A DNA stretch of 64,000 bases from Flagellimonas chongwuensis (GTDB lineage Bacteria > Bacteroidota > Bacteroidia > Flavobacteriales > Flavobacteriaceae): positions 186,001 to 250,000 of the forward strand of contig NZ_WYET01000001.1 in the NCBI RefSeq assembly GCF_013376415.1, in the 5' to 3' direction. The translations under genes were made by a program, and so were the position numbers. Below are positions 1 to 64,000 of this stretch, one piece after another (within the stretch, counting starts at the first letter, position 1; each line of letters opens with the position of its first letter). The notes beneath the pieces are model-generated. The model was not told where the DNA came from, did not search any database, and saw only the letters and a program-made list of their open reading frames with translations.

Positions 1-2532
1 CTCTACGTGAGCGACAAAGCGGGTGCCGCAGACTTGATCATCGACAGAAATAATCCAAATGTGCTGTATGCCAGCACATGGCAAGTATACCGTAAAGCTT
101 GGAAAATGTGGGGCGGTGGTCCCGACAGCAAACTGTGGAAATCCACAGATGGTGGTGAAACTTGGGCGGACTTGACCGAGAACAAAGGAATGCCAGAAGG
201 TCCCATTGGTAAAATTGGGGTGACCGTTTCTCCTGCGGATTCCAACAGGGTTTGGGCCATTGTAGAAGCCAACGAAGGTGGTGTGTTCCGTTCGGATGAT
301 GGAGGTAAAACATGGGAAATGACGAACAATGAGCGTAAATTGAGACAACGTGCCTTTTACTACTCCAGAATCTATGCCGACCCAAAGGACAAGGATGTAG
401 TCTATGGTCTTAATGTAGGATTCTTTAAATCTACCGATGGAGGAAAAACTTTTGATGAAAAAATAGATACACCACATAGCGACAACCACGATCTGTGGAT
501 AGACCCAAACAATCCGGACAGGATGATAAGTTCCAACGACGGCGGTGGCGTAGTCAGCATCAACGGAGGAAAAACTTGGACCGAACAAGATTATCCAACA
601 GCTCAGTTCTACCACGTGATGGCGACAAGCGATGTTCCTTACCACGTAGCAGGGGCCCAGCAGGACAACTCCACCTTGGCCATGCCCAGTGATGGTTGGG
701 ATTTTAAACTTGCCGGAGGAACCGATGCCGAATGGCAATATGAAGTTGGTGGTGGAGAAAGCGGCTGGATCACACAAAGCCCTACCAATCCAGATATTTT
801 TTATGCAGGAAGTCAAGGTGCACTCTTAACCCGTTTTGACAGAAGCAATGGGCAGACCCGCGATATTCAGGTATATCCAAGGTTTTTCTCCGGTGAACCG
901 GCAAGCGCCTTACCGGAAAGATGGCAATGGACATTCCCAATCATGTTTGCTCCAAAAGACCCCAATGTGATGTACACCTGTTCACAACATGTTTGGAAAA
1001 CCACCAACGATGGACAAACATGGGAAAAAATAAGCCCAGACCTTACCTATGCCGACCCGGAAACATTAGGAAAAACAGGTGGTGTGATCACCATGGACAT
1101 GAACGGTCCGGAAATTTATGCGACCGTATTTGCACTAGCGCCATCTAATCACGATATCAACACAATCTGGGCAGGTTCCGATGATGGAAAAATTCACATT
1201 ACTCGTGATGGCGGTAAAAACTGGGAAGATATCACTCCCGAGGACCTACCCAAATATTCCAGGGTAAGTATCATAGATGAATCCGTCCACAATCCGGGAA
1301 CATTGTACGTTGCCGCAAACCGTTACCAAGTAGATGACCGGGAGCCTTACGTTTTCAAGACCCATGATTATGGAAAAACTTGGACAAAAATTATAACCGG
1401 TATCGAAAAAGGACATTTCGCAAGGGCCATCCGCGAAGATCATCAACGAGAAGGCCTATTGTTCTTGGCCACAGAGCACGGTGTATATTTCTCCATAAAC
1501 GATGGTGAGGAATGGCAATCGATTCAATTAAACCTGCCGGACACGCCAATCCGGGATTTGGTGATCAAGGACAATGATGTGGTATTAGGTTCCCACGGAA
1601 GAGGTTTTTGGATCCTGGACGACATCCAGCCGTTGCGTGAGTATTCCGAAGACCTGAAAAATGAGAAGAGCGTATTGTTCAAGCCGACAAATGCCATCCG
1701 AGGCATCTACAATGCCAAGTTTCAATATTATTTGGAAGAGGAAGTGGATTCGGTGACCTTTTCGGTTTTTGATGCCGACAACAATTTGATAGAAGCCTTT
1801 GGGGGAAACAAGCCAAAATATGAAGAAACTGGCGGTTCGTCATGGTGGAGTCGTTTCAGCAGTACCAAACCAACCACGGCCAAGGGCATCAATAGTTTTA
1901 CATGGAATCTTAGATACCCTGGCCCAACCACTTTTGATGGCATTATTATTTGGGGGGCATCGGCCACCACAGGTCCCAAGGCACCGCTCGGGGATTATAC
2001 CATCCAAATGAAAGTTGGTGAAGAGGTCATCAAAAGCTATCCATTTAAGATTGAAATGGACCCAAACCTGAAAGGGATAACAGCGGAAGACCTTCAAAAA
2101 CAATTTGAATTGGCATCAAAAATCACCAAAAAAGCCACTGTTGCCAATGAAGCGGTTATCCAGATTAGGGATATACGTAAACAAATAGACAGCTTGGGCA
2201 AGGCCATCAGTGGCAGACCCTTCAAGAAAGCATCGGAAGACCTAATGGAAACGCTGACCCAAATCGAGGAAGACCTTTATCAAACCAAAAACCAATCGGG
2301 ACAAGATCCTTTGAACTTTCCCATCAAATTGAACAATAGATTCAATGCACTGCAGCGCAGTATAGAGAATGGTGATGCAAGACCAACTGATGCCGCTTAT
2401 GTGGTATACGATGAGCTCAGTGCAGAATTGGATACACACATGGCCAAACTGAACACCGCTTTAAAAAACAAACTACCCAAAGTAAATGCTGTCCTTGAAA
2501 AGGAAGGAATGGAGCCCATAAGTTCTGAATAA
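1..2532 (+). CDS. BNR/sortilin-type (VPS10-like) beta-propeller protein, 5' truncated
   Basis: The reading frame is open from the first base of the window, so the true start lies upstream; the GTG at base 7 is only the first internal start-like codon. The visible 843 or so residues carry repeated Asp-box motifs typical of BNR/sialidase propellers, such as STDGGETW, SDDGGKTW, STDGGKTF, TNDGQTW and TRDGGKNW, spread through the first 400 residues. The last 250 residues hold a beta-rich segment and a helical tail rich in charged residues. Related flavobacterial proteins are secreted and annotated as VPS10-domain or glycosyl-hydrolase-like proteins; the substrate is unknown. No C-terminal secretion-sorting domain is obvious. 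A strong terminator follows 29 bases after the stop. Confidence 0.8.
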   Translation, partial: LYVSDKAGAADLIIDRNNPNVLYASTWQVYRKAWKMWGGGPDSKLWKSTDGGETWADLTENKGMPEGPIGKIGVTVSPADSNRVWAIVEANEGGVFRSDDGGKTWEMTNNERKLRQRAFYYSRIYADPKDKDVVYGLNVGFFKSTDGGKTFDEKIDTPHSDNHDLWIDPNNPDRMISSNDGGGVVSINGGKTWTEQDYPTAQFYHVMATSDVPYHVAGAQQDNSTLAMPSDGWDFKLAGGTDAEWQYEVGGGESGWITQSPTNPDIFYAGSQGALLTRFDRSNGQTRDIQVYPRFFSGEPASALPERWQWTFPIMFAPKDPNVMYTCSQHVWKTTNDGQTWEKISPDLTYADPETLGKTGGVITMDMNGPEIYATVFALAPSNHDINTIWAGSDDGKIHITRDGGKNWEDITPEDLPKYSRVSIIDESVHNPGTLYVAANRYQVDDREPYVFKTHDYGKTWTKIITGIEKGHFARAIREDHQREGLLFLATEHGVYFSINDGEEWQSIQLNLPDTPIRDLVIKDNDVVLGSHGRGFWILDDIQPLREYSEDLKNEKSVLFKPTNAIRGIYNAKFQYYLEEEVDSVTFSVFDADNNLIEAFGGNKPKYEETGGSSWWSRFSSTKPTTAKGINSFTWNLRYPGPTTFDGIIIWGASATTGPKAPLGDYTIQMKVGEEVIKSYPFKIEMDPNLKGITAEDLQKQFELASKITKKATVANEAVIQIRDIRKQIDSLGKAISGRPFKKASEDLMETLTQIEEDLYQTKNQSGQDPLNFPIKLNNRFNALQRSIENGDARPTDAAYVVYDELSAELDTHMAKLNTALKNKLPKVNAVLEKEGMEPISSE

Positions 2533-2560
2533 AGGGACTGCAACAATTAAGTACTATAAA

Positions 2561-2590
2561 AAACATGCCCTCAAAAAGGGCATGTTTTTA
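2561..2590 (+). terminator. Intrinsic terminator after the BNR protein
   Basis: Arms AAACATGCCC and GGGCATGTTT enclose a 7-base loop, and the 3' arm runs into a T-rich tract. It lies 29 bases beyond the stop of the BNR gene and separates it from the metal block. Confidence 0.9.
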
Positions 2591-2687
2591 TTTATCACAA
2601 GATATTTTAAGGAGAATTTAAATTCATTACAAATTATGACATCAATTATCGTAAAGCCTGTTTAATTCGTAATTTTGATGCTTCAGG

Positions 2688-3086
2688 ATGAATAAAATAG
2701 TTATCATAGGGATATCCTTCCTCATTCTGCTCCAAGGAGCCAACATTCATTTTAAGGATTTGGTAGAACTTGGGCAGCTTATTGAGCACTACCAATTCCA
2801 CAACGAGGAATATGGTGATGACTTTATGGTCTTTGTTTCCAAACACTACGGAGAACTCAAAGCCGAGCACAGCGAAAAACACCAAGAAGAACAAAAAGAG
2901 CACGAAAAACTACCTTTTCAGCATCAATCCCATTGTTCGCAACCGCATGTTTTTGTTCTTGGAGCGGATAATTTTATTAATTCCTATTCTGAGATTCCTT
3001 TGGTTGTCAAAGGAATTTTCCATTATCAATTTTCTTATTCCCTAGTATGGGGAGATGGCCCTTTTCAACCGCCAAAACACGCATAA
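2688..3086 (+). CDS. Small secreted His-rich protein preceding the heavy-metal efflux genes
   Basis: The 132-residue product starts with a hydrophobic segment (MNKIVIIGISFLILL) that looks like a signal peptide or anchor. Its middle is strongly charged and rich in His and Glu (residues about 45-85, with KHYGELKAEHSEKHQEE and QHQSHCSQPH). I do not recognise a named domain. A TAnnTTTG -7 box (TAATTTTG, 2670-2677) sits 10 bases before the start, implying a very short leader. The gene lies 77 bases upstream of the CzcA-TolC fusion on the same strand, so a periplasmic metal-binding or sensing role is a reasonable inference, not shown. Confidence 0.7.
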   Translation: MNKIVIIGISFLILLQGANIHFKDLVELGQLIEHYQFHNEEYGDDFMVFVSKHYGELKAEHSEKHQEEQKEHEKLPFQHQSHCSQPHVFVLGADNFINSYSEIPLVVKGIFHYQFSYSLVWGDGPFQPPKHA

Positions 3087-3163
3087 TTCATAGTATTCCA
3101 GCGCAGCTGGACACTTTTCTCAAGCTTTATTCTATTTAATAATGCTATCATTCTCTATGAATC

Positions 3164-6100
3164 ATGTTTTCAAAAATTATAAACTTTAGCATTAAGAACA
3201 AGTTTATTGTTCTTTTGTTCACCGCGTTTATCGCCTTTGTCGGCCTCTATTCGCTATCACAAATACCTATCGGAGCTGTACCCGATATCACCAATAACCA
3301 AGTACAGGTTTTAACTACATCAAATCGACTTTCCACACAGGATATGGAAAAGTTCGTCACCTATCCCGTTGAGTTGGAAATGGCGAACCTGCCCGGTGTA
3401 AAAGAAATAAGGTCGGTTTCCAAATTTGGCCTTTCGGTGGTCACCATTGTCTTTGAGGACGATATGGGCACCTATCTGCCAAGGCAGCTCATTGCCGAAA
3501 AGATAAAATCAGCATCCAGTCGTATCCCGGAGGGTTTTGGTAGCCCGGAAATGGGACCAATTACCACCGGTTTGGGCGAAATCTATCAATATATTTTGGA
3601 TGTCGAGCCCGAGTACAAGGACCAATACAATTCCACGGAGCTTAGGACCATACAGGATTGGATTGTTAAACGTCAACTATCAGGAATTCCCGGTGTCGTC
3701 GAAGTAAATACATGGGGAGGCCACCTTAAACAATACGAAGTTGCCATCCAGACCCAAAAACTCAATGCCTTGGACATTACCGCAAGAGAAGTGTTCACTG
3801 CCTTGGAAATGAACAATAGTGTATCCGGTGGCGGTTATATCGAAAAAGTAAACCAAGCCTATTTCATTAGGGGCGAAGGCCTTGTGAGCAACCTTAAGGA
3901 TATCGAGAACATCGTGGTCACCAACCGCAACGGAATCCCTATCTATATTAAAGATGTAGCCAAAGTCGGGTTTGGCAGCGCGCCACGCTTTGGGGCCATT
4001 ACCGGAAATGGGGAGGGCGAAAAGGTTCTTGGTCAAATTATGATGCTGAAGGATGCCGACTCCAAAAGGGTAATCGAGGCTGTAAAAGAACGTGTTGCCT
4101 CCATATCTAAATCGCTTCCCGAAGGGGTTTACATCAATCCATTTTTGGATCGTAGCGAACTTATCGGAAGAACCACCTTTACCGTTACGGAGAACTTGGT
4201 TTTGGGTTGTTTGATCGTAATCTTTGTGGTGGTCCTGCTCTTGGGCAATTGGCGGTCTGGACTTGTGGTCGCTTCTGTAATTCCATTGTGCTTACTATTC
4301 GCTCTCACCTTAATGAATATTTTTGGTGTGGATGCCAACTTATTGAGCCTCGGTGCCATCGATTTTGGAATCATCATAGATGGTGCTGTAATCATTGTGG
4401 AGTACATTGCCTTTCAGATTACCCAGAAAAAGGCTCAGCTCGCCAATCTTGGTAAGACTGAAGCACAATCCATTAAAGATGAGATTACCTTACAGGGAGC
4501 CACCAAGATGATGAACTCCGCCGTATTTGGACAGCTAATCATTTTGATTGTTTTTATACCCATTCTGTCATTGAGCGGTGTAGAGGGCAAAATGTTCAAA
4601 CCTATGGCACTGACCTTCAGTTTTGCCTTGTTGGGAGCGGTTTTATTGTGCTTTACTTATGTTCCAGTGGCCTCGGCATTGTTTCTAAAGCCATCCAAAG
4701 AATCCAAGAAAAGCATCTCTACGCGCCTTGTCAACTGGATTAACCGAAGATATGAGCCGGTTATCGAATGGGCAATGCGAAGTAAAAAGTTGGTGCTCTC
4801 AGTTGCCGCTGCACTACTAATCGGGGCCATACTATTATTTACCTCGATGGGAGGTGAATTTGTTCCCACTTTGGACGAAGGTGACTTTGTGATTCAACCC
4901 GTGCTCAAAACAGGAACCACTTTGACCAAAACTGTGGAGACCACGACCAAAATGGAGCAAATCCTATTGGATAATTTCCCAGAAGTGAAGCAAGTGGTAA
5001 GCCGTATCGGTGCCGCAGAAGTGCCAACGGACCCGATGTCCATGGAGGAAAGTGATGTGATCATCTCATTAAAACCAAAAAGCGAATGGGTATCTGCCGA
5101 GACCAAAGATGAATTGGCCGATAAGTTCAAAGAAGCGCTGGCCGTAATTCCAGGTATTGAGCTAGAGTTCACCCAACCCATTGAAATGCGTTTTAACGAA
5201 TTGATTACTGGGGTACGTGCCGACATTGCGGTAAAAATCTTTGGACAGGACCTCGAAATCCTGAACAAAAAAGCCAACCAGATCAAAGACCTAATACAAG
5301 ATGTGGAAGGAGCTTCGGATATTATTGTTGAAAAAGTGGAAGGCCTCCCACAAATGAATGTGTCCTTTGATCGTGCCAAGATTGCACGTCACGGATTGAA
5401 CATTGCCGACCTCAACGAAATGATCGCCATGGGGTTCGCAGGGAAGGTCGTCGGAAGTGTGTTTGAAGGTGAACGCCAGTTTGATATGGCCGTTCGGCTC
5501 GACTCAGAAAACAGAAAAGACATCTCCAATCTAAGGAATCTGTACGTGGATATCCCAAATGGAGGCAAGATACCCATGAGCGAGCTTGCCGAGATCACCT
5601 ATCAAAAAGGTGCGGCGAAAATTTCCCGAGACGATACCCAACGCCGTATTGTTGTGGGTATCAACGTAAGGAACCGCGACCTTCAGTCGGTGGTGGATGA
5701 CATTCAATTGATAATCGACGAGAATTTGACATTGCCCCCAGGTTACATTATCAGTTATGGCGGGCAATTTGAAAATCTGCAATCAGCAAAGGCAAGGCTA
5801 CTTATCGCCGTGCCCATAGCGCTGTTGCTCATCTTTATCATGCTATATTTTGCTTTTGGGTCTGTGAAGGAAGCACTACTGATTTTCTCTGCCATTCCAT
5901 TATCTGCCGTAGGCGGTATACTTCTGCTTTGGTTACGGGATATGCCATTTAGTATTTCGGCAGGTGTAGGTTTTATAGCACTTTTCGGTATTGCCGTTCT
6001 TAACGGAATTGTATTGATAGAGCACTTTAAAGAGCTTAAGGGAAAAGACTTTGAATCCATGGAAGCCCTGATAAAGCAAGGGACCAAGGATAGACTACGG

Positions 6101-7501
6101 GCCGTATTGTTGACAGCTTCTGCGGCTGCATTGGGATTTTTGCCCATGGCGGTCTCCACCAATGCAGGTGCCGAGGTACAGCGCCCCCTTGCAACGGTAG
6201 TTATCGGGGGATTGGTAACGGCCACCATGCTTACCTTGGTAGTACTCCCCGTTCTCTATGCCTATTCCCATAATATCAAGTTCAGAAAAATCAAAAGAAA
6301 AAGAAAGATGAACCGAAATACATTGACATTGATAGTGATGTTGATTTCATTTTCAGGGTTCTCCCAGACCAAATTGGACCTAGAAGGTTTGATAACGCTC
6401 TCCTTGGAAAACAATAAGGGCATCCAAGCAGGTTCATTAATGGTCGATCAGGCAGAAACACTAAAGGGTTCTGCTTTTGAGTTTGATAAAACGGACATTT
6501 ACTACCAATATGATGAAAACAACTTGGCAATGAACGGGGAACCCCTCAAGGTTTTTGGGGCACAACAACAATTTGAGTTCCCGACGGTTTACGGTGCCAA
6601 GAACCGACTCCAGAAGTCGAACTATGAGCTACAGAAGTCATCCTTTGAGATACAGAAGAAGCAATTGTACCAATCCTTGAGCAAGGCATACTATCAATAC
6701 CAGACACTGAACCAAAAGGCAAAGCTTTACCATACGCTGGACAGTATTTACAGCAAATTCGCCCATGCGGCCAATAGACGTTTTGAACTGGGAGAGACCA
6801 ACTATCTGGAAAAAGTGACCGCAACGGCCAAACAACGCCAGATCGCGAACACCTATTCGAAGGTCAAGCAACAGATGTTGACTACGTACGGCCAGATTGT
6901 GAGCTTGGTGCAAAGTGAAGACACTTTGGAGATCGTCCATAAAAAACCAGAAAAGTTGACTGTATTGAATTCCGAGGGAATGCTGCAAACGGAAACCTCA
7001 TTTTTGGACAACCGGCAAGAGCGGAGCAATGCCCAAAAGAGTTTGGAGGAAAATAGATTGTTGCCCGACCTCAACCTCGAATATTTTCAAGGTACAAACA
7101 GCACTCTGGGCACTTCGCTGTACGGTATTCAATTGGGGGTACGCATCCCTATCTTCTTCTTTGGACATAGTAGCAAAGTAAAGTCGTCCAAAATCCAGAC
7201 CAAGATCACGGAAATGGAGAACACCGAAATCACCGTGGCCATAAACCAGCGTTATAAAACTTTGATGGGACAACTGGAACAACAGGCCAAGGAACTCTCC
7301 TACTACGAGGACGAGGGCGGTCTACTTTCCGATCAAATCTTGAAAGCCGCCTCTGGCAACTTTCAAAACGGGGAAATCGACTTTTTCCAGTACATCCAAA
7401 GTTTGGAGAACGCCTACGACATTCAACTTAATTACTTGGATGTACTCAACCAATACAATCAAACCGTAATCGCCATTAATTACTTGACAATAACATTATA
7501 A
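3164..7501 (+). CDS. czcA: CzcA/CusA-family heavy-metal RND permease fused to a TolC-like outer-membrane domain
   Basis: Residues 1-1048 form a complete heavy-metal RND pump. TM1 is near residues 12-31, and the TM4 proton-relay motif DFGIIIDGAVIIVE gives Asp400, Asp406 and Glu413, matching the HME subfamily pattern. At the central site where CusA has a metal-binding Met, the sequence is RFNELITG, which favours divalent cations (Co, Zn, Cd) over Cu/Ag; this is inference. From Met1049 the frame continues into a separate signal-peptide-like segment (MNRNTLTLIVMLISFSGFSQ) and a TolC/CzcC helical domain of about 375 residues. No stop separates the two halves. The CzcB adaptor gene starts 2 bases after the stop. 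Similar long fusions occur in Bacteroidota, but how the outer-membrane half is released is unclear. Confidence 0.92.
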   Translation: MFSKIINFSIKNKFIVLLFTAFIAFVGLYSLSQIPIGAVPDITNNQVQVLTTSNRLSTQDMEKFVTYPVELEMANLPGVKEIRSVSKFGLSVVTIVFEDDMGTYLPRQLIAEKIKSASSRIPEGFGSPEMGPITTGLGEIYQYILDVEPEYKDQYNSTELRTIQDWIVKRQLSGIPGVVEVNTWGGHLKQYEVAIQTQKLNALDITAREVFTALEMNNSVSGGGYIEKVNQAYFIRGEGLVSNLKDIENIVVTNRNGIPIYIKDVAKVGFGSAPRFGAITGNGEGEKVLGQIMMLKDADSKRVIEAVKERVASISKSLPEGVYINPFLDRSELIGRTTFTVTENLVLGCLIVIFVVVLLLGNWRSGLVVASVIPLCLLFALTLMNIFGVDANLLSLGAIDFGIIIDGAVIIVEYIAFQITQKKAQLANLGKTEAQSIKDEITLQGATKMMNSAVFGQLIILIVFIPILSLSGVEGKMFKPMALTFSFALLGAVLLCFTYVPVASALFLKPSKESKKSISTRLVNWINRRYEPVIEWAMRSKKLVLSVAAALLIGAILLFTSMGGEFVPTLDEGDFVIQPVLKTGTTLTKTVETTTKMEQILLDNFPEVKQVVSRIGAAEVPTDPMSMEESDVIISLKPKSEWVSAETKDELADKFKEALAVIPGIELEFTQPIEMRFNELITGVRADIAVKIFGQDLEILNKKANQIKDLIQDVEGASDIIVEKVEGLPQMNVSFDRAKIARHGLNIADLNEMIAMGFAGKVVGSVFEGERQFDMAVRLDSENRKDISNLRNLYVDIPNGGKIPMSELAEITYQKGAAKISRDDTQRRIVVGINVRNRDLQSVVDDIQLIIDENLTLPPGYIISYGGQFENLQSAKARLLIAVPIALLLIFIMLYFAFGSVKEALLIFSAIPLSAVGGILLLWLRDMPFSISAGVGFIALFGIAVLNGIVLIEHFKELKGKDFESMEALIKQGTKDRLRAVLLTASAAALGFLPMAVSTNAGAEVQRPLATVVIGGLVTATMLTLVVLPVLYAYSHNIKFRKIKRKRKMNRNTLTLIVMLISFSGFSQTKLDLEGLITLSLENNKGIQAGSLMVDQAETLKGSAFEFDKTDIYYQYDENNLAMNGEPLKVFGAQQQFEFPTVYGAKNRLQKSNYELQKSSFEIQKKQLYQSLSKAYYQYQTLNQKAKLYHTLDSIYSKFAHAANRRFELGETNYLEKVTATAKQRQIANTYSKVKQQMLTTYGQIVSLVQSEDTLEIVHKKPEKLTVLNSEGMLQTETSFLDNRQERSNAQKSLEENRLLPDLNLEYFQGTNSTLGTSLYGIQLGVRIPIFFFGHSSKVKSSKIQTKITEMENTEITVAINQRYKTLMGQLEQQAKELSYYEDEGGLLSDQILKAASGNFQNGEIDFFQYIQSLENAYDIQLNYLDVLNQYNQTVIAINYLTITL

Positions 7502-7503
7502 CA

Positions 7504-8628
7504 ATGAAAAATATATTTCAAATAGCCGCTATTTTCCTTCTGTTGATAGGCTGCGGCGATAAGACCAGTGAAGCATCCGCCACGGAAGAACAAGGAGAAC
7601 CATCGGGAATTGTGGTTACACAAGACCAGTTTGACACGAACAACTTGGTGGTCGGTCCCATGGAGCAAAGGACTTTCCCAAAAATGGTCGAGACCTCTGG
7701 CATGATAGATGTTCCGCCAGAGAACAGGGCCAGCGTCACTCCATTTATGGGTGGATTTGTGAAACAGACGTCTCTACTTGTGGGTGACCGAGTTAAAAAG
7801 GGACAACTTTTGGTAGTATTGGAAAACCAAGAATTTGTGCAAATGCAGCAGGAATACCTTGAGGTTTTCAACCAGTTAGATTACCTAAAAGCAGAATTTG
7901 AACGGAACCAAACGCTTTTTGATGAGAAAATCGCCTCCCAAAAGAACTTTCTTCAAGCAAAGAGCAACTATCAAACGGCCCAAGCCCGGTACCAAGGTCT
8001 TAGGGAACAACTACAAATGCTGAATATTTCTCCCAGCAAGGTGGAACAAGGAAACATCTCATCGCAAGCCGCTATTTATGCACCCATTGCCGGAAGCATA
8101 ACAAAAATGAACGTGACCAAAGGAAGCCACGTTTCACCCGCTACGGAAATTTTAGAAATTGTAGACAACCAACATGTTCATTTAGAGCTTACTGTTTTTG
8201 AAAAGGATATTTTAAAAGTGAAGAAAGGTCAAAAAATACAGTTCAAGATTCCTGAAGCATCCGAAGAAGCTTTTAACGCAGAAGTGCATTTGGTGGGAAC
8301 ATCCATTGACGATGCCAAAAGAACCATCAAGGTGCACGGACATTTGGAGCATGAAGAGGGTAACTTTTTACCGGGAATGTTCGTTGATGCCATGATAATG
8401 ACCGACACAACCAAAACGTGGTCGTTGCCCGAAGAAGCCGTAATAGAATCCGAAGGCAACTATTATGTGCTTAAGCTGGTAGAGCAAACAGATGGCAGTT
8501 ACACTTTTGAGAGAGTAGCCGTTAAACAAGGCGGTACCTTTGATGGGTTTACTGAAATCATATCCACCGGACTTAACGAAACAGATCAGTTTTTGACCAA
8601 GGGTGTATTTGATTTGATCGGCGGATAG
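7504..8628 (+). CDS. czcB: CzcB/CusB-type periplasmic adaptor lipoprotein
   Basis: This is the membrane-fusion subunit expected to join the CzcA pump to its TolC-like partner. The N-terminus has a lipobox ending LLLIGC with the lipidated Cys near residue 17. Then come a lipoyl-type half (VTPFMGGFVKQ... GDRVKKGQLLVVLE, about 75-105), an alpha-helical hairpin (about 110-175), the second lipoyl half (AAIYAPIAGSITKMNVTKG) and a beta-barrel domain. The 374-residue length is usual. The ATG follows the czcA stop after only 2 bases, so the two are clearly co-translated. Confidence 0.93.
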   Translation: MKNIFQIAAIFLLLIGCGDKTSEASATEEQGEPSGIVVTQDQFDTNNLVVGPMEQRTFPKMVETSGMIDVPPENRASVTPFMGGFVKQTSLLVGDRVKKGQLLVVLENQEFVQMQQEYLEVFNQLDYLKAEFERNQTLFDEKIASQKNFLQAKSNYQTAQARYQGLREQLQMLNISPSKVEQGNISSQAAIYAPIAGSITKMNVTKGSHVSPATEILEIVDNQHVHLELTVFEKDILKVKKGQKIQFKIPEASEEAFNAEVHLVGTSIDDAKRTIKVHGHLEHEEGNFLPGMFVDAMIMTDTTKTWSLPEEAVIESEGNYYVLKLVEQTDGSYTFERVAVKQGGTFDGFTEIISTGLNETDQFLTKGVFDLIGG

Positions 8629-8634
8629 ATCATT

Positions 8635-9456
8635 TTATCCCAGACCCACATCCAAGGTCATCATAATTATAAATCCACCGATAAAGCCCATTGTGGCGAT
8701 ATCGGTGTATTTATCTTGTTGCGTTTCGGGAATTACTTCTTCCACTACCACAAAGATCATAGCTCCGGCCGCAAAGGATAGTGCGTAAGGCAATATGGGT
8801 TCGAACGTTAGCACCGCCCAAGCACCCAATACCCCGGCAATGGGCTCTACCAAAGCAGATGCTTGACCATATAAAAAGCTTTTCCTTCGACTTAAACCCT
8901 GTCTTCTCAAAGGCATGGCCACTGCAAACCCCTCTGGAAAATTCTGCAGCCCTATACCCAAGGCCAAGGCCACTGCCCCACCGATGGAGGCTCCTTCAAA
9001 ACCTGCTGCCACGCCACCGAACAATACCCCTACGGCCAATCCTTCGGGAATGTTGTGTAAGGTTATCGCTAAAGTCAACAATGTGGTCCTGTGCCACGGA
9101 GTCTTTACCCCTTCCGCTTCGCTCATTTTAAAATTGATGTGCAAGTGGGGCAAGATCTTATCCAATCCAAAAATAAAGGCCGCACCTAACAAAAAGCCGA
9201 CTGCTGCCGGAATTACTTTTACGAAACCGTCGCCAGGGCTCATCTCAATTCCCGGCGCCAATAAGCTCCAAAAACTAGCAGCCACCATAACCCCTCCAGT
9301 AAATCCGAGCATTCCATCCAAAAGTGCACGGTTCATGCCTTTAAAAAAGAAGACCAGTGCTGCTCCCGCCGCAGTCAATCCCCAAGTAAAAAGAGTCGCG
9401 TACAATGCCGCCAATACGGGGTCTATTTCTTGAAAATATTGAATTACTTGTTCCAT
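8635..9456 (-). CDS. ZIP-family divalent metal transporter
   Basis: The 273-residue protein has about eight membrane segments and the two ZIP signature helices: HNIPEGLAVGVLFGG (TM4) and NFPEGFAVAMPLRR (TM5), which supply the His, Asn and Glu ligands of the transport site. It resembles the GufA/ZupT branch, which imports Zn, Fe or Mn. Its ATG overlaps the stop of the upstream DtxR-type regulator by one base (TGATG), so the two are co-translated. It converges on the CzcB gene with a 6-base gap and no obvious terminator. The pairing with a metal-responsive repressor argues for metal-regulated uptake. Confidence 0.9.
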   Translation of the reverse strand: MEQVIQYFQEIDPVLAALYATLFTWGLTAAGAALVFFFKGMNRALLDGMLGFTGGVMVAASFWSLLAPGIEMSPGDGFVKVIPAAVGFLLGAAFIFGLDKILPHLHINFKMSEAEGVKTPWHRTTLLTLAITLHNIPEGLAVGVLFGGVAAGFEGASIGGAVALALGIGLQNFPEGFAVAMPLRRQGLSRRKSFLYGQASALVEPIAGVLGAWAVLTFEPILPYALSFAAGAMIFVVVEEVIPETQQDKYTDIATMGFIGGFIIMMTLDVGLG

Positions 9457-10112
9457 CAGTCGTTCTTTTTTACATAAAGGTTAGCTGCTATTTGATGTGA
9501 TATCCGCATTTCCTTTCCATCCATTTGAATACGAAGGGAATTGTCAAAATCTTCCTTGTCCAATACTTTGATGGTATTTCCCAAAGCGATTTTGTTCTTA
9601 TCCAAAAACTTTAAAAAAGGTACAGAGGAGTCTTTCACCCCCACACAAACTCCTTGAGAATTGATGGGCATTTCACTGAGCAGTTTTTCATCCCGTTCTT
9701 GGAACTTTCCATCTTTGGTGGGAATGGGGTCCCCGTGCGGATCATGTTTGGGAAACTCCAGAAGCTCATCGAGCTTATCAATTAATTTTTCACTTTTGAT
9801 GTGTTCCAACTGTTCCGCTACTTCGTGTACCTCATCCCAAGTAAAATCGAGCTTCTTTACCAAAAAAACTTCCCATAGACGATGTTTTCTGATAATTGAC
9901 AAGGCAGTCTTCACTCCTACATCAGTCAACGACACTCCTTGGTACCGCACATAGTCCACCAATCCTTTTTCCGACAATTTCTTGGCCATGTCCGTTACCG
10001 AAGATGGTTTTGTCTCCATCTGTTCTGCAATGGCGTTGGTGGTAATCGACTTGGCATCACCACCTCCCAAATGAAAAATTGTCTTTAAATAATTCTCCTC
10101 TGATCGGGTCAT
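9456..10112 (-). CDS. DtxR/MntR-family metal-dependent transcriptional regulator
   Basis: I start it at the ATG giving MTRSEENYLKTIF (218 residues); 13 upstream in-frame codons exist but the family N-terminus and a -7 box (TATTTTTG, minus strand 10135-10128) favour the shorter form. The winged helix occupies about residues 1-65 (ITTNAIAEQMETKPSSVTDMAKKL), followed by the metal-binding dimerisation domain with RKHRLWEVFL, EVHEVAEQLEH and PKHDPHGDPIP, and a C-terminal FeoA/SH3-like domain. The family represses metal-uptake genes when Fe or Mn is bound. It is operonic with the ZIP gene and divergent from a TonB receptor, its probable target. Confidence 0.9.
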   Translation of the reverse strand: MTRSEENYLKTIFHLGGGDAKSITTNAIAEQMETKPSSVTDMAKKLSEKGLVDYVRYQGVSLTDVGVKTALSIIRKHRLWEVFLVKKLDFTWDEVHEVAEQLEHIKSEKLIDKLDELLEFPKHDPHGDPIPTKDGKFQERDEKLLSEMPINSQGVCVGVKDSSVPFLKFLDKNKIALGNTIKVLDKEDFDNSLRIQMDGKEMRISHQIAANLYVKKND

Positions 10113-10159
10113 CAAAAAATATTTTTTCAAAAATACATTTTTATTTGACAAAATCTATT

Positions 10160-10175
10160 TTTAGATTTGTCTAAA
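10160..10175. promoter_or_regulatory. Candidate DtxR-family operator over the TonB-receptor promoter
   Basis: A perfect dyad, TTTAGA-TTTG-TCTAAA, lies in the 79-base divergent gap between the DtxR-type regulator and the TonB receptor. The sequence TAGATTTG (10162-10169), a perfect Bacteroidota -7 box for the receptor, lies inside the dyad, so a bound repressor would block it. A second overlapping dyad, AAATCT-N6-AGATTT, covers 10151-10168. Assignment to the neighbouring regulator is inference. Confidence 0.6.
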
Positions 10176-10191
10176 TTTAATTTTTTGCTGA

Positions 10192-12462
10192 TTGAAATCA
10201 CTTCGTAAACATATCACCCTCTTATGGATAGTCTTTACTAGTAGTTCTTGTTTCGCACAGACAGCATCCCTGAGCGGAAAGGTGACCGACGACGGGGAGC
10301 CCTTACCCTTGGCCAACGTATTGTTTAAAAACACGGAAATTGGCACCGCTACCGATATTGATGGTATTTTTGAGTTGACCAATATTCGGGCTGGAGATTA
10401 TGTAGTTCTTGTGACCTCATTGGGATATCAACCCTATCAAACCAAAATCAGTTTGGAGGCAGGAGCCAATAAAACCATCAACATACAACTGGAAGCCTCA
10501 GCACAAAGTTTGGATGAAACTGTGGTTACGGGCACCCTAAAACCAGTAAGCCGATTGGAAAGCCCTGTTCCGGTAGAGGTCTACTCCCCTACTTTTTTAA
10601 AAAAGAATCCCACGGCCAGCGTTTTTGATGCGCTCCAAAATGTGAACGGGGTCCGTCCACAGATCAATTGCAATGTTTGTAATACGGGCGATATCCACAT
10701 CAATGGGTTAGAAGGCCCTTACACCTTGGTTCTTATTGATGGAATGCCCATTGTCAGCGGTTTGGGTACGGTTTACGGTTTAACCGGCATCCCAAACTCC
10801 TTGATCGAGCAGATTGAAATCGTAAAAGGTCCGGCGTCCTCCCTATATGGCAGCGAAGCGGTTGGTGGCTTAATCAACATCATCACTAAAAAAGCTTTGA
10901 ACGCTCCTGAGTTTTTTGCCGACGGCTTTGCCACGGGTTGGGGCGAGTACAATTTGGATGTGGGCAGTAAAATATCGGTCAGTGACAAAACCAATCTGCT
11001 TGTGGGCATCAATTACTTCAATTACGATGTCCCCGTGGACAACAACGGTGATAATTTTACTGATTTGACGCTTCAAGACCGTATTTCCCTATTCCAAAAA
11101 TGGGATTTTGAACGAGAGGATAACCGCTTGTTCTCTTTGGCAGGCCGCTTTTTTTATGAGGACCGGTGGGGCGGTGAAATGCAATGGACCCCAGATTTCC
11201 GGGGCGGGGATGAAATTTATGGCGAAAGTATCTATACAAGACGGTGGGAACTGCTCGGAAAGTATCAGCTGCCGGTTAAAGAAAAATTGCTACTATCATT
11301 CTCCTACAATGACCATAACCAGAACTCGGTATATGGCGACACTGAATATTTGGCAGATCAGCGTATTGGTTTTGCACAACTGACTTGGGACAAAACTGCC
11401 GGGAATCACGATTTGCTGTTCGGGAGTGCGGTGCGCTATAATCACTACAACGACAATACCCCTGCAACTACCGAAGCTGATAATATTTGGATTCCCAGCA
11501 TTTTTGCACAGGATGAATACTCCTTTGCTCCAAAACATTCTTTTTTGGCCGGACTACGGTACGATTATGACCAAAGGCACGGCAATATTCTTACGCCACG
11601 AGCTGCCTACAAATGGAAAATCTCGGATAACGATATTTTTCGGGTGAATGCCGGGACAGGATTTCGCGTAGTCAACTTGTTCACCGAAGATCATGCTGCG
11701 CTTACAGGATCTAGAGAGGTAATCATTGCCGAAGAACTGAAGCCAGAGCGGTCTGTAAATGTCAACCTTAACTATTTGAAAAAGATTTATAGCGACAACG
11801 GCACCTTTATTGGATTGGATGCTTCAGCTTTTTATACCCGATTCTCGAATGTGATTTTGCCGGATTATGAGACCAATCCCAACCAAATCATTTATGACAA
11901 CTTGAATGGAAAATCGGTTTCCCAAGGAGTAAGCGCCAATTTGGACATTGTTTTTCCGAGCAGTTTTAAGATTATGGTCGGTGCTACTTGGCAAGATGTG
12001 AGCAATACTGAAAACGGGGTTACCCAACAACAAATCCTAACAGAGAGCATTACCGCTACGTGGAACTTATCATACACTTTTCATGCTTTGAAACTTACCG
12101 CAGATTATACAGGAAATTTATATGGACCGATGCGTTTACCGTTATTGGGCGATTTGGACCCTAGAAGTGAATATTCTCCCACTTGGAGCATCCAGAACAT
12201 CCAATTTACCTATAAAGGATTGAATAATTTTGAACTGTACGGAGGCATTAAAAACCTTTTGGATTGGACACCGAACCGTGGCAACCCTTTTATTATTGCA
12301 CGGGCAAACGACCCTTTTGATAGGGAAGTGACGTTTGACAGCAATGGTAATGCCGTAGCCACACCTAATAATCCATACGCCCTTACTTTTGATCCAAGTT
12401 ATGTATATGGACCCAACCAAGGGATACGAGGGTTCTTTGGGTTACGTTATACAGTGTTTTAA
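10192..12462 (+). CDS. TonB-dependent outer-membrane receptor, probably for a metal complex
   Basis: The start is a TTG: an in-frame TGA ends immediately before it and no ATG is available ahead of the signal peptide (KSLRKHITLLWIVF...SCFAQ). Residues about 25-110 are a CarboxypepD-reg-like domain (SLSGKVTDDGEPLPLANVLF). The plug domain follows, with ETVVTG, a Cys pair in NCNVCNTGDIHINGL, and the conserved IEIVKGPASSLYGSEAVGG, then a 22-strand-type barrel ending FFGLRYTVF. It is 756 residues, normal for the family. Position opposite a DtxR-type regulator with a dyad over its promoter suggests iron or manganese chelate uptake; the ligand cannot be told from sequence. Confidence 0.9.
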   Translation: MKSLRKHITLLWIVFTSSSCFAQTASLSGKVTDDGEPLPLANVLFKNTEIGTATDIDGIFELTNIRAGDYVVLVTSLGYQPYQTKISLEAGANKTINIQLEASAQSLDETVVTGTLKPVSRLESPVPVEVYSPTFLKKNPTASVFDALQNVNGVRPQINCNVCNTGDIHINGLEGPYTLVLIDGMPIVSGLGTVYGLTGIPNSLIEQIEIVKGPASSLYGSEAVGGLINIITKKALNAPEFFADGFATGWGEYNLDVGSKISVSDKTNLLVGINYFNYDVPVDNNGDNFTDLTLQDRISLFQKWDFEREDNRLFSLAGRFFYEDRWGGEMQWTPDFRGGDEIYGESIYTRRWELLGKYQLPVKEKLLLSFSYNDHNQNSVYGDTEYLADQRIGFAQLTWDKTAGNHDLLFGSAVRYNHYNDNTPATTEADNIWIPSIFAQDEYSFAPKHSFLAGLRYDYDQRHGNILTPRAAYKWKISDNDIFRVNAGTGFRVVNLFTEDHAALTGSREVIIAEELKPERSVNVNLNYLKKIYSDNGTFIGLDASAFYTRFSNVILPDYETNPNQIIYDNLNGKSVSQGVSANLDIVFPSSFKIMVGATWQDVSNTENGVTQQQILTESITATWNLSYTFHALKLTADYTGNLYGPMRLPLLGDLDPRSEYSPTWSIQNIQFTYKGLNNFELYGGIKNLLDWTPNRGNPFIIARANDPFDREVTFDSNGNAVATPNNPYALTFDPSYVYGPNQGIRGFFGLRYTVF

Positions 12463-12565
12463 TTAAAACCTGATTCTCTTATCTAATTGATTTGACCCCA
12501 AACCAATAACACCTGTTCAATTCTATCAATAATTTAATCGAATGGAGCAATGATATCCTTGCATC

Positions 12566-12587
12566 ACCTTTAATTTTACTAAAAGGT
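12566..12587. promoter_or_regulatory. Inverted repeat upstream of the hemerythrin gene
   Basis: ACCTTT and AAAGGT flank a 10-base A/T-rich spacer, 35 bases before the hemerythrin start. The position suits an operator. No regulator can be named from the sequence. Confidence 0.35.
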
Positions 12588-12621
12588 TAGTTATTAAATA
12601 ATTACAACAAAATCAAGGTAT

Positions 12622-13092
12622 ATGAAAATTTACAAAGCAATTAAAAAGGACCATGACATCCAACGGGATTTATGTGATAAAATAAGCAACACATCGGGTG
12701 ATACCGAAGAACGAAGGGAACTTTGGAAAAAACTAAAAAAAGAATTGGAAGTGCATGCCGTAGCCGAAGAACGCTATTTCTATTCTCCATTGGTTGATAG
12801 CGACGATATGCAAGAAGATGCCAGACACGGAATGGCAGAACATCATGAAATGGATGAGCTTATCGAAGAAATCAACGATACGGACATGAGTTCTCCTCAT
12901 TGGTTGGCAACCGTAAAAAAATTGATTCACAAAGTAGAGCACCATTTGGAAGATGAGGAAAAAGACTTTTTTGATAAAGCAAAAAAGCTGTATTCTGAAG
13001 AAGAAGCTGAATCATTGGCAAAAAGTTATGAAACAACGATGACCGAATACCGTGATTCTTGGCCAGCTTCAATTCCAGGTAAAGATGAATAA
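12622..13092 (+). CDS. Hemerythrin HHE-domain protein
   Basis: The 156-residue soluble protein is all-helical and carries the di-iron ligand pattern of HHE proteins: His11 in KKDHDIQ, His45 and Glu49 in EVHAVAEE, His74/His75 in MAEHHEMDE and His107/His108 with downstream Glu in VEHHLEDEEKDFF. Family members bind O2 or NO or sense oxidative and iron stress. It stands alone between the TonB receptor and the lycopene cyclase, with a candidate operator upstream and its own terminator downstream. There is no signal peptide, so it is cytoplasmic. Confidence 0.88.
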   Translation: MKIYKAIKKDHDIQRDLCDKISNTSGDTEERRELWKKLKKELEVHAVAEERYFYSPLVDSDDMQEDARHGMAEHHEMDELIEEINDTDMSSPHWLATVKKLIHKVEHHLEDEEKDFFDKAKKLYSEEEAESLAKSYETTMTEYRDSWPASIPGKDE

Positions 13093-13120
13093 AGCCCACC
13101 AATAAAAACATTGATATGAA

Positions 13121-13150
13121 GGGAAGACAAATGTCTTCCCTTTGTTTTGT
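13121..13150 (+). terminator. Intrinsic terminator after hemerythrin
   Basis: GGGAAGAC and GTCTTCCC form a stem around a 4-base loop (13121-13140) followed by TTTGTTTTGTTT. It shows that an upstream ATG at 13116 cannot be the start of the lycopene cyclase. Confidence 0.85.
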
Positions 13151-13166
13151 TTATGTATTTTTACTC

Positions 13167-14309
13167 ATGCCCAAATACGACTACATTATTATCGGAGCTG
13201 GAGCTGCAGGTCTATTGTTAGCCGATGCCATGGGCAAGGATGAGTTCTTTGCATCCAAAACCATTTTGGTACTGGACAAGGACAATAAATCCAAAAACGA
13301 CCGTACTTGGTGCTTTTGGGAACGCGGTAAGGGTCAATTTGATGACCTTATCTTCAAAACTTGGGATACGATTTATGTAGGCGGACAGCAACTTCAAAAA
13401 TCAACTTCCATTGCTCCATACAATTACAAGATGCTAAGGGGGATTGACTTTTACAACCACTTTTTGCCAAAGGTAAAGGCATATCCGAACATTACCTGGG
13501 CACAGGGAGAAGTGCTAAACATTGACGAAAAGGAATACGAAGTTTTGGTTACGACTTCCTCTCAAAAATATTTGGGACAAACGGTATTTTCTAGCCTTTA
13601 CGACCCATCTACCTCTTTAAAGCAAGATAAATTTCCTGTTCTTCAACAACATTTTGTAGGATGGCAAATAAAAACCAAACAGTCGGTATTTAACTCGAAT
13701 CAGGCAACTTTTATGGATTTCTCCGTGCCCCAAAAGGGCAACACACGTTTTATGTATGTGCTTCCACTATCAGATACCGAAGCATTGGTAGAATACACTT
13801 TATTCTCCGAGCATCTGTTGGAGAAAAACGAATATGAAGAGGCTATAAAAACCTACATTTCAGAAAACTACGGTGATATAAAATACTCCATTGAAGAAAC
13901 CGAATTTGGCAGCATTCCGATGACTTGCTATCCGTTCCATCAACATAATACAAATAGAATTTTTCAAATCGGTATTGCAGGTGGATGGGCCAAACCTAGC
14001 ACAGGCTATACCTTTTACAATACAAGTCGGCAAGCACCTAAATTGGTGGACTATTTAAAAACTGGTAAACCATTGACCGACTTTCACGAAAATAACAGGT
14101 TCTTGTTGTACGACATGCTTTTATTGGATATTCTATATGAGAACAATCACTTGGGCCACGAAATTTTTGAATCCATGTTTAAGAGAAGAAAGGCTTCATT
14201 GATTTTAAAGTTTCTCGAAAACGAAACCAATTTGTGGGAAGAGCTGAAAATTGTAACGGCCCCTAAACCCATACCCTTCATAAGAGCCTTGTTCAAACGG
14301 GTGTTTTAA
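13167..14309 (+). CDS. crtY: Lycopene cyclase (CrtY-type)
   Basis: This flavoprotein cyclises lycopene to beta-carotene, the precursor of zeaxanthin in flavobacteria. I start at MPKYDYIIIGAGAAG (380 residues) because the longer frame begins inside the preceding terminator. The Rossmann dinucleotide motif is at residues 5-20, and the family signature around DRTWCFWE lies near 45-60. Other conserved parts are FMDFSVPQ, FMYVLPLS and GIAGGWAKPSTGYTF. The stop overlaps the stop of the convergent polyprenyl synthase gene within one TTAA. The remaining crt genes (crtB, crtI, crtZ) are not in this window. Confidence 0.88.
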   Translation: MPKYDYIIIGAGAAGLLLADAMGKDEFFASKTILVLDKDNKSKNDRTWCFWERGKGQFDDLIFKTWDTIYVGGQQLQKSTSIAPYNYKMLRGIDFYNHFLPKVKAYPNITWAQGEVLNIDEKEYEVLVTTSSQKYLGQTVFSSLYDPSTSLKQDKFPVLQQHFVGWQIKTKQSVFNSNQATFMDFSVPQKGNTRFMYVLPLSDTEALVEYTLFSEHLLEKNEYEEAIKTYISENYGDIKYSIEETEFGSIPMTCYPFHQHNTNRIFQIGIAGGWAKPSTGYTFYNTSRQAPKLVDYLKTGKPLTDFHENNRFLLYDMLLLDILYENNHLGHEIFESMFKRRKASLILKFLENETNLWEELKIVTAPKPIPFIRALFKRVF

Positions 14310-15289
14310 ACAGTGCGCTCCATTAAACTTTCGCCAAATTGCTTTAGCAAAACTTTGCTTTTCTCCGGAAGTTCGATTTTTGCCAAAGCCTCAAAAGCCT
14401 TTTGGGTAAAACTTTCTATTGCTTTTTTGGTCTCTTCCACTGCCCCGCTTTCTTTGAAAATAGTTTTTACCGCCTCGACTTTATCGGTGGAATCATCAGG
14501 TTTAATGGAATACAGGTGCAACAACCCCTCTTGGTCATCCTTGGAGGCTTTTTCCAAAGATTTTAAATACAAATAGGTCTTTTTGTTTTCCATGATGTCG
14601 CCCCCAACCTGCTTACCAAAGGTTTTCGGGTCACCAAAAGCGTCCAAATAATCATCTTGTAACTGAAAGGCAATCCCCAGATTACGACCAAATTCATAAA
14701 TAGCGTCTGCATCTTTTTGGAGTGCATTGGCTACAATGGCGCCCATCTTCATAGCGGCGGCCACCAAAACTGAAGTCTTGTATTCAATCATTTTGAGGTA
14801 TTCGGGAACGGTCACATCATCCCTGATTTCAAAATCCACATCATATTGTTGACCCTCACATACCTCAAGAGCCGTTTTACTGAACAATTTGGTGAGTTCA
14901 ACATAAGTTTCGGTCGGATAACTTTCAAAAAACTGATAGGATAGAATCAACATCGCATCGCCAGATAGAATTCCAGTATTCACATCCCACTTTTCATGTA
15001 CGGTGGTTTTTCCCCGTCGCAATGGCGCATCGTCCATAATATCATCGTGCACCAAGGAAAAGTTGTGGAACATCTCCACTGCCAATGCGGCGTCCATAGC
15101 ATACTCTACCTTACCTCCAAAGGCTTCGGCCGTCATCAAAGTGAGTATAGGCCGCATTCTTTTGCCTCCCAGTGCCAAAATATATTTTACGGGCTCGTAT
15201 AGATTCTTGGGCTCCCCTAGCTGGTTCCTTTTATTGAGGTACGTAACAAACTGGTCCCTATACTGACTAATGATATCGATATCTGACAT
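14306..15289 (-). CDS. Polyprenyl diphosphate synthase (FPP/GGPP synthase)
   Basis: The 327-residue class I trans-prenyltransferase builds C15-C20 prenyl diphosphates from IPP. It shows the first aspartate-rich motif in HDDIMDDAPLRRGKTTVH (about residues 85-105), the second in QLQDDYLDAFGD (about 213-224) and the KTSVLVAAAMKMGA helix. The chain length of the product cannot be fixed from these motifs; its convergent neighbour crtY suggests supply of GGPP for carotenoids. A perfect -7 box (TATTTTTG, minus strand 15302-15295) lies 5 bases before the ATG, giving an almost leaderless mRNA. Confidence 0.9.
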   Translation of the reverse strand: MSDIDIISQYRDQFVTYLNKRNQLGEPKNLYEPVKYILALGGKRMRPILTLMTAEAFGGKVEYAMDAALAVEMFHNFSLVHDDIMDDAPLRRGKTTVHEKWDVNTGILSGDAMLILSYQFFESYPTETYVELTKLFSKTALEVCEGQQYDVDFEIRDDVTVPEYLKMIEYKTSVLVAAAMKMGAIVANALQKDADAIYEFGRNLGIAFQLQDDYLDAFGDPKTFGKQVGGDIMENKKTYLYLKSLEKASKDDQEGLLHLYSIKPDDSTDKVEAVKTIFKESGAVEETKKAIESFTQKAFEALAKIELPEKSKVLLKQFGESLMERTV

Positions 15290-15345
15290 GGAACCAAAAA
15301 TACATTCAAATATTCAATTTGTGATGGGCTTATGGTTTTAAAATA

Positions 15346-15362
15346 TGGATACAAAGTATCCA
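15346..15362. promoter_or_regulatory. 17-bp perfect palindrome between the prenyl synthase and sigma factor genes
   Basis: TGGATAC-AAA-GTATCCA lies in the 172-base divergent gap. It could be an operator for either gene; no regulator is identifiable. Confidence 0.35.
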
Positions 15363-15461
15363 ACCTTCCAAAAATTGAATCTTTGAAAAAAATTTTACAA
15401 AAACTGCAATGAAATAGTTTTTGTTCGTCTCTATAAGTGAAAAGCAACCTGATTCGACCGA

Positions 15462-16010
15462 ATGGCAGCCAAAACCGATAATCGCAACAACCTGACCGAC
15501 TTCTTTAACGAGGAGTATGGCTCGCTGCGCTCCTATGTGCAGTCCAAGATCAGGGATACATCGGAAAGGGATGCGGAGGATATTGTGCAGGATGTTGCGC
15601 TGCGCATGTTTTCACGATCGGATGATGCATTGCCCATAACCAACGTGGGCGGCTTTGTGTACAATGCCATTAGGAACAGGATCATAGACATTATGCGCGG
15701 CAAAAAGGAAAGGAAATTGCCTAGTGAGGATATCGACCAACAATGGCGGGAATTTGCTGAGTTCTTTTATGGGGATGCGGACAACCGCTACTCCCAGGAA
15801 ATGGAACAAGCGCTCAAAAGAGCCGTAGAAGATCTAAAGCCTGCATACAGGGATATCATTATCGCCATCGATTTTGAAGGATACAATTACAAACAACTAA
15901 CAGAAAGAACAGGAATACCGCAAGGCACCTTAATGTCCAGAAGACACAGGGCCATGTCGGAACTATCAAAAACATTGGAGAATTTAAAAGAACTGAGTTA
16001 TGGAACATAA
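15462..16010 (+). CDS. ECF-type RNA polymerase sigma factor
   Basis: The 182-residue protein has sigma region 2 (about 10-75: SYVQSKIRDTSERDAEDIVQDVAL and the GGFVYNAIRNRIIDIMR helix) and region 4 (about 115-175: LKPAYRDIIIAIDFEGYNYKQLTERTGIPQGTLMSRRHRAMSEL). Regions 1.1 and 3 are absent, as usual for ECF factors. The next gene starts 11 bases before this stop, which often marks a dedicated regulator of the sigma factor. No classical FecR or zinc-finger anti-sigma gene is nearby. Confidence 0.9.
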   Translation: MAAKTDNRNNLTDFFNEEYGSLRSYVQSKIRDTSERDAEDIVQDVALRMFSRSDDALPITNVGGFVYNAIRNRIIDIMRGKKERKLPSEDIDQQWREFAEFFYGDADNRYSQEMEQALKRAVEDLKPAYRDIIIAIDFEGYNYKQLTERTGIPQGTLMSRRHRAMSELSKTLENLKELSYGT

Positions 16011-16434
16011 AAAAGAATTTGAGAAGGCCGTAGAAAAGAAGGTGGAGAGAACCGTGAAAAAGGTGGTTAAAGTTATTGCCATGGTCATATTGGGTGTGGT
16101 GATATTCCTCCTGGCCAATTATCTGCTGATGCGGCTTTGGAACTGGTTGATGCCAGACCTTTTTGGCGTAGGGACAGTGACTTACTGGCAAGCTTTGGGC
16201 ATCTTTATTTTAGCTAAACTGTTGTTTGGCTTTGGTGGTGGCGGAGGAAAAAGCAAAGGAGGCTCCAGTCACAAAAAGAAGATTAAATCGTCCAATAAAT
16301 GTCGGTCTTGGAGAAGGGATTTTAATGAATGGAAGCACTACGACCAATTTTGGAAAGAGGAAGGTGAAGAAGCTTTTAAAACATATGTGAGAAAAATCAA
16401 AAACGAAAATCATGATACAACAGAAGAAAACTAA
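16000..16434 (+). CDS. Small membrane protein overlapping the sigma factor gene
   Basis: The 144-residue product has a charged amphipathic N-terminus (KKEFEKAVEKKVERTVKK), one or two hydrophobic segments at about 24-47 and 63-78, a glycine run (FGGGGGKSKGG) and a basic, aromatic cytoplasmic-looking tail (RRDFNEWKHYDQFWKEE). I do not recognise a named family. Its ATG lies inside the end of the sigma gene, so the two are translationally coupled. A role in holding or releasing the sigma factor at the membrane is an inference from this arrangement only. Confidence 0.8.
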   Translation: MEHKKEFEKAVEKKVERTVKKVVKVIAMVILGVVIFLLANYLLMRLWNWLMPDLFGVGTVTYWQALGIFILAKLLFGFGGGGGKSKGGSSHKKKIKSSNKCRSWRRDFNEWKHYDQFWKEEGEEAFKTYVRKIKNENHDTTEEN

Positions 16435-16561
16435 CAGCAAGAAGAAATACTTACTCCAGTTCAGTCCCTTTTTTTGGCGATTGGGAAACATTGATGGCGA
16501 TACCATCGACAAAGATGCACAACTTAGGCCTGTGTTCGCCAATGCAAAAGAGTCCCATTGA
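16412..16561 (+). CDS. 49-residue ORF overlapping the end of the sigma-linked membrane protein gene
   Basis: An ATG frame of 49 codons starts 23 bases before the preceding stop. It encodes a Lys-rich N-terminus (QQKKTNSKKKYLLQ) followed by FSPFFWRLGNIDGD and an acidic C-terminus. Codon choice resembles its neighbours. I recognise no family. It would be the third overlapping gene of the sigma operon. Confidence 0.4.
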   Translation: MIQQKKTNSKKKYLLQFSPFFWRLGNIDGDTIDKDAQLRPVFANAKESH

Positions 16562-16599
16562 AATAAATGATAAATCCTTCGTTAAAAAATTGTAAAACC

Positions 16600-16642
16600 A
16601 TGGAAACTTTTTTTGTTTTTAAAGTTTCCATCTTTACATTTG
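16600..16642 (+). promoter_or_regulatory. Promoter and TetR-type operator of the efflux operon
   Basis: ATGGAAACTTT (16600-16610) and AAAGTTTCCAT (16621-16631) form a perfect 11-bp inverted repeat with a 10-base spacer. The spacer holds the -33 element TTTG (16612-16615), and 19 bases further is a perfect -7 box TACATTTG (16635-16642). The regulator ATG is at 16652. This is what autoregulation of the TetR-led operon would look like; that the adjacent TetR protein binds is inferred. Confidence 0.8.
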
Positions 16643-16651
16643 CCCCTGATT

Positions 16652-17257
16652 ATGAGGGAAAAGATTATTCAAAAAGCAGGTGAGATGTTCTTAAATCTTG
16701 GGTTTAAGAGTATTACCATGGACGATTTGGCACATGAGATGGGGATATCCAAGAAAACGATTTACTCCCATTTTAAGAACAAAACAGACCTGGTTCAACA
16801 GACCGCCATGTCAATGACCGATTTTATTGTATGTGGCATAGATGATATCGTAGCCTTGCAAAAAAATCCTATTGAGGAACTTTATGAAATCAAAAGGTTT
16901 GTGATGCTTCATTTAAAAGATGAAAAATCATCACCGCTCTATCAATTACAAAAATATTATCCAAAAATCTATACGTCCCTCAAGGAAGTACAATTTGAAT
17001 GCACCCATCGTTGCGTGGCCAAAAATGTGAAGCGTGGTATGCAAATGGGAATTTACAGGGACAACCTAAACGTGGAATTTGTTTCTCGAATTTATTTTAC
17101 CGGAATAACCAGTTTAAAGGACAATGGCCTGTTTCCCACGGAAATTTTCAGTAAAGCGGAACTAATGGATTATTATCTGGAATATCATTTAAGGGGCATT
17201 GTAACTCCAGAAGGAAGAAAAATACTCAACTCAATCATCAATTCAAATAAAGAATAA
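16652..17257 (+). CDS. TetR/AcrR-family transcriptional regulator
   Basis: I choose the ATG giving MREKIIQKAGEMFLN (201 residues), because the longer frame would begin inside the operator and before the promoter. The TetR helix-turn-helix is at about residues 8-50 (GFKSITMDDLAHEMGISKKTIYSHFKNK). The C-terminal ligand domain is divergent, as normal. The tolC-like gene begins directly after the stop with no intervening base, so it leads a four-gene efflux operon that it probably represses. Confidence 0.92.
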   Translation: MREKIIQKAGEMFLNLGFKSITMDDLAHEMGISKKTIYSHFKNKTDLVQQTAMSMTDFIVCGIDDIVALQKNPIEELYEIKRFVMLHLKDEKSSPLYQLQKYYPKIYTSLKEVQFECTHRCVAKNVKRGMQMGIYRDNLNVEFVSRIYFTGITSLKDNGLFPTEIFSKAELMDYYLEYHLRGIVTPEGRKILNSIINSNKE

Positions 17258-18589
17258 ATGCAAAGAACGTTAATCAGTCTATTACTAATACTACCATGGT
17301 TGGCGTCCGCCCAGGATACCATACCGAACCTTAGCTTAGATCAGGCCATTGCCTATGCACTGGAGCACAATTATAGTTCCATAAACGCAGAGCGTGATAT
17401 TGTGGATGCACAGAAGCAAAAATGGGAGACCATTGCAACCGGACTTCCACAGATCAACGGTGCCGTTAGCTATCAAAACCAGTTAAAACAGCCTGTTTCG
17501 CAGATTCCTGCCGAGTTTTTTGGTGGGGAGCCGGGAACGTACCAAGAAGTTGTATTTGGTCAGGCACAATCCATGTCAGCAACGGCAACCCTAAGGCAAC
17601 AAATATTTGACGGTTCCTACATTGTGGGTGTGCAGGCAACCAAAACTTTTTTGGAATACAGCCAGAACAATAAGGAGAAAACGGAATTGGAAGTCCGAAA
17701 ATCGGTTGTGGAAGCCTACGGAAATGTACTTTTAGCTCGAGAAAGTGTTCAAATTTCGGAAAAGAACAAATCCACACTGGAAGATAACCTCTACGAAACC
17801 AAGCGAATCTACGAAAATGGCCTTGGCGATGAGGAAAGCGTGGACCAATTACAGATAACACTCTCCACGGTGGACAACCAGCTGAAAAATGCCCGCCGAA
17901 TGGAAGAGATTACCCTTCAAATGTTGAATTTGGTACTGGGTCTTCCCATTGAGACCCCAACGGTTTTGACCGAAAACCTGGATGACCTTACCCAAAAGGA
18001 GATTGATCTTGGATTAATTGATTCCGAATTCAACATTGAGAACAATGTGGACTATAAAATGGCCGCCAACCTCAACGAACAACGGTTTTTGGAGCTGAAA
18101 TTGGCCAAAAGCCGAGCGCTGCCCACATTGAACGCCTTTGTTAACTACGGGGGAAACTCTTTCAGCAATGATTTCAACTTTTTGGACAGCGGCCAGCAAT
18201 GGTTCGGGTCATCCATTTTAGGAGTGGACCTTAACATTCCTATTTTCAGTTCTTTGGGTAGAAGTGCAAGTACACAACGTGCCAAAATTGCCTTGGAAAA
18301 AGCCAAAACACAGTTTACCGAAGCCCAAGCACAGATTCGTCTTCAATTGGAGAGTGCCAAAAGTGATTACATCCTTGCCATAGAACAGTATGGAACTTCC
18401 AAAGAAAACCTGGAACTGGCCGAACGCATAGAAAACAAAAACCAGGTTAAATACGAGGAGGGATTGGCAACCAGCTTTGAATTGAGACAGGCCCAGACCC
18501 AATTGTACACAAGCCAACAAGAATATTTACAGTCCATGGTAGATGTCATCAACAAAAAGACAGCACTGGAAAATATTTTAAACAAATAA
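17258..18589 (+). CDS. TolC-family outer-membrane efflux protein
   Basis: The 443-residue protein starts with a Sec signal (MQRTLISLLLILPWLASAQ) and has the two-fold repeated TolC helical hairpin architecture. Landmarks are LSLDQAIAYALEHNYS near residue 27, a first long helix pair at about 130-200, and the second repeat from about 280 with ERIENKNQVKYEEGLATSFELRQAQTQL near 390-415. It forms the exit channel for the HlyD and RND proteins encoded next. Its ATG abuts the stop of the TetR gene. Confidence 0.92.
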   Translation: MQRTLISLLLILPWLASAQDTIPNLSLDQAIAYALEHNYSSINAERDIVDAQKQKWETIATGLPQINGAVSYQNQLKQPVSQIPAEFFGGEPGTYQEVVFGQAQSMSATATLRQQIFDGSYIVGVQATKTFLEYSQNNKEKTELEVRKSVVEAYGNVLLARESVQISEKNKSTLEDNLYETKRIYENGLGDEESVDQLQITLSTVDNQLKNARRMEEITLQMLNLVLGLPIETPTVLTENLDDLTQKEIDLGLIDSEFNIENNVDYKMAANLNEQRFLELKLAKSRALPTLNAFVNYGGNSFSNDFNFLDSGQQWFGSSILGVDLNIPIFSSLGRSASTQRAKIALEKAKTQFTEAQAQIRLQLESAKSDYILAIEQYGTSKENLELAERIENKNQVKYEEGLATSFELRQAQTQLYTSQQEYLQSMVDVINKKTALENILNK

Positions 18590-18611
18590 CAAAAGAGAAA
18601 ACCATTCCATC

Positions 18612-19784
18612 ATGAGAAAAGCAATATATATAACACTAACTGCAGTAGTTTTGGCTTCTTGCGGAGGCAACAGCAACAAATCTTTGGACAAAGCGTTGGC
18701 CAGCAACGATGTTGAGACCATGCGTAGTAAGCACGCAGAAATCTCCAGCCAAAAGAAAGCGTTGGAGGCACAATTAAAATCATTGGATTCTGCCATTGCG
18801 CTGCTCGACAAGTCCGAAAAACTTCCCTTGGTAACCACAATCGAGGTACACCCAGAGAAATTTGACCATTACTTAGAGCTCCAAGGAGATGTTATGACCA
18901 AACAAAATGTACTGATCTATCCTGAAATGTCCGGGACCTTGAACCGCGTTTACGTAAAAGAAGGTCAAAAAGTTTCCAAAGGACAATTACTGGCCACTAT
19001 TGATGATGGTGGGCTTTCCAGCCAATTGGCCCAACTAAAAACACAGGCGGAACTGAGCAAGACCACTTTTGAGAGACAAAAAAGGCTTTGGGAACAAAAC
19101 ATCGGTTCCGAAATACAATACCTTCAGGCAAAAACCAATTACGAAGCACAACAGAGTGCCGTAAAGCAAATGGAGAGCCAAGTGGGTAAATCGAGCATAC
19201 GTGCACCGTTTACAGGTATCATTGACGATGTTATAAAAGATGAAGGGACCGTAGTTAGCCCAGGTCCAGGTTCCGAAGTGTTCCGAATTGTGAACCTGTC
19301 CAACATGTACATTAACGTTGAGGTTCCAGAAAGCCACTTGCCCAATGTTACCCCTGGTAAAGACGTTAAAGTGTACTTCCCTGTTCTAGGTGACAGTGTT
19401 ACGACAACGGTTAGGCAAACAGGAAATTTCATCAACCCCAGTAATAGATCCTTTACAGCAGAAATTCCCGTACCAAGCCTCGATGGAAAGGTGAAACCAA
19501 ACCTTACAGCAAGGGTAATGATCAATGACTATACCAGTGATAAGGCCATCCTTATCCCTCAAAGTGTGTTGTCAGAAAACGCAGATGGCGAACAATATGT
19601 GTATTTGGTGGACGCCGATTCCATTCAGAATGATCCGGTAGCCAAAAAAGTGGTGATCAAAACAGGGAAAACACAAGGCGATTACGTTGAAGTACTTTCC
19701 GGAATAAACGAAGGGGATGCCATTATCGATGAAGGTGCCCGAAGTGTAAAAGAAGGACAAAAAGTCAACATAAAAAATAGCTAG
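18612..19784 (+). CDS. RND efflux periplasmic adaptor lipoprotein (HlyD/AcrA family)
   Basis: The 390-residue product has a lipobox VVLASC with the lipidated Cys at about residue 17. After a coiled-coil segment (about 30-70) come the lipoyl halves (LIYPEMSGTLNRVYVKEGQKVSKGQLLATID and RAPFTGIIDDVIKDEGTVVSPG) with a helical hairpin between, then a beta-barrel and membrane-proximal domain. It bridges the inner-membrane pump and the TolC-like channel of the same operon. Confidence 0.92.
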   Translation: MRKAIYITLTAVVLASCGGNSNKSLDKALASNDVETMRSKHAEISSQKKALEAQLKSLDSAIALLDKSEKLPLVTTIEVHPEKFDHYLELQGDVMTKQNVLIYPEMSGTLNRVYVKEGQKVSKGQLLATIDDGGLSSQLAQLKTQAELSKTTFERQKRLWEQNIGSEIQYLQAKTNYEAQQSAVKQMESQVGKSSIRAPFTGIIDDVIKDEGTVVSPGPGSEVFRIVNLSNMYINVEVPESHLPNVTPGKDVKVYFPVLGDSVTTTVRQTGNFINPSNRSFTAEIPVPSLDGKVKPNLTARVMINDYTSDKAILIPQSVLSENADGEQYVYLVDADSIQNDPVAKKVVIKTGKTQGDYVEVLSGINEGDAIIDEGARSVKEGQKVNIKNS

Positions 19785-19804
19785 ACAGCCAAAGCAAATA
19801 AATT

Positions 19805-22800
19805 ATGAGCAAACAAAAGAAAAGTGTAGACAAGGAGTTTCGGCTGTCCTCATGGGCCATCGATAACCAGACCACAATGTATGTGCTGATCCTGGTTATC
19901 CTTATCCTTGGTGGCATGGCTTATTTCAGCATGCCCAGGGAAAGCTTCCCTGAGGTAAAAGAGACCAAGATATACATCAGTTCAATCTATCCGGGAAACA
20001 CCGCAGAGGACATTGAAAAACTCATTACCGACCCACTTGAGGACGAACTCAAGACTGTGAGCAATCTTGTAGAAATCACATCTACCTCTCAAGAGGATTA
20101 TTCCATGATCATTGTGGAGTTTGATGAAAACATTTCGGTGGAGGCTGCTCTTCAAAAGGTAAAGGACGAAGTTGACTCTAAAACAGCCGGCGAGGATTGG
20201 CCCACCTTTAACGGGGCCAAAGTGGAACCCAATGTATTCGATTTGAGCCTTTCAGAAGAAATACCCATACTCAACATCAATATTTCCGGGGACTACCCTA
20301 TTGAAAGACTCAAAGAGTTTGGCGAATACTTGGAAGACGAAATAGAAGGCCTTCAAGAAATCAAGCAAGTAGATATTCGTGGTGCACAGGAAAAAGAGGT
20401 AGAAGTTGCCGTGGACATTTACAAGATGATGGCCGCCAAGGTCAGTTTCAACGATGTCATAAACAGTATCAGCAACGAAAACCTGACTACCTCTGCCGGA
20501 AATCTTATTGCCAGTGGGCAACGTAGAACCATTAGGATAGTTGGAGAAATCGATGAGCCCAACGAACTGGAAAATTTTGTGGTGAAATCCGAAAACGGAA
20601 ACCCGATCTACCTTAAGGATATCGCCAAGGTTACCTTTAAGGAAGAGGAAAAGACCACCTATGCACGGGAGTTTGGACACCCCGTGGTAATGCTCGATGT
20701 AAAAAAACGTTCCGGTAAAAACATGGTCGACGCAGTGGACCAGATCAAAGTAATAGTTGACGATGCTATTGAGAATGAATTTCCTCAAGATCTTACGGTA
20801 ACCATAGCCAACGACCAATCGTCCAAGACCATTGGCCAAGTAGATGACCTGGTAAACAATATCATCTTCGGTATTATCTTGGTGGTAACCGTCCTGATGT
20901 TCTTTTTGGGCTTCAAAAATGCATTGTTCGTAGGTTTCGCCATTCCAATGTCCATGTTCATGTCGCTGATGATACTCAACGTTTTGGGCTACACCATGAA
21001 CACCATGATACTTTTTGGACTTATTATGGGGCTAGGAATGTTGGTGGACAATGGTATTGTGGTTGTGGAAAACATTTATCGTCTTATGGACGAGGAAAAA
21101 ATGCCACGTATCGAAGCTGCGAAAAAAGGTATTGGTGAGATTGCGTTCCCGATTATCATATCAACACTGACCACAGTTGCAGCCTTTGTGCCTTTGGGGC
21201 TTTGGCCGGGCATCATGGGGCAGTTTATGAAGTATTTCCCTATTACCCTGTCGGTGGTTTTGGGTTCATCCCTATTTGTGGCAATCTTTTTTAACTCTGT
21301 TCTGGTATCACGATACATGACTACTGAGGACAAGGAGATGCCCCTAAAACAGATTGTGCGCATCACATCCATTATTTCCGTAATCGGCATTCTCATCGTC
21401 ATCTTCGGTGGAGCGTATAGGTCATTGGGGTCACTGATGGTGCTAACTGCGATTATGTTATGGATTTATCGTTTGTTCCTAAGAAACTGGGCCGGGATAT
21501 TCCAAAATAGGATCCTTCCCAAATGGGAAAGCTTTTACGAGAGGACACTACGCTATTCCCTTGCTGGAAGAAGGCCCATTTTTATTGCAGTTACCACTTT
21601 TGTCCTGCTTATAATCGCCTTTATCGGTTTTGGTGCTTCCGTAGGTAGCCAAAGAACCAAGGTGGAGTTTTTCCCCGATAACAAGCCCAACCAAATTATC
21701 GTTTATATCGAATACCCCGAAGGGACCGATATAGAAAAGACGAACAAAATCACCAAGGACATTGAAGAGCGGGTATACGACATCATCAATTCGGACGCTT
21801 ACATGAACGGTGACTACAACTTTATGACCGAAAGTGCCGTATCCCAAGTAGGGGAAGGTGCCGGTAACCCCCAGACCGATGGTGGTTCCAGTGCAGAAAT
21901 GCCAAACAGGGGCAAAATCACGGCCACCTTACGGGAATTCAAATACCGTGAAGGTGCGGATAGCCAAGAACTTTTGAGAAAAGTTCAGGAGGCATTGAAA
22001 GATGTGTATCCCGGCGTTGCCATTTCGGTTGAAAAAGACGCCGTTGGGCCTCCCGTCGGTTACCCCATCAACATAGAATTGGAAGGAGAGGATTATACCG
22101 AATTGATCAATACCGCGGAAAGAATGCGAAATTTTATCAATTCAAGAAACATACCCGGTATTGATGAGCTCAAGATAGATGTAAACAAGTCCAAGCCATC
22201 CATGTTGGTACAGGTTGATCGTAAAAAAGCAGGTGAGTTGGGCATTGCAACCGGTCAGATTGGCCAACAGCTCCGTAGTTCCATCTTTGGTTCCAAAGCC
22301 GGCATTTACAAAGAAGGTGGTGAAGATTACGACATTTACGTGAGGTTCAACGAAGAGGACCGGTACAACACCAGTGCCCTTTTCAACCAGCGCATCACAT
22401 TTAGGGACCCATCCAGCGGACAAATCAAGGAAGTTCCAATTTCGGCGGTCACCAAGCAAACGAACAGCACCGGGTTTAGCGCTATAAAGCACCGGGATGT
22501 AAAACGGGTGGTAACCGTTTATTCCGCGTTGGCTTCGGGCTATACGGATGCCGGTGCCATTGTGGGCAAAATCCAGGAAGAAATGAACGATTTCGAAAAT
22601 CTTCCGGATAATATCAAAATAGATTATACAGGTCAGATAGAGGAGCAAAATAAGCAAATGGCCTTTTTGATGGGTGCTTTTTTCACCGGTCTTGGACTGA
22701 TATTCTTTATTCTGATATTCCAATTCAACTCCATCAGTAAACCGGGCATTATCATGCTTGCAATTTTCTTGAGTTTGATTGGTGTATTCGGAGGTATCGT

Positions 22801-23317
22801 TGCTACAGGAAGTGCATTTGTTATCATGATGACCATGATGGGAATTATATCCCTGGCAGGTATTGTGGTGAACAATGGTGTGGTACTATTGGATTATACC
22901 CAACTGCTAATCGATAGAAAGAAGGTGAAATTAGACCTTGATGAAGATGGGCTTTTGGAGCCTGATGATTTCTTGGAATCCGTTGTAAGAGGAGGAAAAT
23001 CGAGATTGCGTCCCGTATTGCTAACGGCCATTACCACCATTTTAGGTTTGATTCCATTGGCAACAGGATTCAATATCAACTTCTTTACCCTAATGAGCGA
23101 GTTTGACCCTGGTATTTATTTTGGAGGTGACAACGTAATATTTTGGGGACCGTTGGCTTGGACCGTAATCTACGGATTATTGGTGGCAACCTTCCTAACA
23201 CTGATTGTTGTACCTATTCTATTCACCTTGGTATACAAGCTAAAGCTAAGGATTAGAAAAAGAAAGTTGGCAAGGCAAGAACGCAAACAAGAACAAATTG
23301 AAACTGCTACCACATAA
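19805..23317 (+). CDS. RND multidrug-type efflux permease (AcrB/MdtB superfamily)
   Basis: The 1170-residue inner-membrane pump has twelve predicted membrane helices and two large periplasmic loops. TM1 is near residue 25-42, the porter domain begins with SMPRESFPEVKETKIYIS, and TM4 carries GLGMLVDNGIVVVEN, with one Asp where AcrB has two adjacent Asp. The C-terminal half repeats the fold (ISLAGIVVNNGVVLLDY). It is longer than AcrB (about 1050 residues), with insertions around 510-560 and near the C-terminus. It is the last gene of the TetR operon; the substrate is unknown. Confidence 0.92.
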   Translation: MSKQKKSVDKEFRLSSWAIDNQTTMYVLILVILILGGMAYFSMPRESFPEVKETKIYISSIYPGNTAEDIEKLITDPLEDELKTVSNLVEITSTSQEDYSMIIVEFDENISVEAALQKVKDEVDSKTAGEDWPTFNGAKVEPNVFDLSLSEEIPILNINISGDYPIERLKEFGEYLEDEIEGLQEIKQVDIRGAQEKEVEVAVDIYKMMAAKVSFNDVINSISNENLTTSAGNLIASGQRRTIRIVGEIDEPNELENFVVKSENGNPIYLKDIAKVTFKEEEKTTYAREFGHPVVMLDVKKRSGKNMVDAVDQIKVIVDDAIENEFPQDLTVTIANDQSSKTIGQVDDLVNNIIFGIILVVTVLMFFLGFKNALFVGFAIPMSMFMSLMILNVLGYTMNTMILFGLIMGLGMLVDNGIVVVENIYRLMDEEKMPRIEAAKKGIGEIAFPIIISTLTTVAAFVPLGLWPGIMGQFMKYFPITLSVVLGSSLFVAIFFNSVLVSRYMTTEDKEMPLKQIVRITSIISVIGILIVIFGGAYRSLGSLMVLTAIMLWIYRLFLRNWAGIFQNRILPKWESFYERTLRYSLAGRRPIFIAVTTFVLLIIAFIGFGASVGSQRTKVEFFPDNKPNQIIVYIEYPEGTDIEKTNKITKDIEERVYDIINSDAYMNGDYNFMTESAVSQVGEGAGNPQTDGGSSAEMPNRGKITATLREFKYREGADSQELLRKVQEALKDVYPGVAISVEKDAVGPPVGYPINIELEGEDYTELINTAERMRNFINSRNIPGIDELKIDVNKSKPSMLVQVDRKKAGELGIATGQIGQQLRSSIFGSKAGIYKEGGEDYDIYVRFNEEDRYNTSALFNQRITFRDPSSGQIKEVPISAVTKQTNSTGFSAIKHRDVKRVVTVYSALASGYTDAGAIVGKIQEEMNDFENLPDNIKIDYTGQIEEQNKQMAFLMGAFFTGLGLIFFILIFQFNSISKPGIIMLAIFLSLIGVFGGIVATGSAFVIMMTMMGIISLAGIVVNNGVVLLDYTQLLIDRKKVKLDLDEDGLLEPDDFLESVVRGGKSRLRPVLLTAITTILGLIPLATGFNINFFTLMSEFDPGIYFGGDNVIFWGPLAWTVIYGLLVATFLTLIVVPILFTLVYKLKLRIRKRKLARQERKQEQIETATT

Positions 23318-23340
23318 TGTAGTACAAAAACAATAGAAAA

Positions 23341-23368
23341 GCCCCGACCAAATGGTCGGGGCTTTTTT
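23341..23368 (+). terminator. Intrinsic terminator of the TetR-TolC-HlyD-RND operon
   Basis: GCCCCGACCA and TGGTCGGGGC form a perfect 10-bp stem with an AA loop, followed by six T. It ends the efflux operon 24 bases after the stop. Confidence 0.95.
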
Positions 23369-23391
23369 GCTTAAACACTGATTTTAAATAA

Positions 23392-23742
23392 TTATTGGTT
23401 TACCGTTACGGCATCGCCTTGGCTCCAACTTTTTACTTGCACAATACGGTTATCCGTAAAGTCAACTTCGTTCAATTCATCGTTCCTCCAAAAAAACCAT
23501 TTCCCGGTTTTTTCTCCATTGTCGTATTGGCCGGTGGCAATTTTTTTACCTTCTACATTGAACATTACCCAATCTCCATGCAACTTTCCGTTCAACATAT
23601 AACCTGTTTGGGCAATTTCACCATTGTCGTGAAAATAAGTGGCTTTCACCATATCTCCCACTTTTTCAAAGGTAGGCTTGGTATCTTGTGCAGACACACC
23701 AACCGCAAACATCACCGCCAAAAATAATACTGCTTTTTTCAT
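23392..23742 (-). CDS. Small secreted MORN-variant/YwqK-like repeat protein
   Basis: I start at MKKAVLFLAVMFAVGVSAQ, a clean Sec signal, giving 116 residues; the longer frame adds 16 unlikely residues. The mature protein has short repeats of the kind G-x-Y/M-x-x-G-K-x-x-G-x-W (QTGYMLNGKLHGDWVMF, ATGQYDNGEKTGKWFFW), as in MORN-variant or YwqK-family proteins. These are beta-repeat surface modules; no enzymatic role is apparent. A -7-like box TAACTTTG lies on the minus strand at 23795-23788. Confidence 0.75.
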   Translation of the reverse strand: MKKAVLFLAVMFAVGVSAQDTKPTFEKVGDMVKATYFHDNGEIAQTGYMLNGKLHGDWVMFNVEGKKIATGQYDNGEKTGKWFFWRNDELNEVDFTDNRIVQVKSWSQGDAVTVNQ

Positions 23743-24107
23743 ATCTAGATGGGATTTAATATTATTAGTATCAATATGATAACGAATCAAAGTTACTTAA
23801 ATTTTACGTTAATCACACATTTACATAACATTTAGTTTACATTAAATTAACTTAAAATGTTCAATTTACTGTATTTCAATTAGTTAATATTTTTGTAATT
23901 CTTCAAAACGACCATTTAATCGAAGAATTTTGCCCTATACCCCAACCTCTACAATGGAAAAATGATCTCCAATGTTAATTTAACGTTAAGCGATATGCCC
24001 CTTGTAGCCATTTTTGAAATTTAAAAAAGCAGGTCAAGGAGAAAAAGAGATTATCTACTGTAAAATATCCACATTCCTATTAAATTTGCGCTCTCATAAC
24101 AAACATC
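23743..24107. other. 365-bp A/T-rich intergenic region before aspS
   Basis: No gene is evident. It holds a plus-strand -7 box TATTTTTG (23888-23895) followed at once by an inverted repeat AATTCTTC-N17-GAAGAATT (23897-23929), a TTAACGTTAA palindrome (23980-23989), and a second -7 box TAAATTTG (24081-24088) placed 20 bases before the aspS start. The last is the likely aspS promoter. Confidence 0.5.
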
Positions 24108-25856
24108 ATGTACAGAAGCAATACTTGTGGTGCCCTAAGGGCATCGGACATAGGTTCAGAGGTAATACTAAGTGGATGGGTGCACAAGCTGCGCGACAAA
24201 GGTTTTGTAGTGTGGGTAGATATTCGCGACCGTTACGGCATAACCCAATTGGTATTTGATGAAGAACGAACTACCAAAGAACTTTTGGAACAAGCTCGCG
24301 AACTGGGACGTGAAACCGTTATACAAGCAAAGGGGCAAGTTATAGAGCGAGCTTCCAAAAACCCGAATATCCCAACGGGAGAAATCGAAGTTCTGGTGAC
24401 CGAACTCACTGTCCTTAATAATTCTTTGCTTCCTCCTTTCACAATTGAGGACGAGACCGATGGCGGTGAGGACATTCGAATGAAGTATCGCTATCTGGAC
24501 ATTAGAAGAAACCCAGTAAAGAACAAACTTATATTTAGGCACAAGGTGACGATGGAGGTCAGAAAATATCTGTCCGACCAAGGTTTTATCGATATTGAAA
24601 CACCTTATTTGATAAAATCCACTCCCGAGGGGGCAAGGGACTTTTTAGTGCCCAGCCGCATGAACGAAGGCCAGTTTTATGCCCTTCCCCAATCTCCCCA
24701 GACCTTTAAACAATTGTTGATGGTAGGAGGAATGGACAAGTATTTCCAAATTGTGAAATGTTTTAGGGACGAAGACCTTCGTGCAGACCGCCAGCCCGAG
24801 TTTACTCAAATTGACTGTGAAATGGCGTTTGTTGAGCAAGAAGATATCCTAAACACTTTTGAAGGTTTGACAAAACATCTTTTAAAGGAAATTAAAGGTG
24901 TGGAAGTGGATGAATTTCCACGTATGACCTACGATGATGCCATGCGATTGTATGGAAACGACAAGCCCGACATCCGATTTGGGATGGAATTTGGTGAATT
25001 GAACCCTGTGGCGCAGCATAAAGATTTCAATGTTTTCAACACTGCTGAATTAGTGGTTGGCATAGCTGTGCCGGGAGCAGCTTCTTACACTCGAAAAGAA
25101 ATAGATGGGTTAATTGATTGGGTTAAACGCCCTCAGGTGGGCGCCAAGGGAATGGTATATGTAAAATGTAACGAGGATGGCACCTACAAATCTTCCGTGG
25201 ATAAGTTTTATGACCAAGAAGATTTGGCCAAATGGGCCGAAACCACCGGTGCAAAAGCGGGTGACCTTATCTGTGTGCTTTCCGGAAATACCAACGAGAC
25301 CCGCGCACAATTGAGTGCCCTTCGAATGGAATTGGCCACTCGATTGGGACTTAGAAAAGCGGATGAATTCGCTCCCTTATGGGTCGTGGATTTCCCACTG
25401 CTGGAATTGGATGAGGAAACCGGAAAATACCATGCCATGCACCATCCTTTCACTTCCCCAAAACCAGGTCAATTGGAATTGTTGGACACAAAACCCGGAG
25501 AAGTAAAGGCCAACGCCTATGATTTGGTGCTGAACGGAAACGAAATCGGAGGTGGTTCCATCAGAATCTATGACAAAGAGACCCAAGCGACCATGTTCAA
25601 ACATTTGGGCTTTACCCCAGAGGAAGCAAAAGCACAGTTTGGCTTTTTGATGGATGCTTTCCAATATGGAGCGCCTCCCCACGGTGGTATCGCTTTTGGT
25701 CTGGATAGATTGGTGGCCATTTTGGGCGGACAGGAAACTATTCGAGACTACATCGCTTTCCCAAAAAACAACAGTGGACGCGATGTTATGATAGATGCCC
25801 CGGCGAACATCGACGAAGAGCAACTAAAAGAACTCCATTTAAAATTGGACATGTAA
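24108..25856 (+). CDS. aspS: Aspartate--tRNA ligase
   Basis: This class II synthetase charges tRNA-Asp with aspartate. The 582 residues have the N-terminal OB-fold anticodon domain (about 1-110, [28 protein letters not shown]), the catalytic core with the motif 2 loop [18 protein letters not shown], a bacterial GAD insertion (about 285-415) and motif 3 [15 protein letters not shown] near residue 530. Length and order fit bacterial AspRS. A -7 box lies just upstream and a terminator just downstream, so it is monocistronic. Confidence 0.97.
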
Positions 25857-25862
25857 TAATAG

Positions 25863-25892
25863 AAAATCCCGTTTTGTAAGCGGGATTTTTTA
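25863..25892 (+). terminator. Intrinsic terminator of aspS
   Basis: AAAATCCCG and CGGGATTTT flank a 9-base loop and run into a T tract. Confidence 0.88.
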
Positions 25893-25920
25893 ATACTTTT
25901 AATAGGTATTACGGACCTCC

Positions 25921-27705
25921 ATGCCCTACAGCAATAAAAAACTGCTCACCCGCTTTTTAAAATGGCGATATCGAAATATCTCCAACAGGACCTTTATTCA
26001 GTTAATGAGTTTGGTCGTTGGATTTTTGGCAGGACTGGTAGCGGTTACCGTAAAAAACTCCACCTATTTTATTGAATCGCTCTTAAAAAGAGGAATCGTT
26101 TTCTCGGAGAACCAACTGTATTTCATCCTTCCGACGATAGGACTTACCTTGGTCTATCTCTATGTCAAATTTGTACACAAAGAGCCACTACAACATGCAG
26201 TTTCCTCTATTATATTCTCACTCTCCAAAAAGAGGGGACTGCTCAAACTAAAGGATATTTACACCCCATTGATCACCGCTCCGCTCACCGTTGGTTTTGG
26301 TGGTTCTGTTGGTTTGTTGGGTCCAGCTGTAAAATCCGGGTCCGCAGTAAGTTCCAACTTAAGCAGATTGTTCCATATTGATGCAAAAACTAGAACCCTT
26401 TTGGTGGCCTGCGCTTCGGCCGGTGCAATTGCATCTATCTTCCAATCGCCCATTGCAGCCATAATTTTTGCAGTGGAGGTTTTTACCTTGGATTTGACCA
26501 TGATGTCCATGCTCCCCTTGCTTTTGGCATCGATTTCAGGGGTACTCACCTCCTATTTCTTTTTGGGCAACGAAGTATTGTTCAGCTTTTCGCTATCCGA
26601 AGGCTTTAAACTGGAAGACACCGCATTTTACGTTTTGTTGGGAGTAGGTACCGGCTTTGCCTCCATCTATTTTACCAAAATGTACTTTCGGATACTCTCG
26701 CTATTCAAAAAATTGAAAAGTCCAAAGTATAAATTATTGGTTGGTGGAATCGCCATCGGCATCATGTTGTACGCCATTCCCCCACTCTATGGTGAAGGTT
26801 TCGGATTTATCAACAACCTATTGGACGGTAATCACCTAAAAGCTTTGGGCACCACTCCATTTGATGCGTTCACGGACAATATCTGGGTGGTTATTGCGCT
26901 CTTGTTCGGCATTACCATTTTCAAGGCTATTGCCATGACCACCACCATCGGTGCAGGGGGAGCTGGAGGAGTATTTATCCCCACCATGGTTATGGGAAGC
27001 GCATTGGGCAATGTGGTTGCGAAGGTCATCAATAATCTGGGATTGGGATTCTCGGTATCGGAAAGTAACTTTACCTTGATTGGAATGGCAGGTCTCATTG
27101 CCGGGGTAATTCACGCACCTTTGACCGCCATATTCTTGATAGCTGAGATAACAGGAGGGTACCAACTTTTTGTTCCTTTGATGATAACCGCCGCTATTTC
27201 ATACCTCATCACTAAAAATGCCCTCGATTATACGATTTACACCAAAGAACTGGCCAAAATAGGAGCGCTTTTATCGCACAATAAGGATCAAATGGTGCTC
27301 GGGCTGATGGAAATGGATGATGTTATCGAAAAGAATTTCAAGCCTGTTCACCCAAAAATGTCCTTGGGCGAAATGTTGCATCAATCCGTATCCAAATCCA
27401 AAAGAAACCTTTTCCCAGTACTGGATGATGAAAAAAAATTAATTGGGATTATCGTCTTGGATGACATCAGGCCCATGATGTTCGACACCGAAATATATGA
27501 CACCGTTTTTGTTAAAAATTTGATGCATGCACCGCCAGAGGTTATCTTTTACGAGACGGACAACATGAAGCAGGTAATGAAAAAATTTCAGGATAGCGGC
27601 GCTTGGAACTTGCCCGTCATCAAAAATGGCAAATATGAGGGCTTCATCAGCAAATCAAAAATGTTGACCGCCTATCGCAGAAAATTGATCAATTACTCTC
27701 AATGA
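25921..27705 (+). CDS. CLC-family chloride channel/transporter with CBS domains, lacking the gating Glu
   Basis: The 594-residue protein has the CLC membrane fold (residues about 25-445) and a C-terminal pair of CBS domains (about 460-585). Recognisable parts are FGGSVGLLGPAVKSGS (first half of the ion path), FQSPIAAIIFAVEV with the inner Glu, and GGVFIPTMVMG for the GxFxP motif. At the place of the external gating Glu (GREGP in E. coli ClcA, GLE/GAE in relatives) it has Leu133. Loss of that residue uncouples or opens characterised CLCs, so this one may act as a channel; that is inference. A small membrane protein gene overlaps its stop by 4 bases. Confidence 0.9.
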   Translation: MPYSNKKLLTRFLKWRYRNISNRTFIQLMSLVVGFLAGLVAVTVKNSTYFIESLLKRGIVFSENQLYFILPTIGLTLVYLYVKFVHKEPLQHAVSSIIFSLSKKRGLLKLKDIYTPLITAPLTVGFGGSVGLLGPAVKSGSAVSSNLSRLFHIDAKTRTLLVACASAGAIASIFQSPIAAIIFAVEVFTLDLTMMSMLPLLLASISGVLTSYFFLGNEVLFSFSLSEGFKLEDTAFYVLLGVGTGFASIYFTKMYFRILSLFKKLKSPKYKLLVGGIAIGIMLYAIPPLYGEGFGFINNLLDGNHLKALGTTPFDAFTDNIWVVIALLFGITIFKAIAMTTTIGAGGAGGVFIPTMVMGSALGNVVAKVINNLGLGFSVSESNFTLIGMAGLIAGVIHAPLTAIFLIAEITGGYQLFVPLMITAAISYLITKNALDYTIYTKELAKIGALLSHNKDQMVLGLMEMDDVIEKNFKPVHPKMSLGEMLHQSVSKSKRNLFPVLDDEKKLIGIIVLDDIRPMMFDTEIYDTVFVKNLMHAPPEVIFYETDNMKQVMKKFQDSGAWNLPVIKNGKYEGFISKSKMLTAYRRKLINYSQ

Positions 27706-27962
27706 AGATAAAACTCAAACATATCGTTTTTTTTATTATGCTGGCATCCCTTGGCTCCATATTCTACGGTCTTTCCTTGGAAGAAGGGCATCCACAGGCA
27801 CCCAAATACATTGGAGGAGGCACAGTTGGTCTATTTTTGGTAGCCATGCCACTTTTCCTATGGAAAGAAAGCAAGGTCAAAAACATGAAAGATTACATGC
27901 TTACCAAGGAAAATATTAAGAAAATGCAGGAAAAAGAGCGAAAAAATACTGAAAACAAATAA
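27702..27962 (+). CDS. Small two-TM membrane protein coupled to the CLC gene
   Basis: The 86-residue protein has hydrophobic segments at about 7-24 and 38-56 and a Lys/Glu-rich cytoplasmic tail (KENIKKMQEKERKN). Its ATG overlaps the CLC stop (ATGA), so it is translated together with the transporter. No family is recognised; an accessory subunit is possible. Confidence 0.7.
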   Translation: MKIKLKHIVFFIMLASLGSIFYGLSLEEGHPQAPKYIGGGTVGLFLVAMPLFLWKESKVKNMKDYMLTKENIKKMQEKERKNTENK

Positions 27963-28045
27963 TTTTCATAAGATTTAAACTTCATTTCATCCAATCAGTC
28001 ATAAAAAAAGTTACATTCGTATTTTAACATTTTATTTATTTTTTA

Positions 28046-28240
28046 ATGACTGGTACAGTAAAATTTTTCAATGATTCCAAAGGTTATGGTTTCATTACAA
28101 ACGACGACACAGGAAAAGACATCTTTGTTCATGTTACAGCATTGAACGGAGTGGAATTGAACGAAGGCGACAAAGTAGAATACATCGAAGAAGAAGGAAG
28201 AAAAGGAGTGGTTGCTGCACGCGTGCAAGTAATCGGATAA
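28046..28240 (+). CDS. CspA-family cold-shock protein
   Basis: The 64-residue OB-fold RNA chaperone has RNP1 as KGYGFITND (residues 12-20) and RNP2 as DIFVHVTAL (about 25-33). The size and the start at TGTVKFFN are standard. A near-consensus -7 box (TACATTCG, 28012-28019) is upstream, so the leader is short and shows no long cold-shock 5' UTR. Confidence 0.96.
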   Translation: MTGTVKFFNDSKGYGFITNDDTGKDIFVHVTALNGVELNEGDKVEYIEEEGRKGVVAARVQVIG

Positions 28241-28265
28241 AAATATTTTATTTTGATTTGATTTA

Positions 28266-28293
28266 AAACCTCGGCAAGTCCGGGGTTTTTTCT
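28266..28293 (+). terminator. Intrinsic terminator of the cold-shock gene
   Basis: AACCTCGG and CCGGGGTT pair with one G-T wobble around a 5-base loop, followed by TTTTTCTTT. The stem ends at the convergent tadA stop. Confidence 0.8.
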
Positions 28294-28764
28294 TTAATTG
28301 AGGTTTCTCCGTTGAATAAAGAATCGCTTGAGCATTTCCGAAGCTTCCCTTTCCATTACACCTCCTACGACCTCGGTTTTGGGATGAAGGTGCCCTCCCA
28401 TGACACTGAACCCGCGCTCCAAATCCGAAGCACCATAAACCACTTTGGAAATTTGGCTCCAATACAATGCTCCTGCGCACATTTGACAAGGCTCCAAGGT
28501 CACGTACAACGTACATCCCTGCAAATATTTGCCCCCCAAAAAGTTCGACGCAGCCGTAATCGCTTGCATTTCGGCATGTGCGGTAACATCCTTTAACCGT
28601 TCGGTTAAATTGTGGGCCCTTCCAATAATCCTGTTGTTCACCACTATGACCGCACCTACAGGCACTTCACCATTTTCGAAGGCAATTTCTGCCTCTTGCA
28701 TGGCTCTTTTCATAAAATAATTGTCATCAAAAGGGTTCTCCACGATTTTTATCTCATTTTTCAA
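28294..28764 (-). CDS. tadA: tRNA-specific adenosine deaminase
   Basis: TadA makes inosine at the wobble position of tRNA-Arg(ACG). The 156-residue cytidine-deaminase fold protein has the zinc and catalytic motifs HAEMQAI (His63, Glu65) and PCQMCAGA (Cys93, Cys96), and the VPVGAVIV strand typical of TadA. It converges on the cold-shock gene. Confidence 0.92.
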   Translation of the reverse strand: MKNEIKIVENPFDDNYFMKRAMQEAEIAFENGEVPVGAVIVVNNRIIGRAHNLTERLKDVTAHAEMQAITAASNFLGGKYLQGCTLYVTLEPCQMCAGALYWSQISKVVYGASDLERGFSVMGGHLHPKTEVVGGVMEREASEMLKRFFIQRRNLN

Positions 28765-28826
28765 CAGATTGCTAAGCTACACATAAAATAATCTTGGAGA
28801 GAATCGATACTTTTGTTTTTTATTCA

Positions 28827-30605
28827 TTGGAAAGACTGTTAAAACATATCGAATCGCCTAAGGACCTCAAAAAATTAACCTTAAAGGAGTTGCCCAAGCT
28901 CGCTAAGGAATTGAGGGAATTTATCATTGATATTGTTTCTACCAAAGAGGGACATTTAGGTGCCAGTCTTGGGGTTGTGGAACTTACCATTGCCCTTCAC
29001 TACGTATTCAATGCACCGTATGACAAACTTATTTGGGATGTAGGTCACCAAGCCTACGGACACAAAATCTTCACAGGGCGCAAAGAAATTTTCGATACCA
29101 ATCGACAATTGGGCGGAATCAGTGGTTTTCCAAAACGAAGTGAAAGCGAATACGACGATTTTGGGACCGGGCACAGTTCAACAGCGATATCTGCCATCTT
29201 GGGCATGGCCATGGCCTCAAAACTCAACAAAGACTTTAGCAAACAACATATTGCCGTAGTTGGGGATGCTTCCATTGCGAGCGGAATGGCATTTGAAGGA
29301 CTTAACCATTTGGGCGTGACAGATGTCAACGCATTAATTGTCTTGAACGATAACGCTATAGGAATCGACCCTAGCGTAGGTGCATTAAAAAAATATCTTA
29401 CCAATGTTAAGGCTGGAACCGCCAAGGACGAGAATATTTTTGAATGCCTCAACCTGAACTATACAGGTCCGATTGATGGTCATGACCTTCAAGCTCTGGT
29501 CACTGAACTGGAACGCTTAAAACATGTGGATGGCCCAAAATTGCTCCACATAATTACCACAAAAGGGAAAGGTTTAAAGCAGGCCGAAGAAGACCAGGTG
29601 GTGTACCATGCCCCTGGAAAATTTGATAAAATCACAGGGGAAAGATTAAAGAAATCAGGGGAGGTACAATCACCAAAATATCAGGACGTATTTGGTCACA
29701 CCCTGGTGGAATTGGCCAAAGAAAATGAAAAAATCGTAGGAATTACCCCTGCTATGCCCAGTGGAAGCTCGTTAAAATTTATGATGGAAGAAATTCCAGA
29801 GCGCGCCTTTGATGTAGGCATCGCGGAGCAACACGCTGTTACATTAGCGGCGGGGATGGCCACACAGGGCCTTGTGCCATTTTGTAACATCTATTCCACA
29901 TTTTTACAGAGAGCCTATGATCAGGTGATACATGATGTAGCGCTACAAAAGCTCCCGGTAATTTTCTGTTTGGACAGAGCGGGTTTAGTGGGACAGGACG
30001 GTCCTACGCACCATGGCGTTTTTGATATGGCGTTCCTGCGCTGTATTCCCAACTTGACCATATTCTCCCCAATGAACGAGATGGAACTCCGAAACATCAT
30101 GTATACAGCACAATTGGGATTGGATAGACCTATTGCAATAAGATACCCCAGAGGTCGTGGCGTGACCATAGATTGGAAAAATGATTTTGAATCTATAGAA
30201 ATAGGTACTGGACGTAGGCTCAAAAACGGGTCCAAAATTGCTGTTCTGACCATTGGGCATATTGGCAATACAATTGCCGAACTTATTCAAGAACTGAATA
30301 GGCCCGAAGAAGTGGGGCACTACGATATGCGCTTTGCAAAACCTCTGGATAAGAATCTTCTCCGCACCGTTTTTGTTACTTACGAGCATATTATTACCGT
30401 TGAAGATGGCACAAAGCAGGGTGGTTTTGGTTCCGCAGTACTCGAATTCATCAACGAGGAAGGTTTATCAAAACCTGTTAAAATATTTGGAATCCCGGAC
30501 CAATTTGTGGATCATGGCGATGTCTTGGAGACCCACCAAATGGCTGGTATAGATTTTGATACGATACACTCATACATACAATCAACCTTAGACCAATGCG
30601 ATTAA
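28827..30605 (+). CDS. dxs: 1-deoxy-D-xylulose-5-phosphate synthase
   Basis: The enzyme condenses pyruvate and glyceraldehyde 3-phosphate using thiamine diphosphate in the first MEP-pathway step. There is no ATG start. I prefer the TTG at 28827 (MERLLKHIESPKDLKKL, 592 residues), which matches the family N-terminus, over the TTG at 28794; a perfect -7 box TACTTTTG (28808-28815) lies between them. Key parts are GHLGASLGVVELT, the cofactor loop GDASIASGMAFEGLNH...LNDNAIGI and the transketolase pyrimidine domain with FDVGIAEQHAVTLAAGMA. It feeds isoprenoid and carotenoid synthesis. Confidence 0.95.
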   Translation: MERLLKHIESPKDLKKLTLKELPKLAKELREFIIDIVSTKEGHLGASLGVVELTIALHYVFNAPYDKLIWDVGHQAYGHKIFTGRKEIFDTNRQLGGISGFPKRSESEYDDFGTGHSSTAISAILGMAMASKLNKDFSKQHIAVVGDASIASGMAFEGLNHLGVTDVNALIVLNDNAIGIDPSVGALKKYLTNVKAGTAKDENIFECLNLNYTGPIDGHDLQALVTELERLKHVDGPKLLHIITTKGKGLKQAEEDQVVYHAPGKFDKITGERLKKSGEVQSPKYQDVFGHTLVELAKENEKIVGITPAMPSGSSLKFMMEEIPERAFDVGIAEQHAVTLAAGMATQGLVPFCNIYSTFLQRAYDQVIHDVALQKLPVIFCLDRAGLVGQDGPTHHGVFDMAFLRCIPNLTIFSPMNEMELRNIMYTAQLGLDRPIAIRYPRGRGVTIDWKNDFESIEIGTGRRLKNGSKIAVLTIGHIGNTIAELIQELNRPEEVGHYDMRFAKPLDKNLLRTVFVTYEHIITVEDGTKQGGFGSAVLEFINEEGLSKPVKIFGIPDQFVDHGDVLETHQMAGIDFDTIHSYIQSTLDQCD

Positions 30606-31654
30606 ACTGTTTTTTAATTTTATTTCTAGCCGTTTTTCTATCTGCCCATGCCCAAGTGACCCAGTTAAAGGCGTTTGAAATTGATAGCACCAATGGCAGC
30701 TTTAAGATAATTCGCATTAAGGATGTAAAGCTCAAATACCTCACCCGAAATGCAAAACTGACCGACCCGCGTACGGTATTGAACAGGGTAAAGCCTTTGA
30801 GTATATGGTACAATCGGTTCAAGCCTACTTCTTTTTGGAAAAAAACCAACAAATTTGGCCTCAACGTAAGCGAAGTCTCATTTGTCAACTGGAATGCAGG
30901 GGGGGACAACTCTGTTTCGGCTCTCGCGAGCGCTGATTTTGCCCGTAACTATAAATTCCGCTACCTAAGTTGGAACAATGAAGCCCAGCTTCGATATGGC
31001 CTCAATGCACAAGAAGGACGAAAACTCCGCAAAACGGACGACCAGATCCGACTCTCCACCACTCTTAGTTTTAGGAAGGACACCATTACCAATTGGTACT
31101 ATTCGGTAAAGGCCAACATTCGGACACAATTTTCCAATGGTTATAAATATCCCGATCGCGAGACCCCCATTTCAAAGTTCATGGCCCCAGGATATTTGTT
31201 TGTCGGTGTCGGTACATCATACATACCCCCAAAAGATCAGTTCAACCTTTACATTTCACCCGCTACCATGAAATCGACCTTTGTATTGGATGAGAATCTC
31301 TCCAACCAGGGCGCTTTTGGTGTAGAAGAAGGAGACAGGGTGTTTTTGGAACTTGGTTTTTTGGTGACGAATACTTGGGAAACCGAAATTACCAACAACG
31401 TTCTTATGAGTCATCGCCTCAACTTATATACAGATTATGTTCGGAGTTTTGGGAACATAGATGTGGATTGGGAACTTAACTTCAATCTCAAAGTGAATGA
31501 CTTCTTAAATGCCAATATTGGAACGCATATCATCTTTGATGATGACATCAAATTTGATGAGGAAGTTGCGGAAGATGGAACCGTAATCAGCCCGGGCGTG
31601 TCCAAAATCCAGTTTAAGCAGTTACTGGGGGTAGGACTGCTCTATTCGTTTTAG
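30596..31654 (+). CDS. DUF3078 outer-membrane-type protein
   Basis: The 352-residue protein has a Sec signal (RLNCFLILFLAVFLSAHAQ) and a beta-rich body with the DUF3078 hallmark FGLNVSEVSFVNWNAGGDNSV (about 88-108). The predicted amphipathic strands and terminal aromatic residue suggest an outer-membrane barrel; function is unknown. Its start lies 10 bases inside dxs, and its stop overlaps the convergent dgt stop. Confidence 0.85.
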   Translation: MRLNCFLILFLAVFLSAHAQVTQLKAFEIDSTNGSFKIIRIKDVKLKYLTRNAKLTDPRTVLNRVKPLSIWYNRFKPTSFWKKTNKFGLNVSEVSFVNWNAGGDNSVSALASADFARNYKFRYLSWNNEAQLRYGLNAQEGRKLRKTDDQIRLSTTLSFRKDTITNWYYSVKANIRTQFSNGYKYPDRETPISKFMAPGYLFVGVGTSYIPPKDQFNLYISPATMKSTFVLDENLSNQGAFGVEEGDRVFLELGFLVTNTWETEITNNVLMSHRLNLYTDYVRSFGNIDVDWELNFNLKVNDFLNANIGTHIIFDDDIKFDEEVAEDGTVISPGVSKIQFKQLLGVGLLYSF

Positions 31655-33009
31655 ACCTTTCGACCTGTTAATTTATCATGGATATGAACTGCTGCACTAT
31701 CGGACAGACTGGCTACAAAACAACTGGTGTCCAATAATATTTTATAGATGGAAGCATCCGTATTCCTATAGTTTTCAGGCAAACTTTTGATGAGCAACCG
31801 GTCATAATTGGTATCCTCTCCCTCCTTTACGTTGATAAGGGCCGTAGTGTACATATCCAATAAGTCCGAAATAATTCGATATCCGGCCAATTCCTTATCC
31901 ACTACCTCGGTGGATTGATATATCTTTTCCACGCTCAGTTTAATGATATCATCAACTTGGGCTATATATTTTCCTTTGTCCAGTAAAGATGCATCAAACT
32001 CACCATTGAGAATCTTCTCCTCGTTTGTTACGAAAACGTCCACTGCGTCCCCTATCAAAGTATTGATGGCAAGTGCCCTCAAATAGCTCAATCTATCACT
32101 GGAGGTAGTCATGGCATTATACTTTTTGGTATTGATGTTGTCCTTCACCAAATTGATAAGGTACTCCAATGCGTATTCTTCCGGTATAAGACCCAAATTG
32201 ATGCCGTCCTCAAAATCGATAATGGTATAACAAATATCGTCCGCAGCCTCCACCAGATAGGTCAACGGATGTCTTAAAAATCCTGTTTTCGGGTGGGCAG
32301 GATTGGGCAAAAGACCTATTTCCCCCACTAATTCATTAAAAAACGCTTTTTCGGACTGGAAAAAACCAAACTTCTTATCGGCAATGTTCCTCGATGGTTT
32401 TTTGGGCAGGGAAGCTTTGGGGTATTTTATAAAGGCTCCCAAAGTGGCGTAGCTCAACCGCAATCCCCCTGGCACTCCTTCGCGGGATTCTGTCAACAAC
32501 TTAAACCCGTTGGCATTACCTTCAAAATCAATCAAATCTTGATATTTCTCTGCTGTGAGAACATCTTCATAAAATTTTCCCTTGCCCTGTTTAAAGTAAT
32601 TGCCGATGGCCTTTTCCCCACTGTGCCCAAACGGTGGGTTTCCAATATCATGGGCCAAGGCGGCAGCGGCAACAATAGCTCCAAAATCATTAAAATGATG
32701 ACCATGGACTTCGGACAAGAACGGATACTTCGACAAAACTTGTTGTCCGGCAATGCGTCCCAAACTTCTTCCTACCACTGACACTTCCATGCTGTGCGTT
32801 AGGCGGGTATGCACAAAATTCTTCTGTGAGCCTACGGCAATCGGCATTGGAAACACCTGTGTTTTGTCCTGCAAACTCCTAAATGCAGATGAAAAAATGA
32901 TTCGATCGTAGTCCACCTCGAACCCTAGCCGGGTTTCGTTCTGTTCCTTGCGAAGGCGTTTTCCCGTATCCCCGTATCTTTTTAAAGAGAGTAGCTGTTC
33001 CCAGTTCAT
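31651..33009 (-). CDS. dgt: dGTP triphosphohydrolase (HD-domain dNTPase)
   Basis: The enzyme releases triphosphate from dGTP or other dNTPs and so controls dNTP pools. The 452-residue protein has the HD ligands in HTRLTHSMEVSVVGR (about 67-81) and AHDIGNPPFGHSGE (about 119-132), the N-terminal RSLQDKTQVFP segment, and a helical C-terminus. The stop overlaps the stop of the DUF3078 gene. Confidence 0.92.
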   Translation of the reverse strand: MNWEQLLSLKRYGDTGKRLRKEQNETRLGFEVDYDRIIFSSAFRSLQDKTQVFPMPIAVGSQKNFVHTRLTHSMEVSVVGRSLGRIAGQQVLSKYPFLSEVHGHHFNDFGAIVAAAALAHDIGNPPFGHSGEKAIGNYFKQGKGKFYEDVLTAEKYQDLIDFEGNANGFKLLTESREGVPGGLRLSYATLGAFIKYPKASLPKKPSRNIADKKFGFFQSEKAFFNELVGEIGLLPNPAHPKTGFLRHPLTYLVEAADDICYTIIDFEDGINLGLIPEEYALEYLINLVKDNINTKKYNAMTTSSDRLSYLRALAINTLIGDAVDVFVTNEEKILNGEFDASLLDKGKYIAQVDDIIKLSVEKIYQSTEVVDKELAGYRIISDLLDMYTTALINVKEGEDTNYDRLLIKSLPENYRNTDASIYKILLDTSCFVASLSDSAAVHIHDKLTGRKV

Positions 33010-33309
33010 AATGATTTATTGGTGCAATATACGTTTAACCTAAATCATACACCAACGTAGGGATATTACATTGTTTACAATGCTTAATGATTACTTAAAC
33101 TTAAAATTACGGTAAAGAAATTTTCAAAGTCCAATTTTGGAGCGGATTTCTTTATGGATATTAGTTTTTGTCGACTATTCTTCGAAATCTGATGGCTACC
33201 TTTCAAAAGGTAGCCTTTTTTATCAAAATGACATCTATAAGATAACATACAGGAAATGTTAACTTAACATTGGGTACGGTTATTTGCAGCGACAAAAACT
33301 AGTACCGTA
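33010..33309. other. Intergenic region with an orphan plus-strand terminator and two palindromes
   Basis: No coding frame is supported. CATTGT-TT-ACAATG is a perfect palindrome at 33069-33082. A second one, AATGTTAA-C-TTAACATT (33255-33271), sits just before the porin gene. Between them is a strong terminator that serves no visible gene. Confidence 0.5.
33194..33221 (+). terminator. Orphan intrinsic terminator
   Basis: GGCTACCTTT and AAAGGTAGCC form a perfect 10-bp stem with a CA loop followed by TTTTTTAT. The upstream gene (dgt) reads the other way, so the terminator either ends an unannotated plus-strand RNA starting after 33010 or insulates the porin gene. Confidence 0.8.
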
Positions 33310-34524
33310 ATGAATACCCCAAAGTTAACCCTCATTGGGATTATCTTTATATTCACTTGCACGCATTTTTCTTATTCTCAAGAAATTAGACCAACGCATT
33401 TTGGTGACGGATTGCTCAACATTATGGGCAAAGACAGCACTTGGTCCATGAAAGTGGGAGCAAGAATGCAATTATTATCCAATTTTAGCTGGACTGATGA
33501 AGGGCAAAGTAAATTTGCCAACCCAGAGCAGGATTTTTTGGTAAGACGTGCACGGCTTAAATTCAACGGCTTTGCCTATTCCCCAAAACTTAAATACAAG
33601 ATTGAGCTTGGTCTGTCGAACAGGGATATGTCGGGGTCATCAGAGTTTACGGGCAATACGCCAAGATACATCCTTGATGCCGTGGTCATTTGGAATTTCT
33701 ACCAGAACTTTGAACTTTGGTTTGGACAAACCAAGTTGCCCGGCAACATTGAAAGGGTCATCTCTTCCGGAAATCTTCAACAGGTGGATCGCTCATTGTT
33801 GAACAGTAGGTTCAATATAGACAGGGATATGGGCTTTCAACTCAGACATCATTTCTATTTGGGCAATAGGTTTTTGGTCCGTGAAAAATTCGCGTTCTCA
33901 CAAGGTGAGGGAAGAAACGTTACACAGGGTAATCTAGGAGGGCACCAATACACCTCAAGAATTGAGCTGCTTCCCTTTGGGAATTTCGTTAAAAAAGGTG
34001 ATTACAGAGCTGCCGATCTCAACAGGGAGCAAACGCCTAAACTAATGTTCGGAACCACTTATGACATAAACAACAATGCGGTTAAAACTAGGAGCAATAT
34101 GGGCAGTTATATGTCCAATGATATTGGGTTCCACGAAACCAACATCTATACACTGTTCCTTGACCTTATGTTCAAATACAGGGGTTTTTCACTAATGGGA
34201 GAGTTTGCCCATCGCGATGCCGGTGAACCAGTGGCATTGAACTCCGACAATACTCCTACGGGAGACGTTGTGCAGGTAGGGAATGGACTTAACCTGCAAT
34301 CGGGTTACTTGTTCAAAAATAATTGGGAGGTATCGGCCCGATTCACCAACATTGAATTGGACATGGAAATTACAGGTAAAAATCCGCAAAAACAATATAC
34401 ATTAGGGCTATCAAAATATATTGTAGGACATAAACTAAAGGTTCAAACAGACCTTAGCTATTTAAATATTGACAATGGTTTGAATGAGCTGATGTACCGT
34501 CTACAGGTAGATGTACATTTTTAA
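33310..34524 (+). CDS. OprO/OprP-family phosphate-selective porin
   Basis: The 404-residue protein has a Sec signal (about 1-23, ending HFSYSQ) and the OprP pattern: WSMKVGARMQLLSNFSW, then FLVRRARLKFNGFAYSPKLKYKIELGLSN, and DAVVIWNFYQNFELWFGQTKLPGN. It should form an outer-membrane 16-strand barrel for anion or phosphate diffusion. It lies 71 bases upstream of a PiT phosphate transporter on the same strand. A 17-bp palindrome containing TTAACAT precedes it, which may be a phosphate-responsive site. Confidence 0.88.
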   Translation: MNTPKLTLIGIIFIFTCTHFSYSQEIRPTHFGDGLLNIMGKDSTWSMKVGARMQLLSNFSWTDEGQSKFANPEQDFLVRRARLKFNGFAYSPKLKYKIELGLSNRDMSGSSEFTGNTPRYILDAVVIWNFYQNFELWFGQTKLPGNIERVISSGNLQQVDRSLLNSRFNIDRDMGFQLRHHFYLGNRFLVREKFAFSQGEGRNVTQGNLGGHQYTSRIELLPFGNFVKKGDYRAADLNREQTPKLMFGTTYDINNNAVKTRSNMGSYMSNDIGFHETNIYTLFLDLMFKYRGFSLMGEFAHRDAGEPVALNSDNTPTGDVVQVGNGLNLQSGYLFKNNWEVSARFTNIELDMEITGKNPQKQYTLGLSKYIVGHKLKVQTDLSYLNIDNGLNELMYRLQVDVHF

Positions 34525-34533
34525 AAAATAACC

Positions 34534-34549
34534 TTAACATAACTTATCA
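34534..34549. promoter_or_regulatory. Possible Pho-box-like site before the PiT gene
   Basis: TTAACATAACTTATCA contains two related hexamers, TTAACA and TTATCA, ten bases apart. The word TTAACAT also occurs in the palindrome before the porin gene (33264-33270). The resemblance to phosphate-regulon direct repeats is suggestive only. Confidence 0.3.
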
Positions 34550-34595
34550 AAAGCGTATTCTCTTGATATTTGAAAAATTTTTTTGATTTCTAATT

Positions 34596-36890
34596 ATGGA
34601 CAACATTTACTTTTTAATCCTTGTGGCCTTGGGCATTCTGGCCATTGCAGATCTTGTTGTTGGCGTTAGTAACGATGCGGTAAATTTTCTGAATTCTGCT
34701 ATTGGTTCCAAGGCAATATCGTTCAAGACCATCATGATCGTGGCAAGCGTGGGCATAGCCTGTGGAGCCATTTTCTCTAGCGGTCTTATGGAAGTTGCAA
34801 GGAAAGGTATTTTTAACCCCGGTGAATTTTATTTTGATGAGATCATGTTCATTTTTATGGCCGTGATGATTACGGACATACTACTATTGGACTTTTTCAA
34901 TACCATAGGAATGCCCACATCAACAACGGTTTCCATAGTTTTTAACCTTTTGGGTGCCGCTGTTGCAATGGCCATCCTAAAAATAGCAAATGTAAATGGT
35001 AGCTTCTCCGATATTGTGCATTTTATCAATACGGACAAGGCGATTGAAATAATCATAGGAATACTATCGTCAGTTGTGATTGCATTTTCCATTGGTGCCT
35101 TTGTGCAATGGGTATCCAGGGTATTGCTTTCCTATCAATTTCAAAGAAAGGCGAATTGGGTCGGCGCCGTTTTTGCAGGAATCGCGCTGTCCGCCATTTC
35201 TTATTTTATCCTTTTAAAAGGAATAAAGGGAACTCCTTTTGCAGACCAGACATACGGTTTTATAGGAGGTGTAACCATTAAGGATTATTTGGAGACAGAA
35301 GTCTACAAAGTGGGCTTTATCAATTTTGCTTTTTGGGCTATTTTGTCCTATGTACTCATACAATTCGCCAAAGTCAATATTTACAAAGTTATCATAGGGG
35401 TGGGCACGTTCGCTTTGGCACTTGCTTTTGCAGGAAACGACCTTGTCAATTTTATTGGTGTGCCCATTGCTGCTTGGCAATCCTATGTAGCATGGTCGGG
35501 GTCAGGAGTGGATGCTTCTGAATTTAGTATGGGAATCTTGGCTAACACTGTAGAGACACCTACCCTTTTGTTGTTCCTATCAGGAATGATTATGGTGGCA
35601 ACTCTATGGATGTCCAAAAAAGCCAGATATGTTGCCGATACCGAAATAAATTTATCCAGAGAAGGTGAGGCCAAGGAAAAGTTTCAGCCAAACTTTCTAT
35701 CAAGAGGCCTGGTAAGGTTTTCCATCAATTTGTCTACATGGGCTTCCTCCATAGTTCCCAACTCAATACAAAAGAAAATCAATAAACGGTTTGAAAAGCC
35801 CACCGTGAACCTTTCAAAGGAAAAAGTGCTTCAATTACCTGCTTTTGATATGATAAGGGCTTCGGTGAACTTAATGGTTGCCGGTATCTTAATATCCATT
35901 GCCACATCTTACAAACTCCCCCTTTCAACCACCTATGTCACCTTTATGGTGGCCATGGGTACTTCCTTGGCCGATAGGGCCTGGGGTGCAGAAAGTGCTG
36001 TTTACAGGGTTGCTGGGGTTTTGAACGTAATCGCAGGATGGTTCAGTACGGCCATAATTGCTTTTATTGCTTCAGGAGTGGTCTTGTCCCTTATTAATTT
36101 TGGGAAAGGTGCCGCCATAGCCATGTTGTTGTTCGCAGCGGTTCTTCTTTTGGTAAGAAATTATATATCCTACAACAAAAAATCCAAGGAAATCAAGGTC
36201 GAAGATCGCTTGAGAAGAGCTGAAAGCAGCTCCATACAAGGTGTTATTGAAGAGACTGCGGCCAACATTGCCAATGTGGTAAAGCGTAGCAATAAGATTT
36301 ATTCCAATTCTATTAACGGTCTTGCGAAGCAGGCTTTGGATTCCCTAAAAAAGAACAAAAAACAAGGAAACAAACTTGCATTGGAAATAGAAGACCTCAG
36401 GGAACACACCTTTTATTTCATCAAGAACTTGGAAGAGGCCCATATCGGAGCCAGTAACTTCTACATAAACATAATGGGGTACCTGACAGATATGTCCCAA
36501 TCCTTGGAATACATTGGAAAAGTGAGTTACAATCACGTTCAAAACAACCATAAAAAGCTAAAGTACAATCAAATAAAGGAGCTCAAGGAAATCGACCATA
36601 AATTGGAGGAAATCTTCAACAGTACCCAAAAGGCGTTCGAAGAAAAATCTTTTGAGCAAATAGGCGCCATATTGGATTCCAAGCAAGAACTTTATGATTT
36701 GGTTTCCCAAAAGATAGACATCCAAGTGTCCCGAACAAGAACAGAGGAATCGAGCCCAAAGAACACCACGCTATATTTCTCCCTATTGCTCGAAACAAGG
36801 GACTTGATTACCGCTATGATGAACCTTTTGGAACAATACTATCGCGAACACGATAGTACGGTTCAACCAGCCACTATCGAAAAAAAATAA
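34596..36890 (+). CDS. PiT-family inorganic phosphate transporter with C-terminal PhoU-like domain
   Basis: The 764-residue protein is a cation-coupled phosphate importer. The first PiT repeat has GVSNDAVNFLNSAIGSKA (residues 23-40) and the second has FAGNDLVNFIGVPIAAWQS (about 278-296); the pair is diagnostic. About twelve membrane segments occupy residues 1-525. Residues about 530-764 form a cytoplasmic helical coiled-coil region (VEETAANIANVVKRSN-like helices) resembling PhoU/DUF47, which in other bacteria is a separate gene next to PiT. With the porin upstream it makes a two-membrane phosphate route. Confidence 0.9.
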   Translation: MDNIYFLILVALGILAIADLVVGVSNDAVNFLNSAIGSKAISFKTIMIVASVGIACGAIFSSGLMEVARKGIFNPGEFYFDEIMFIFMAVMITDILLLDFFNTIGMPTSTTVSIVFNLLGAAVAMAILKIANVNGSFSDIVHFINTDKAIEIIIGILSSVVIAFSIGAFVQWVSRVLLSYQFQRKANWVGAVFAGIALSAISYFILLKGIKGTPFADQTYGFIGGVTIKDYLETEVYKVGFINFAFWAILSYVLIQFAKVNIYKVIIGVGTFALALAFAGNDLVNFIGVPIAAWQSYVAWSGSGVDASEFSMGILANTVETPTLLLFLSGMIMVATLWMSKKARYVADTEINLSREGEAKEKFQPNFLSRGLVRFSINLSTWASSIVPNSIQKKINKRFEKPTVNLSKEKVLQLPAFDMIRASVNLMVAGILISIATSYKLPLSTTYVTFMVAMGTSLADRAWGAESAVYRVAGVLNVIAGWFSTAIIAFIASGVVLSLINFGKGAAIAMLLFAAVLLLVRNYISYNKKSKEIKVEDRLRRAESSSIQGVIEETAANIANVVKRSNKIYSNSINGLAKQALDSLKKNKKQGNKLALEIEDLREHTFYFIKNLEEAHIGASNFYINIMGYLTDMSQSLEYIGKVSYNHVQNNHKKLKYNQIKELKEIDHKLEEIFNSTQKAFEEKSFEQIGAILDSKQELYDLVSQKIDIQVSRTRTEESSPKNTTLYFSLLLETRDLITAMMNLLEQYYREHDSTVQPATIEKK

Positions 36891-36897
36891 AAAACGG

Positions 36898-36938
36898 TAT
36901 CTTTTCGTCCTCATTAATTTTAATAGGATGAAAAGATA
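36898..36938 (+). promoter_or_regulatory. Long hairpin enclosing the start codon of the next gene
   Basis: TATCTTTTCGTCCT (36898-36911) pairs with AGGATGAAAAGATA (36925-36938) over 14 bp with one G-T wobble and a 13-base loop. The 3' arm contains the ATG (36928-36930) and next codons of the downstream gene. Two more wobble pairs extend the stem. There is no T tract, so it is not a terminator; it could hide the start codon. Confidence 0.55.
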
Positions 36939-37650
36939 TTGTTTTGCTCTACTTGTTTTTGGTGTGTTATCCGCTGCCTCCGGGCATTCACAATCCCTTC
37001 CTGCGGAAAATATTCTAGAAAAGGCCATTGCCTTTCACGATCCGAATGGAAATTGGGAAAGCTTGCAGGCCACCTTTAAAGTCATGATGGAAACCCCTAA
37101 CAGCCCAGAAAGGACTAGTGTAATTCAGGTTGATTTTCCAAAACAGGAATTTAATCTGGATGTATCCCAAGGAGATAATACATATTCCTACCAAATTGAA
37201 AACACATCCTGCGAGATTACCTTGAACGGAAGTAAAAAATACACCCAAAAGGAAGCTGAAGAGTTCAAATTGAACTGTGAACGCGGCAATTTCATGAAAG
37301 ACTATTATACCTATCTCTACGGACTCCCCATGAAGCTGAACGACCCAGGAACCAACTTGGAACCAAAAGCTGAAAAGAAAACATTCAAAGGCAAAGATTA
37401 TCTTGTTCTAAAGGTAACTTATGATGCAACAATCGGAAAGGATACTTGGTATTTTTACTTTGACCCTACCACCTATGCCATGGAAGTATATCAGTTTTAC
37501 CATGATGAAAGCAAAAATGATGGTGAGTATATCATTTTAAAGGGACTGGAGACCATCGAGGGTATAAAAATGCCAAAAACAAGGGCGTGGTACATGAACA
37601 GGGACGATACATATTTGGGCACTGATACCTTGTCAAAAGAGGTACAATAG
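36928..37650 (+). CDS. Secreted DUF6503-like protein
   Basis: The 240-residue protein begins with a Sec signal (MKRYCFALLVFGVLSAASGHSQ). The body resembles the DUF6503 family of Bacteroidota, with IAFHDPNGNWESLQATFKV near residue 33 and a lipoprotein-carrier-like beta sheet (DTWYFYFDPTTYAMEVYQFYHD, about 170-190). Function is unknown. It follows the PiT gene by 37 bases, and its start codon is inside a 14-bp hairpin, so its translation may be controlled separately. Confidence 0.75.
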   Translation: MKRYCFALLVFGVLSAASGHSQSLPAENILEKAIAFHDPNGNWESLQATFKVMMETPNSPERTSVIQVDFPKQEFNLDVSQGDNTYSYQIENTSCEITLNGSKKYTQKEAEEFKLNCERGNFMKDYYTYLYGLPMKLNDPGTNLEPKAEKKTFKGKDYLVLKVTYDATIGKDTWYFYFDPTTYAMEVYQFYHDESKNDGEYIILKGLETIEGIKMPKTRAWYMNRDDTYLGTDTLSKEVQ

Positions 37651-37651
37651 C

Positions 37652-38236
37652 CTACCTATAAAAATTCATTTCATCCATATACTTCCAAACCGTATATGGC
37701 AATAACGGACGGATATTTTTTCCTGCCTTATGTGCCTTACGAATAAAAGTGGAGGAAATTTCCATAATCGGGGCATCGACCCGAGTGATCTTGGGATGGT
37801 CTTTAAATTCATGTTCCACAACGCCTTCTGAAACTCTAGGATAGACATGAATGGAATAGTGCTCCAAGATGGTTTCATAATTCTTCCATTTATGGAAACT
37901 CTTCAAATTATCTTCTCCCATGATCAGTGAAAAACGATGGTCCTTACCGTAGTTGTCATCCAAATGGGCCAGTGTATCTGTCGTATAGTTTGGCTGTGGG
38001 AGGTCGAACTCTATTTTACTGGGCTTTAGTTTGGGATACTCTTGTACTGCCTCAAAAACCATTTGATACCGATGGTGGTTGTCCAGAAGCGATTGCTTGA
38101 CCTTAAACGGGCTTTGCGGGGTAATTACGAACCAAACCTCATCCAAATCGGAAAACTCAACCATATGGTTCGCAATGATCAAATGACCAATATGTATGGG
38201 GTTGAAGGTCCCGAAAAAGAGCCCTACCTTTTTCAT
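37652..38236 (-). CDS. nadD: Nicotinate-nucleotide adenylyltransferase
   Basis: NadD adenylates nicotinate mononucleotide in NAD synthesis. The 194-residue protein has the nucleotidyltransferase motif GTFNPIHIGHL (residues 9-19) and the C-terminal ISSTFIRK motif (about 162-169). It is the last gene of a yicC-gmk-nadD operon, 3 bases after gmk, an arrangement common in flavobacteria. Confidence 0.95.
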   Translation of the reverse strand: MKKVGLFFGTFNPIHIGHLIIANHMVEFSDLDEVWFVITPQSPFKVKQSLLDNHHRYQMVFEAVQEYPKLKPSKIEFDLPQPNYTTDTLAHLDDNYGKDHRFSLIMGEDNLKSFHKWKNYETILEHYSIHVYPRVSEGVVEHEFKDHPKITRVDAPIMEISSTFIRKAHKAGKNIRPLLPYTVWKYMDEMNFYR

Positions 38237-38239
38237 GGT

Positions 38240-38836
38240 CTAGTTTTCTTTTGGAGGTATCTCTACACCGAGGAATTCTGCCACCAATTTATGAGCTTCG
38301 TCTAACGCGACAGGTAAATCATAATTTTTGATGATTTTATCAAACTGAGGGGCCGTGGCAAGCTCCACTGAAGCTTTCGCAATTCTCATATTGATCTTAT
38401 CGTCGCTCTCGGTACTTCTCTTTTTGAGCCTGATCTTAAGTTCATCAACACTGGGTGGCTTTACAAATACCGCCAAAGTCTTCTCAGGAAATTTCTTTTT
38501 GATTCTTAGTCCACCGGACACATCAATATCAAAAATTACATTTTTTCCTTCTGACCAAAGTCGTTCCACTTCGCTTTTAAGGGTGCCATAAAAATTATCT
38601 CGGTATACCTCTTCCCATTCTAGGAAGTCCCCGTCCTTAATGTGTCTCTTGAATTGTGAGACCGACATAAAATAGTAGTTGATACCATTCTTTTCCTTGC
38701 CCCTACGTGGACGTGAAGTAGCCGAAATGGAAAATGCTAAGTTGAGTTCGGGTTGATTCAACAAATGTTTCACAATGGTCGTTTTTCCACTGCCCGATGG
38801 TGCAGAGAAAATGATAAGTTTACCGCCTTCCGTCAT
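38240..38836 (-). CDS. gmk: Guanylate kinase
   Basis: The enzyme phosphorylates GMP to GDP. The 198-residue protein has the P-loop SGSGKTTIVKHL (about 14-25), the GMP-binding segment ATSRPRRGKEKNGINYYF (about 39-56) and the lid region with RLKKRSTE. Its ATG overlaps the yicC stop by 4 bases. Confidence 0.96.
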   Translation of the reverse strand: MTEGGKLIIFSAPSGSGKTTIVKHLLNQPELNLAFSISATSRPRRGKEKNGINYYFMSVSQFKRHIKDGDFLEWEEVYRDNFYGTLKSEVERLWSEGKNVIFDIDVSGGLRIKKKFPEKTLAVFVKPPSVDELKIRLKKRSTESDDKINMRIAKASVELATAPQFDKIIKNYDLPVALDEAHKLVAEFLGVEIPPKEN

Positions 38837-39690
38837 AACACATTCAGCATTTGTTCCTTGATTTTTTCCAATTCGTCTTTCATTTGCACTACCAATTGTT
38901 GCATGGGGGCATAGTTTGCCTTAGAACCAATGGTATTGATTTCCCTTCCGATTTCTTGGGAAATGAATCCTAGTTTTTTTCCATTGGAATCATCGGAGTT
39001 TAGGGTCGATTCAAAATATTTCAGGTGGTTGGCCAACCTTACCTTTTCTTCTGTGATATCGTATTTTTCCAAATAATAGATGAGTTCCTGCTCAAACCTA
39101 TTGGCGTCCAGCTCCACCTTTAAATCGGCCACCGATTTCTCCAATCGTTCACGTACTGTTCCAAGTCGCTCGGGATCCATGGTATTCACCTTTTCCAATA
39201 GATTGTTCAAGTTGTTGAGCCTTGCTACAAAGTCTTCTTCCAAAACTTTTCCTTCTTCATTTCTAAATTCGACGATTTTGGAAAGGGCTTCGTTCATAGC
39301 CTTGATTATGGACTTGTACTCCTCCTCATCGATATCGTCCTTATCCGTTTTTAACGTATCCGGCATCCGCAGGGCCATCTCCAGGAGTTTAATGTCGTCT
39401 CCCTTGACAATATTGGCCAGTTGATCCATATAATTCCGAACCACACCTTGATTGACTTCTGCCGTGGTTTCCTCCCCGGTTATTTCAACATAAAGATTAA
39501 AATCAACCTTGCCCCTCACCAAAGCCCCAGCTATCATTTTGCGCAGTTCCAGTTCCTTTTCGCGATAGAATTGCGGAAGTCTGGCATTGATGTCCAAACT
39601 CTTGCTATTGAGCGACTTGAGCTCTATAGTGATTTTTTTGGAAGGAAGCTGCACTATATGCTTCCCAAAGCCTGTCATGGATTGAATCAT
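38833..39690 (-). CDS. YicC/YloC-family endoribonuclease
   Basis: I start at MIQSMTGFGK, the invariant family N-terminus, giving 285 residues. The YicC N-terminal domain (about 1-155) includes LKSLNSKSLDINARLP, and the DUF1732 C-terminal domain ends with EINTIGSKANYAPMQQLVVQMKDELEKI. Family members are manganese-dependent RNases that act on small RNAs. It overlaps gmk and leads this operon. Confidence 0.92.
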   Translation of the reverse strand: MIQSMTGFGKHIVQLPSKKITIELKSLNSKSLDINARLPQFYREKELELRKMIAGALVRGKVDFNLYVEITGEETTAEVNQGVVRNYMDQLANIVKGDDIKLLEMALRMPDTLKTDKDDIDEEEYKSIIKAMNEALSKIVEFRNEEGKVLEEDFVARLNNLNNLLEKVNTMDPERLGTVRERLEKSVADLKVELDANRFEQELIYYLEKYDITEEKVRLANHLKYFESTLNSDDSNGKKLGFISQEIGREINTIGSKANYAPMQQLVVQMKDELEKIKEQMLNVL

Positions 39691-39774
39691 AGATGTATGA
39701 TAAATTTTGCCAAAGGTAACCAAAATAGGTTACTGGCACTTTAAAGATTCTATCTGGCAAACGGTGAAAGGGAG

Positions 39775-40530
39775 TTAATTCAACTCCCTTACCCAAATAT
39801 TTCTATAGCTTACCCTACTGTTGTCCCCATGATCCTGAAGTCTAAGAGGTCCCTTTCCGTGTGGAGGGTTTTTAGGCCAACCAATGTAAGGGGTGGTTCC
39901 CTTGATCTCTACATGATCTTGCACCAAAACACCATTATGTATCACGGTAAGAGTACCGGACTTTACTTTTTGACCTTTTTCAAACTCTGGCGCGTGATAA
40001 ATAATATCGTAGGTATTCCATTCCCCTGTGGGCACGGAAGCCATGGCCAAGGGTATGTGCTGTTTGTAAATGGAGCCAACTTGACCATTTACGTAGGTGT
40101 CATTGTCATTGTTATCCAATACCTGCACCTCGTAGAGTCCGTTCAGGAAGATTCCACTGTTTCCCCTATTTTGGCCATCCCGTTGTACTTCGGCAGGTGA
40201 TTTCCACTCAACATGCAACTGTACGCTCCCAAAATTCTGCTTGGTCTGGATGTCGCCGGTTCTATCCTTAACGGTCATACTGCCGTCCTTGTTCAAAGTC
40301 CATTTGGCGGCAGTACTGTCCACAGTGCTTATCCATTTATCCAACGAGGTACCATCGAACAATACAATGGCATCGCTTGGAGACGCACCGTTCTCACCGG
40401 GTGTTACTTTTGGAGGAACAGGCTTGTATAATTCGGTCGCTTCAGGTTTTGTGGGCTCTACTTCCTGAGCATTAACGAATAAACCTGTCATCACGGCAAC
40501 TATCCCCAAAGTGTATTTCAATCTTTTCAT
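39775..40530 (-). CDS. Secreted DUF1080 protein (3-keto-disaccharide hydrolase family)
   Basis: The 251-residue protein has a Sec signal (MKRLKYTLGIVAVMTGLFVNAQ) without a lipobox and one DUF1080 jelly-roll: IVLFDGTSLDKW (about 55-66), VQLHVEWKSP, RGNSGIFLNGLYEVQVLD (about 122-139) and RLQDHGDNSRVSYRNIWVREL at the end. The family is annotated as acting on 3-keto glycosides. It is the last gene of a minus-strand operon, directly after a second DUF1080 gene, in a region rich in sugar oxidoreductases. Confidence 0.88.
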   Translation of the reverse strand: MKRLKYTLGIVAVMTGLFVNAQEVEPTKPEATELYKPVPPKVTPGENGASPSDAIVLFDGTSLDKWISTVDSTAAKWTLNKDGSMTVKDRTGDIQTKQNFGSVQLHVEWKSPAEVQRDGQNRGNSGIFLNGLYEVQVLDNNDNDTYVNGQVGSIYKQHIPLAMASVPTGEWNTYDIIYHAPEFEKGQKVKSGTLTVIHNGVLVQDHVEIKGTTPYIGWPKNPPHGKGPLRLQDHGDNSRVSYRNIWVRELN

Positions 40531-40531
40531 T

Positions 40532-41278
40532 CTACAACTCTTTAATCTTAATATCCCTGAATGCTACCACATTCCCATGGTCCTGCAATCCAATTTTACC
40601 TGTATTAAAAGCGGCGAAATCTTCCCAGTCGGCAAATTTGGAATTGGCAATCAATTTGTCCCATTCCGGACCTTCCAACGGAAACTCCACAATTTTGGTC
40701 CCGTTCAAAATTACATGACCTTGGTTGGTCTTGTGATTGATCATCAATTCCACGGAGTTCCATTCGCCCGCTGGTTTGACCACTTTTTCAGATGGTGGAA
40801 CAATGTCGTACAAGGATCCCGCCAAACGATCTTCTCCATTTTTTGCATCAGGGTGTCTCTCGTCATCCAAAACTTGAATTTCCGGACCGGTAACGTATGG
40901 CTGGCCATATTCCTCCCCTTCCTTTACGCCCCAAAAGAATCCACTGTTTCCTCCTTCGGAAATCTTCCAATCCAGGGTCAGTACAAAATCGGTAAACTCT
41001 TCATCGGTCACCAAGTTGTAGTTGGCTCCTTCGGGTCTTTTTTCCATTGGGTAAAACACCATGGCTCCATCTTCTAGTTTCCAAGGCTCGGTAACCTCTC
41101 CTCCATTGTACATGTGCCAACCGTCAAAACTTGTCCCGTCGAACAAGGTGGTCCATTCAGCTTCTTTTTCTTCAACTACCTCCGTCATTTCTTCTTGAAC
41201 TTCTTCTTTGTTTTCCTTTGGTTTGTCCTTGCAGGCAAATACTGCTGCAAGAGCTATAAACAACAATGGTTTTTTCAT
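40532..41278 (-). CDS. DUF1080 lipoprotein (3-keto-disaccharide hydrolase family)
   Basis: The 248-residue protein is a probable lipoprotein with lipobox VFAC (Cys16) and an acidic linker (ENKEEVQEEMTEVVEEKEAE). The DUF1080 domain covers about 42-248 with TLFDGTSFDGWH, LTLDWKISEGGNSGFFWGV, GPEIQVLDDERHPDA and GLQDHGNVVAFRDIKIKEL. Its ATG overlaps the stop of the isomerase gene upstream. Together with its secreted paralogue it gives two periplasmic or surface members of the same family, perhaps for different linkages. Confidence 0.9.
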   Translation of the reverse strand: MKKPLLFIALAAVFACKDKPKENKEEVQEEMTEVVEEKEAEWTTLFDGTSFDGWHMYNGGEVTEPWKLEDGAMVFYPMEKRPEGANYNLVTDEEFTDFVLTLDWKISEGGNSGFFWGVKEGEEYGQPYVTGPEIQVLDDERHPDAKNGEDRLAGSLYDIVPPSEKVVKPAGEWNSVELMINHKTNQGHVILNGTKIVEFPLEGPEWDKLIANSKFADWEDFAAFNTGKIGLQDHGNVVAFRDIKIKEL

Positions 41279-42327
41279 AATCCTAATATGTTTTTAAGTT
41301 TTTGTTCATCGATATCCGCTCCAGCGAAATCATCAAATGTTTTTGTGGTTGCTTCTATAATATGATCTTGAATAAATTTGGCTCCTTCGCGAGCTCCTTG
41401 TTCAGGGCTCTTGATACAGCACTCCCATTCCATTACGGCCCATACATCGCATCCGTATTGAGTCAGTTTGGAGAAGATTGTCTTGAAATCTATTTGTCCA
41501 TCTCCCAAAGAACGGTACCTACCTGCTCTATCTCCCCAATCGTTATAACCACCAAAGGCTCCTTTTTTCCCAGTTGGATTAAACTCGGAATCCTTCACGT
41601 GGAACGATTTGATAAACTCATGATAGTGGTCGATATAGGCTATATAATCCAGTTGTTGTAGTACGAAGTGACTTGGGTCGTACAAAATGTTGACTCTTTT
41701 ATGATTCCCAGTGGCTTCCAAAAAGCGTTCAAAGGTATCACCATCATGAAGGTCCTCGCCAGGATGGATTTCATAACAAACATCCACGCCTTCTTCATCA
41801 AAATGGTTAAGGATGGGCATCCATCTATTGGCCAGCTCCTCAAAACCCATCTCTACCAATCCAGCCGGTCTTTGCGGCCATGGATGAGCGGTGTGCCAAA
41901 GCAAGGAACCTGAAAATGTCGCATGGGCCTTAAGTCCAAGTCTTCGGCTTGCCGTAGCGGCTTTTTTAACGGTTTCTATCGCCCATTTTGTGCGCTCTTT
42001 TGGCTTTCCGTGCAATGCTTCGGGTGCAAAATTGTCGAACATGATATCATAGGCAGGATGTACCGCTACCAACTGCCCCTGTAGGTGGGTAGATAGCTCG
42101 GTGATCTCCAAACCATAGGAATTTATCGTTCCTTTGAGTTCATCACAGTAATCTTGGCTTTCGGCCGCTTTGTCCAAATCTATCAAGAAGGATTCCCAAG
42201 TTGGTATCTGAATCCCTTTGTACCCTAAATCTGATGCCCATTTGCACATACCGTCCAAAGTATTGAACGGAGGTTGATTGTCCACAAATTGCGCTAGGAA
42301 TACGGCCGGTCCTTTAATTGTCTTCAT
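41275..42327 (-). CDS. Cytoplasmic sugar phosphate isomerase/epimerase (TIM barrel)
   Basis: The 350-residue xylose-isomerase-like TIM barrel has metal-site motifs VCYEIHPGEDLHDGD (about 180-194), NILYDPSHFVLQQLD (about 213-227), SFHVKDSEF and VMEWECCI (about 302-309). There is no signal peptide. Such proteins interconvert or dehydrate keto-sugars. It leads the operon with two DUF1080 genes and is divergent from a GMC flavoprotein gene, the same arrangement as at 48911-50046. Confidence 0.87.
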   Translation of the reverse strand: MKTIKGPAVFLAQFVDNQPPFNTLDGMCKWASDLGYKGIQIPTWESFLIDLDKAAESQDYCDELKGTINSYGLEITELSTHLQGQLVAVHPAYDIMFDNFAPEALHGKPKERTKWAIETVKKAATASRRLGLKAHATFSGSLLWHTAHPWPQRPAGLVEMGFEELANRWMPILNHFDEEGVDVCYEIHPGEDLHDGDTFERFLEATGNHKRVNILYDPSHFVLQQLDYIAYIDHYHEFIKSFHVKDSEFNPTGKKGAFGGYNDWGDRAGRYRSLGDGQIDFKTIFSKLTQYGCDVWAVMEWECCIKSPEQGAREGAKFIQDHIIEATTKTFDDFAGADIDEQKLKNILGL

Positions 42328-42351
42328 TTAGTTAAAATTTAAGGAATTAGG

Positions 42352-42374
42352 AAATCCCAAATTAATTGGGATTT
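42352..42374. promoter_or_regulatory. 23-bp palindrome in the first isomerase/GMC divergent promoter
   Basis: AAATCCCAA-ATTAA-TTGGGATTT lies 25 bases upstream of the isomerase start. No gene ends here, so an operator is more likely than a terminator. Confidence 0.45.
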
Positions 42375-42417
42375 ATCTTTTATATTTAAGAAAAAAACTA
42401 TGCTATTTTTAGGTCTC

Positions 42418-42445
42418 ATGTAGAAAAACATAAATATAGGGATTA
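42418..42445. promoter_or_regulatory. Shared promoter words, copy 1
   Basis: ATGTAGAAAA (42418-42427) and ATAGGGATTA (42436-42445) both recur exactly in the other isomerase/GMC divergent region (49980-50000), in the opposite order. They may be sites for a common regulator. Confidence 0.45.
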
Positions 42446-42469
42446 GCTAACAATTAAAACAACATTAAA

Positions 42470-44173
42470 GTGATTGAAAACAAAGTTTATGATGCCATTG
42501 TTGTAGGAACGGGCATAAGTGGCGGTTGGGCCGCCAAGGAATTATGCGAAAACGGACTCAACGTGTTGGTATTGGAACGAGGGCCAATGGTGAAGCATAT
42601 TGAAGATTATAAAACCATGAACGATGATCCGTGGGATTATACTTTTAAAGGAGAGCTTTCCCGTGAGGACAAAGAAAAATATCATAAACAACTTAGGGTC
42701 GGGTGGGCGCCCAAAGAAGATGTAAAACACTTTTTTGTGAACGATTTGGAACACCCTTACCAAGAGACCAAACGTTTTGATTGGATCAGGGGCTATCAAG
42801 TGGGGGGAAGATCCCTGACCTGGGGACGACAAAGTTATAGATGGAGCGACATTGATTTTGAGGCAAACCAGAAGGAGGGTATTGCCGTAGATTGGCCGGT
42901 GCGCTACAAAGATATTGCTCCTTGGTACGACAAAGTTGAATCCTACATCGGCGTTAGCGGCCAGGCTTTGGGCCTCAAACAACTACCCGATGGTGTTTTT
43001 CAGCCACCTATGGAACTCAACTGTGTTGAACTGGAGCTCCAGGAATCGCTTAGTAAAGAGTTTGATGATGGTCGCTTGCTTACCATTGGCCGTGCGGCAC
43101 ATATTACTGAAAACACTACCGATTTTACGGGTCGAGGACCTTGTCAATTTAGAAGCCGTTGTTGGAGGGGTTGTCCCTTCGGAGGTTACTTTAGTAGTAA
43201 TTCATCTACCTTGCCCGCTGCGGAAAGAACCGGAAACTTGACCTTGAGGCCAAATTCAATCGTACACCAAGTGGTCTATGATGAAAATAGGAACCGGGCG
43301 ACCGGCGTCAAAATTATAGATGCTGAAACACAGGAAAAACTGGAATTTAACAGTAGTATAGTTTTCCTTTGCGCTTCCTCCATGGCATCCGTGGGGATTC
43401 TGCTTCAATCGAAATCCAATAGGTTTCCCAATGGAATGGGCAACGAACACGACCAGCTAGGAAGGAACATCATGGACCATCACTACCAACTCGGAGCATC
43501 GGCAAAAGTAGATGGGCATTTGGACAAATATTATAAAGGGCGAAGACCCAACGGCATCTATATTCCAAGATTTGTTAATCTGGATGAGAAAACTAAACGC
43601 CCGGATTTTCTCCGTGGTTTTGGTTATCAAGGTGGGGCCAATAGAACCGATTGGTCGGAAATGGTTGCAGAGATGGGATATGGAGAGGCGCTAAAAGAAT
43701 CCATTTTAAAGCCTGGAGGCTGGGAAATTGGATTGGGCGGCTTTGGTGAAATGTTACCGTACCACGACAACCGAGTAACCTTGAGCAAGGACAAAAAGGA
43801 TAAATGGGGACTGCCCCAACTGGATTTTGACGTTGAATTCAAAGAAAACGAATACAATATGCGAGAGGCCATAAAAGTAGAAGGCGAGGCTATGTTGAAA
43901 GCAGGCGGCTTTAAAAATATTTCCGTTTTTGATATGGAGACAGGACCAGGTCTAGGTATTCACGAAATGGGAGGTGCCCGCATGGGTCACGACCCAAAAA
44001 CTTCCGTGCTGAACAAACATAACCAATTGCATGCAGTACCCAATGTTTATGTTACCGATGGTGCTTTTATGACATCTTCAAGTTGCGTAAACCCATCTTT
44101 GACCTATATGGCATTTACGGCAAGGGCCGCCAACCATGCTGCGGAACAGTTCAAACAAAATAAATTTGCTTAA
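42470..44173 (+). CDS. GMC-family flavin oxidoreductase (glucoside-dehydrogenase-like), copy 1
   Basis: The start is a GTG giving MIENKVYDAIVVGTG (567 residues); no ATG is available. The FAD Rossmann motif is at residues 9-22 (VGTGISGGWAAKEL). A CX5CX3C cluster (Cys225, Cys231, Cys235) matches the spacing of the 3Fe-4S ligands known in bacterial FAD glucose dehydrogenases. The catalytic pair is probably His498 (GIHEMGGARMG) and Asn541 (SCVNPSLTYMAF), as in pyranose oxidase-like GMC enzymes. It has no signal peptide and, unlike its paralogue at 50046, no small-subunit gene next to it; it may share the Tat-exported subunit encoded at 51764. Confidence 0.9.
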   Translation: MIENKVYDAIVVGTGISGGWAAKELCENGLNVLVLERGPMVKHIEDYKTMNDDPWDYTFKGELSREDKEKYHKQLRVGWAPKEDVKHFFVNDLEHPYQETKRFDWIRGYQVGGRSLTWGRQSYRWSDIDFEANQKEGIAVDWPVRYKDIAPWYDKVESYIGVSGQALGLKQLPDGVFQPPMELNCVELELQESLSKEFDDGRLLTIGRAAHITENTTDFTGRGPCQFRSRCWRGCPFGGYFSSNSSTLPAAERTGNLTLRPNSIVHQVVYDENRNRATGVKIIDAETQEKLEFNSSIVFLCASSMASVGILLQSKSNRFPNGMGNEHDQLGRNIMDHHYQLGASAKVDGHLDKYYKGRRPNGIYIPRFVNLDEKTKRPDFLRGFGYQGGANRTDWSEMVAEMGYGEALKESILKPGGWEIGLGGFGEMLPYHDNRVTLSKDKKDKWGLPQLDFDVEFKENEYNMREAIKVEGEAMLKAGGFKNISVFDMETGPGLGIHEMGGARMGHDPKTSVLNKHNQLHAVPNVYVTDGAFMTSSSCVNPSLTYMAFTARAANHAAEQFKQNKFA

Positions 44174-44182
44174 AACCTACTT

Positions 44183-44647
44183 ATGGAAAATGCTTCAGCC
44201 CGAAATCTTTGGGGCGATTTTTTGGATGCCTATTTGGAGTTTGCTTCTGAGGACGCACCAAAGGTGATTCACTTTTGTGATAATGAAAAAGATGCCAACT
44301 TGTGCGCAGATTTGATCTGCAAAGAAACCAAAAGAGCGACAACATATAGCCTCAAAGGGATACAGCTCCGCAATGAAGCTTTGCCCAAAATCGGGGATTT
44401 TTATGTGGTAACGGACTGGAGTGGCGATGCCAAATGTATTATACGAACCACTGCTGTTAAGCTTCTCCCCTACTTCAGCATCAGGGAAGAGCATGCCCGT
44501 TTGGAGGGTGAAGGAGATAAAAGCCTCGACCATTGGAAAAAGGTCCATTGGGATTATTATACCCGGGAACTATCTGAGTTAGGGACCAAACCTACCGAAA
44601 GTATGATTGTGGTGTTTGAGCAGTTTGAGATGCTTTATAAAAAATAA
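44183..44647 (+). CDS. ASCH-domain protein
   Basis: The 154-residue soluble protein has the ASCH/PUA-like pattern ATTYSLKGIQLRNEALPKIGDFYVV followed by WSGDAKCIIRTTAVKLLPYFSI and SLDHWKKVHWDYYTRELSELG. ASCH proteins are thought to bind RNA or act on modified nucleosides. It starts 9 bases after the GMC gene, so it shares its transcript, though no link to sugar oxidation is evident. Its stop is part of a palindromic terminator. Confidence 0.85.
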   Translation: MENASARNLWGDFLDAYLEFASEDAPKVIHFCDNEKDANLCADLICKETKRATTYSLKGIQLRNEALPKIGDFYVVTDWSGDAKCIIRTTAVKLLPYFSIREEHARLEGEGDKSLDHWKKVHWDYYTRELSELGTKPTESMIVVFEQFEMLYKK

Positions 44648-44670
44648 TGGCTGCCAATTGGCAGCCATTA
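44645..44670. terminator. Bidirectional terminator, 26-bp perfect palindrome
   Basis: TAATGGCTGCCAA followed by its exact reverse complement begins with the ASCH stop codon. On the minus strand it runs into a T-rich tract, giving a good terminator for the Gfo/Idh operon; on the plus strand the T tract is weaker. Confidence 0.75.
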
Positions 44671-44697
44671 CCTATTCTTTGTTGAATACATAAGGAT

Positions 44698-45834
44698 TTA
44701 ATCCATATCCACCCAAATATTTCCTTGTTTGTGGGAAGCTACCGTGTTCTCTATAAAATTAAGTCCACGTACACCGTCCATCATTGTAGGGAATTCACCA
44801 TCATTGTATTCTTCACCACGGATGGCCCTTGCAACACCTAGGTAGATATTGGCCATAGAGTCAAAAATACCTTCTGGGTGTCCAGGGGGCAACTTTGTTC
44901 CGTCCAAAGACAGTTTGGAATTGTACTGATGCCCTGGTTTATATACCTGCAACGGTTCTGGATCATTCAACTTGTAGAGGTAATTTGGGTTTTCCTGTTC
45001 CCATTTCAACCCTCCTTTTTCACCGTAAATGGCTATGGTGAGATTGTTCTCCTCACCTGTGGCCACTTGGCTGGCCCTAATGACTCCTTTTACGTTTTTG
45101 TCCATGCGAATAAGGGCGGTACCATCCATATCCATGACATTGTCATCATACATATAATTGAAATCGCAGAGCAAGGATTGCACCTGCAGACCGGTGGTGT
45201 ATTCTATCATGTTAAAGGCGTGTACACCGATATCTCCCATACAAGAACTGATTCCCGCTTTTTTGGGGTCGAGTCTCCATACGGTCCTACGCTTTTCCTT
45301 ATCGTGAATAATAGGGTTCATCCAACCTTGATAATATTGCGCATCAACTTTGTGTACTTTCCCAATAACACCGTCCTTTATCATCTCGCGCATTTGTCGC
45401 ACCATCGGATAACCTGTGTATGTATGTGTTACGGCAAATACCTTTTTGACTTCTTTAAGGGTCTCTTGAAGGATTTTGGCCTCTTCATATGTGGTGGTCA
45501 TCGGCTTTTCACAGATGACATGGAAACCATTGTCCAAAAGTTTTTTTGCCATTGGAAAGTGCAAGAAGTTAGGCGTAAGAATGGAGCAAACTTGAATACG
45601 TTCGTCTTCTGGAAGCTTCATCTCTTCTTCTATCAACGTATCAAAATCTTTATAGATACGATTGGTTGGAATATCAATTTCCTTGGCAAAGGCTATACTT
45701 TCATCATGGTCTGGGTTAAACACAGCACCAACAATCTCGTAATTATCATTAATAAAGGCTGCCACCCTGTGCAGCACACCAATAAGCGAATCCCCTCCTC
45801 CTCCGAGAATTCCGAGTCTAATCTTTTTAGGCAT
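44698..45834 (-). CDS. Gfo/Idh/MocA-family NAD(P)-dependent oxidoreductase
   Basis: The 378-residue protein has an N-terminal Rossmann fold (IRLGILGGGGDSLIGVLHR), the EKP motif in HVICEKPMTTTYEEAK (about 108-123) and a catalytic His in MGDIGVHAFNMIEY (about 208-221). There is no signal peptide. In sugar clusters the family reduces 3-keto sugars or oxidises sugars at C3, so it is a candidate for the cytoplasmic reduction step after import. It lies 20 bases downstream of an MFS gene on the same strand. Confidence 0.9.
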   Translation of the reverse strand: MPKKIRLGILGGGGDSLIGVLHRVAAFINDNYEIVGAVFNPDHDESIAFAKEIDIPTNRIYKDFDTLIEEEMKLPEDERIQVCSILTPNFLHFPMAKKLLDNGFHVICEKPMTTTYEEAKILQETLKEVKKVFAVTHTYTGYPMVRQMREMIKDGVIGKVHKVDAQYYQGWMNPIIHDKEKRRTVWRLDPKKAGISSCMGDIGVHAFNMIEYTTGLQVQSLLCDFNYMYDDNVMDMDGTALIRMDKNVKGVIRASQVATGEENNLTIAIYGEKGGLKWEQENPNYLYKLNDPEPLQVYKPGHQYNSKLSLDGTKLPPGHPEGIFDSMANIYLGVARAIRGEEYNDGEFPTMMDGVRGLNFIENTVASHKQGNIWVDMD

Positions 45835-45854
45835 TTTTATTATTTTATTTTCAA

Positions 45855-47093
45855 TTATACTACTTCTTCTGCTGTATGGCCCTGAGGCACTCTTCTTTCT
45901 TCCAATTTCTTACGAAACAGGAACAAAATGGAAAACAGAATCAACACTGCCAACGGAAAAAACATCATTTTCCCCAAGGTTGCCTTTCCTGCTGCCAATT
46001 CCGCCACCTCATCGGCAAGTCCAGATGAAACAGCTGTTTCTTTTGCTGTGTCCAACCAACCGCCGATCACGGGTTGCCATATGGCCGTGGAGAACATTCC
46101 TGCCCCACCTACCAAGGACATTCCCAATGCTCCCGTTTTGGGAAGGTATTCGGAAGTAAACCCAATCATGGTAGGCCAAAAATAACAAACTCCCAACGCA
46201 AAAAGAACGGCTGCCAAATAAATCATGGAGCCTTCGGCAACACTCATGCTATACACTGCTGCGGTAGTTATCAGGGCGGACATCACCAAAACCCCAATAG
46301 GATTAAGCCTATGTACAATGGGCCCGGCAAAATATCGGCCTATGGCCATAATACCGGTCACCATGGCCAAGACCAACATGGGGCTTGCCCCAGAATTACC
46401 CAAAATTCGTTCCACCCATTGTTGAGGGCCAAATTCTGAAATTGCGGTGAGGGTCATGCACAACATGATAAAAATGAACAATGGGTCTGCAAGACCTTTG
46501 ATGTTCTTTGTGGTGTCCGTTTCGATATGTTCGCTTTCTGGAAACTGTTGCTTAAAGAACATATATCCGTAGATAAGCGTAGGTATCAACATTACCGCAA
46601 TCTGCAATTGCCAACCCATTCCAAAATCGGTCATAAACTTGGAGATAAGGGAGCCGATCACAATTCCTCCAGGGAACCATACGTGGAACCTGTTCAACAT
46701 GGCTGTACGGTTCTTGGTGAACATATCGGCAATCATCGGATTACAGGCCGCTTCCACCGAACCATTGGCAAAGCCAATAAAGAAGGTGGATATAATCAAT
46801 GTCCAAAACCCTCCTGCCATTATAGTAAGGATCAATCCAAGCATGTGGCAGACAAATGCTGTTACCATGAGTTTACGTGCCCCAATTTTATTGTAGAGCA
46901 ATCCACCAAAGATCATGGCAATAGGGAATCCAAAAAAGCCCATACTGTTTATCCAACCTAATTGTTGATTGGAAAGCATGAATTCCTCCCCTAATTGGGT
47001 CAATATACCCGCCCTAATGGCAAAGGTCATGGATGTAACCACCAGCGATATACAGGCTGCCAGAAATAGCTGATTCTTGTTTACGTTTTTCAT
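45855..47093 (-). CDS. MFS transporter
   Basis: The 412-residue protein has about twelve membrane helices in two halves. The first loop carries GFPIAMIFGGLLYNKIGARKLM, equivalent to the MFS A motif. No substrate signature is evident. Position between Gfo/Idh and a second carrier suggests import of a sugar, keto-sugar or sugar acid released in the periplasm. Confidence 0.87.
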   Translation of the reverse strand: MKNVNKNQLFLAACISLVVTSMTFAIRAGILTQLGEEFMLSNQQLGWINSMGFFGFPIAMIFGGLLYNKIGARKLMVTAFVCHMLGLILTIMAGGFWTLIISTFFIGFANGSVEAACNPMIADMFTKNRTAMLNRFHVWFPGGIVIGSLISKFMTDFGMGWQLQIAVMLIPTLIYGYMFFKQQFPESEHIETDTTKNIKGLADPLFIFIMLCMTLTAISEFGPQQWVERILGNSGASPMLVLAMVTGIMAIGRYFAGPIVHRLNPIGVLVMSALITTAAVYSMSVAEGSMIYLAAVLFALGVCYFWPTMIGFTSEYLPKTGALGMSLVGGAGMFSTAIWQPVIGGWLDTAKETAVSSGLADEVAELAAGKATLGKMMFFPLAVLILFSILFLFRKKLEERRVPQGHTAEEVV

Positions 47094-47190
47094 TTTTGTT
47101 TCAGTTAATTTTGGTTGTATCTATAATCTTATGTCCTATTTTGATCATATTTAAATCAAAGGGTGTCCGAGCATGTGCATTCCCGATTAC

Positions 47191-48420
47191 CTAAGATTTA
47201 TATTCTACTTTCTCGTTCTTGAATATTAATGCAAACAACACGAATACTACTGCCGCGAATGCTGCTGGATAAATCCAAATACTTTCCCAAGCATGGGCGC
47301 CGTCTTCCATAGTAAGTGAATCGGTAATCTGGCCTGCGATCCAGAAACCTATTAACATTCCCACTCCATAGGTGGCCAATGTAATCAAGCCCTGTGCTGC
47401 ACTTTTGTACTTTTTACCAGCTTTTGTATCGGTATAAATTTGTCCGGATACAAAGAAGAAATCATAACAAATTCCATGCAGTGCAATCCCAAGAATCAGC
47501 ATAAAAGATAATTCATCAGCATTACCATAGGCGAACAATAGGTAACGAACCGTCCAGGCCAACATACCTACCAATATGGTCTTCTTAAATCCAAATCTGG
47601 TGAAAAAGAAAGGTAGTGCCAGAATGAAAAGTGCTTCGGAAATTTGACCGATGGCCATTTTACCTGTTGGGTTTGGCAATCCTATTTCTGACAGGAACGG
47701 GTTGGCATTTTGATAGTAAAAAGCCAACGGGATACAAATTAATACTGATGATATAAAGAACACCAAGAAGTTTTTATCCTTCAACAGTTTCAATGCATCA
47801 AGTCCCAACACATCGGAGATGGTCACTTTTTCGCTTTTGTCCACCTTTGGCGGTGTCTTTGGCAATGTGAAGCTGAAAAGCCCCAAAACTGCCGAAGCGA
47901 TTCCAGCCATCAAAAATGTATTTCTAAGCATTCCCGCTTCCAAAGCTTCTGGAGAGTCCCAAACAAAAAGGTAGCTTATTACCAACCCTGCGATAATCCA
48001 ACCAATGGTACCAAACACACGGATATTCGAGAACTCCTTTGCTGGGTCTTTCATTTGATTGAACGATATGGAATTCACCAAAGCCAATGTTGGCATATAC
48101 AAAATCATATAGCCCAATACGTATGGATAGAAGGCGGCAAAATCGTCCGATTGATACATCTGGTACATTAAAAATGCACCGATAAGGTGCAATACCCCCA
48201 AAATTCGTTCGGCATTAAAATATCTGTCAGCAATAAGTCCAATAATGAACGGAGCTATTATAGCACCCCATGATTGGGTGGAAAAAGCCATCGAGGATTG
48301 CCCTGCTGTTGCTTCTAGATTATTCCCTAGGAATGTTCCCAGGGTAACAAACCAACCTCCCCAGATAAAAAATTCGAGGAACATCATAAATGAGAGTTGG
48401 AATTTGGTCTTAATATTCAT
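47191..48420 (-). CDS. NupG-like (NHS family) MFS permease
   Basis: The 409-residue protein resembles the nucleoside:H+ symporter branch, with MFLEFFIWGGWFVTLGTFL at the N-terminus, twelve membrane helices and RVFGTIGWIIAGLVISYLF near residue 133-151. In Bacteroidota such permeases are frequently encoded beside Gfo/Idh and isomerase genes, so a glycoside or sugar substrate is more likely here than nucleosides; this is inference. Confidence 0.85.
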   Translation of the reverse strand: MNIKTKFQLSFMMFLEFFIWGGWFVTLGTFLGNNLEATAGQSSMAFSTQSWGAIIAPFIIGLIADRYFNAERILGVLHLIGAFLMYQMYQSDDFAAFYPYVLGYMILYMPTLALVNSISFNQMKDPAKEFSNIRVFGTIGWIIAGLVISYLFVWDSPEALEAGMLRNTFLMAGIASAVLGLFSFTLPKTPPKVDKSEKVTISDVLGLDALKLLKDKNFLVFFISSVLICIPLAFYYQNANPFLSEIGLPNPTGKMAIGQISEALFILALPFFFTRFGFKKTILVGMLAWTVRYLLFAYGNADELSFMLILGIALHGICYDFFFVSGQIYTDTKAGKKYKSAAQGLITLATYGVGMLIGFWIAGQITDSLTMEDGAHAWESIWIYPAAFAAVVFVLFALIFKNEKVEYKS

Positions 48421-48443
48421 TGTTGGTATTCAAAAATTAGTAA

Positions 48444-48887
48444 TTATCGTTTGTAATGCACATAGTCCAAAGGCTCGGGCTCTATCCCTGCATTTCTCAA
48501 CTCCATCATAATTTGCCCCCTATGGTGCGTGGAATGATTGATGATATGAAAAAGGATGTCCTCCAGTTTATTTGAAAAATTCTTTCCTGTACTGTTGGTA
48601 TATTCCACTCGTTTATCAAAAGTATCCGTGCTGGATACAATTTCAAAGGAAGTTCGTTGATTTTCGTAATGAATGTCTTCCCATGTATCTACCTCATGCA
48701 GGTCCCAGACTCCAAATTCAGTTGGGTATTCCAGTATCCTTTGGTTCCAAATATGATGGGCATTTAGTATATGACTAAAAAGTCTAATGCAGTTGTCCGG
48801 AACCTGGCCCGGACCACTGCATTGTTCAATTATTTTTTTGTTACAATAGAAATTGTAATCGAAGAGCTGTTGTAAAAATCCCTTCAT
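48444..48887 (-). CDS. DinB-family protein
   Basis: The 147-residue four-helix protein has the three metal-binding His positions of DinB/YfiT proteins: LFSHILNAHHIW (about 37-48) and HIINHSTHHRGQIMMEL (about 113-129). Some relatives are thiol-S-transferases; others are uncharacterised. It sits between two sugar-pathway genes, 22-24 bases from each, so it is part of this operon. Confidence 0.87.
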   Translation of the reverse strand: MKGFLQQLFDYNFYCNKKIIEQCSGPGQVPDNCIRLFSHILNAHHIWNQRILEYPTEFGVWDLHEVDTWEDIHYENQRTSFEIVSSTDTFDKRVEYTNSTGKNFSNKLEDILFHIINHSTHHRGQIMMELRNAGIEPEPLDYVHYKR

Positions 48888-48910
48888 CTACCCATTTATA
48901 TTTAGTAGGA

Positions 48911-49909
48911 CTATTCCAGTACTTTTTCCAAAAGTTTCTTGGTTGCCAATATTCCTTCTTCTTCGCTAAGTTCAGAGCCTTCGTACTCTACCCCAACATA
49001 ACCTTCGTATCCAGCATCCAATACAATATCCATGATTTTAGGATAATCCACTCTGGTCTCATAGCCTTCTTCATTGAAACTGTAGGATTTGGCACTAACA
49101 CCTTTGGCATAAGGCATCAATTCTTTTACCCCTTTATATTTGTCGTACTCTTCCAAACATTCTGATGAATAGTAATCCCCTGCTTCCCTTTTGATGCAGA
49201 AGTTTCCAAAATCCGGCAATGTACCACAATTGTCCATGCCCACTTTTTCCATAACGTCTGCCAACATTTGGGCATTGGAAGATGGCCCGCCGTGATTCTC
49301 TACAATAATATTGATGTTTTTGTCCTTGGCATAAGTGGCCAATTGGGTAAGCCCCGCAACGGATGCAGGCATCCATACTTCTGGCTCCATGCTTCCGTTA
49401 AGGTTAACGCGGATGGAGTGGCAACCCAAAGCTGCGGCCGCATCTACCCATTTATAATGGTTTTCCACTGCTTTTGTTCTTTCGGCTTCATCAGGAACCG
49501 CGATGTCGCCTTGTCCATCCACCATGATCAAAAGATTCTTCAACCCATATTTTTCACTTTCGGCCTTACTCTTTTCCACCCATTTGTTCATGGCCTCTTC
49601 GGAAAAATTCGCAGCTTGCAGTTCTTTATAATAAAGAGCGCTCACATATTCCAATCCCTCAAAACCCCATTTGCTTGCTTTTTCCGCAAACGTGTAAGGA
49701 TCAACGCCTTCTTCGAAAATCATTTTGTGAATGGACCATTGTGCCAGAGAAAGCTTAATGTCCGGTTTAGGCTCATCTTCTGCTACTACCTCGGTACCAG
49801 ATTCCTCCGCTGTTTCCTTCTTTGAATTCTCTTTACAGGAATAAAATCCTAAAAAAGCCACGGCAATAAGTGTGACAATACTTTTCTGTGCTAAACTACT
49901 TCTGTTCAT
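48911..49909 (-). CDS. Periplasmic lipoprotein sugar isomerase/epimerase (TIM barrel)
   Basis: The 332-residue protein has a lipobox FYSC (Cys25) and an acidic linker, then an AP-endonuclease-2-type TIM barrel: LSLAQWSIHKMIF, GFEGLEYVSALYY, NIIVENHGGPSSN (about 199-211), GTLPDFGNFCI and GYVGVEYEGSEL. It is therefore outside the cytoplasm, unlike the isomerase at 41275. It leads the minus-strand operon and is divergent from the second GMC gene. Confidence 0.87.
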   Translation of the reverse strand: MNRSSLAQKSIVTLIAVAFLGFYSCKENSKKETAEESGTEVVAEDEPKPDIKLSLAQWSIHKMIFEEGVDPYTFAEKASKWGFEGLEYVSALYYKELQAANFSEEAMNKWVEKSKAESEKYGLKNLLIMVDGQGDIAVPDEAERTKAVENHYKWVDAAAALGCHSIRVNLNGSMEPEVWMPASVAGLTQLATYAKDKNINIIVENHGGPSSNAQMLADVMEKVGMDNCGTLPDFGNFCIKREAGDYYSSECLEEYDKYKGVKELMPYAKGVSAKSYSFNEEGYETRVDYPKIMDIVLDAGYEGYVGVEYEGSELSEEEGILATKKLLEKVLE

Positions 49910-49979
49910 ATTTTTACGTTAGTTAATTTCGTGCGGAATCCAAAAACTACAACGTTATAGTGCTGAATTCTCAATAAAC

Positions 49980-50023
49980 ATAGGGATTAAATGTAGAAAA
50001 TTAATTTAATAATTAATACATTT
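49980..50023. promoter_or_regulatory. Shared promoter words, copy 2, within a palindromic region
   Basis: ATAGGGATTA (49980-49989) and ATGTAGAAAA (49991-50000) match the words at 42418-42445. The second word begins a dyad with outer arms AAATGT/ACATTT and inner arms ATTAATT/AATTAAT (49989-50023). The region separates the lipoprotein isomerase from GMC copy 2. Confidence 0.45.
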
Positions 50024-50045
50024 AGCAAATAAACAATCCGAATAA

Positions 50046-51764
50046 ATGAGTAAATTTTATTACAATCAGGAGCAGGAATCCTACGATGCCATTGTGGTAG
50101 GTACGGGTATCAGCGGTGGTTGGGCTGCAAAAGAATTGTGCGAAAACGGTCTCAAGACTTTGGTCTTGGAGCGTGGCCCCATGGTAAAACACCGTGAAGA
50201 TTACCCTACGGCCAATATGGACGATTGGGATTTTAAGCATGCGGGCAGAGCAACCCGAGAAGACGTTAAGCAACAAGAGAAACAATCCAGAACCGGTTAC
50301 ACCACTGGTGCAGCCTCAAAACATTGGTTTGTAAACGACTTGGACCATCCTTACAACGAGACCAAACGTTTCGATTGGATGAGAGGTTACCACGTAGGTG
50401 GACGTTCCATTATGTGGGGACGACACAGCTACAGATGGAGCGACATTGATTTCACTGCAAACAAAAATGAGGGAATCGCCGTGGATTGGCCAGTACGCTA
50501 CAAGGACATAGCCCCTTGGTACGATAAAGTTGAAAGTTACATCGGTGTATCCGGTGAAAATTTAGGTCTGCCTCAACTTCCCGATGGACAGTTTGAGCCC
50601 ATGATGGAACTCAATTGTGTAGAGGACCACGTAAGAGGCAAGGTCGCCGAACATTTTGGTGGCCGTGTTATCACTGCAGGTAGGGTGGCCCACATAAACA
50701 GTGACAAACAGTTTGATGGTGACGGTCGGGTTCGTTGTCAATTTAGGAACCGTTGTATTAGAGGATGTCCTTTCGGAGCATATTTTAGCAGCGTTTCTTC
50801 TACGTTGCCAGCTGCCGAAGCTACAGGAAACATGACCCTTAGACCAGATTCCATTGTACACGAGGTAATCTATGACCCTAACACCAAGAAAGCTACAGGC
50901 GTTAAGGTTATCGATAGAGAAACAAAGGAAGAATTTGAATTCAAAGCAAAAGTTATTTTCCTATGTGCTTCTGCCATTGCTTCTACTTCCATTTTGATGC
51001 AATCCAAATCGGATAGGTTCCCTAACGGTTTAGGAAACGACTCCGGAGAATTGGGCCACAACATTATGGACCACCACTTTTTAGTAGGTGCATCCGGTAA
51101 GTTTGATGGTTACGAAGACAAATACTACAAGGGCAGAAAGCCCAATGGAGTGTACATTCCAAGATTTAGAAACCTTGGCGGTGATTCCGATATGAAAAAC
51201 TTTAAACGTGGTTATGGCTACCAAGGAGGTGCGGGCAGAGGCAATTACGAAGAATTGGTCGCCGAAGCAGCTTACGGAAAAGCATATAAAGATGCAATGT
51301 TGACTCCCGGTGGATGGAACTTTAGCATCAATGCTTTCGGTGAAACCCTCCCTTACCACGAAAACAAAATGACCTTGGATTACGACAAAAAGGACAAGTG
51401 GGGACTCCCTACTGTAACCTTTGATGCCGAAATCGGTGAAAACGAGCACAACATGCGCAAGGATATGCAAGAGCAAGCGGTTCAAATGCTCGAAAAAGCA
51501 GGTGCAAAAGACATCACCGCTTTCAACGCCCCTTATGCATTGGGTCTGGGAATCCACGAAATGGGTACCGCCCGTATGGGGCTTGACCCAAAAACTTCCG
51601 TAGTCAATGGGAACAACCAAGTACACGGATGTAAGAACGTATATGTGACCGATGGTTCCTTTATGGCATCTGCAAGTTGCGTAAACCCATCGTTGACTTA
51701 TATGGCATTTACCGCAAGGGCAGCCAACCATGCCGCCCAAGAACTTAAAAAAGGAAATATATAA
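50046..51764 (+). CDS. GMC-family flavin oxidoreductase (glucoside-dehydrogenase-like), copy 2
   Basis: The 572-residue paralogue of the protein at 42470 is identical at most aligned positions in the N-terminal half. The FAD motif is VGTGISGGWAAKEL; the CX5CX3C cluster is Cys231, Cys237 and Cys241; the catalytic pair is probably His504 (GIHEMGTARMG) and Asn547 (SCVNPSLTYMAF). There is no signal peptide. The ATG of the Tat-type small subunit overlaps its stop by one base, so the large subunit is probably exported by hitch-hiking, as known for FAD gluconate and glucose dehydrogenases. The expected reaction is oxidation of a sugar or glycoside hydroxyl, C3 by analogy with glucoside 3-dehydrogenase. 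Confidence 0.92.
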   Translation: MSKFYYNQEQESYDAIVVGTGISGGWAAKELCENGLKTLVLERGPMVKHREDYPTANMDDWDFKHAGRATREDVKQQEKQSRTGYTTGAASKHWFVNDLDHPYNETKRFDWMRGYHVGGRSIMWGRHSYRWSDIDFTANKNEGIAVDWPVRYKDIAPWYDKVESYIGVSGENLGLPQLPDGQFEPMMELNCVEDHVRGKVAEHFGGRVITAGRVAHINSDKQFDGDGRVRCQFRNRCIRGCPFGAYFSSVSSTLPAAEATGNMTLRPDSIVHEVIYDPNTKKATGVKVIDRETKEEFEFKAKVIFLCASAIASTSILMQSKSDRFPNGLGNDSGELGHNIMDHHFLVGASGKFDGYEDKYYKGRKPNGVYIPRFRNLGGDSDMKNFKRGYGYQGGAGRGNYEELVAEAAYGKAYKDAMLTPGGWNFSINAFGETLPYHENKMTLDYDKKDKWGLPTVTFDAEIGENEHNMRKDMQEQAVQMLEKAGAKDITAFNAPYALGLGIHEMGTARMGLDPKTSVVNGNNQVHGCKNVYVTDGSFMASASCVNPSLTYMAFTARAANHAAQELKKGNI

Positions 51765-52417
51765 TGGAAAGAAGATCAGCACTTAAAAATATGGGACTGG
51801 CCTTCGGTTATGCCGTGGCCACCCCGACATTGTTATCGCTATTGCAAAGCTGTAAGGACAAACCCGCATATTCGGAGTGGTCCCCCAGCTTTTTGAGCAA
51901 GGAGCAAGGGTATGCCTTAGCGCAGACCGTGGATGTAATTCTTCCCAAAACGGATACTCCTTCTGCAACCGAGGTAAATGTTCATGTATTTATCGATGCC
52001 TATTTGGACGAAGTAATGCCTTTGGACCAAAGAGAGTTTGTCATCATGAAAATGAACAAGTTCTATGACAAGGTATTGGCCGATTCTGGCAAAGAATCTC
52101 TATTGGATTTGGAAGCCGCGGATATAGAGCCAGCTTTGCAAGCATACCTACGAAAACGTTCGGATGAAGAGGAAGAAGCACATTCCGAAGCCATCATGAA
52201 CTACATGGAAGCCATTATGCAAGGTGGAGAAGGTAGTTTGGATGATGATATTGCCCGTTTTTCCTTTGCCAATGACTTGAGGGATTTGGCCACTTGGGCC
52301 TACAAATCCTCAGAATATGTGGGTGAGGAAGTATTGGCTTATTTGCCAATTCCTGGTGAATATATCGGTTGTGGCGACCTTGAAACCTTGACAGGCGGCA
52401 AGGCTTGGTCTATCTAA
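51764..52417 (+). CDS. Gluconate 2-dehydrogenase subunit 3-family protein (Tat lipoprotein)
   Basis: The 217-residue small subunit starts MERRSALKNMG, with twin arginines at 3-4, a mild hydrophobic core and a lipobox LLQSC (Cys30), so it looks like a Tat-exported lipoprotein. The body has the family pattern YALAQTVDVILPKTDTPSATE (about 49-69) and a C-terminal IPGEYIGCGDLETL. It should anchor and export the GMC flavoprotein encoded just upstream (TAATG overlap). No third, multi-haem cytochrome subunit follows. Confidence 0.92.
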   Translation: MERRSALKNMGLAFGYAVATPTLLSLLQSCKDKPAYSEWSPSFLSKEQGYALAQTVDVILPKTDTPSATEVNVHVFIDAYLDEVMPLDQREFVIMKMNKFYDKVLADSGKESLLDLEAADIEPALQAYLRKRSDEEEEAHSEAIMNYMEAIMQGGEGSLDDDIARFSFANDLRDLATWAYKSSEYVGEEVLAYLPIPGEYIGCGDLETLTGGKAWSI

Positions 52418-52441
52418 GCTTTAATTAACATCCATAAAATC

Positions 52442-52470
52442 AAAAACCTCCAATACTGGGGGTTTTTTTA
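52442..52470 (+). terminator. Intrinsic terminator of the GMC/subunit 3 operon
   Basis: AAAAACCTCC and GGGGGTTTTT pair with one G-T wobble around a 6-base loop and continue into T residues, 24 bases after the subunit 3 stop. Confidence 0.85.
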
Positions 52471-52491
52471 TATACGGTTACCAAAAAAATA

Positions 52492-52529
52492 CCTCGGATG
52501 GTTCTACTGTGGGGTAAACTTATCCGAGG
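52492..52529 (-). terminator. Minus-strand intrinsic terminator without a gene
   Basis: CCTCGGAT and ATCCGAGG form an 8-bp stem whose loop contains an inner stem (GTT/AAC and TAC/GTA). Read on the minus strand, the hairpin is followed by TATTTTTTT. All flanking genes are on the plus strand, so it would end an unannotated minus-strand RNA. Confidence 0.65.
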
Positions 52530-52575
52530 CATAAAATCAATAAACACTATCACATTTGCCATTCAAGGCACAAAA

Positions 52576-52620
52576 AACTGTATACGCAGTACAGTAACAA
52601 CTGTATTATCGGCACAGTAA
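52576..52620. repeat. Two tandem 19-bp dyads, ACTGT-N9-ACAGT, 23 bp apart
   Basis: The first dyad is at 52577-52595 and the second at 52600-52618. Each is flanked so that AACTGTAT and ACAGTAA recur in direct orientation. The 23-bp period puts both on nearly the same helix face, as in tandem operators. No neighbouring promoter is obvious. Confidence 0.5.
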
Positions 52621-52740
52621 TTTGTTGAAGATTTCCAAAAAATAATTCGAGAATCCTTTGCTTTACAGCGAGTGAAATCTACCTAAATTGAATTTTTCGG
52701 TCAACACAGACAAAGATTTAAAAATACCTTGAGTTTTTAA

Positions 52741-52880
52741 AGATTCAACGCTAAAAACACCCTTAAAGTTTTTAACACAAAATGTTGAAATCTAGGCACA
52801 GACTTGCCTTGTAAGCAATACTTTACAAAATCTGTAAAAACAAAAGACCAAGTAACATAGAAGTATGCTTACCTGGTCTT
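52741..52880. ncRNA. Candidate structured RNA: three consecutive nested hairpins
   Basis: Hairpin 1 (52741-52793) has outer arms AGATTCAAC/GTTGAAATCT and a separate inner stem TAAAAAC/GTTTTTA. Hairpin 2 (about 52802-52839) has outer ACAGA/TCTGT and inner TTGTAA/TTACAA. Hairpin 3 (52844-52880) has arms AAGACCAAGTAA/TTACCTGGTCTT with one mismatch and is followed on the minus strand by a T-rich stretch. No known RNA family was recognised and the strand is uncertain. Confidence 0.35.
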
Positions 52881-53482
52881 GCTTTTACGATGAACCGGCC
52901 AAAGAGCCAAATATTACCAAAGAGTACGGCCTCTTCAATTGAGCCTTACTAAATCTTTTTTTGTCCTAGGTAGTTCCCCCGAAACCTAAAACCAAATCCA
53001 GATTATGGCCAAACAGAAGTTAATTGTGCAAGCGGTTTATACAATCAAAAGATTGGTTGCCGTGGCCGTACAATTATTTGGTAATACAAAAATTTTAAGA
53101 GCTAATGTGTTACAAAATCATTTCTTCGCAACAACCTTATTCCAATCGCCTCCCAATTGGGCATTGTTCTTTTCTGATAACGCGGCAAAAAACAATGCCA
53201 CTATCAAAATCAAAAACAATATTGCACATTTTTTCATTTTCTGGCTATTTCAAAATTGTCCTCTTATTTTTGACATGCCGAATATAGACAACTAAATTTC
53301 ACGCATATAATGTCTATGTATAAACTGTTCTGTTTTATGTATAATTGGTTTTTGCGTATGGGAAACCAGCTTTAGCTTTCCTGCTAACTAAAGCCCAAAA
53401 CAGAAAAAACCAGTGATTTTTCACCTGATTCCCCTTTTTATACCAGTTATACGTGCTAAATATCCATTAACACATTATTTTA

Positions 53483-53511
53483 TTGCCATGTAGAGAATAA
53501 TTCTAAATTTG
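53483..53511 (+). promoter_or_regulatory. Promoter of the LytTR two-component operon
   Basis: TTG (53483-53485) and a perfect -7 box TAAATTTG (53504-53511) are separated by 18 bases, and the response regulator ATG is 19 bases downstream. Confidence 0.75.
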
Positions 53512-53530
53512 GTATAACCTATATTAGATT

Positions 53531-54265
53531 ATGCTAGAAGCAGTAATAGTTGATGACGAAATAAAAGCCCTCCAAAGCCTAAGCTGGGAACTTACCAACT
53601 TGAGCGATGAAGTGGATATTATTGCATCTTTTACAGATGCCAGGGAAGCTTTGGACTATTTGGAAAAGAACACTCCCGATTGTCTATTTTTGGATATTGA
53701 AATGCCCGCAATGGACGGGTTCCAGTTTATAAAAAACTTGAAAAACAAGGATTTTCCTGTTGTCATTACTACAGCCTATAATCAATATGCCCTGCAGGCC
53801 CTAAAAAATGAGGCCATCGACTATCTCCTAAAACCGATAGACTCGGATGATCTGGAGGAAACCATAGCTAAAATAAAAAAGTTCAACGCTAAAAATTTGA
53901 CCGTTGAACGCTTGGAAAGAATTCTTCTTAATTTTAATTCGGAATCGCAAAGCAAAAAAATAACCATCAATACGGATGGTAAATTGGTCTTTTTGAACAG
54001 CGATGAAATCCTGTATGCAGAATCCGACGGTAATTACAGTACTATTTTTCTAAAGGATGGACAAAAAATCCTTCTCACGAAAAAATTGAAGGAAGTCAAT
54101 GCCTTGTTACCAGAAAGTAGCTTTTTTAGAATACACAACTCTTATATAATCAATCTCAACAAAATAAAAGAATTCCTCAAAACCGACGGTTATGTGGTTC
54201 TGGAATCCAATCATAAAATCCCAGTCTCCCGGCAAAAAAAATCCGACTTTTTGGATATGCTATAA
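53531..54265 (+). CDS. LytTR-family response regulator
   Basis: The 244-residue protein has a CheY-like receiver (1-120) with acidic pocket Asp8/Asp9, phospho-acceptor Asp55 in CLFLDIEMPAMDG and Lys in LLKPIDSDD (about 102). The LytTR DNA-binding domain (about 145-244) includes ILYAESDGNYSTIFLKDG and FFRIHNSYIINLNKI. It starts 15 bases before its partner kinase gene and has its own promoter. Targets are unknown. Confidence 0.93.
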   Translation: MLEAVIVDDEIKALQSLSWELTNLSDEVDIIASFTDAREALDYLEKNTPDCLFLDIEMPAMDGFQFIKNLKNKDFPVVITTAYNQYALQALKNEAIDYLLKPIDSDDLEETIAKIKKFNAKNLTVERLERILLNFNSESQSKKITINTDGKLVFLNSDEILYAESDGNYSTIFLKDGQKILLTKKLKEVNALLPESSFFRIHNSYIINLNKIKEFLKTDGYVVLESNHKIPVSRQKKSDFLDML

Positions 54266-54280
54266 TCTCAAAATGTTCAC

Positions 54281-56248
54281 GTGCCTATAGTAAAGTTCCT
54301 CCTTATTAAAAACCTACCTCGAGCGCGAACCGGGCCTCTGGTCACCTTTTTGCTGTTCTCTTTTTTATCTCCTTTACATGCTCAAAACCTCACCGACGAG
54401 TTTGTTGAGAAAACGGAAATATTGGTAAAACTTAAACCCAAGACCTACGAAGCACTAGATGAAGAGCTGTATTCCGAAAAAAGGGACACCTCACTATTAA
54501 GATATTTTGCCAACTTTAGTAAAGAAAACGACTATTTGGAAGGACAATCTTATGCCTTGAACCAATTAGGCATGAAGTATCGGAACTTTTCCGAATATGA
54601 GAAAGCCGTTGCATTGCACGAACAAGCCTTGGCCGCCTCGGAAAGAGCGAACAATATTGATTTTAAAGTGCTTAGTTTAAATATGCTGGGGGTAGTCTAC
54701 AGACGTACCGATGGGATAAAGACCGCATTGGATTATCACCAAAAGGCGCTTGAACTGGCAGAACAAATCGAGAACCCATCCAACCATATTAAAAGAAGTA
54801 TCAATGTTGCCCTCAATGGCATTGGAAACCTGTACCAAACTTTGGAGCAGTACGATTTGGCCATATTACAATTTAGAAGGGCATTGAAACTGGAAGAGGA
54901 ACTGGGCAACAAATTGGGGTTGGCCATAAACCATCAAAATATTGGGCATTGCCTAGAGGAAAAGGGCGATTTGGAAGAGGCTTTGGAAAATTACAGGAAA
55001 TCCTTGGCCTATAACGAGGAAATCGATTCGGAAGTAGGCCGTGTTATATGCAAAAACAGTCTGGCGCAAATCTATCTTAAACAGAACATGCCCTATTTGG
55101 CGTTGGTCCTTTTAGAGCCTCTACATTCGGAGTCCGAAAAAATCGGAGACTTCTCCGTAACGGGCCTAGTCTATATCAATACGGGATGGGCACATACCAA
55201 ATTGGGCAACTATGAGGAAGCCGAAACCTTTATCCAAAAAGGACTTACAATGGCGCAAAACCGAAATATGCCCAGTAATATTTTGTACGCGTATGAAAAG
55301 ATGTCCGATCTAGAAAACGCCAAAGGAGATTTTAAAAAAGCTTATGAGTCCTATAAAAAGGCCAGTGAATACGAAAAGGAAATTTCCAGTGCAACCAACC
55401 TACGGTACATGAACGATATTATCGTTAGGTACGAAAACGACAAGAAGAACAGCCAGATCGCGGTTTTGGCAAAAGAAAACGAAATCGTTCGGCTAAGGCT
55501 TAAAAAAAATCAGACAACTCTTCTGGTAAGTGCATTGATCGTGGGGCTAATTTCATCCATACTCTATATTCTTTACCGGCAATACCAGAGCAAGAACGAG
55601 AAGAGAGTACTCACTTTGGAGCAACAAATGCTGCGTAGCCAAATGAATCCTCATTTTTTGTTCAACTCCTTGAACTCGATCAAACTTTATATTATAAACA
55701 ACGAACAAAAAAATGCCGTTCATTATCTGAACAAGTTCTCCAAACTTGTCCGAAAAATTCTAGAAGCATCTTCCCAAAAGGAAATCCCGCTATCCGAAGA
55801 ACTGGGAACCATGGAGCTATACATGAATATCGAAAATATCCGGTTCTCCAACGAAATAGATTTTAAAATAGAAGTAGAAAAGAACATCAATATAAATAAT
55901 ATCAAAATCCCATCTTTGACACTTCAGCCTTTTCTCGAAAACTCCCTATGGCATGGGCTATCTCCCAAAGAAGGTGAAAAGAAAATAAAGATCAATGTAA
56001 AGCACAAGGATAGGGGACATGTCACGATTGAAATTGTGGACAACGGCGTGGGAAGAACAATGGCCGAACTTAACAAGGAAAACCGTGTACTAAAAAGAAA
56101 GTCTTTGGGTATTCGCATTACCAAGGAACGATTGGCCAATTTCGCTAAGGACTATCAAAACAAATTTGATGTGGATATCTTGGATCTGTTCGATGAGAAC
56201 GGTGATCCTATTGGAACCAAAGTTGTGCTGGACATCCCCACTATCTAG
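54281..56248 (+). CDS. TPR-containing LytS-type sensor histidine kinase
   Basis: The start is a GTG (655 residues). An N-terminal signal segment (LVTFLLFSFLSPLHAQ, about 20-35) precedes tetratricopeptide repeats (about 85-360; for example ALDYHQKALELAEQ, AILQFRRALKLEEELGN, ALENYRKSLAYNEE), then one membrane helix (about 411-433), the His_kinase domain with His458 in QMNPHFLFNSLNS, and a C-terminal HATPase. The TPRs should lie in the periplasm. It forms a pair with the LytTR regulator upstream; its stop overlaps the convergent DUF3109 gene by 8 bases. Confidence 0.92.
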   Translation: MPIVKFLLIKNLPRARTGPLVTFLLFSFLSPLHAQNLTDEFVEKTEILVKLKPKTYEALDEELYSEKRDTSLLRYFANFSKENDYLEGQSYALNQLGMKYRNFSEYEKAVALHEQALAASERANNIDFKVLSLNMLGVVYRRTDGIKTALDYHQKALELAEQIENPSNHIKRSINVALNGIGNLYQTLEQYDLAILQFRRALKLEEELGNKLGLAINHQNIGHCLEEKGDLEEALENYRKSLAYNEEIDSEVGRVICKNSLAQIYLKQNMPYLALVLLEPLHSESEKIGDFSVTGLVYINTGWAHTKLGNYEEAETFIQKGLTMAQNRNMPSNILYAYEKMSDLENAKGDFKKAYESYKKASEYEKEISSATNLRYMNDIIVRYENDKKNSQIAVLAKENEIVRLRLKKNQTTLLVSALIVGLISSILYILYRQYQSKNEKRVLTLEQQMLRSQMNPHFLFNSLNSIKLYIINNEQKNAVHYLNKFSKLVRKILEASSQKEIPLSEELGTMELYMNIENIRFSNEIDFKIEVEKNININNIKIPSLTLQPFLENSLWHGLSPKEGEKKIKINVKHKDRGHVTIEIVDNGVGRTMAELNKENRVLKRKSLGIRITKERLANFAKDYQNKFDVDILDLFDENGDPIGTKVVLDIPTI

Positions 56249-56810
56249 TCTTTTCTGCAGCTACTTCCTCCAATTCCTTGTACCAGGCCTTTCCGAACTT
56301 TTTGATCAAAGCATCTTTTACAAACTTGTAGATAGGGACTTTCAATTCCTTACCCAAGGAGCAAGCCGGATCACAGATTTCCCATTTATGGTAATTGACT
56401 GCGGTAAATTCCGAATATTCCCTTGTACGAACCGGATACAGATAGCACGAAATAGGTTTTTTCCATTTGGTGGCACCGGCTTCATAAGCAGCTTCCAGTC
56501 CACATTTGGCTATCCCGTCATCAGAGAAAATCACATAAGCGCATTCATTATTGTTCACCAAAGGGGTTTCCCATTCACCATCCTCTCCTTTTACAAAAAC
56601 CCCATGTTCTTCAATGGCAGCAATACCTTCCGGGCGCAAAAAAGGCTTCACCTCATCATAAATATTGAGTAACTTGTCCGTCTCGGAATCCTCCAACGGC
56701 GCACCATACTCGCCACCCACACAACAAGCTCCTTTGCAAGCATTCAGATTGCAAACAAAATCATTTTCCAGTATCTCTTCGGATACTATGGTCTTTCCTA
56801 TCTGGAACAT
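56241..56810 (-). CDS. DUF3109 family protein
   Basis: The 189-residue protein has the DUF3109 cysteine pattern, with FVCNLNACKGACCVGGEYG (Cys19, Cys24, Cys28, Cys29), KCGLEAAYEAG, ISCYLYPVR and WEICDPACSLG. The conserved Cys residues suggest metal or Fe-S binding, as in related zinc/iron-chelating domain proteins; function is unknown. A -7 box TACCTTTG (minus strand 56839-56832) precedes it. Confidence 0.88.
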   Translation of the reverse strand: MFQIGKTIVSEEILENDFVCNLNACKGACCVGGEYGAPLEDSETDKLLNIYDEVKPFLRPEGIAAIEEHGVFVKGEDGEWETPLVNNNECAYVIFSDDGIAKCGLEAAYEAGATKWKKPISCYLYPVRTREYSEFTAVNYHKWEICDPACSLGKELKVPIYKFVKDALIKKFGKAWYKELEEVAAEKTR

Positions 56811-56903
56811 AATATGTCCTTACTTTTTGGGCAAAGGTAAATCAAAACCAAAAAATTGATGATTTATAAACACTTTATATGATCCAAAAGTGTTTTTTAC
56901 CCG

Positions 56904-56911
56904 TAAATTTG
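56904..56911 (+). promoter_or_regulatory. -7 box of the marC-like gene
   Basis: TAAATTTG matches the Bacteroidota -7 consensus and lies 20 bases before the ATG at 56932. It excludes the upstream in-frame ATG at 56890 as the start. Confidence 0.6.
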
Positions 56912-56931
56912 CCGTCCAAAAAAAAGACGCC

Positions 56932-57516
56932 ATGAATTTTAATTTTAAGGAAATAGCGACCGCTGGAATGGTATTGTTTGCTGTAATCGATATTTTAGGA
57001 AGTATCCCTATTATTTTATCGCTCAGAAGCAAGGTGGGTCATGTGCAATCCGAAAAGGCCTCCATTGTGGCCATTTCAATTATGATTGCCTTTCTGTTCG
57101 TTGGTGAAAGCATTCTTTCTTTGATAGGAATCGATGTAAACTCCTTTGCAGTGGCAGGTGCATTTATCATCTTTTTCCTTGCCATTGAAATGATCTTGGG
57201 AATTTCCCTCTATAAAGACGATGAACCGGAAACCGCCTCCATTGTCCCCATTGCCTTCCCCTTGATCGCGGGTGCGGGAACACTTACTTCTATATTGTCC
57301 TTGCGGGCGGAATACCATGTGGAGAACATTATAGTGGCCATTATTATAAACGTTATCTTTGTATACATCGTGCTTAAATCCAGTGCCAGAATTGAGCGCA
57401 TCTTGGGAAAGAACGGACTCAACATTATCCGCAAAGTTTTTGGGGTTATTCTTATGGCCATAGCCGTAAAGCTTTTTGTGACCAATGTAAACGGGCTACT
57501 ATCGCACGCCGCTTAA
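56932..57516 (+). CDS. MarC/UPF0056-family membrane protein
   Basis: I start at MNFNFKEIATAGMVLF (194 residues) because the -7 box follows the earlier ATG. Six hydrophobic helices and the MarC motifs FAVIDILGSIPIILSL, FAVAGAFIIFFLAIEMILG and IAFPLIAGAGTLTSIL are present. The family was once linked to antibiotic resistance, but its function is not established. A small membrane gene follows after 9 bases. Confidence 0.9.
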   Translation: MNFNFKEIATAGMVLFAVIDILGSIPIILSLRSKVGHVQSEKASIVAISIMIAFLFVGESILSLIGIDVNSFAVAGAFIIFFLAIEMILGISLYKDDEPETASIVPIAFPLIAGAGTLTSILSLRAEYHVENIIVAIIINVIFVYIVLKSSARIERILGKNGLNIIRKVFGVILMAIAVKLFVTNVNGLLSHAA

Positions 57517-57525
57517 AACATAGAT

Positions 57526-57726
57526 ATGAACAGGACATTTGCCTTAGTTTTAATTATACTCGCATTGGGCCTTATTGCTTACAATGTGACCTTGGTAGAT
57601 TTTGAAAATCCAATACAAGGTGACAGTACAATCGCCCTGATCGGGATTGTTGCCTCTTTAAGTGCCATTGTATTGATGTTGATTTTTATGACTTCCAAAA
57701 AGATTGACAAAAAACTGAAGAAGTAA
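57526..57726 (+). CDS. Small two-TM membrane protein
   Basis: The 66-residue protein has hydrophobic helices at about 5-22 and 36-55 and a Lys-rich C-terminus (SKKIDKKLKK), pointing to an inner-membrane hairpin with both ends in the cytoplasm. No family is recognised. It is in an operon with the marC-like gene. Confidence 0.7.
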   Translation: MNRTFALVLIILALGLIAYNVTLVDFENPIQGDSTIALIGIVASLSAIVLMLIFMTSKKIDKKLKK

Positions 57727-57727
57727 G

Positions 57728-59356
57728 TTAAGGCTTGATGTCTATTGCCCCTAGTTGGGATTCATCAATCTTGGCCTTGTCCAAAGCCTTTACTTTTTTG
57801 AGCATTGGGTCGTACTCTCCTTTTATTTGGGCCGATAGGTTTGGTGAATACAGTTGTTCCGCAATATTCGCCTTTATGAACGCCTTTATCTTGTCCTCGT
57901 AGGCGTAAAAATCCAGTTTTATCTTACGGTCCAGTACAAATTGGATAAAGTTGTCAAAAAGGATATCGTCTACTTGGAACTCGTCCAAAAATTGATTCTG
58001 CTCATATCCATCGTACATGGTTCTGTCCTCTTCCAAATGCTCGAAAACAAAACGTGCAAAAAACTGATAGGTATCGTCCATACTCTCAATAGCTTCTTCC
58101 TGATTGCTTCCTATCGGAACAAAAACATCTGGAATAATTCCACCTCCGCCATATACCACCTTGCCTTTCGGCGTGACAAACTTTAATGAGTCCGCCACCT
58201 TGATACTGTCCGCCGATTGAAGCTCGCCACTGGCATAGCGCTCCATAAACCTTTGGTAATAATCATGGTTCCCGTCTTTATAGGATTTTTGAATGGAACG
58301 CCCCGTTGGGGTATAGTATCGCGATACGGTCAAACGAACGGCAGACCCGTCGCCCAAATCCATTTCTCGCTGTACCAATCCTTTTCCGAAGGAACGGCGA
58401 CCTACAATGGTACCTATATCGTTGTCCTGTAAAGCTCCTGCAATAATCTCACTGGCAGATGCCGAGCGTTCGTTGATTAGCACATATACCTCTCTATCTT
58501 CAAAATCACCTTTCTTAGTAGCGTAAGCCTTTTTGACTCTTCCTTTTTTGTTCTTTGTGAAGAGAATAAGCTTATCGTCCCCCAAGAACTCGTCAGCCAA
58601 TTTTTCGGCTATGCCTAAATACCCCCCAGGATTGTCCCTTAGGTCCAAGGTCAGTTTTTCAGCACCTCTTAGCTTCAATTTGCGCAAAGCATCTTTAAAC
58701 TCATCAAAAGTGGATTCGGCAAAACGGTTTATTTTAATATAGCCCATATCCTTGGTCAGCATATAATAGGCATCAACACTTCTGATGGGCACCCGGTCAC
58801 GGACCACGGAAACATCCATCATCTGGTTATCGGTCTTTCTATAAACCTTTAAATTGACCTTGGTTCCAATTTTACCCTTTAGGGTGGAGACCACATCATC
58901 ATTGGCGATTCTTCTTCCGTAAAGTGTATCCTTGTCCGCCATAAGAATACGATCACCAGGTTTTATACCACTGATATAACTAGGGCCGTTCTTTATAGTT
59001 CTTATCACAGTTATAGTGTCACGGTACATATAAAAGCTAACACCTATTCCCGCAAAGTCCCCTTTCATATTTTCGGCAACATCCTTCATTTCATCCTTTG
59101 GAATATATACTGAATGAGGATCTAACTTGCCCAAAATATTATTGACCGTTACATCCACGATGCTATCGGTATCCACATCATCCACATACTCGTAGTCAAT
59201 GTAATCGATAAGCCGGTTGAGCTTGTCTTTTTTTGAATTGGTGGAGAAGAGCTTTTCCGGGGAATCGTTAAAATGGAGTTTGCCCCCTATAAAAATACCT
59301 ATGGCTACTGCCAAAGCAAGTAGTGTGGGCCAAATATATCCTTTAATCTTTTTCAT
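57728..59356 (-). CDS. S41 C-terminal processing peptidase (CtpA/Prc-like)
   Basis: The 542-residue protein has an N-terminal membrane anchor (about 5-25), a PDZ domain (about 90-170, IKNGPSYISGIKPGDRI) and the S41 core (about 190-370) with LTLDLRDNPGGYLGIAEKLADEFL, the nucleophile Ser in NERSASASEIIAGAL and the general-base Lys in RRSFGKGLVQ. It degrades or trims periplasmic proteins. A C-terminal helical tail extends beyond residue 440. The dCMP deaminase gene lies 14 bases upstream on the same strand. Confidence 0.93.
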   Translation of the reverse strand: MKKIKGYIWPTLLALAVAIGIFIGGKLHFNDSPEKLFSTNSKKDKLNRLIDYIDYEYVDDVDTDSIVDVTVNNILGKLDPHSVYIPKDEMKDVAENMKGDFAGIGVSFYMYRDTITVIRTIKNGPSYISGIKPGDRILMADKDTLYGRRIANDDVVSTLKGKIGTKVNLKVYRKTDNQMMDVSVVRDRVPIRSVDAYYMLTKDMGYIKINRFAESTFDEFKDALRKLKLRGAEKLTLDLRDNPGGYLGIAEKLADEFLGDDKLILFTKNKKGRVKKAYATKKGDFEDREVYVLINERSASASEIIAGALQDNDIGTIVGRRSFGKGLVQREMDLGDGSAVRLTVSRYYTPTGRSIQKSYKDGNHDYYQRFMERYASGELQSADSIKVADSLKFVTPKGKVVYGGGGIIPDVFVPIGSNQEEAIESMDDTYQFFARFVFEHLEEDRTMYDGYEQNQFLDEFQVDDILFDNFIQFVLDRKIKLDFYAYEDKIKAFIKANIAEQLYSPNLSAQIKGEYDPMLKKVKALDKAKIDESQLGAIDIKP

Positions 59357-59370
59357 ATAGCAATATGGTC

Positions 59371-59808
59371 TTAAACCATTTCTTCCAGAACTGGCAAATG
59401 AACAATCTCCACACCTGCCCTTTCCAGAAATTTTATTCCAGAGTCGTCTTTATATGCACTCTGGTATACCACACGTTTTATGCCAGCTTGGTGCACTAGC
59501 TTGCTACACTCCCTGCATGGGGACAATGTGATATATAATGTTGCACCTTCACAAGACTGTGTAGAGGAGGCGACTTTGAGAATTGCATTAGCCTCAGCGT
59601 GAAGGACATACCATTTAGTGTACCCTTCCTCATCTTCACAAAAATTTTCGAATCCAGTAGGAGTCCCATTGTACCCATCGGAAATGATCATTCTGTCCTT
59701 AACTATAATTGCTCCGACCTGCCTTCTTTTACAATACGATAATTTCCCCCATTCTTGGGCCATCCTCAAATAGGCTTTATCGTACTTTTCTTGTTTGCTC
59801 GCCTTCAT
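59371..59808 (-). CDS. dCMP deaminase family protein
   Basis: The 145-residue zinc deaminase has the catalytic motif HAEANAIL (His70, Glu72) and PCRECSKL (Cys98, Cys101), with the DGYNGTPTGFENFCED substrate loop typical of deoxycytidylate deaminases (ComEB type). It supplies dUMP for thymidylate synthesis. It is cotranscribed with the S41 protease, an arrangement I have no functional explanation for. Confidence 0.92.
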   Translation of the reverse strand: MKASKQEKYDKAYLRMAQEWGKLSYCKRRQVGAIIVKDRMIISDGYNGTPTGFENFCEDEEGYTKWYVLHAEANAILKVASSTQSCEGATLYITLSPCRECSKLVHQAGIKRVVYQSAYKDDSGIKFLERAGVEIVHLPVLEEMV

Positions 59809-59893
59809 AAATCAAAAAAATGCTGATAATTAAATAAATATACCTGCTTTGATAGACCCTCACAACCATCTTCAATAAAATTTAACTAAGGGC

Positions 59894-60478
59894 CTATATG
59901 GGGAACGTAGCTATGAGCAAGGGTATTGTAATGGCTATGATCAAAATTGAAGCGACCGCAATATAAATAGATCTTTTTACCTTCAAAAGACCTAAAACTA
60001 CATAGGCAATAGCCAACACAACCAATATGATGGTCACTTGCGATAATTCTATACCGGTCGCAAAACCTAATAGAGGAGTAATCTTGTCCTCTTCTTCAGC
60101 CATCAACATCTTAAAATAGTTGGAAAATCCAAAACCGTGTATCAAACCAAAAAAAGCTGTCGCCAAAATATGCAGGAAAAGACCAATATCCAGGGATTCT
60201 TTGAACACATATGCAAAGTTGAACAAGGCCGTAAGCAAAATGGTGACCGGTATCAAAAACTCAATAAGACCAACATCTGCCGTAGTCACTTCATACACGG
60301 ACAATGCCAACGATGTACAATGGGCAATGGTGAAAATAGTGGCCAATACAAGTACTTTTTTCCAACTTTTAAAAGTGAACGGAACTGCAAGGGCCGACAA
60401 GAATAAGATATGATCGTAGGCTCCAAAATCCAAAACATGGCTAAGTCCCAATTTTATGTAGAACAGAAATTCTTGCAT
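59894..60478 (-). CDS. HupE/UreJ-family membrane protein
   Basis: The 194-residue protein has six or so membrane helices and the family residues GLSHVLDFGAYDHILFLSAL (about 12-31) and LIHGFGFSNYF (about 113-123). HupE/UreJ proteins are putative nickel or cobalt permeases, though Bacteroidota members are uncharacterised. Its promoter is probably TTTG-N23-TAAATTTG on the minus strand (60526-60492). Confidence 0.85.
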   Translation of the reverse strand: MQEFLFYIKLGLSHVLDFGAYDHILFLSALAVPFTFKSWKKVLVLATIFTIAHCTSLALSVYEVTTADVGLIEFLIPVTILLTALFNFAYVFKESLDIGLFLHILATAFFGLIHGFGFSNYFKMLMAEEEDKITPLLGFATGIELSQVTIILVVLAIAYVVLGLLKVKRSIYIAVASILIIAITIPLLIATFPI

Positions 60479-60574
60479 GAAGTTTTGTTTTCAAATTTAC
60501 CAATAAAAAACATTCCCTCATCCAAAAGCGGGCAAACCCCATGGAATTTATTTTAAATTAATCCAAATAATGAT

Positions 60575-60603
60575 TTTGTTTTAGGGACCAGCCATTATAT
60601 TTG
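60575..60603 (+). promoter_or_regulatory. Promoter of the PepSY-domain gene
   Basis: TTTG (60575-60578) and a perfect -7 box TATATTTG (60596-60603) are 17 bases apart. The predicted transcript starts about 105-110 bases before the ATG at 60718, leaving an unusually long leader with a 17-codon ORF (60648-60701). Confidence 0.7.
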
Positions 60604-60717
60604 CGAAAATTGGATTTCTACATTAAATCAATTAAACGATTGAACAGATGTGCAGTCGTATACCGGAATTTGATTCATTTAATCCAGTTGAAATAATATG
60701 AGCGCTTAACAATCGGT

Positions 60718-61872
60718 ATGGGAAAAAGTAAGAAATACGGAATTAGAGATTTTATCAACGACGTTCACCTTTGGTTGGGACTCGTTAGCGGTATTGTTTT
60801 GTTTTTGGTCTGCCTAAGCGGAACTATTCTGACCTTTGAGGAGGAAATCGAAGGTTGGTTCAAAGAGGACATGAAGGTTGAGGCCATAGGAACCAAAAAA
60901 TCGATTTCCAATTTGATAAATGACCCTATAATCCAAGAAAAAGGAATTCTCACATCCATCACCATTCCAACCGATGAAACCTCTCCGTATGAATTTTCTA
61001 TTAAAGAAGACCTCAAGCAGCGAAGGGGAACAACATACGATATAAACCCTTACACCGCGGAACTTTTAGCCCCAGAAGATACGGGAATAGACAAGTTTAT
61101 GTTCAGCATGTTCCGTATGCATAGATGGTTAATGATGGACATTAAATGGGGAAGACCGATTGTGGGCATTGCCACCATTATTTTTATGATATTGGCCATT
61201 TCCGGAATTGTGCTATGGTTCCCCAAAAAGATAAAATGGAAAACCGTGAAAGCCGGCTTTAAGATAAGGACCAATGCCAACTGGAAACGCATCAACCATG
61301 ACCTCCACAATACTTTAGGATTTTATGCTTGTATTTTAATCCTAATCATGGGCATTACCGGGCTTTGCTGGTCGTTCGAAGGTTATAGGGACGGTCTCAG
61401 TGCCATCATGGGAACAAAGGTGTTCGGCAATCGGGGGGGAGGCCCAGAAATTGATTTGGAAAGCTTCGACAGTGAAAAATCAATCAGTTTGGAAGAGGCC
61501 ATAGCCTTGGCCAACAAAGAGCTCAACTATGAGGGAGAACTATCGGTTAGCCTGCCCAACGATAAGAACCCCATCTACAGTTTCAGAAAACTGGCGGACG
61601 ATTCTTGGTCTACCGTCGCCCAAGATAGGCTACAGATCCATACTTCCGGTGAGGTGGTCAGCAAAGAAATCTATGCTGACAAACCGCTAAACGTTAAAAT
61701 TGCTTCGGCCATCAAGCCAATCCATACAGGAACCATTTACGGAACATTTAGCAAATGGATATACTTCTTGGCCTGCTTGATCGCGACCAGTTTGCCTATC
61801 ACGGGAACTATTATTTACATTAACAAACTTAAAAAGAAGAGTAAGCGAAGAAGAAGTTTGGCCACCGCTTAG
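60718..61872 (+). CDS. PepSY-associated TM protein (siderophore-reductase-like)
   Basis: The 384-residue protein has four membrane helices and two periplasmic PepSY-like regions: [26 protein letters not shown] (about 13-38), [23 protein letters not shown] (about 132-154), [21 protein letters not shown] (about 193-213) and [32 protein letters not shown] (about 332-363). The conserved His residues in the helices resemble haem-coordinating positions; relatives act in reduction of ferric siderophores or work with TonB receptors. The stop overlaps the convergent DnaJ/TerB gene. Confidence 0.87.
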
Positions 61873-62606
61873 GAGATGCCCCTTTCTTTTTGAATGGATT
61901 CGTAGGCTTTCTGAACTTCCTTGAATTTTTCCTCGGCACCTTTACGGATGGCCTCGTTTTCGGTCACCACACGATCGGGATGGTACTTTTTGGCCATATT
62001 TCTATAAGCCTTTTTCACTTCATCATCGGTAGCGGTCTTCTCGATTTCCAAGATCTTGTACGAGTTGTCCGTAGATTTGATGAACATCGCCATGATACTT
62101 TCAAAATCATGCTGATTTACCCGAAAGTACCCTGCTATCTCCCTTAACTTTTGAATTTCTGCCTTGCTAACCTGCCCATCCGATTGGGCAATACCGAACA
62201 AAAAATGAAGCATTTGCAAGCGAACCTCATACCGGGTACGCTGCACCATAAAAGTACAGATGCGCTGCGCCGATATCTCCCTCTTTTTGATGACATCGTT
62301 GAACGTCCTGAAGATGGCATTGGCTTTTTCCTTTCCGTAGGTGCTCAAAAAATATTGTCTTACATAATCGAGCTCCCTTTGGTTCACCTGTCCGTCTGCC
62401 TTAATGATTATGGAGCAAAGTGAGAGTAGGTTCAATTCAAAATCGGCCGGGGAGACCGATTGTCTGGTCACATTTTCAAAAATAGAGCCAGGCCTTTTCC
62501 CTGAACCTCCAAAATTATCCAAAAAGGTCCCTACTATAAACCCAAGGACCGCACCGGGAAACCTAAACATAAAATAACCGAGCATAGCGGCTATCCACTT
62601 GATCAT
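61869..62606 (-). CDS. TerB-like and DnaJ-domain membrane-anchored co-chaperone (DjlA-like)
   Basis: I start at [14 protein letters not shown] (245 residues); a -7-like TAAATTTTG lies immediately upstream, so the ATG seven codons earlier is unlikely. An N-terminal glycine-rich hydrophobic segment (about 5-35) is followed by a TerB-like helical domain (about 60-160, [23 protein letters not shown]) and a C-terminal J domain (about 178-245) with the HPD motif in AKKYHPDRV. It resembles DjlA, a DnaK co-chaperone at the inner membrane. Confidence 0.92.
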
Positions 62607-62728
62607 GCTGCAAAATTTAAAGCGCAAAGATAGGGGTTTGATTAAGAAACAAAGCTTTAAGCAATGTTAACGGTGATGAAAAAATCCTTACAATACCGTA
62701 TCTTTGTAACATAATCAAAAAGAAGTCT

Positions 62729-63139
62729 ATGTATCCAGAAGAATTGGTAAAACCTATGCGCGAAGACTTGGCCAGTGCCGGGTTTGAAGAACTACATACA
62801 AGTGAGGCTGTAAATGAAGCCCTAAAAAAGGATGGAACTACTTTGGTAGTGGTGAATTCGGTTTGTGGTTGTGCCGCAGCCAATGCACGGCCAGCCGCTA
62901 AATTGAGCTTACAAAACAGCAAAACTCCGAACAACTTGGTAACAGTTTTTGCCGGTGTGGACATGGAAGCTGTTGCCACGGCAAGAAACCATATGGTCCC
63001 GTTTCCTCCTTCTTCACCAAGTATGGCCCTTTTTAAAGATGGCGAACTGGTTCACATGATTGAAAGACATCATATTGAAGGTAGACCTGCCGAGCTGATC
63101 GCAGAAAACTTGATGGAAGCATACAACGAGCATTGCTAA
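62729..63139 (+). CDS. BrxA/BrxB-family bacilliredoxin
   Basis: The 136-residue thioredoxin-fold protein has the unusual CGC active site in NSVCGCAAANARPA (Cys46, Cys48) and the family C-terminus ending in Cys136. Bacilliredoxins remove bacillithiol from mixed disulfides; Bacteroidota are known to make bacillithiol or a relative. A perfect -7 box TATCTTTG (62699-62706) lies 22 bases before the ATG. Confidence 0.93.
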   Translation: MYPEELVKPMREDLASAGFEELHTSEAVNEALKKDGTTLVVVNSVCGCAAANARPAAKLSLQNSKTPNNLVTVFAGVDMEAVATARNHMVPFPPSSPSMALFKDGELVHMIERHHIEGRPAELIAENLMEAYNEHC

Positions 63140-63166
63140 AATCAGGCAAATTAAGATATGAACACG

Positions 63167-63195
63167 CCACCCAAATGGGTGGTTTTTTTATTTTT
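63167..63195 (+). terminator. Intrinsic terminator of the bacilliredoxin gene
   Basis: CCACCC and GGGTGG flank AAAT and are followed by TTTTTTTATTTTT. The frame of the next gene is open through it, so a start at 63158 would be read through a terminator. Confidence 0.9.
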
Positions 63196-63217
63196 ACCAA
63201 AATTTAAACCTGTATCC

Positions 63218-63952
63218 GTGCTAAAACTGTTGTCATACCCCCTAACCGTTTTATTCTTTTTGCTGTTTGGTCTGGTTCTGGTCATATTCCATCCCATACA
63301 ATGGTTTTGCCTAAAAGTGTTCGGGTACAATGCGCACAAAAAAAGCGTTTCCATATTAAATTGGTTCATTATGCGATGTACCAACGTTCTGGGAACTCGG
63401 TACAGCTTCAAGAACAATCAGGATATCCCAACGGACAGGCCTCTTATTATTGTTACCAATCACCAAAGCATGTACGACATTCCACCGATTATTTGGTATA
63501 TGCGAAAGTACCACCCCAAGTTTGTAAGTAAAATAGAGCTAGGAAAAGGGATACCGAGCGTTTCCTATAACTTAAGGCATGGTGGCTCGGCCTTGATCGA
63601 TAGAAAAGACCCTAAACAGTCCATTTCCGAGCTTCAAAAATTGGCCAAGTACATTAATGAGAACAACCGAAGTGCCGTTATTTTCCCGGAAGGTACCCGA
63701 AGCAGGAATGGAGTGCCCAAGCCATTCAGGACAACCGGTCTCAAAGTAATGCTGAAAAATGCACCCGAAGCTTTGCTTGTCCCCATCAGCATCAATAACT
63801 CCTGGAAATTGTTGCGCTACGGAAAGTTTCCCATGGGATTGGGTTCCCAAGTTACTTTCGAGGTGCATCCTCCAATTGAAAATGAAGGCAAAGTCGATGA
63901 ACTTATTGCCCAAATAGAAAGTACCATCGTGGCAGGTGTCAACAACAACTAA
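63218..63952 (+). CDS. 1-acyl-glycerol-3-phosphate/lysophospholipid acyltransferase (PlsC family)
   Basis: I prefer the GTG at 63218 (MLKLLSYPLTVLFFLLFG, 244 residues) because the ATG at 63158 lies before the preceding terminator hairpin. A membrane segment (about 4-25) precedes the PlsC domain with the catalytic NHQSMYDIP (HX4D) and the substrate motif FPEGTRSR, plus VPISINNSW. It acylates lysophosphatidic acid in phospholipid synthesis. The next gene overlaps its stop by one base. Confidence 0.9.
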   Translation: MLKLLSYPLTVLFFLLFGLVLVIFHPIQWFCLKVFGYNAHKKSVSILNWFIMRCTNVLGTRYSFKNNQDIPTDRPLIIVTNHQSMYDIPPIIWYMRKYHPKFVSKIELGKGIPSVSYNLRHGGSALIDRKDPKQSISELQKLAKYINENNRSAVIFPEGTRSRNGVPKPFRTTGLKVMLKNAPEALLVPISINNSWKLLRYGKFPMGLGSQVTFEVHPPIENEGKVDELIAQIESTIVAGVNNN

Positions 63953-64000
63953 TGGAGGAAACACAACTCATATTACGGACCATCAATTTTGTAAAAAAAG
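63952..64000 (+). CDS. Start of a gene cut by the window end
   Basis: An ATG overlaps the acyltransferase stop (TAATG) and the frame stays open to the last base, encoding MEETQLILRTINFVKK. The N-terminus is compatible with HD-superfamily hydrolases of Bacteroidota, but 16 residues are too few for identification. Confidence 0.5.
   Translation, partial: MEETQLILRTINFVKK

Follow-up and report, generated by a model that had tools for sequence, protein, structure and literature searches.

The locus studied here raises the question of whether small glycosides are degraded by two parallel oxidative modules or by a single pathway, and whether cleavage proceeds by hydrolysis or by elimination. It occupies positions 39775-52417 of a 64,000-nt window of Flagellimonas chongwuensis (NZ_WYET01000001.1, 186,001 to 250,000), and all coordinates are positions in that window. 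The initial annotation divided it into two modules, each centered on a divergent pair of genes for a TIM-barrel isomerase and a GMC flavoprotein (TIM1/GMC1 at 41275/42470 and TIM2/GMC2 at 48911/50046). The two pairs are arranged as it drew them, and every open reading frame it named lies where it was placed. Pfam confirms two DUF1080 proteins, a Gfo/Idh oxidoreductase, two MFS carriers and the Tat-type small subunit at 51764, whose twin-arginine N-terminus can be read directly from the sequence. Two further genes had been overlooked, encoding an ASCH-domain protein (44183..44647, plus strand; PF04266, 73 bits; 40/40 genus regions) and a DinB/YfiT-fold protein (48444..48887, minus strand). A terminator-like stem of 11 pairs (44645..44670, plus strand), a pattern match only, lies where the ASCH and Gfo genes converge.

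Conservation was compared across 40 fetched Flagellimonas regions for gene content and across 60 genus genomes for GMC1 and the operator. GMC1 (42470..44173, plus strand; GMC by Pfam), an optional second dehydrogenase large subunit, is carried by 28 of the 60 genomes and missing from 19 of the 40 regions; all 19 keep TIM1, TIM2, Gfo, the NupG-type carrier, GMC2 and SUB3. DUF1080 A is matched in 39/40 regions and DUF1080 B in 36/40. Because GMC1 alone comes and goes while the core genes persist, the locus is a single conserved pathway, and the proposed division into two modules does not hold. In a wider survey, neighbors were counted within 10 kb of TIM1 relatives; the best 80 named loci of at least 594 candidates include Gfo in 72, DUF1080 in 62, GMC in 60, SUB3 in 55 and TIM2 in 53. 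No GMC gene is within reach in 20 of these 80 loci or in 11 of 20 further regions of the phylum, and no DUF1080 gene is near in 18 of the best 80, absences limited by stretches that end at contig ends. On a Pseudoalteromonas plasmid, Gfo, TIM1, MFS, DUF1080, GMC, SUB3 and an exported TIM barrel form one run. Across the phylum, 57 of the 296 genomes sampled carry a TIM1-type hydratase. Elsewhere in the F. chongwuensis genome, eight stretches chosen for holding DUF1080, GMC or SUB3 paralogues contain no match to TIM1, TIM2 or the MFS carriers at E 1e-8. The clustering of these genes is not due to chance.

We consider it probable that the locus encodes one non-hydrolytic pathway split between compartments, with C3 oxidation and DUF1080-catalyzed elimination in the periplasm, import, hydration by TIM1 and reduction by Gfo, under regulation shared with a GH31 gene. 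Much of the earlier outline survives in this likeliest reading: a GMC/Tat-subunit complex would oxidize C3 in the periplasm, exported DUF1080 proteins would cleave the oxidized glycoside, and import would be followed by reduction in the cytoplasm. The isomerization and hydrolysis steps of that outline do not survive.

Oxidation would depend on GMC2 (50046..51764, plus strand; GMC_oxred_N/C), the core dehydrogenase large subunit, and on SUB3 (51764..52417, plus strand; PF13618, 86 bits), the small subunit, which has a Tat signal and, following its hydrophobic stretch, a Cys. GMC2 matches the large subunit of fructose dehydrogenase (E 4e-40), with three Cys, one His and one Asn aligned. By a crude rule, an N-terminal signal is found in 0/38 GMC1 and 0/107 GMC2 sequences, and 102 of 103 SUB3 relatives carry an RR motif; only 27/103 SUB3 N-termini exceed the hydropathy threshold, and five have a strict lipobox. 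SUB3 would ferry GMC2, and GMC1 where present, through the Tat route. GMC1 is 64% identical to GMC2, its sequences form one clade in the tree, and no small-subunit gene lies beside it; with genome totals of five GMC against four small-subunit matches, GMC1 may borrow the SUB3 encoded at 51764. The resulting periplasmic complex is predicted to oxidize small glycosides at C3 and to pass the electrons to the respiratory chain.

Of the later, cytoplasmic steps, hydration has a strong family assignment. TIM1 (41275..42327, minus strand; PF01261) matches the 2-hydroxy-3-keto-glucal hydratase of PDB 8RO4 over its whole length (residues 1-350; E 3.9e-162, 542.7 bits). Its residues E186, D217, H243 and E300 are invariant among 14 sequences, and a crude rule finds an export signal in 0/145 relatives. 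The isomerase first supposed finds no support; TIM1 is probably a cytoplasmic hydratase that would convert 2-hydroxy-3-keto-glucal to 3-keto-glucose. The Gfo/Idh oxidoreductase (44698..45834, minus strand), a probable 3-keto-glucose reductase, would then yield glucose, as published operons suggest. Its gene lies 2.4 kb from that of TIM1, TIM1 relatives again have a Gfo match nearby in 17 of the 20 further regions of the phylum, and Gfo adjoins a TIM1 relative on plasmids of Rhizobium, Phyllobacterium, Pseudoalteromonas and Croceicoccus (L227, L228, L229, L230). The protein is 41% identical to the Pseudoalteromonas protein encoded next to the hydratase gene.

Because TIM1 matches a hydratase, elimination rather than hydrolysis would precede hydration, and it is from the hydratase that we infer the DUF1080 reaction and its glucal product. 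DUF1080 A (39775..40530, minus strand; 139.3 bits) has a Sec-type N-terminus, and DUF1080 B (40532..41278, minus strand; 172.7 bits), a probable 3-keto-glycoside cleaving enzyme with PDB relatives 8rr2, 8tda and 4jqt, has a lipoprotein-type one. Both exceed the PF06439 gathering score of 26.8 bits, and they share 25% identity over 217 aligned positions. TIM2 (48911..49909, minus strand; PF01261) has a lipoprotein-type N-terminus, and a hydrophobic N-terminus was found by a crude rule in 98/102 DUF1080 B, 61/79 DUF1080 A and 73/97 TIM2 relatives. By profile, the nearest named enzymes to TIM2 are the C-glycoside eliminases DgpC, DfgA and DaCGD, which share its fold and match mostly over the C-terminal stretch. 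Ser272 of TIM2, invariant in 45/45 TIM2 sequences, aligns with a His in all four printed eliminase alignments; this His, a metal ligand in the eliminases, is absent from the 45 aligned TIM2s. Judged from these alignments, TIM2 is an exported eliminase relative in which Ser replaces His, an addition of this analysis. AtOGE (8BVK) is not among the matches listed at E 0.001 for TIM1, TIM2, DUF1080 B and the TIM2 profile. The DUF1080 proteins, possibly helped by TIM2, would split the 3-keto-glycoside into an aglycone and 2-hydroxy-3-keto-glucal, and an MFS carrier would import the latter. Two candidates are present, an MFS_1 carrier (45855..47093, minus strand), without a match in 10/40 genus regions, and a NupG/Nuc_H_symport-type carrier (47191..48420, minus strand; PF03825, 400 bits), found in 40/40.

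Regulation provides an indication of the substrate. The 83-nt divergent region at 49942..50024 is ultraconserved, with 96.4% mean identity over 40 relatives compared with 72-82% for four coding sequences of the locus. It contains an operator-like palindrome, ACTACAACGTTATAGT (49946..49961), present in 60/60 genus genomes (reversed control 0) and at this locus position in 40/40 fetched regions. A second site with at most four mismatches lies 70-76 nt before a gene of the GH31 alpha-glucosidase family in 52 of 58 genomes; eight genomes carry it with 3-4 mismatches, in 5/58 it has 5-7 mismatches and so is weak or missing, and it is misplaced at 4 mismatches in one more. A regulator is predicted to bind both sites, which suggests that the locus and the GH31 gene, most of whose PDB relatives are named alpha-glucosidases, form a small shared regulon. 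Since the matching site precedes such a gene, alpha-linked glucosides would be the likeliest substrates. The initial annotation had reported no glycoside hydrolase or SusC/D pair, which is correct for the 12 open reading frames of the locus by Pfam and incorrect for the genome, with five GH3 and 18 SusD matches; nor does "hydrolase-free" suit a locus that appears to share a putative operator with a GH31 gene. More tentatively, and with considerable doubt, we propose for marine Flavobacteriaceae a dedicated, very small regulon in which a single regulator, probably LacI-type and probably responding to a 3-keto-sugar or its parent alpha-glucoside, acts at both predicted sites, the gene of the cytosolic GH31 enzyme lying beside a branching-enzyme gene. 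It would co-switch periplasmic respiratory oxidation and cytosolic alpha-glucoside hydrolysis, and TIM2, with its Ser-altered metal site, would be a new periplasmic 3-keto-sugar enzyme.

Hydrolysis of 3-keto-glycosides by DUF1080 proteins in two parallel modules, with both TIM barrels as isomerases, would agree with the two divergent gene pairs. The Pfam name of PF06439 denotes a hydrolase, and the excerpted text of PMC9007349 likewise terms BT2157 and a Caulobacter DUF1080 protein hydrolases, both of which count against elimination. We nevertheless regard this reading as unlikely, given that GMC1 alone is lost while TIM1 is kept, that TIM1 matches a hydratase, and that TIM1 and TIM2 show no significant similarity (E 0.28).

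It is very improbable that GMC/SUB3 is a dehydrogenase of the fructose or gluconate type that oxidizes polyols, inositol or sugar acids together with IolE- and IolG-like enzymes. The best PDB matches of the GMC proteins are indeed fructose and glucose dehydrogenases, but the matches to the Iol models are weak: TIM1 was rejected as inosose dehydratase IolE at 60.9 bits (TIGR04379, equivalog cut-off 290), and IolG reaches 55.3 against 355. TIM1 scores far higher against 8RO4, and DUF1080 proteins have no known place in polyol or inositol oxidation. We give equally little credence to nucleoside breakdown by 3′-oxidation and elimination, for which the strong and genus-wide NupG-type match would supply the importer. 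Other genera (L160, L168, L191) keep TIM1, Gfo, TIM2 and GMC with an MFS1-type carrier and no NupG-type match, TIM1 resembles an enzyme acting on a glucose-derived substrate, and none of 10 ketonucleoside papers listed bears a title on bacterial catabolism. The compartment-split pathway remains our preferred reading, against which also count the frequent occurrence of TIM1 relatives without GMC, the lack of a cytochrome c gene in contrast to LacABC, the genomes with a poor or misplaced GH31 site, and the low share of SUB3 N-termini above the hydropathy threshold or with a strict lipobox.

Among known systems, the LacA subunit belongs to the GMC proteins, LacB is a cytochrome, and the BT2158 dehydrogenase is of the Gfo type. 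A periplasmic lactose route combining the LacABC dehydrogenase with DUF1080 was proposed for Caulobacter in 2022, with Bacteroidetes named, in the excerpted PMC9007349. The present locus differs in having no cytochrome family match among its 12 open reading frames, in not implying lactose and in its additional GMC1. In Bacteroides thetaiotaomicron, BT2157 is described as a 3-ketotrehalose hydrolase (PMC9007349) and a BT2158-type 3-dehydrogenase performs the oxidation (PMC11300592); as these excerpts describe it, this route resembles the one proposed here in C3 oxidation followed by DUF1080 cleavage and in acting on trehalose and other alpha-glucosides. The Gfo protein of the window, however, scores far below the NCBIfam cut-offs for BT_2158 and BT_2159 (38.3 and 22.2 bits against 750 and 650) and was rejected as such a dehydrogenase. 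In Agrobacterium tumefaciens, GlycDH, AtOGE, AtHYD and Gfo were described in 2023 as catalyzing oxidation, elimination, hydration and reduction (PMC10628242, in part). The locus would share these four steps, with a flavoprotein dehydrogenase and TAT partner, a hydratase-type TIM barrel and Gfo, and its predicted GMC/Tat pair is set beside GlycDH by description. As far as that text goes, A. tumefaciens cleaves with the Mn-dependent TIM barrel AtOGE, in place of which the locus has DUF1080 and perhaps exported TIM2, and the MFS carriers inside the locus are a further difference.

The claim of a novel route cannot be sustained, as both halves are in print in the parts of PMC9007349 and PMC10628242 considered. 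Other bacteria are already known to use this chemistry; what appears particular here is its division between periplasm and cytoplasm and the shared DNA switch. New from the sequences are TIM2, a probable exported eliminase relative that differs from the C-glycoside eliminases in its Ser, and the palindrome that also stands before the GH31 gene. The hydratase makes the lyase or hydrolase nature of the DUF1080 proteins testable, and the two-site operator offers a handle on substrate and regulator beyond what the enzymes provide. Glycoside hydrolases and SusC/D pairs are the usual markers of marine glycan turnover, and a pathway that lies outside such loci, and may supply the respiratory chain directly, would escape notice where they alone are followed.

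The twelve-ORF locus (window 39775-52417) lies in a 3.77 Mb genome assembled into 13 contigs, the window being C2:186001-250000; its named close relatives belong to Flagellimonas, Allomuricauda and [Muricauda]. DUF1080-A (39775-40530), DUF1080-B (40532-41278) and the TIM barrel TIM1 (41275-42327) form one tight run on the minus strand, followed on the plus strand by GMC1 (42470-44173) and an ASCH-domain protein (44183-44647). A second minus-strand run comprises Gfo (44698-45834), an MFS carrier (45855-47093), a NupG-type MFS carrier (47191-48420), DinB (48444-48887) and TIM2 (48911-49909), and the plus-strand pair GMC2 (50046-51764) and SUB3 (51764-52417), a Tat-signalled small subunit, completes the layout. 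Elsewhere in the window, an AcrB-type pump and an outer-membrane efflux domain are fused in a single 1445-aa ORF (3164-7501). The genome also encodes BshC (C8:106946-108499, 477 bits), making bacillithiol synthesis likely.

TIM1 matches PDB 8RO4, deposited as a 2-hydroxy-3-keto-glucal hydratase (the Agrobacterium enzyme), over residues 1-350 (542.7 bits). If the enzyme that follows cleavage is a glucal hydratase, cleavage is expected to proceed by elimination; a hydrolytic reading of that step is probably mistaken. The Agrobacterium Mn TIM-barrel eliminase AtOGE was not recognised in the locus, its structure 8BVK being absent from the matches of TIM1, TIM2, the TIM2 profile and DUF1080-B at E 0.001. 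For this predicted role, the exported DUF1080 proteins stand out as candidates. The genome holds ten PF06439 matches, two of them within one 458-aa frame (C5:172274-173545), a two-domain DUF1080 protein.

Export calls rest on a simple rule that checks N-termini, from script-chosen starts, for hydropathy, a lipobox and an RR pattern, rather than on a trained predictor. By this rule, no export signal is present in relatives of TIM1 (145/145), GMC1 (38/38) or GMC2 (107/107), and the signals in 7 of 133 Gfo relatives are taken as noise. Hydrophobic N-termini are found in 98 of 102 DUF1080-B relatives (lipobox in 49), 61 of 79 DUF1080-A relatives and 73 of 97 TIM2 relatives (RR and lipobox in 30 each). 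Of 103 SUB3 relatives, 102 carry an RR motif, 27 pass the hydropathy threshold and five have a strict lipobox. This N-terminal split suggests that oxidation and cleavage probably occur outside, and hydration and reduction inside. Such a division would require a carrier to bring the cleaved sugar into the cytoplasm.

Among 296 genomes of the phylum that are 90% complete or better, 57 encode a TIM1 relative at E 1e-80. Among the best 80 of at least 594 named candidate loci, a choice favouring near relatives, matches inside each stretch were found for Gfo (72), DUF1080 (62), GMC (60), SUB3 (55), TIM2 (53), NupG-type MFS (42), ASCH (20), other MFS (19) and DinB (17), several stretches ending at contig ends. 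Twenty phylum regions of about 19 kb gave Gfo in 17, DUF1080 in 12 and GMC in nine. From the frequency of Gfo in both sets, TIM1 and Gfo form a steady pair, and since GMC is missing near many TIM1 relatives, the hydratase also serves without a nearby GMC. TIM1 relatives at E 1e-60 are present in 310 plasmid records. On a Rhizobium plasmid, a relative of 64.6% identity adjoins a Gfo gene. The full set of functions is found together on a Pseudoalteromonas plasmid, where the GMC is a distant one and the exported TIM barrel differs.

The suggestion that the locus comprises two modules is not borne out, because GMC1 is optional and the remaining core is kept where it is missing. GMC1 relatives (at least 77% identity) are found in 28 of the 60 genomes of the genus, in one of them with an internal stop; each of the 60 contains a GMC match of some kind at E 1e-100 or better. 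Across 40 genus regions, 21 with GMC1 and 19 without, TIM1, Gfo, NupG-type MFS, DinB, TIM2 and GMC2 were each matched in all 40, as was the ASCH gene within this sugar locus. SUB3 was matched in 39, the exception being a region that stops at a contig edge inside GMC2; DUF1080-A was matched in 39, DUF1080-B in 36 and the non-NupG MFS in 30. GMC1 forms a single clade in the rows examined, whose members come from Cellulophaga, Zobellia, Maribacter, Croceitalea and Flagellimonas relatives. When its presence is mapped onto a tree of 51 rows built from five other proteins of the locus, no fewer than 11 changes are required. Both observations are most simply explained by repeated loss. The genome has five GMC C-domain matches versus four SUB3 matches, GMC1 alone lacking a SUB3 neighbour of its own; GMC1 may share SUB3.

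Other Bacteroidota loci (L144, L145, L191 and L197) carry two or three GMC genes each, with a single SUB3 match in L144 and L145. Within the genome, one further GMC/SUB3 pair (C1:1074638-1076314) adjoins a SusD gene (C1:1076372), and another (C3:199514-201175) has a SusD gene about 5 kb away (C3:193302) and a GH3 gene at C3:205241, so related dehydrogenases also lie near polysaccharide loci.

The TIM2-GMC2 intergenic region contains an 83-nt block (window 49942-50024) with a mean identity of 96.4% to 40 relatives (lowest 89%), compared with 72-82% for four locus coding sequences, which are about 50% identical at third positions. Within it lie a 16-bp palindrome, ACTAYAACGTTRTAGT (49946-49961), and a TAAATGTA/TACATTTA dyad resembling two divergent Bacteroidota -7 boxes. 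The exact palindrome is found throughout the 60 genomes of the genus (a single copy in 52, two copies in eight), whereas the reversed control has zero exact occurrences in them; it occupies the TIM2-GMC2 position in 40 of 40 fetched regions. Outside the genus, three loci of Cellulophaga (L160, L162 and L163) have an exact copy; other genera have a degenerate copy or none. The TIM1-GMC1 intergenic region (42328-42469) is conserved too, including in many genomes without GMC1, although L078, L083 and L085 differ; ATAAAYATAGGGATTA is common to both divergent regions.

In all eight two-copy genomes, the second palindrome precedes the same orthologous gene, identified by Pfam as GH31 in the one tested (L239). 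This gene is found in 60 of 60 genus genomes, partial in three. The best palindrome match within 200 nt before its start, in 58 readable genomes, has zero mismatches in eight, one in 25, two in 11, three in six, four in three, five in one, six in three and seven in one. Mononucleotide shuffles expect 0.05 of 58 sites with at most two mismatches, and the reversed pattern never falls under five in the same genomes. The 50 sites with up to three mismatches all finish 70-76 nt upstream of the start codon, as do two of the three sites with four mismatches. The site in the genome under study (C8:64027-64042; L309:10028-10043) has two mismatches and lies 73 nt before GH31. The other two-mismatch sites there do not exceed the control level (seven versus seven in all), so the case for a shared switch rests on the genus-wide comparison, which supports a putative regulator common to the locus and the GH31 gene. 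Most PDB relatives of the GH31 protein bear the name alpha-glucosidase and some that of oligosaccharide 4-alpha-glucosyltransferase; no signal was seen by eye at the N-terminus of the GH31 protein. The GH31 gene of this genome neighbours a branching-enzyme-like gene. In the eight two-copy genomes, too, an ORF adjoins the orthologue; the one tested (L242) combines CBM48 with alpha-amylase domains in the manner of a branching enzyme, its match to GlgB_N falling below cut-off.

The locus is a well-formed, conserved pathway of a known kind in a variant arrangement, and its chemistry is already published. The present analysis adds the compartment split with DUF1080, an altered TIM2 and a predicted two-site operator-like element, the last being the best supported of the three.
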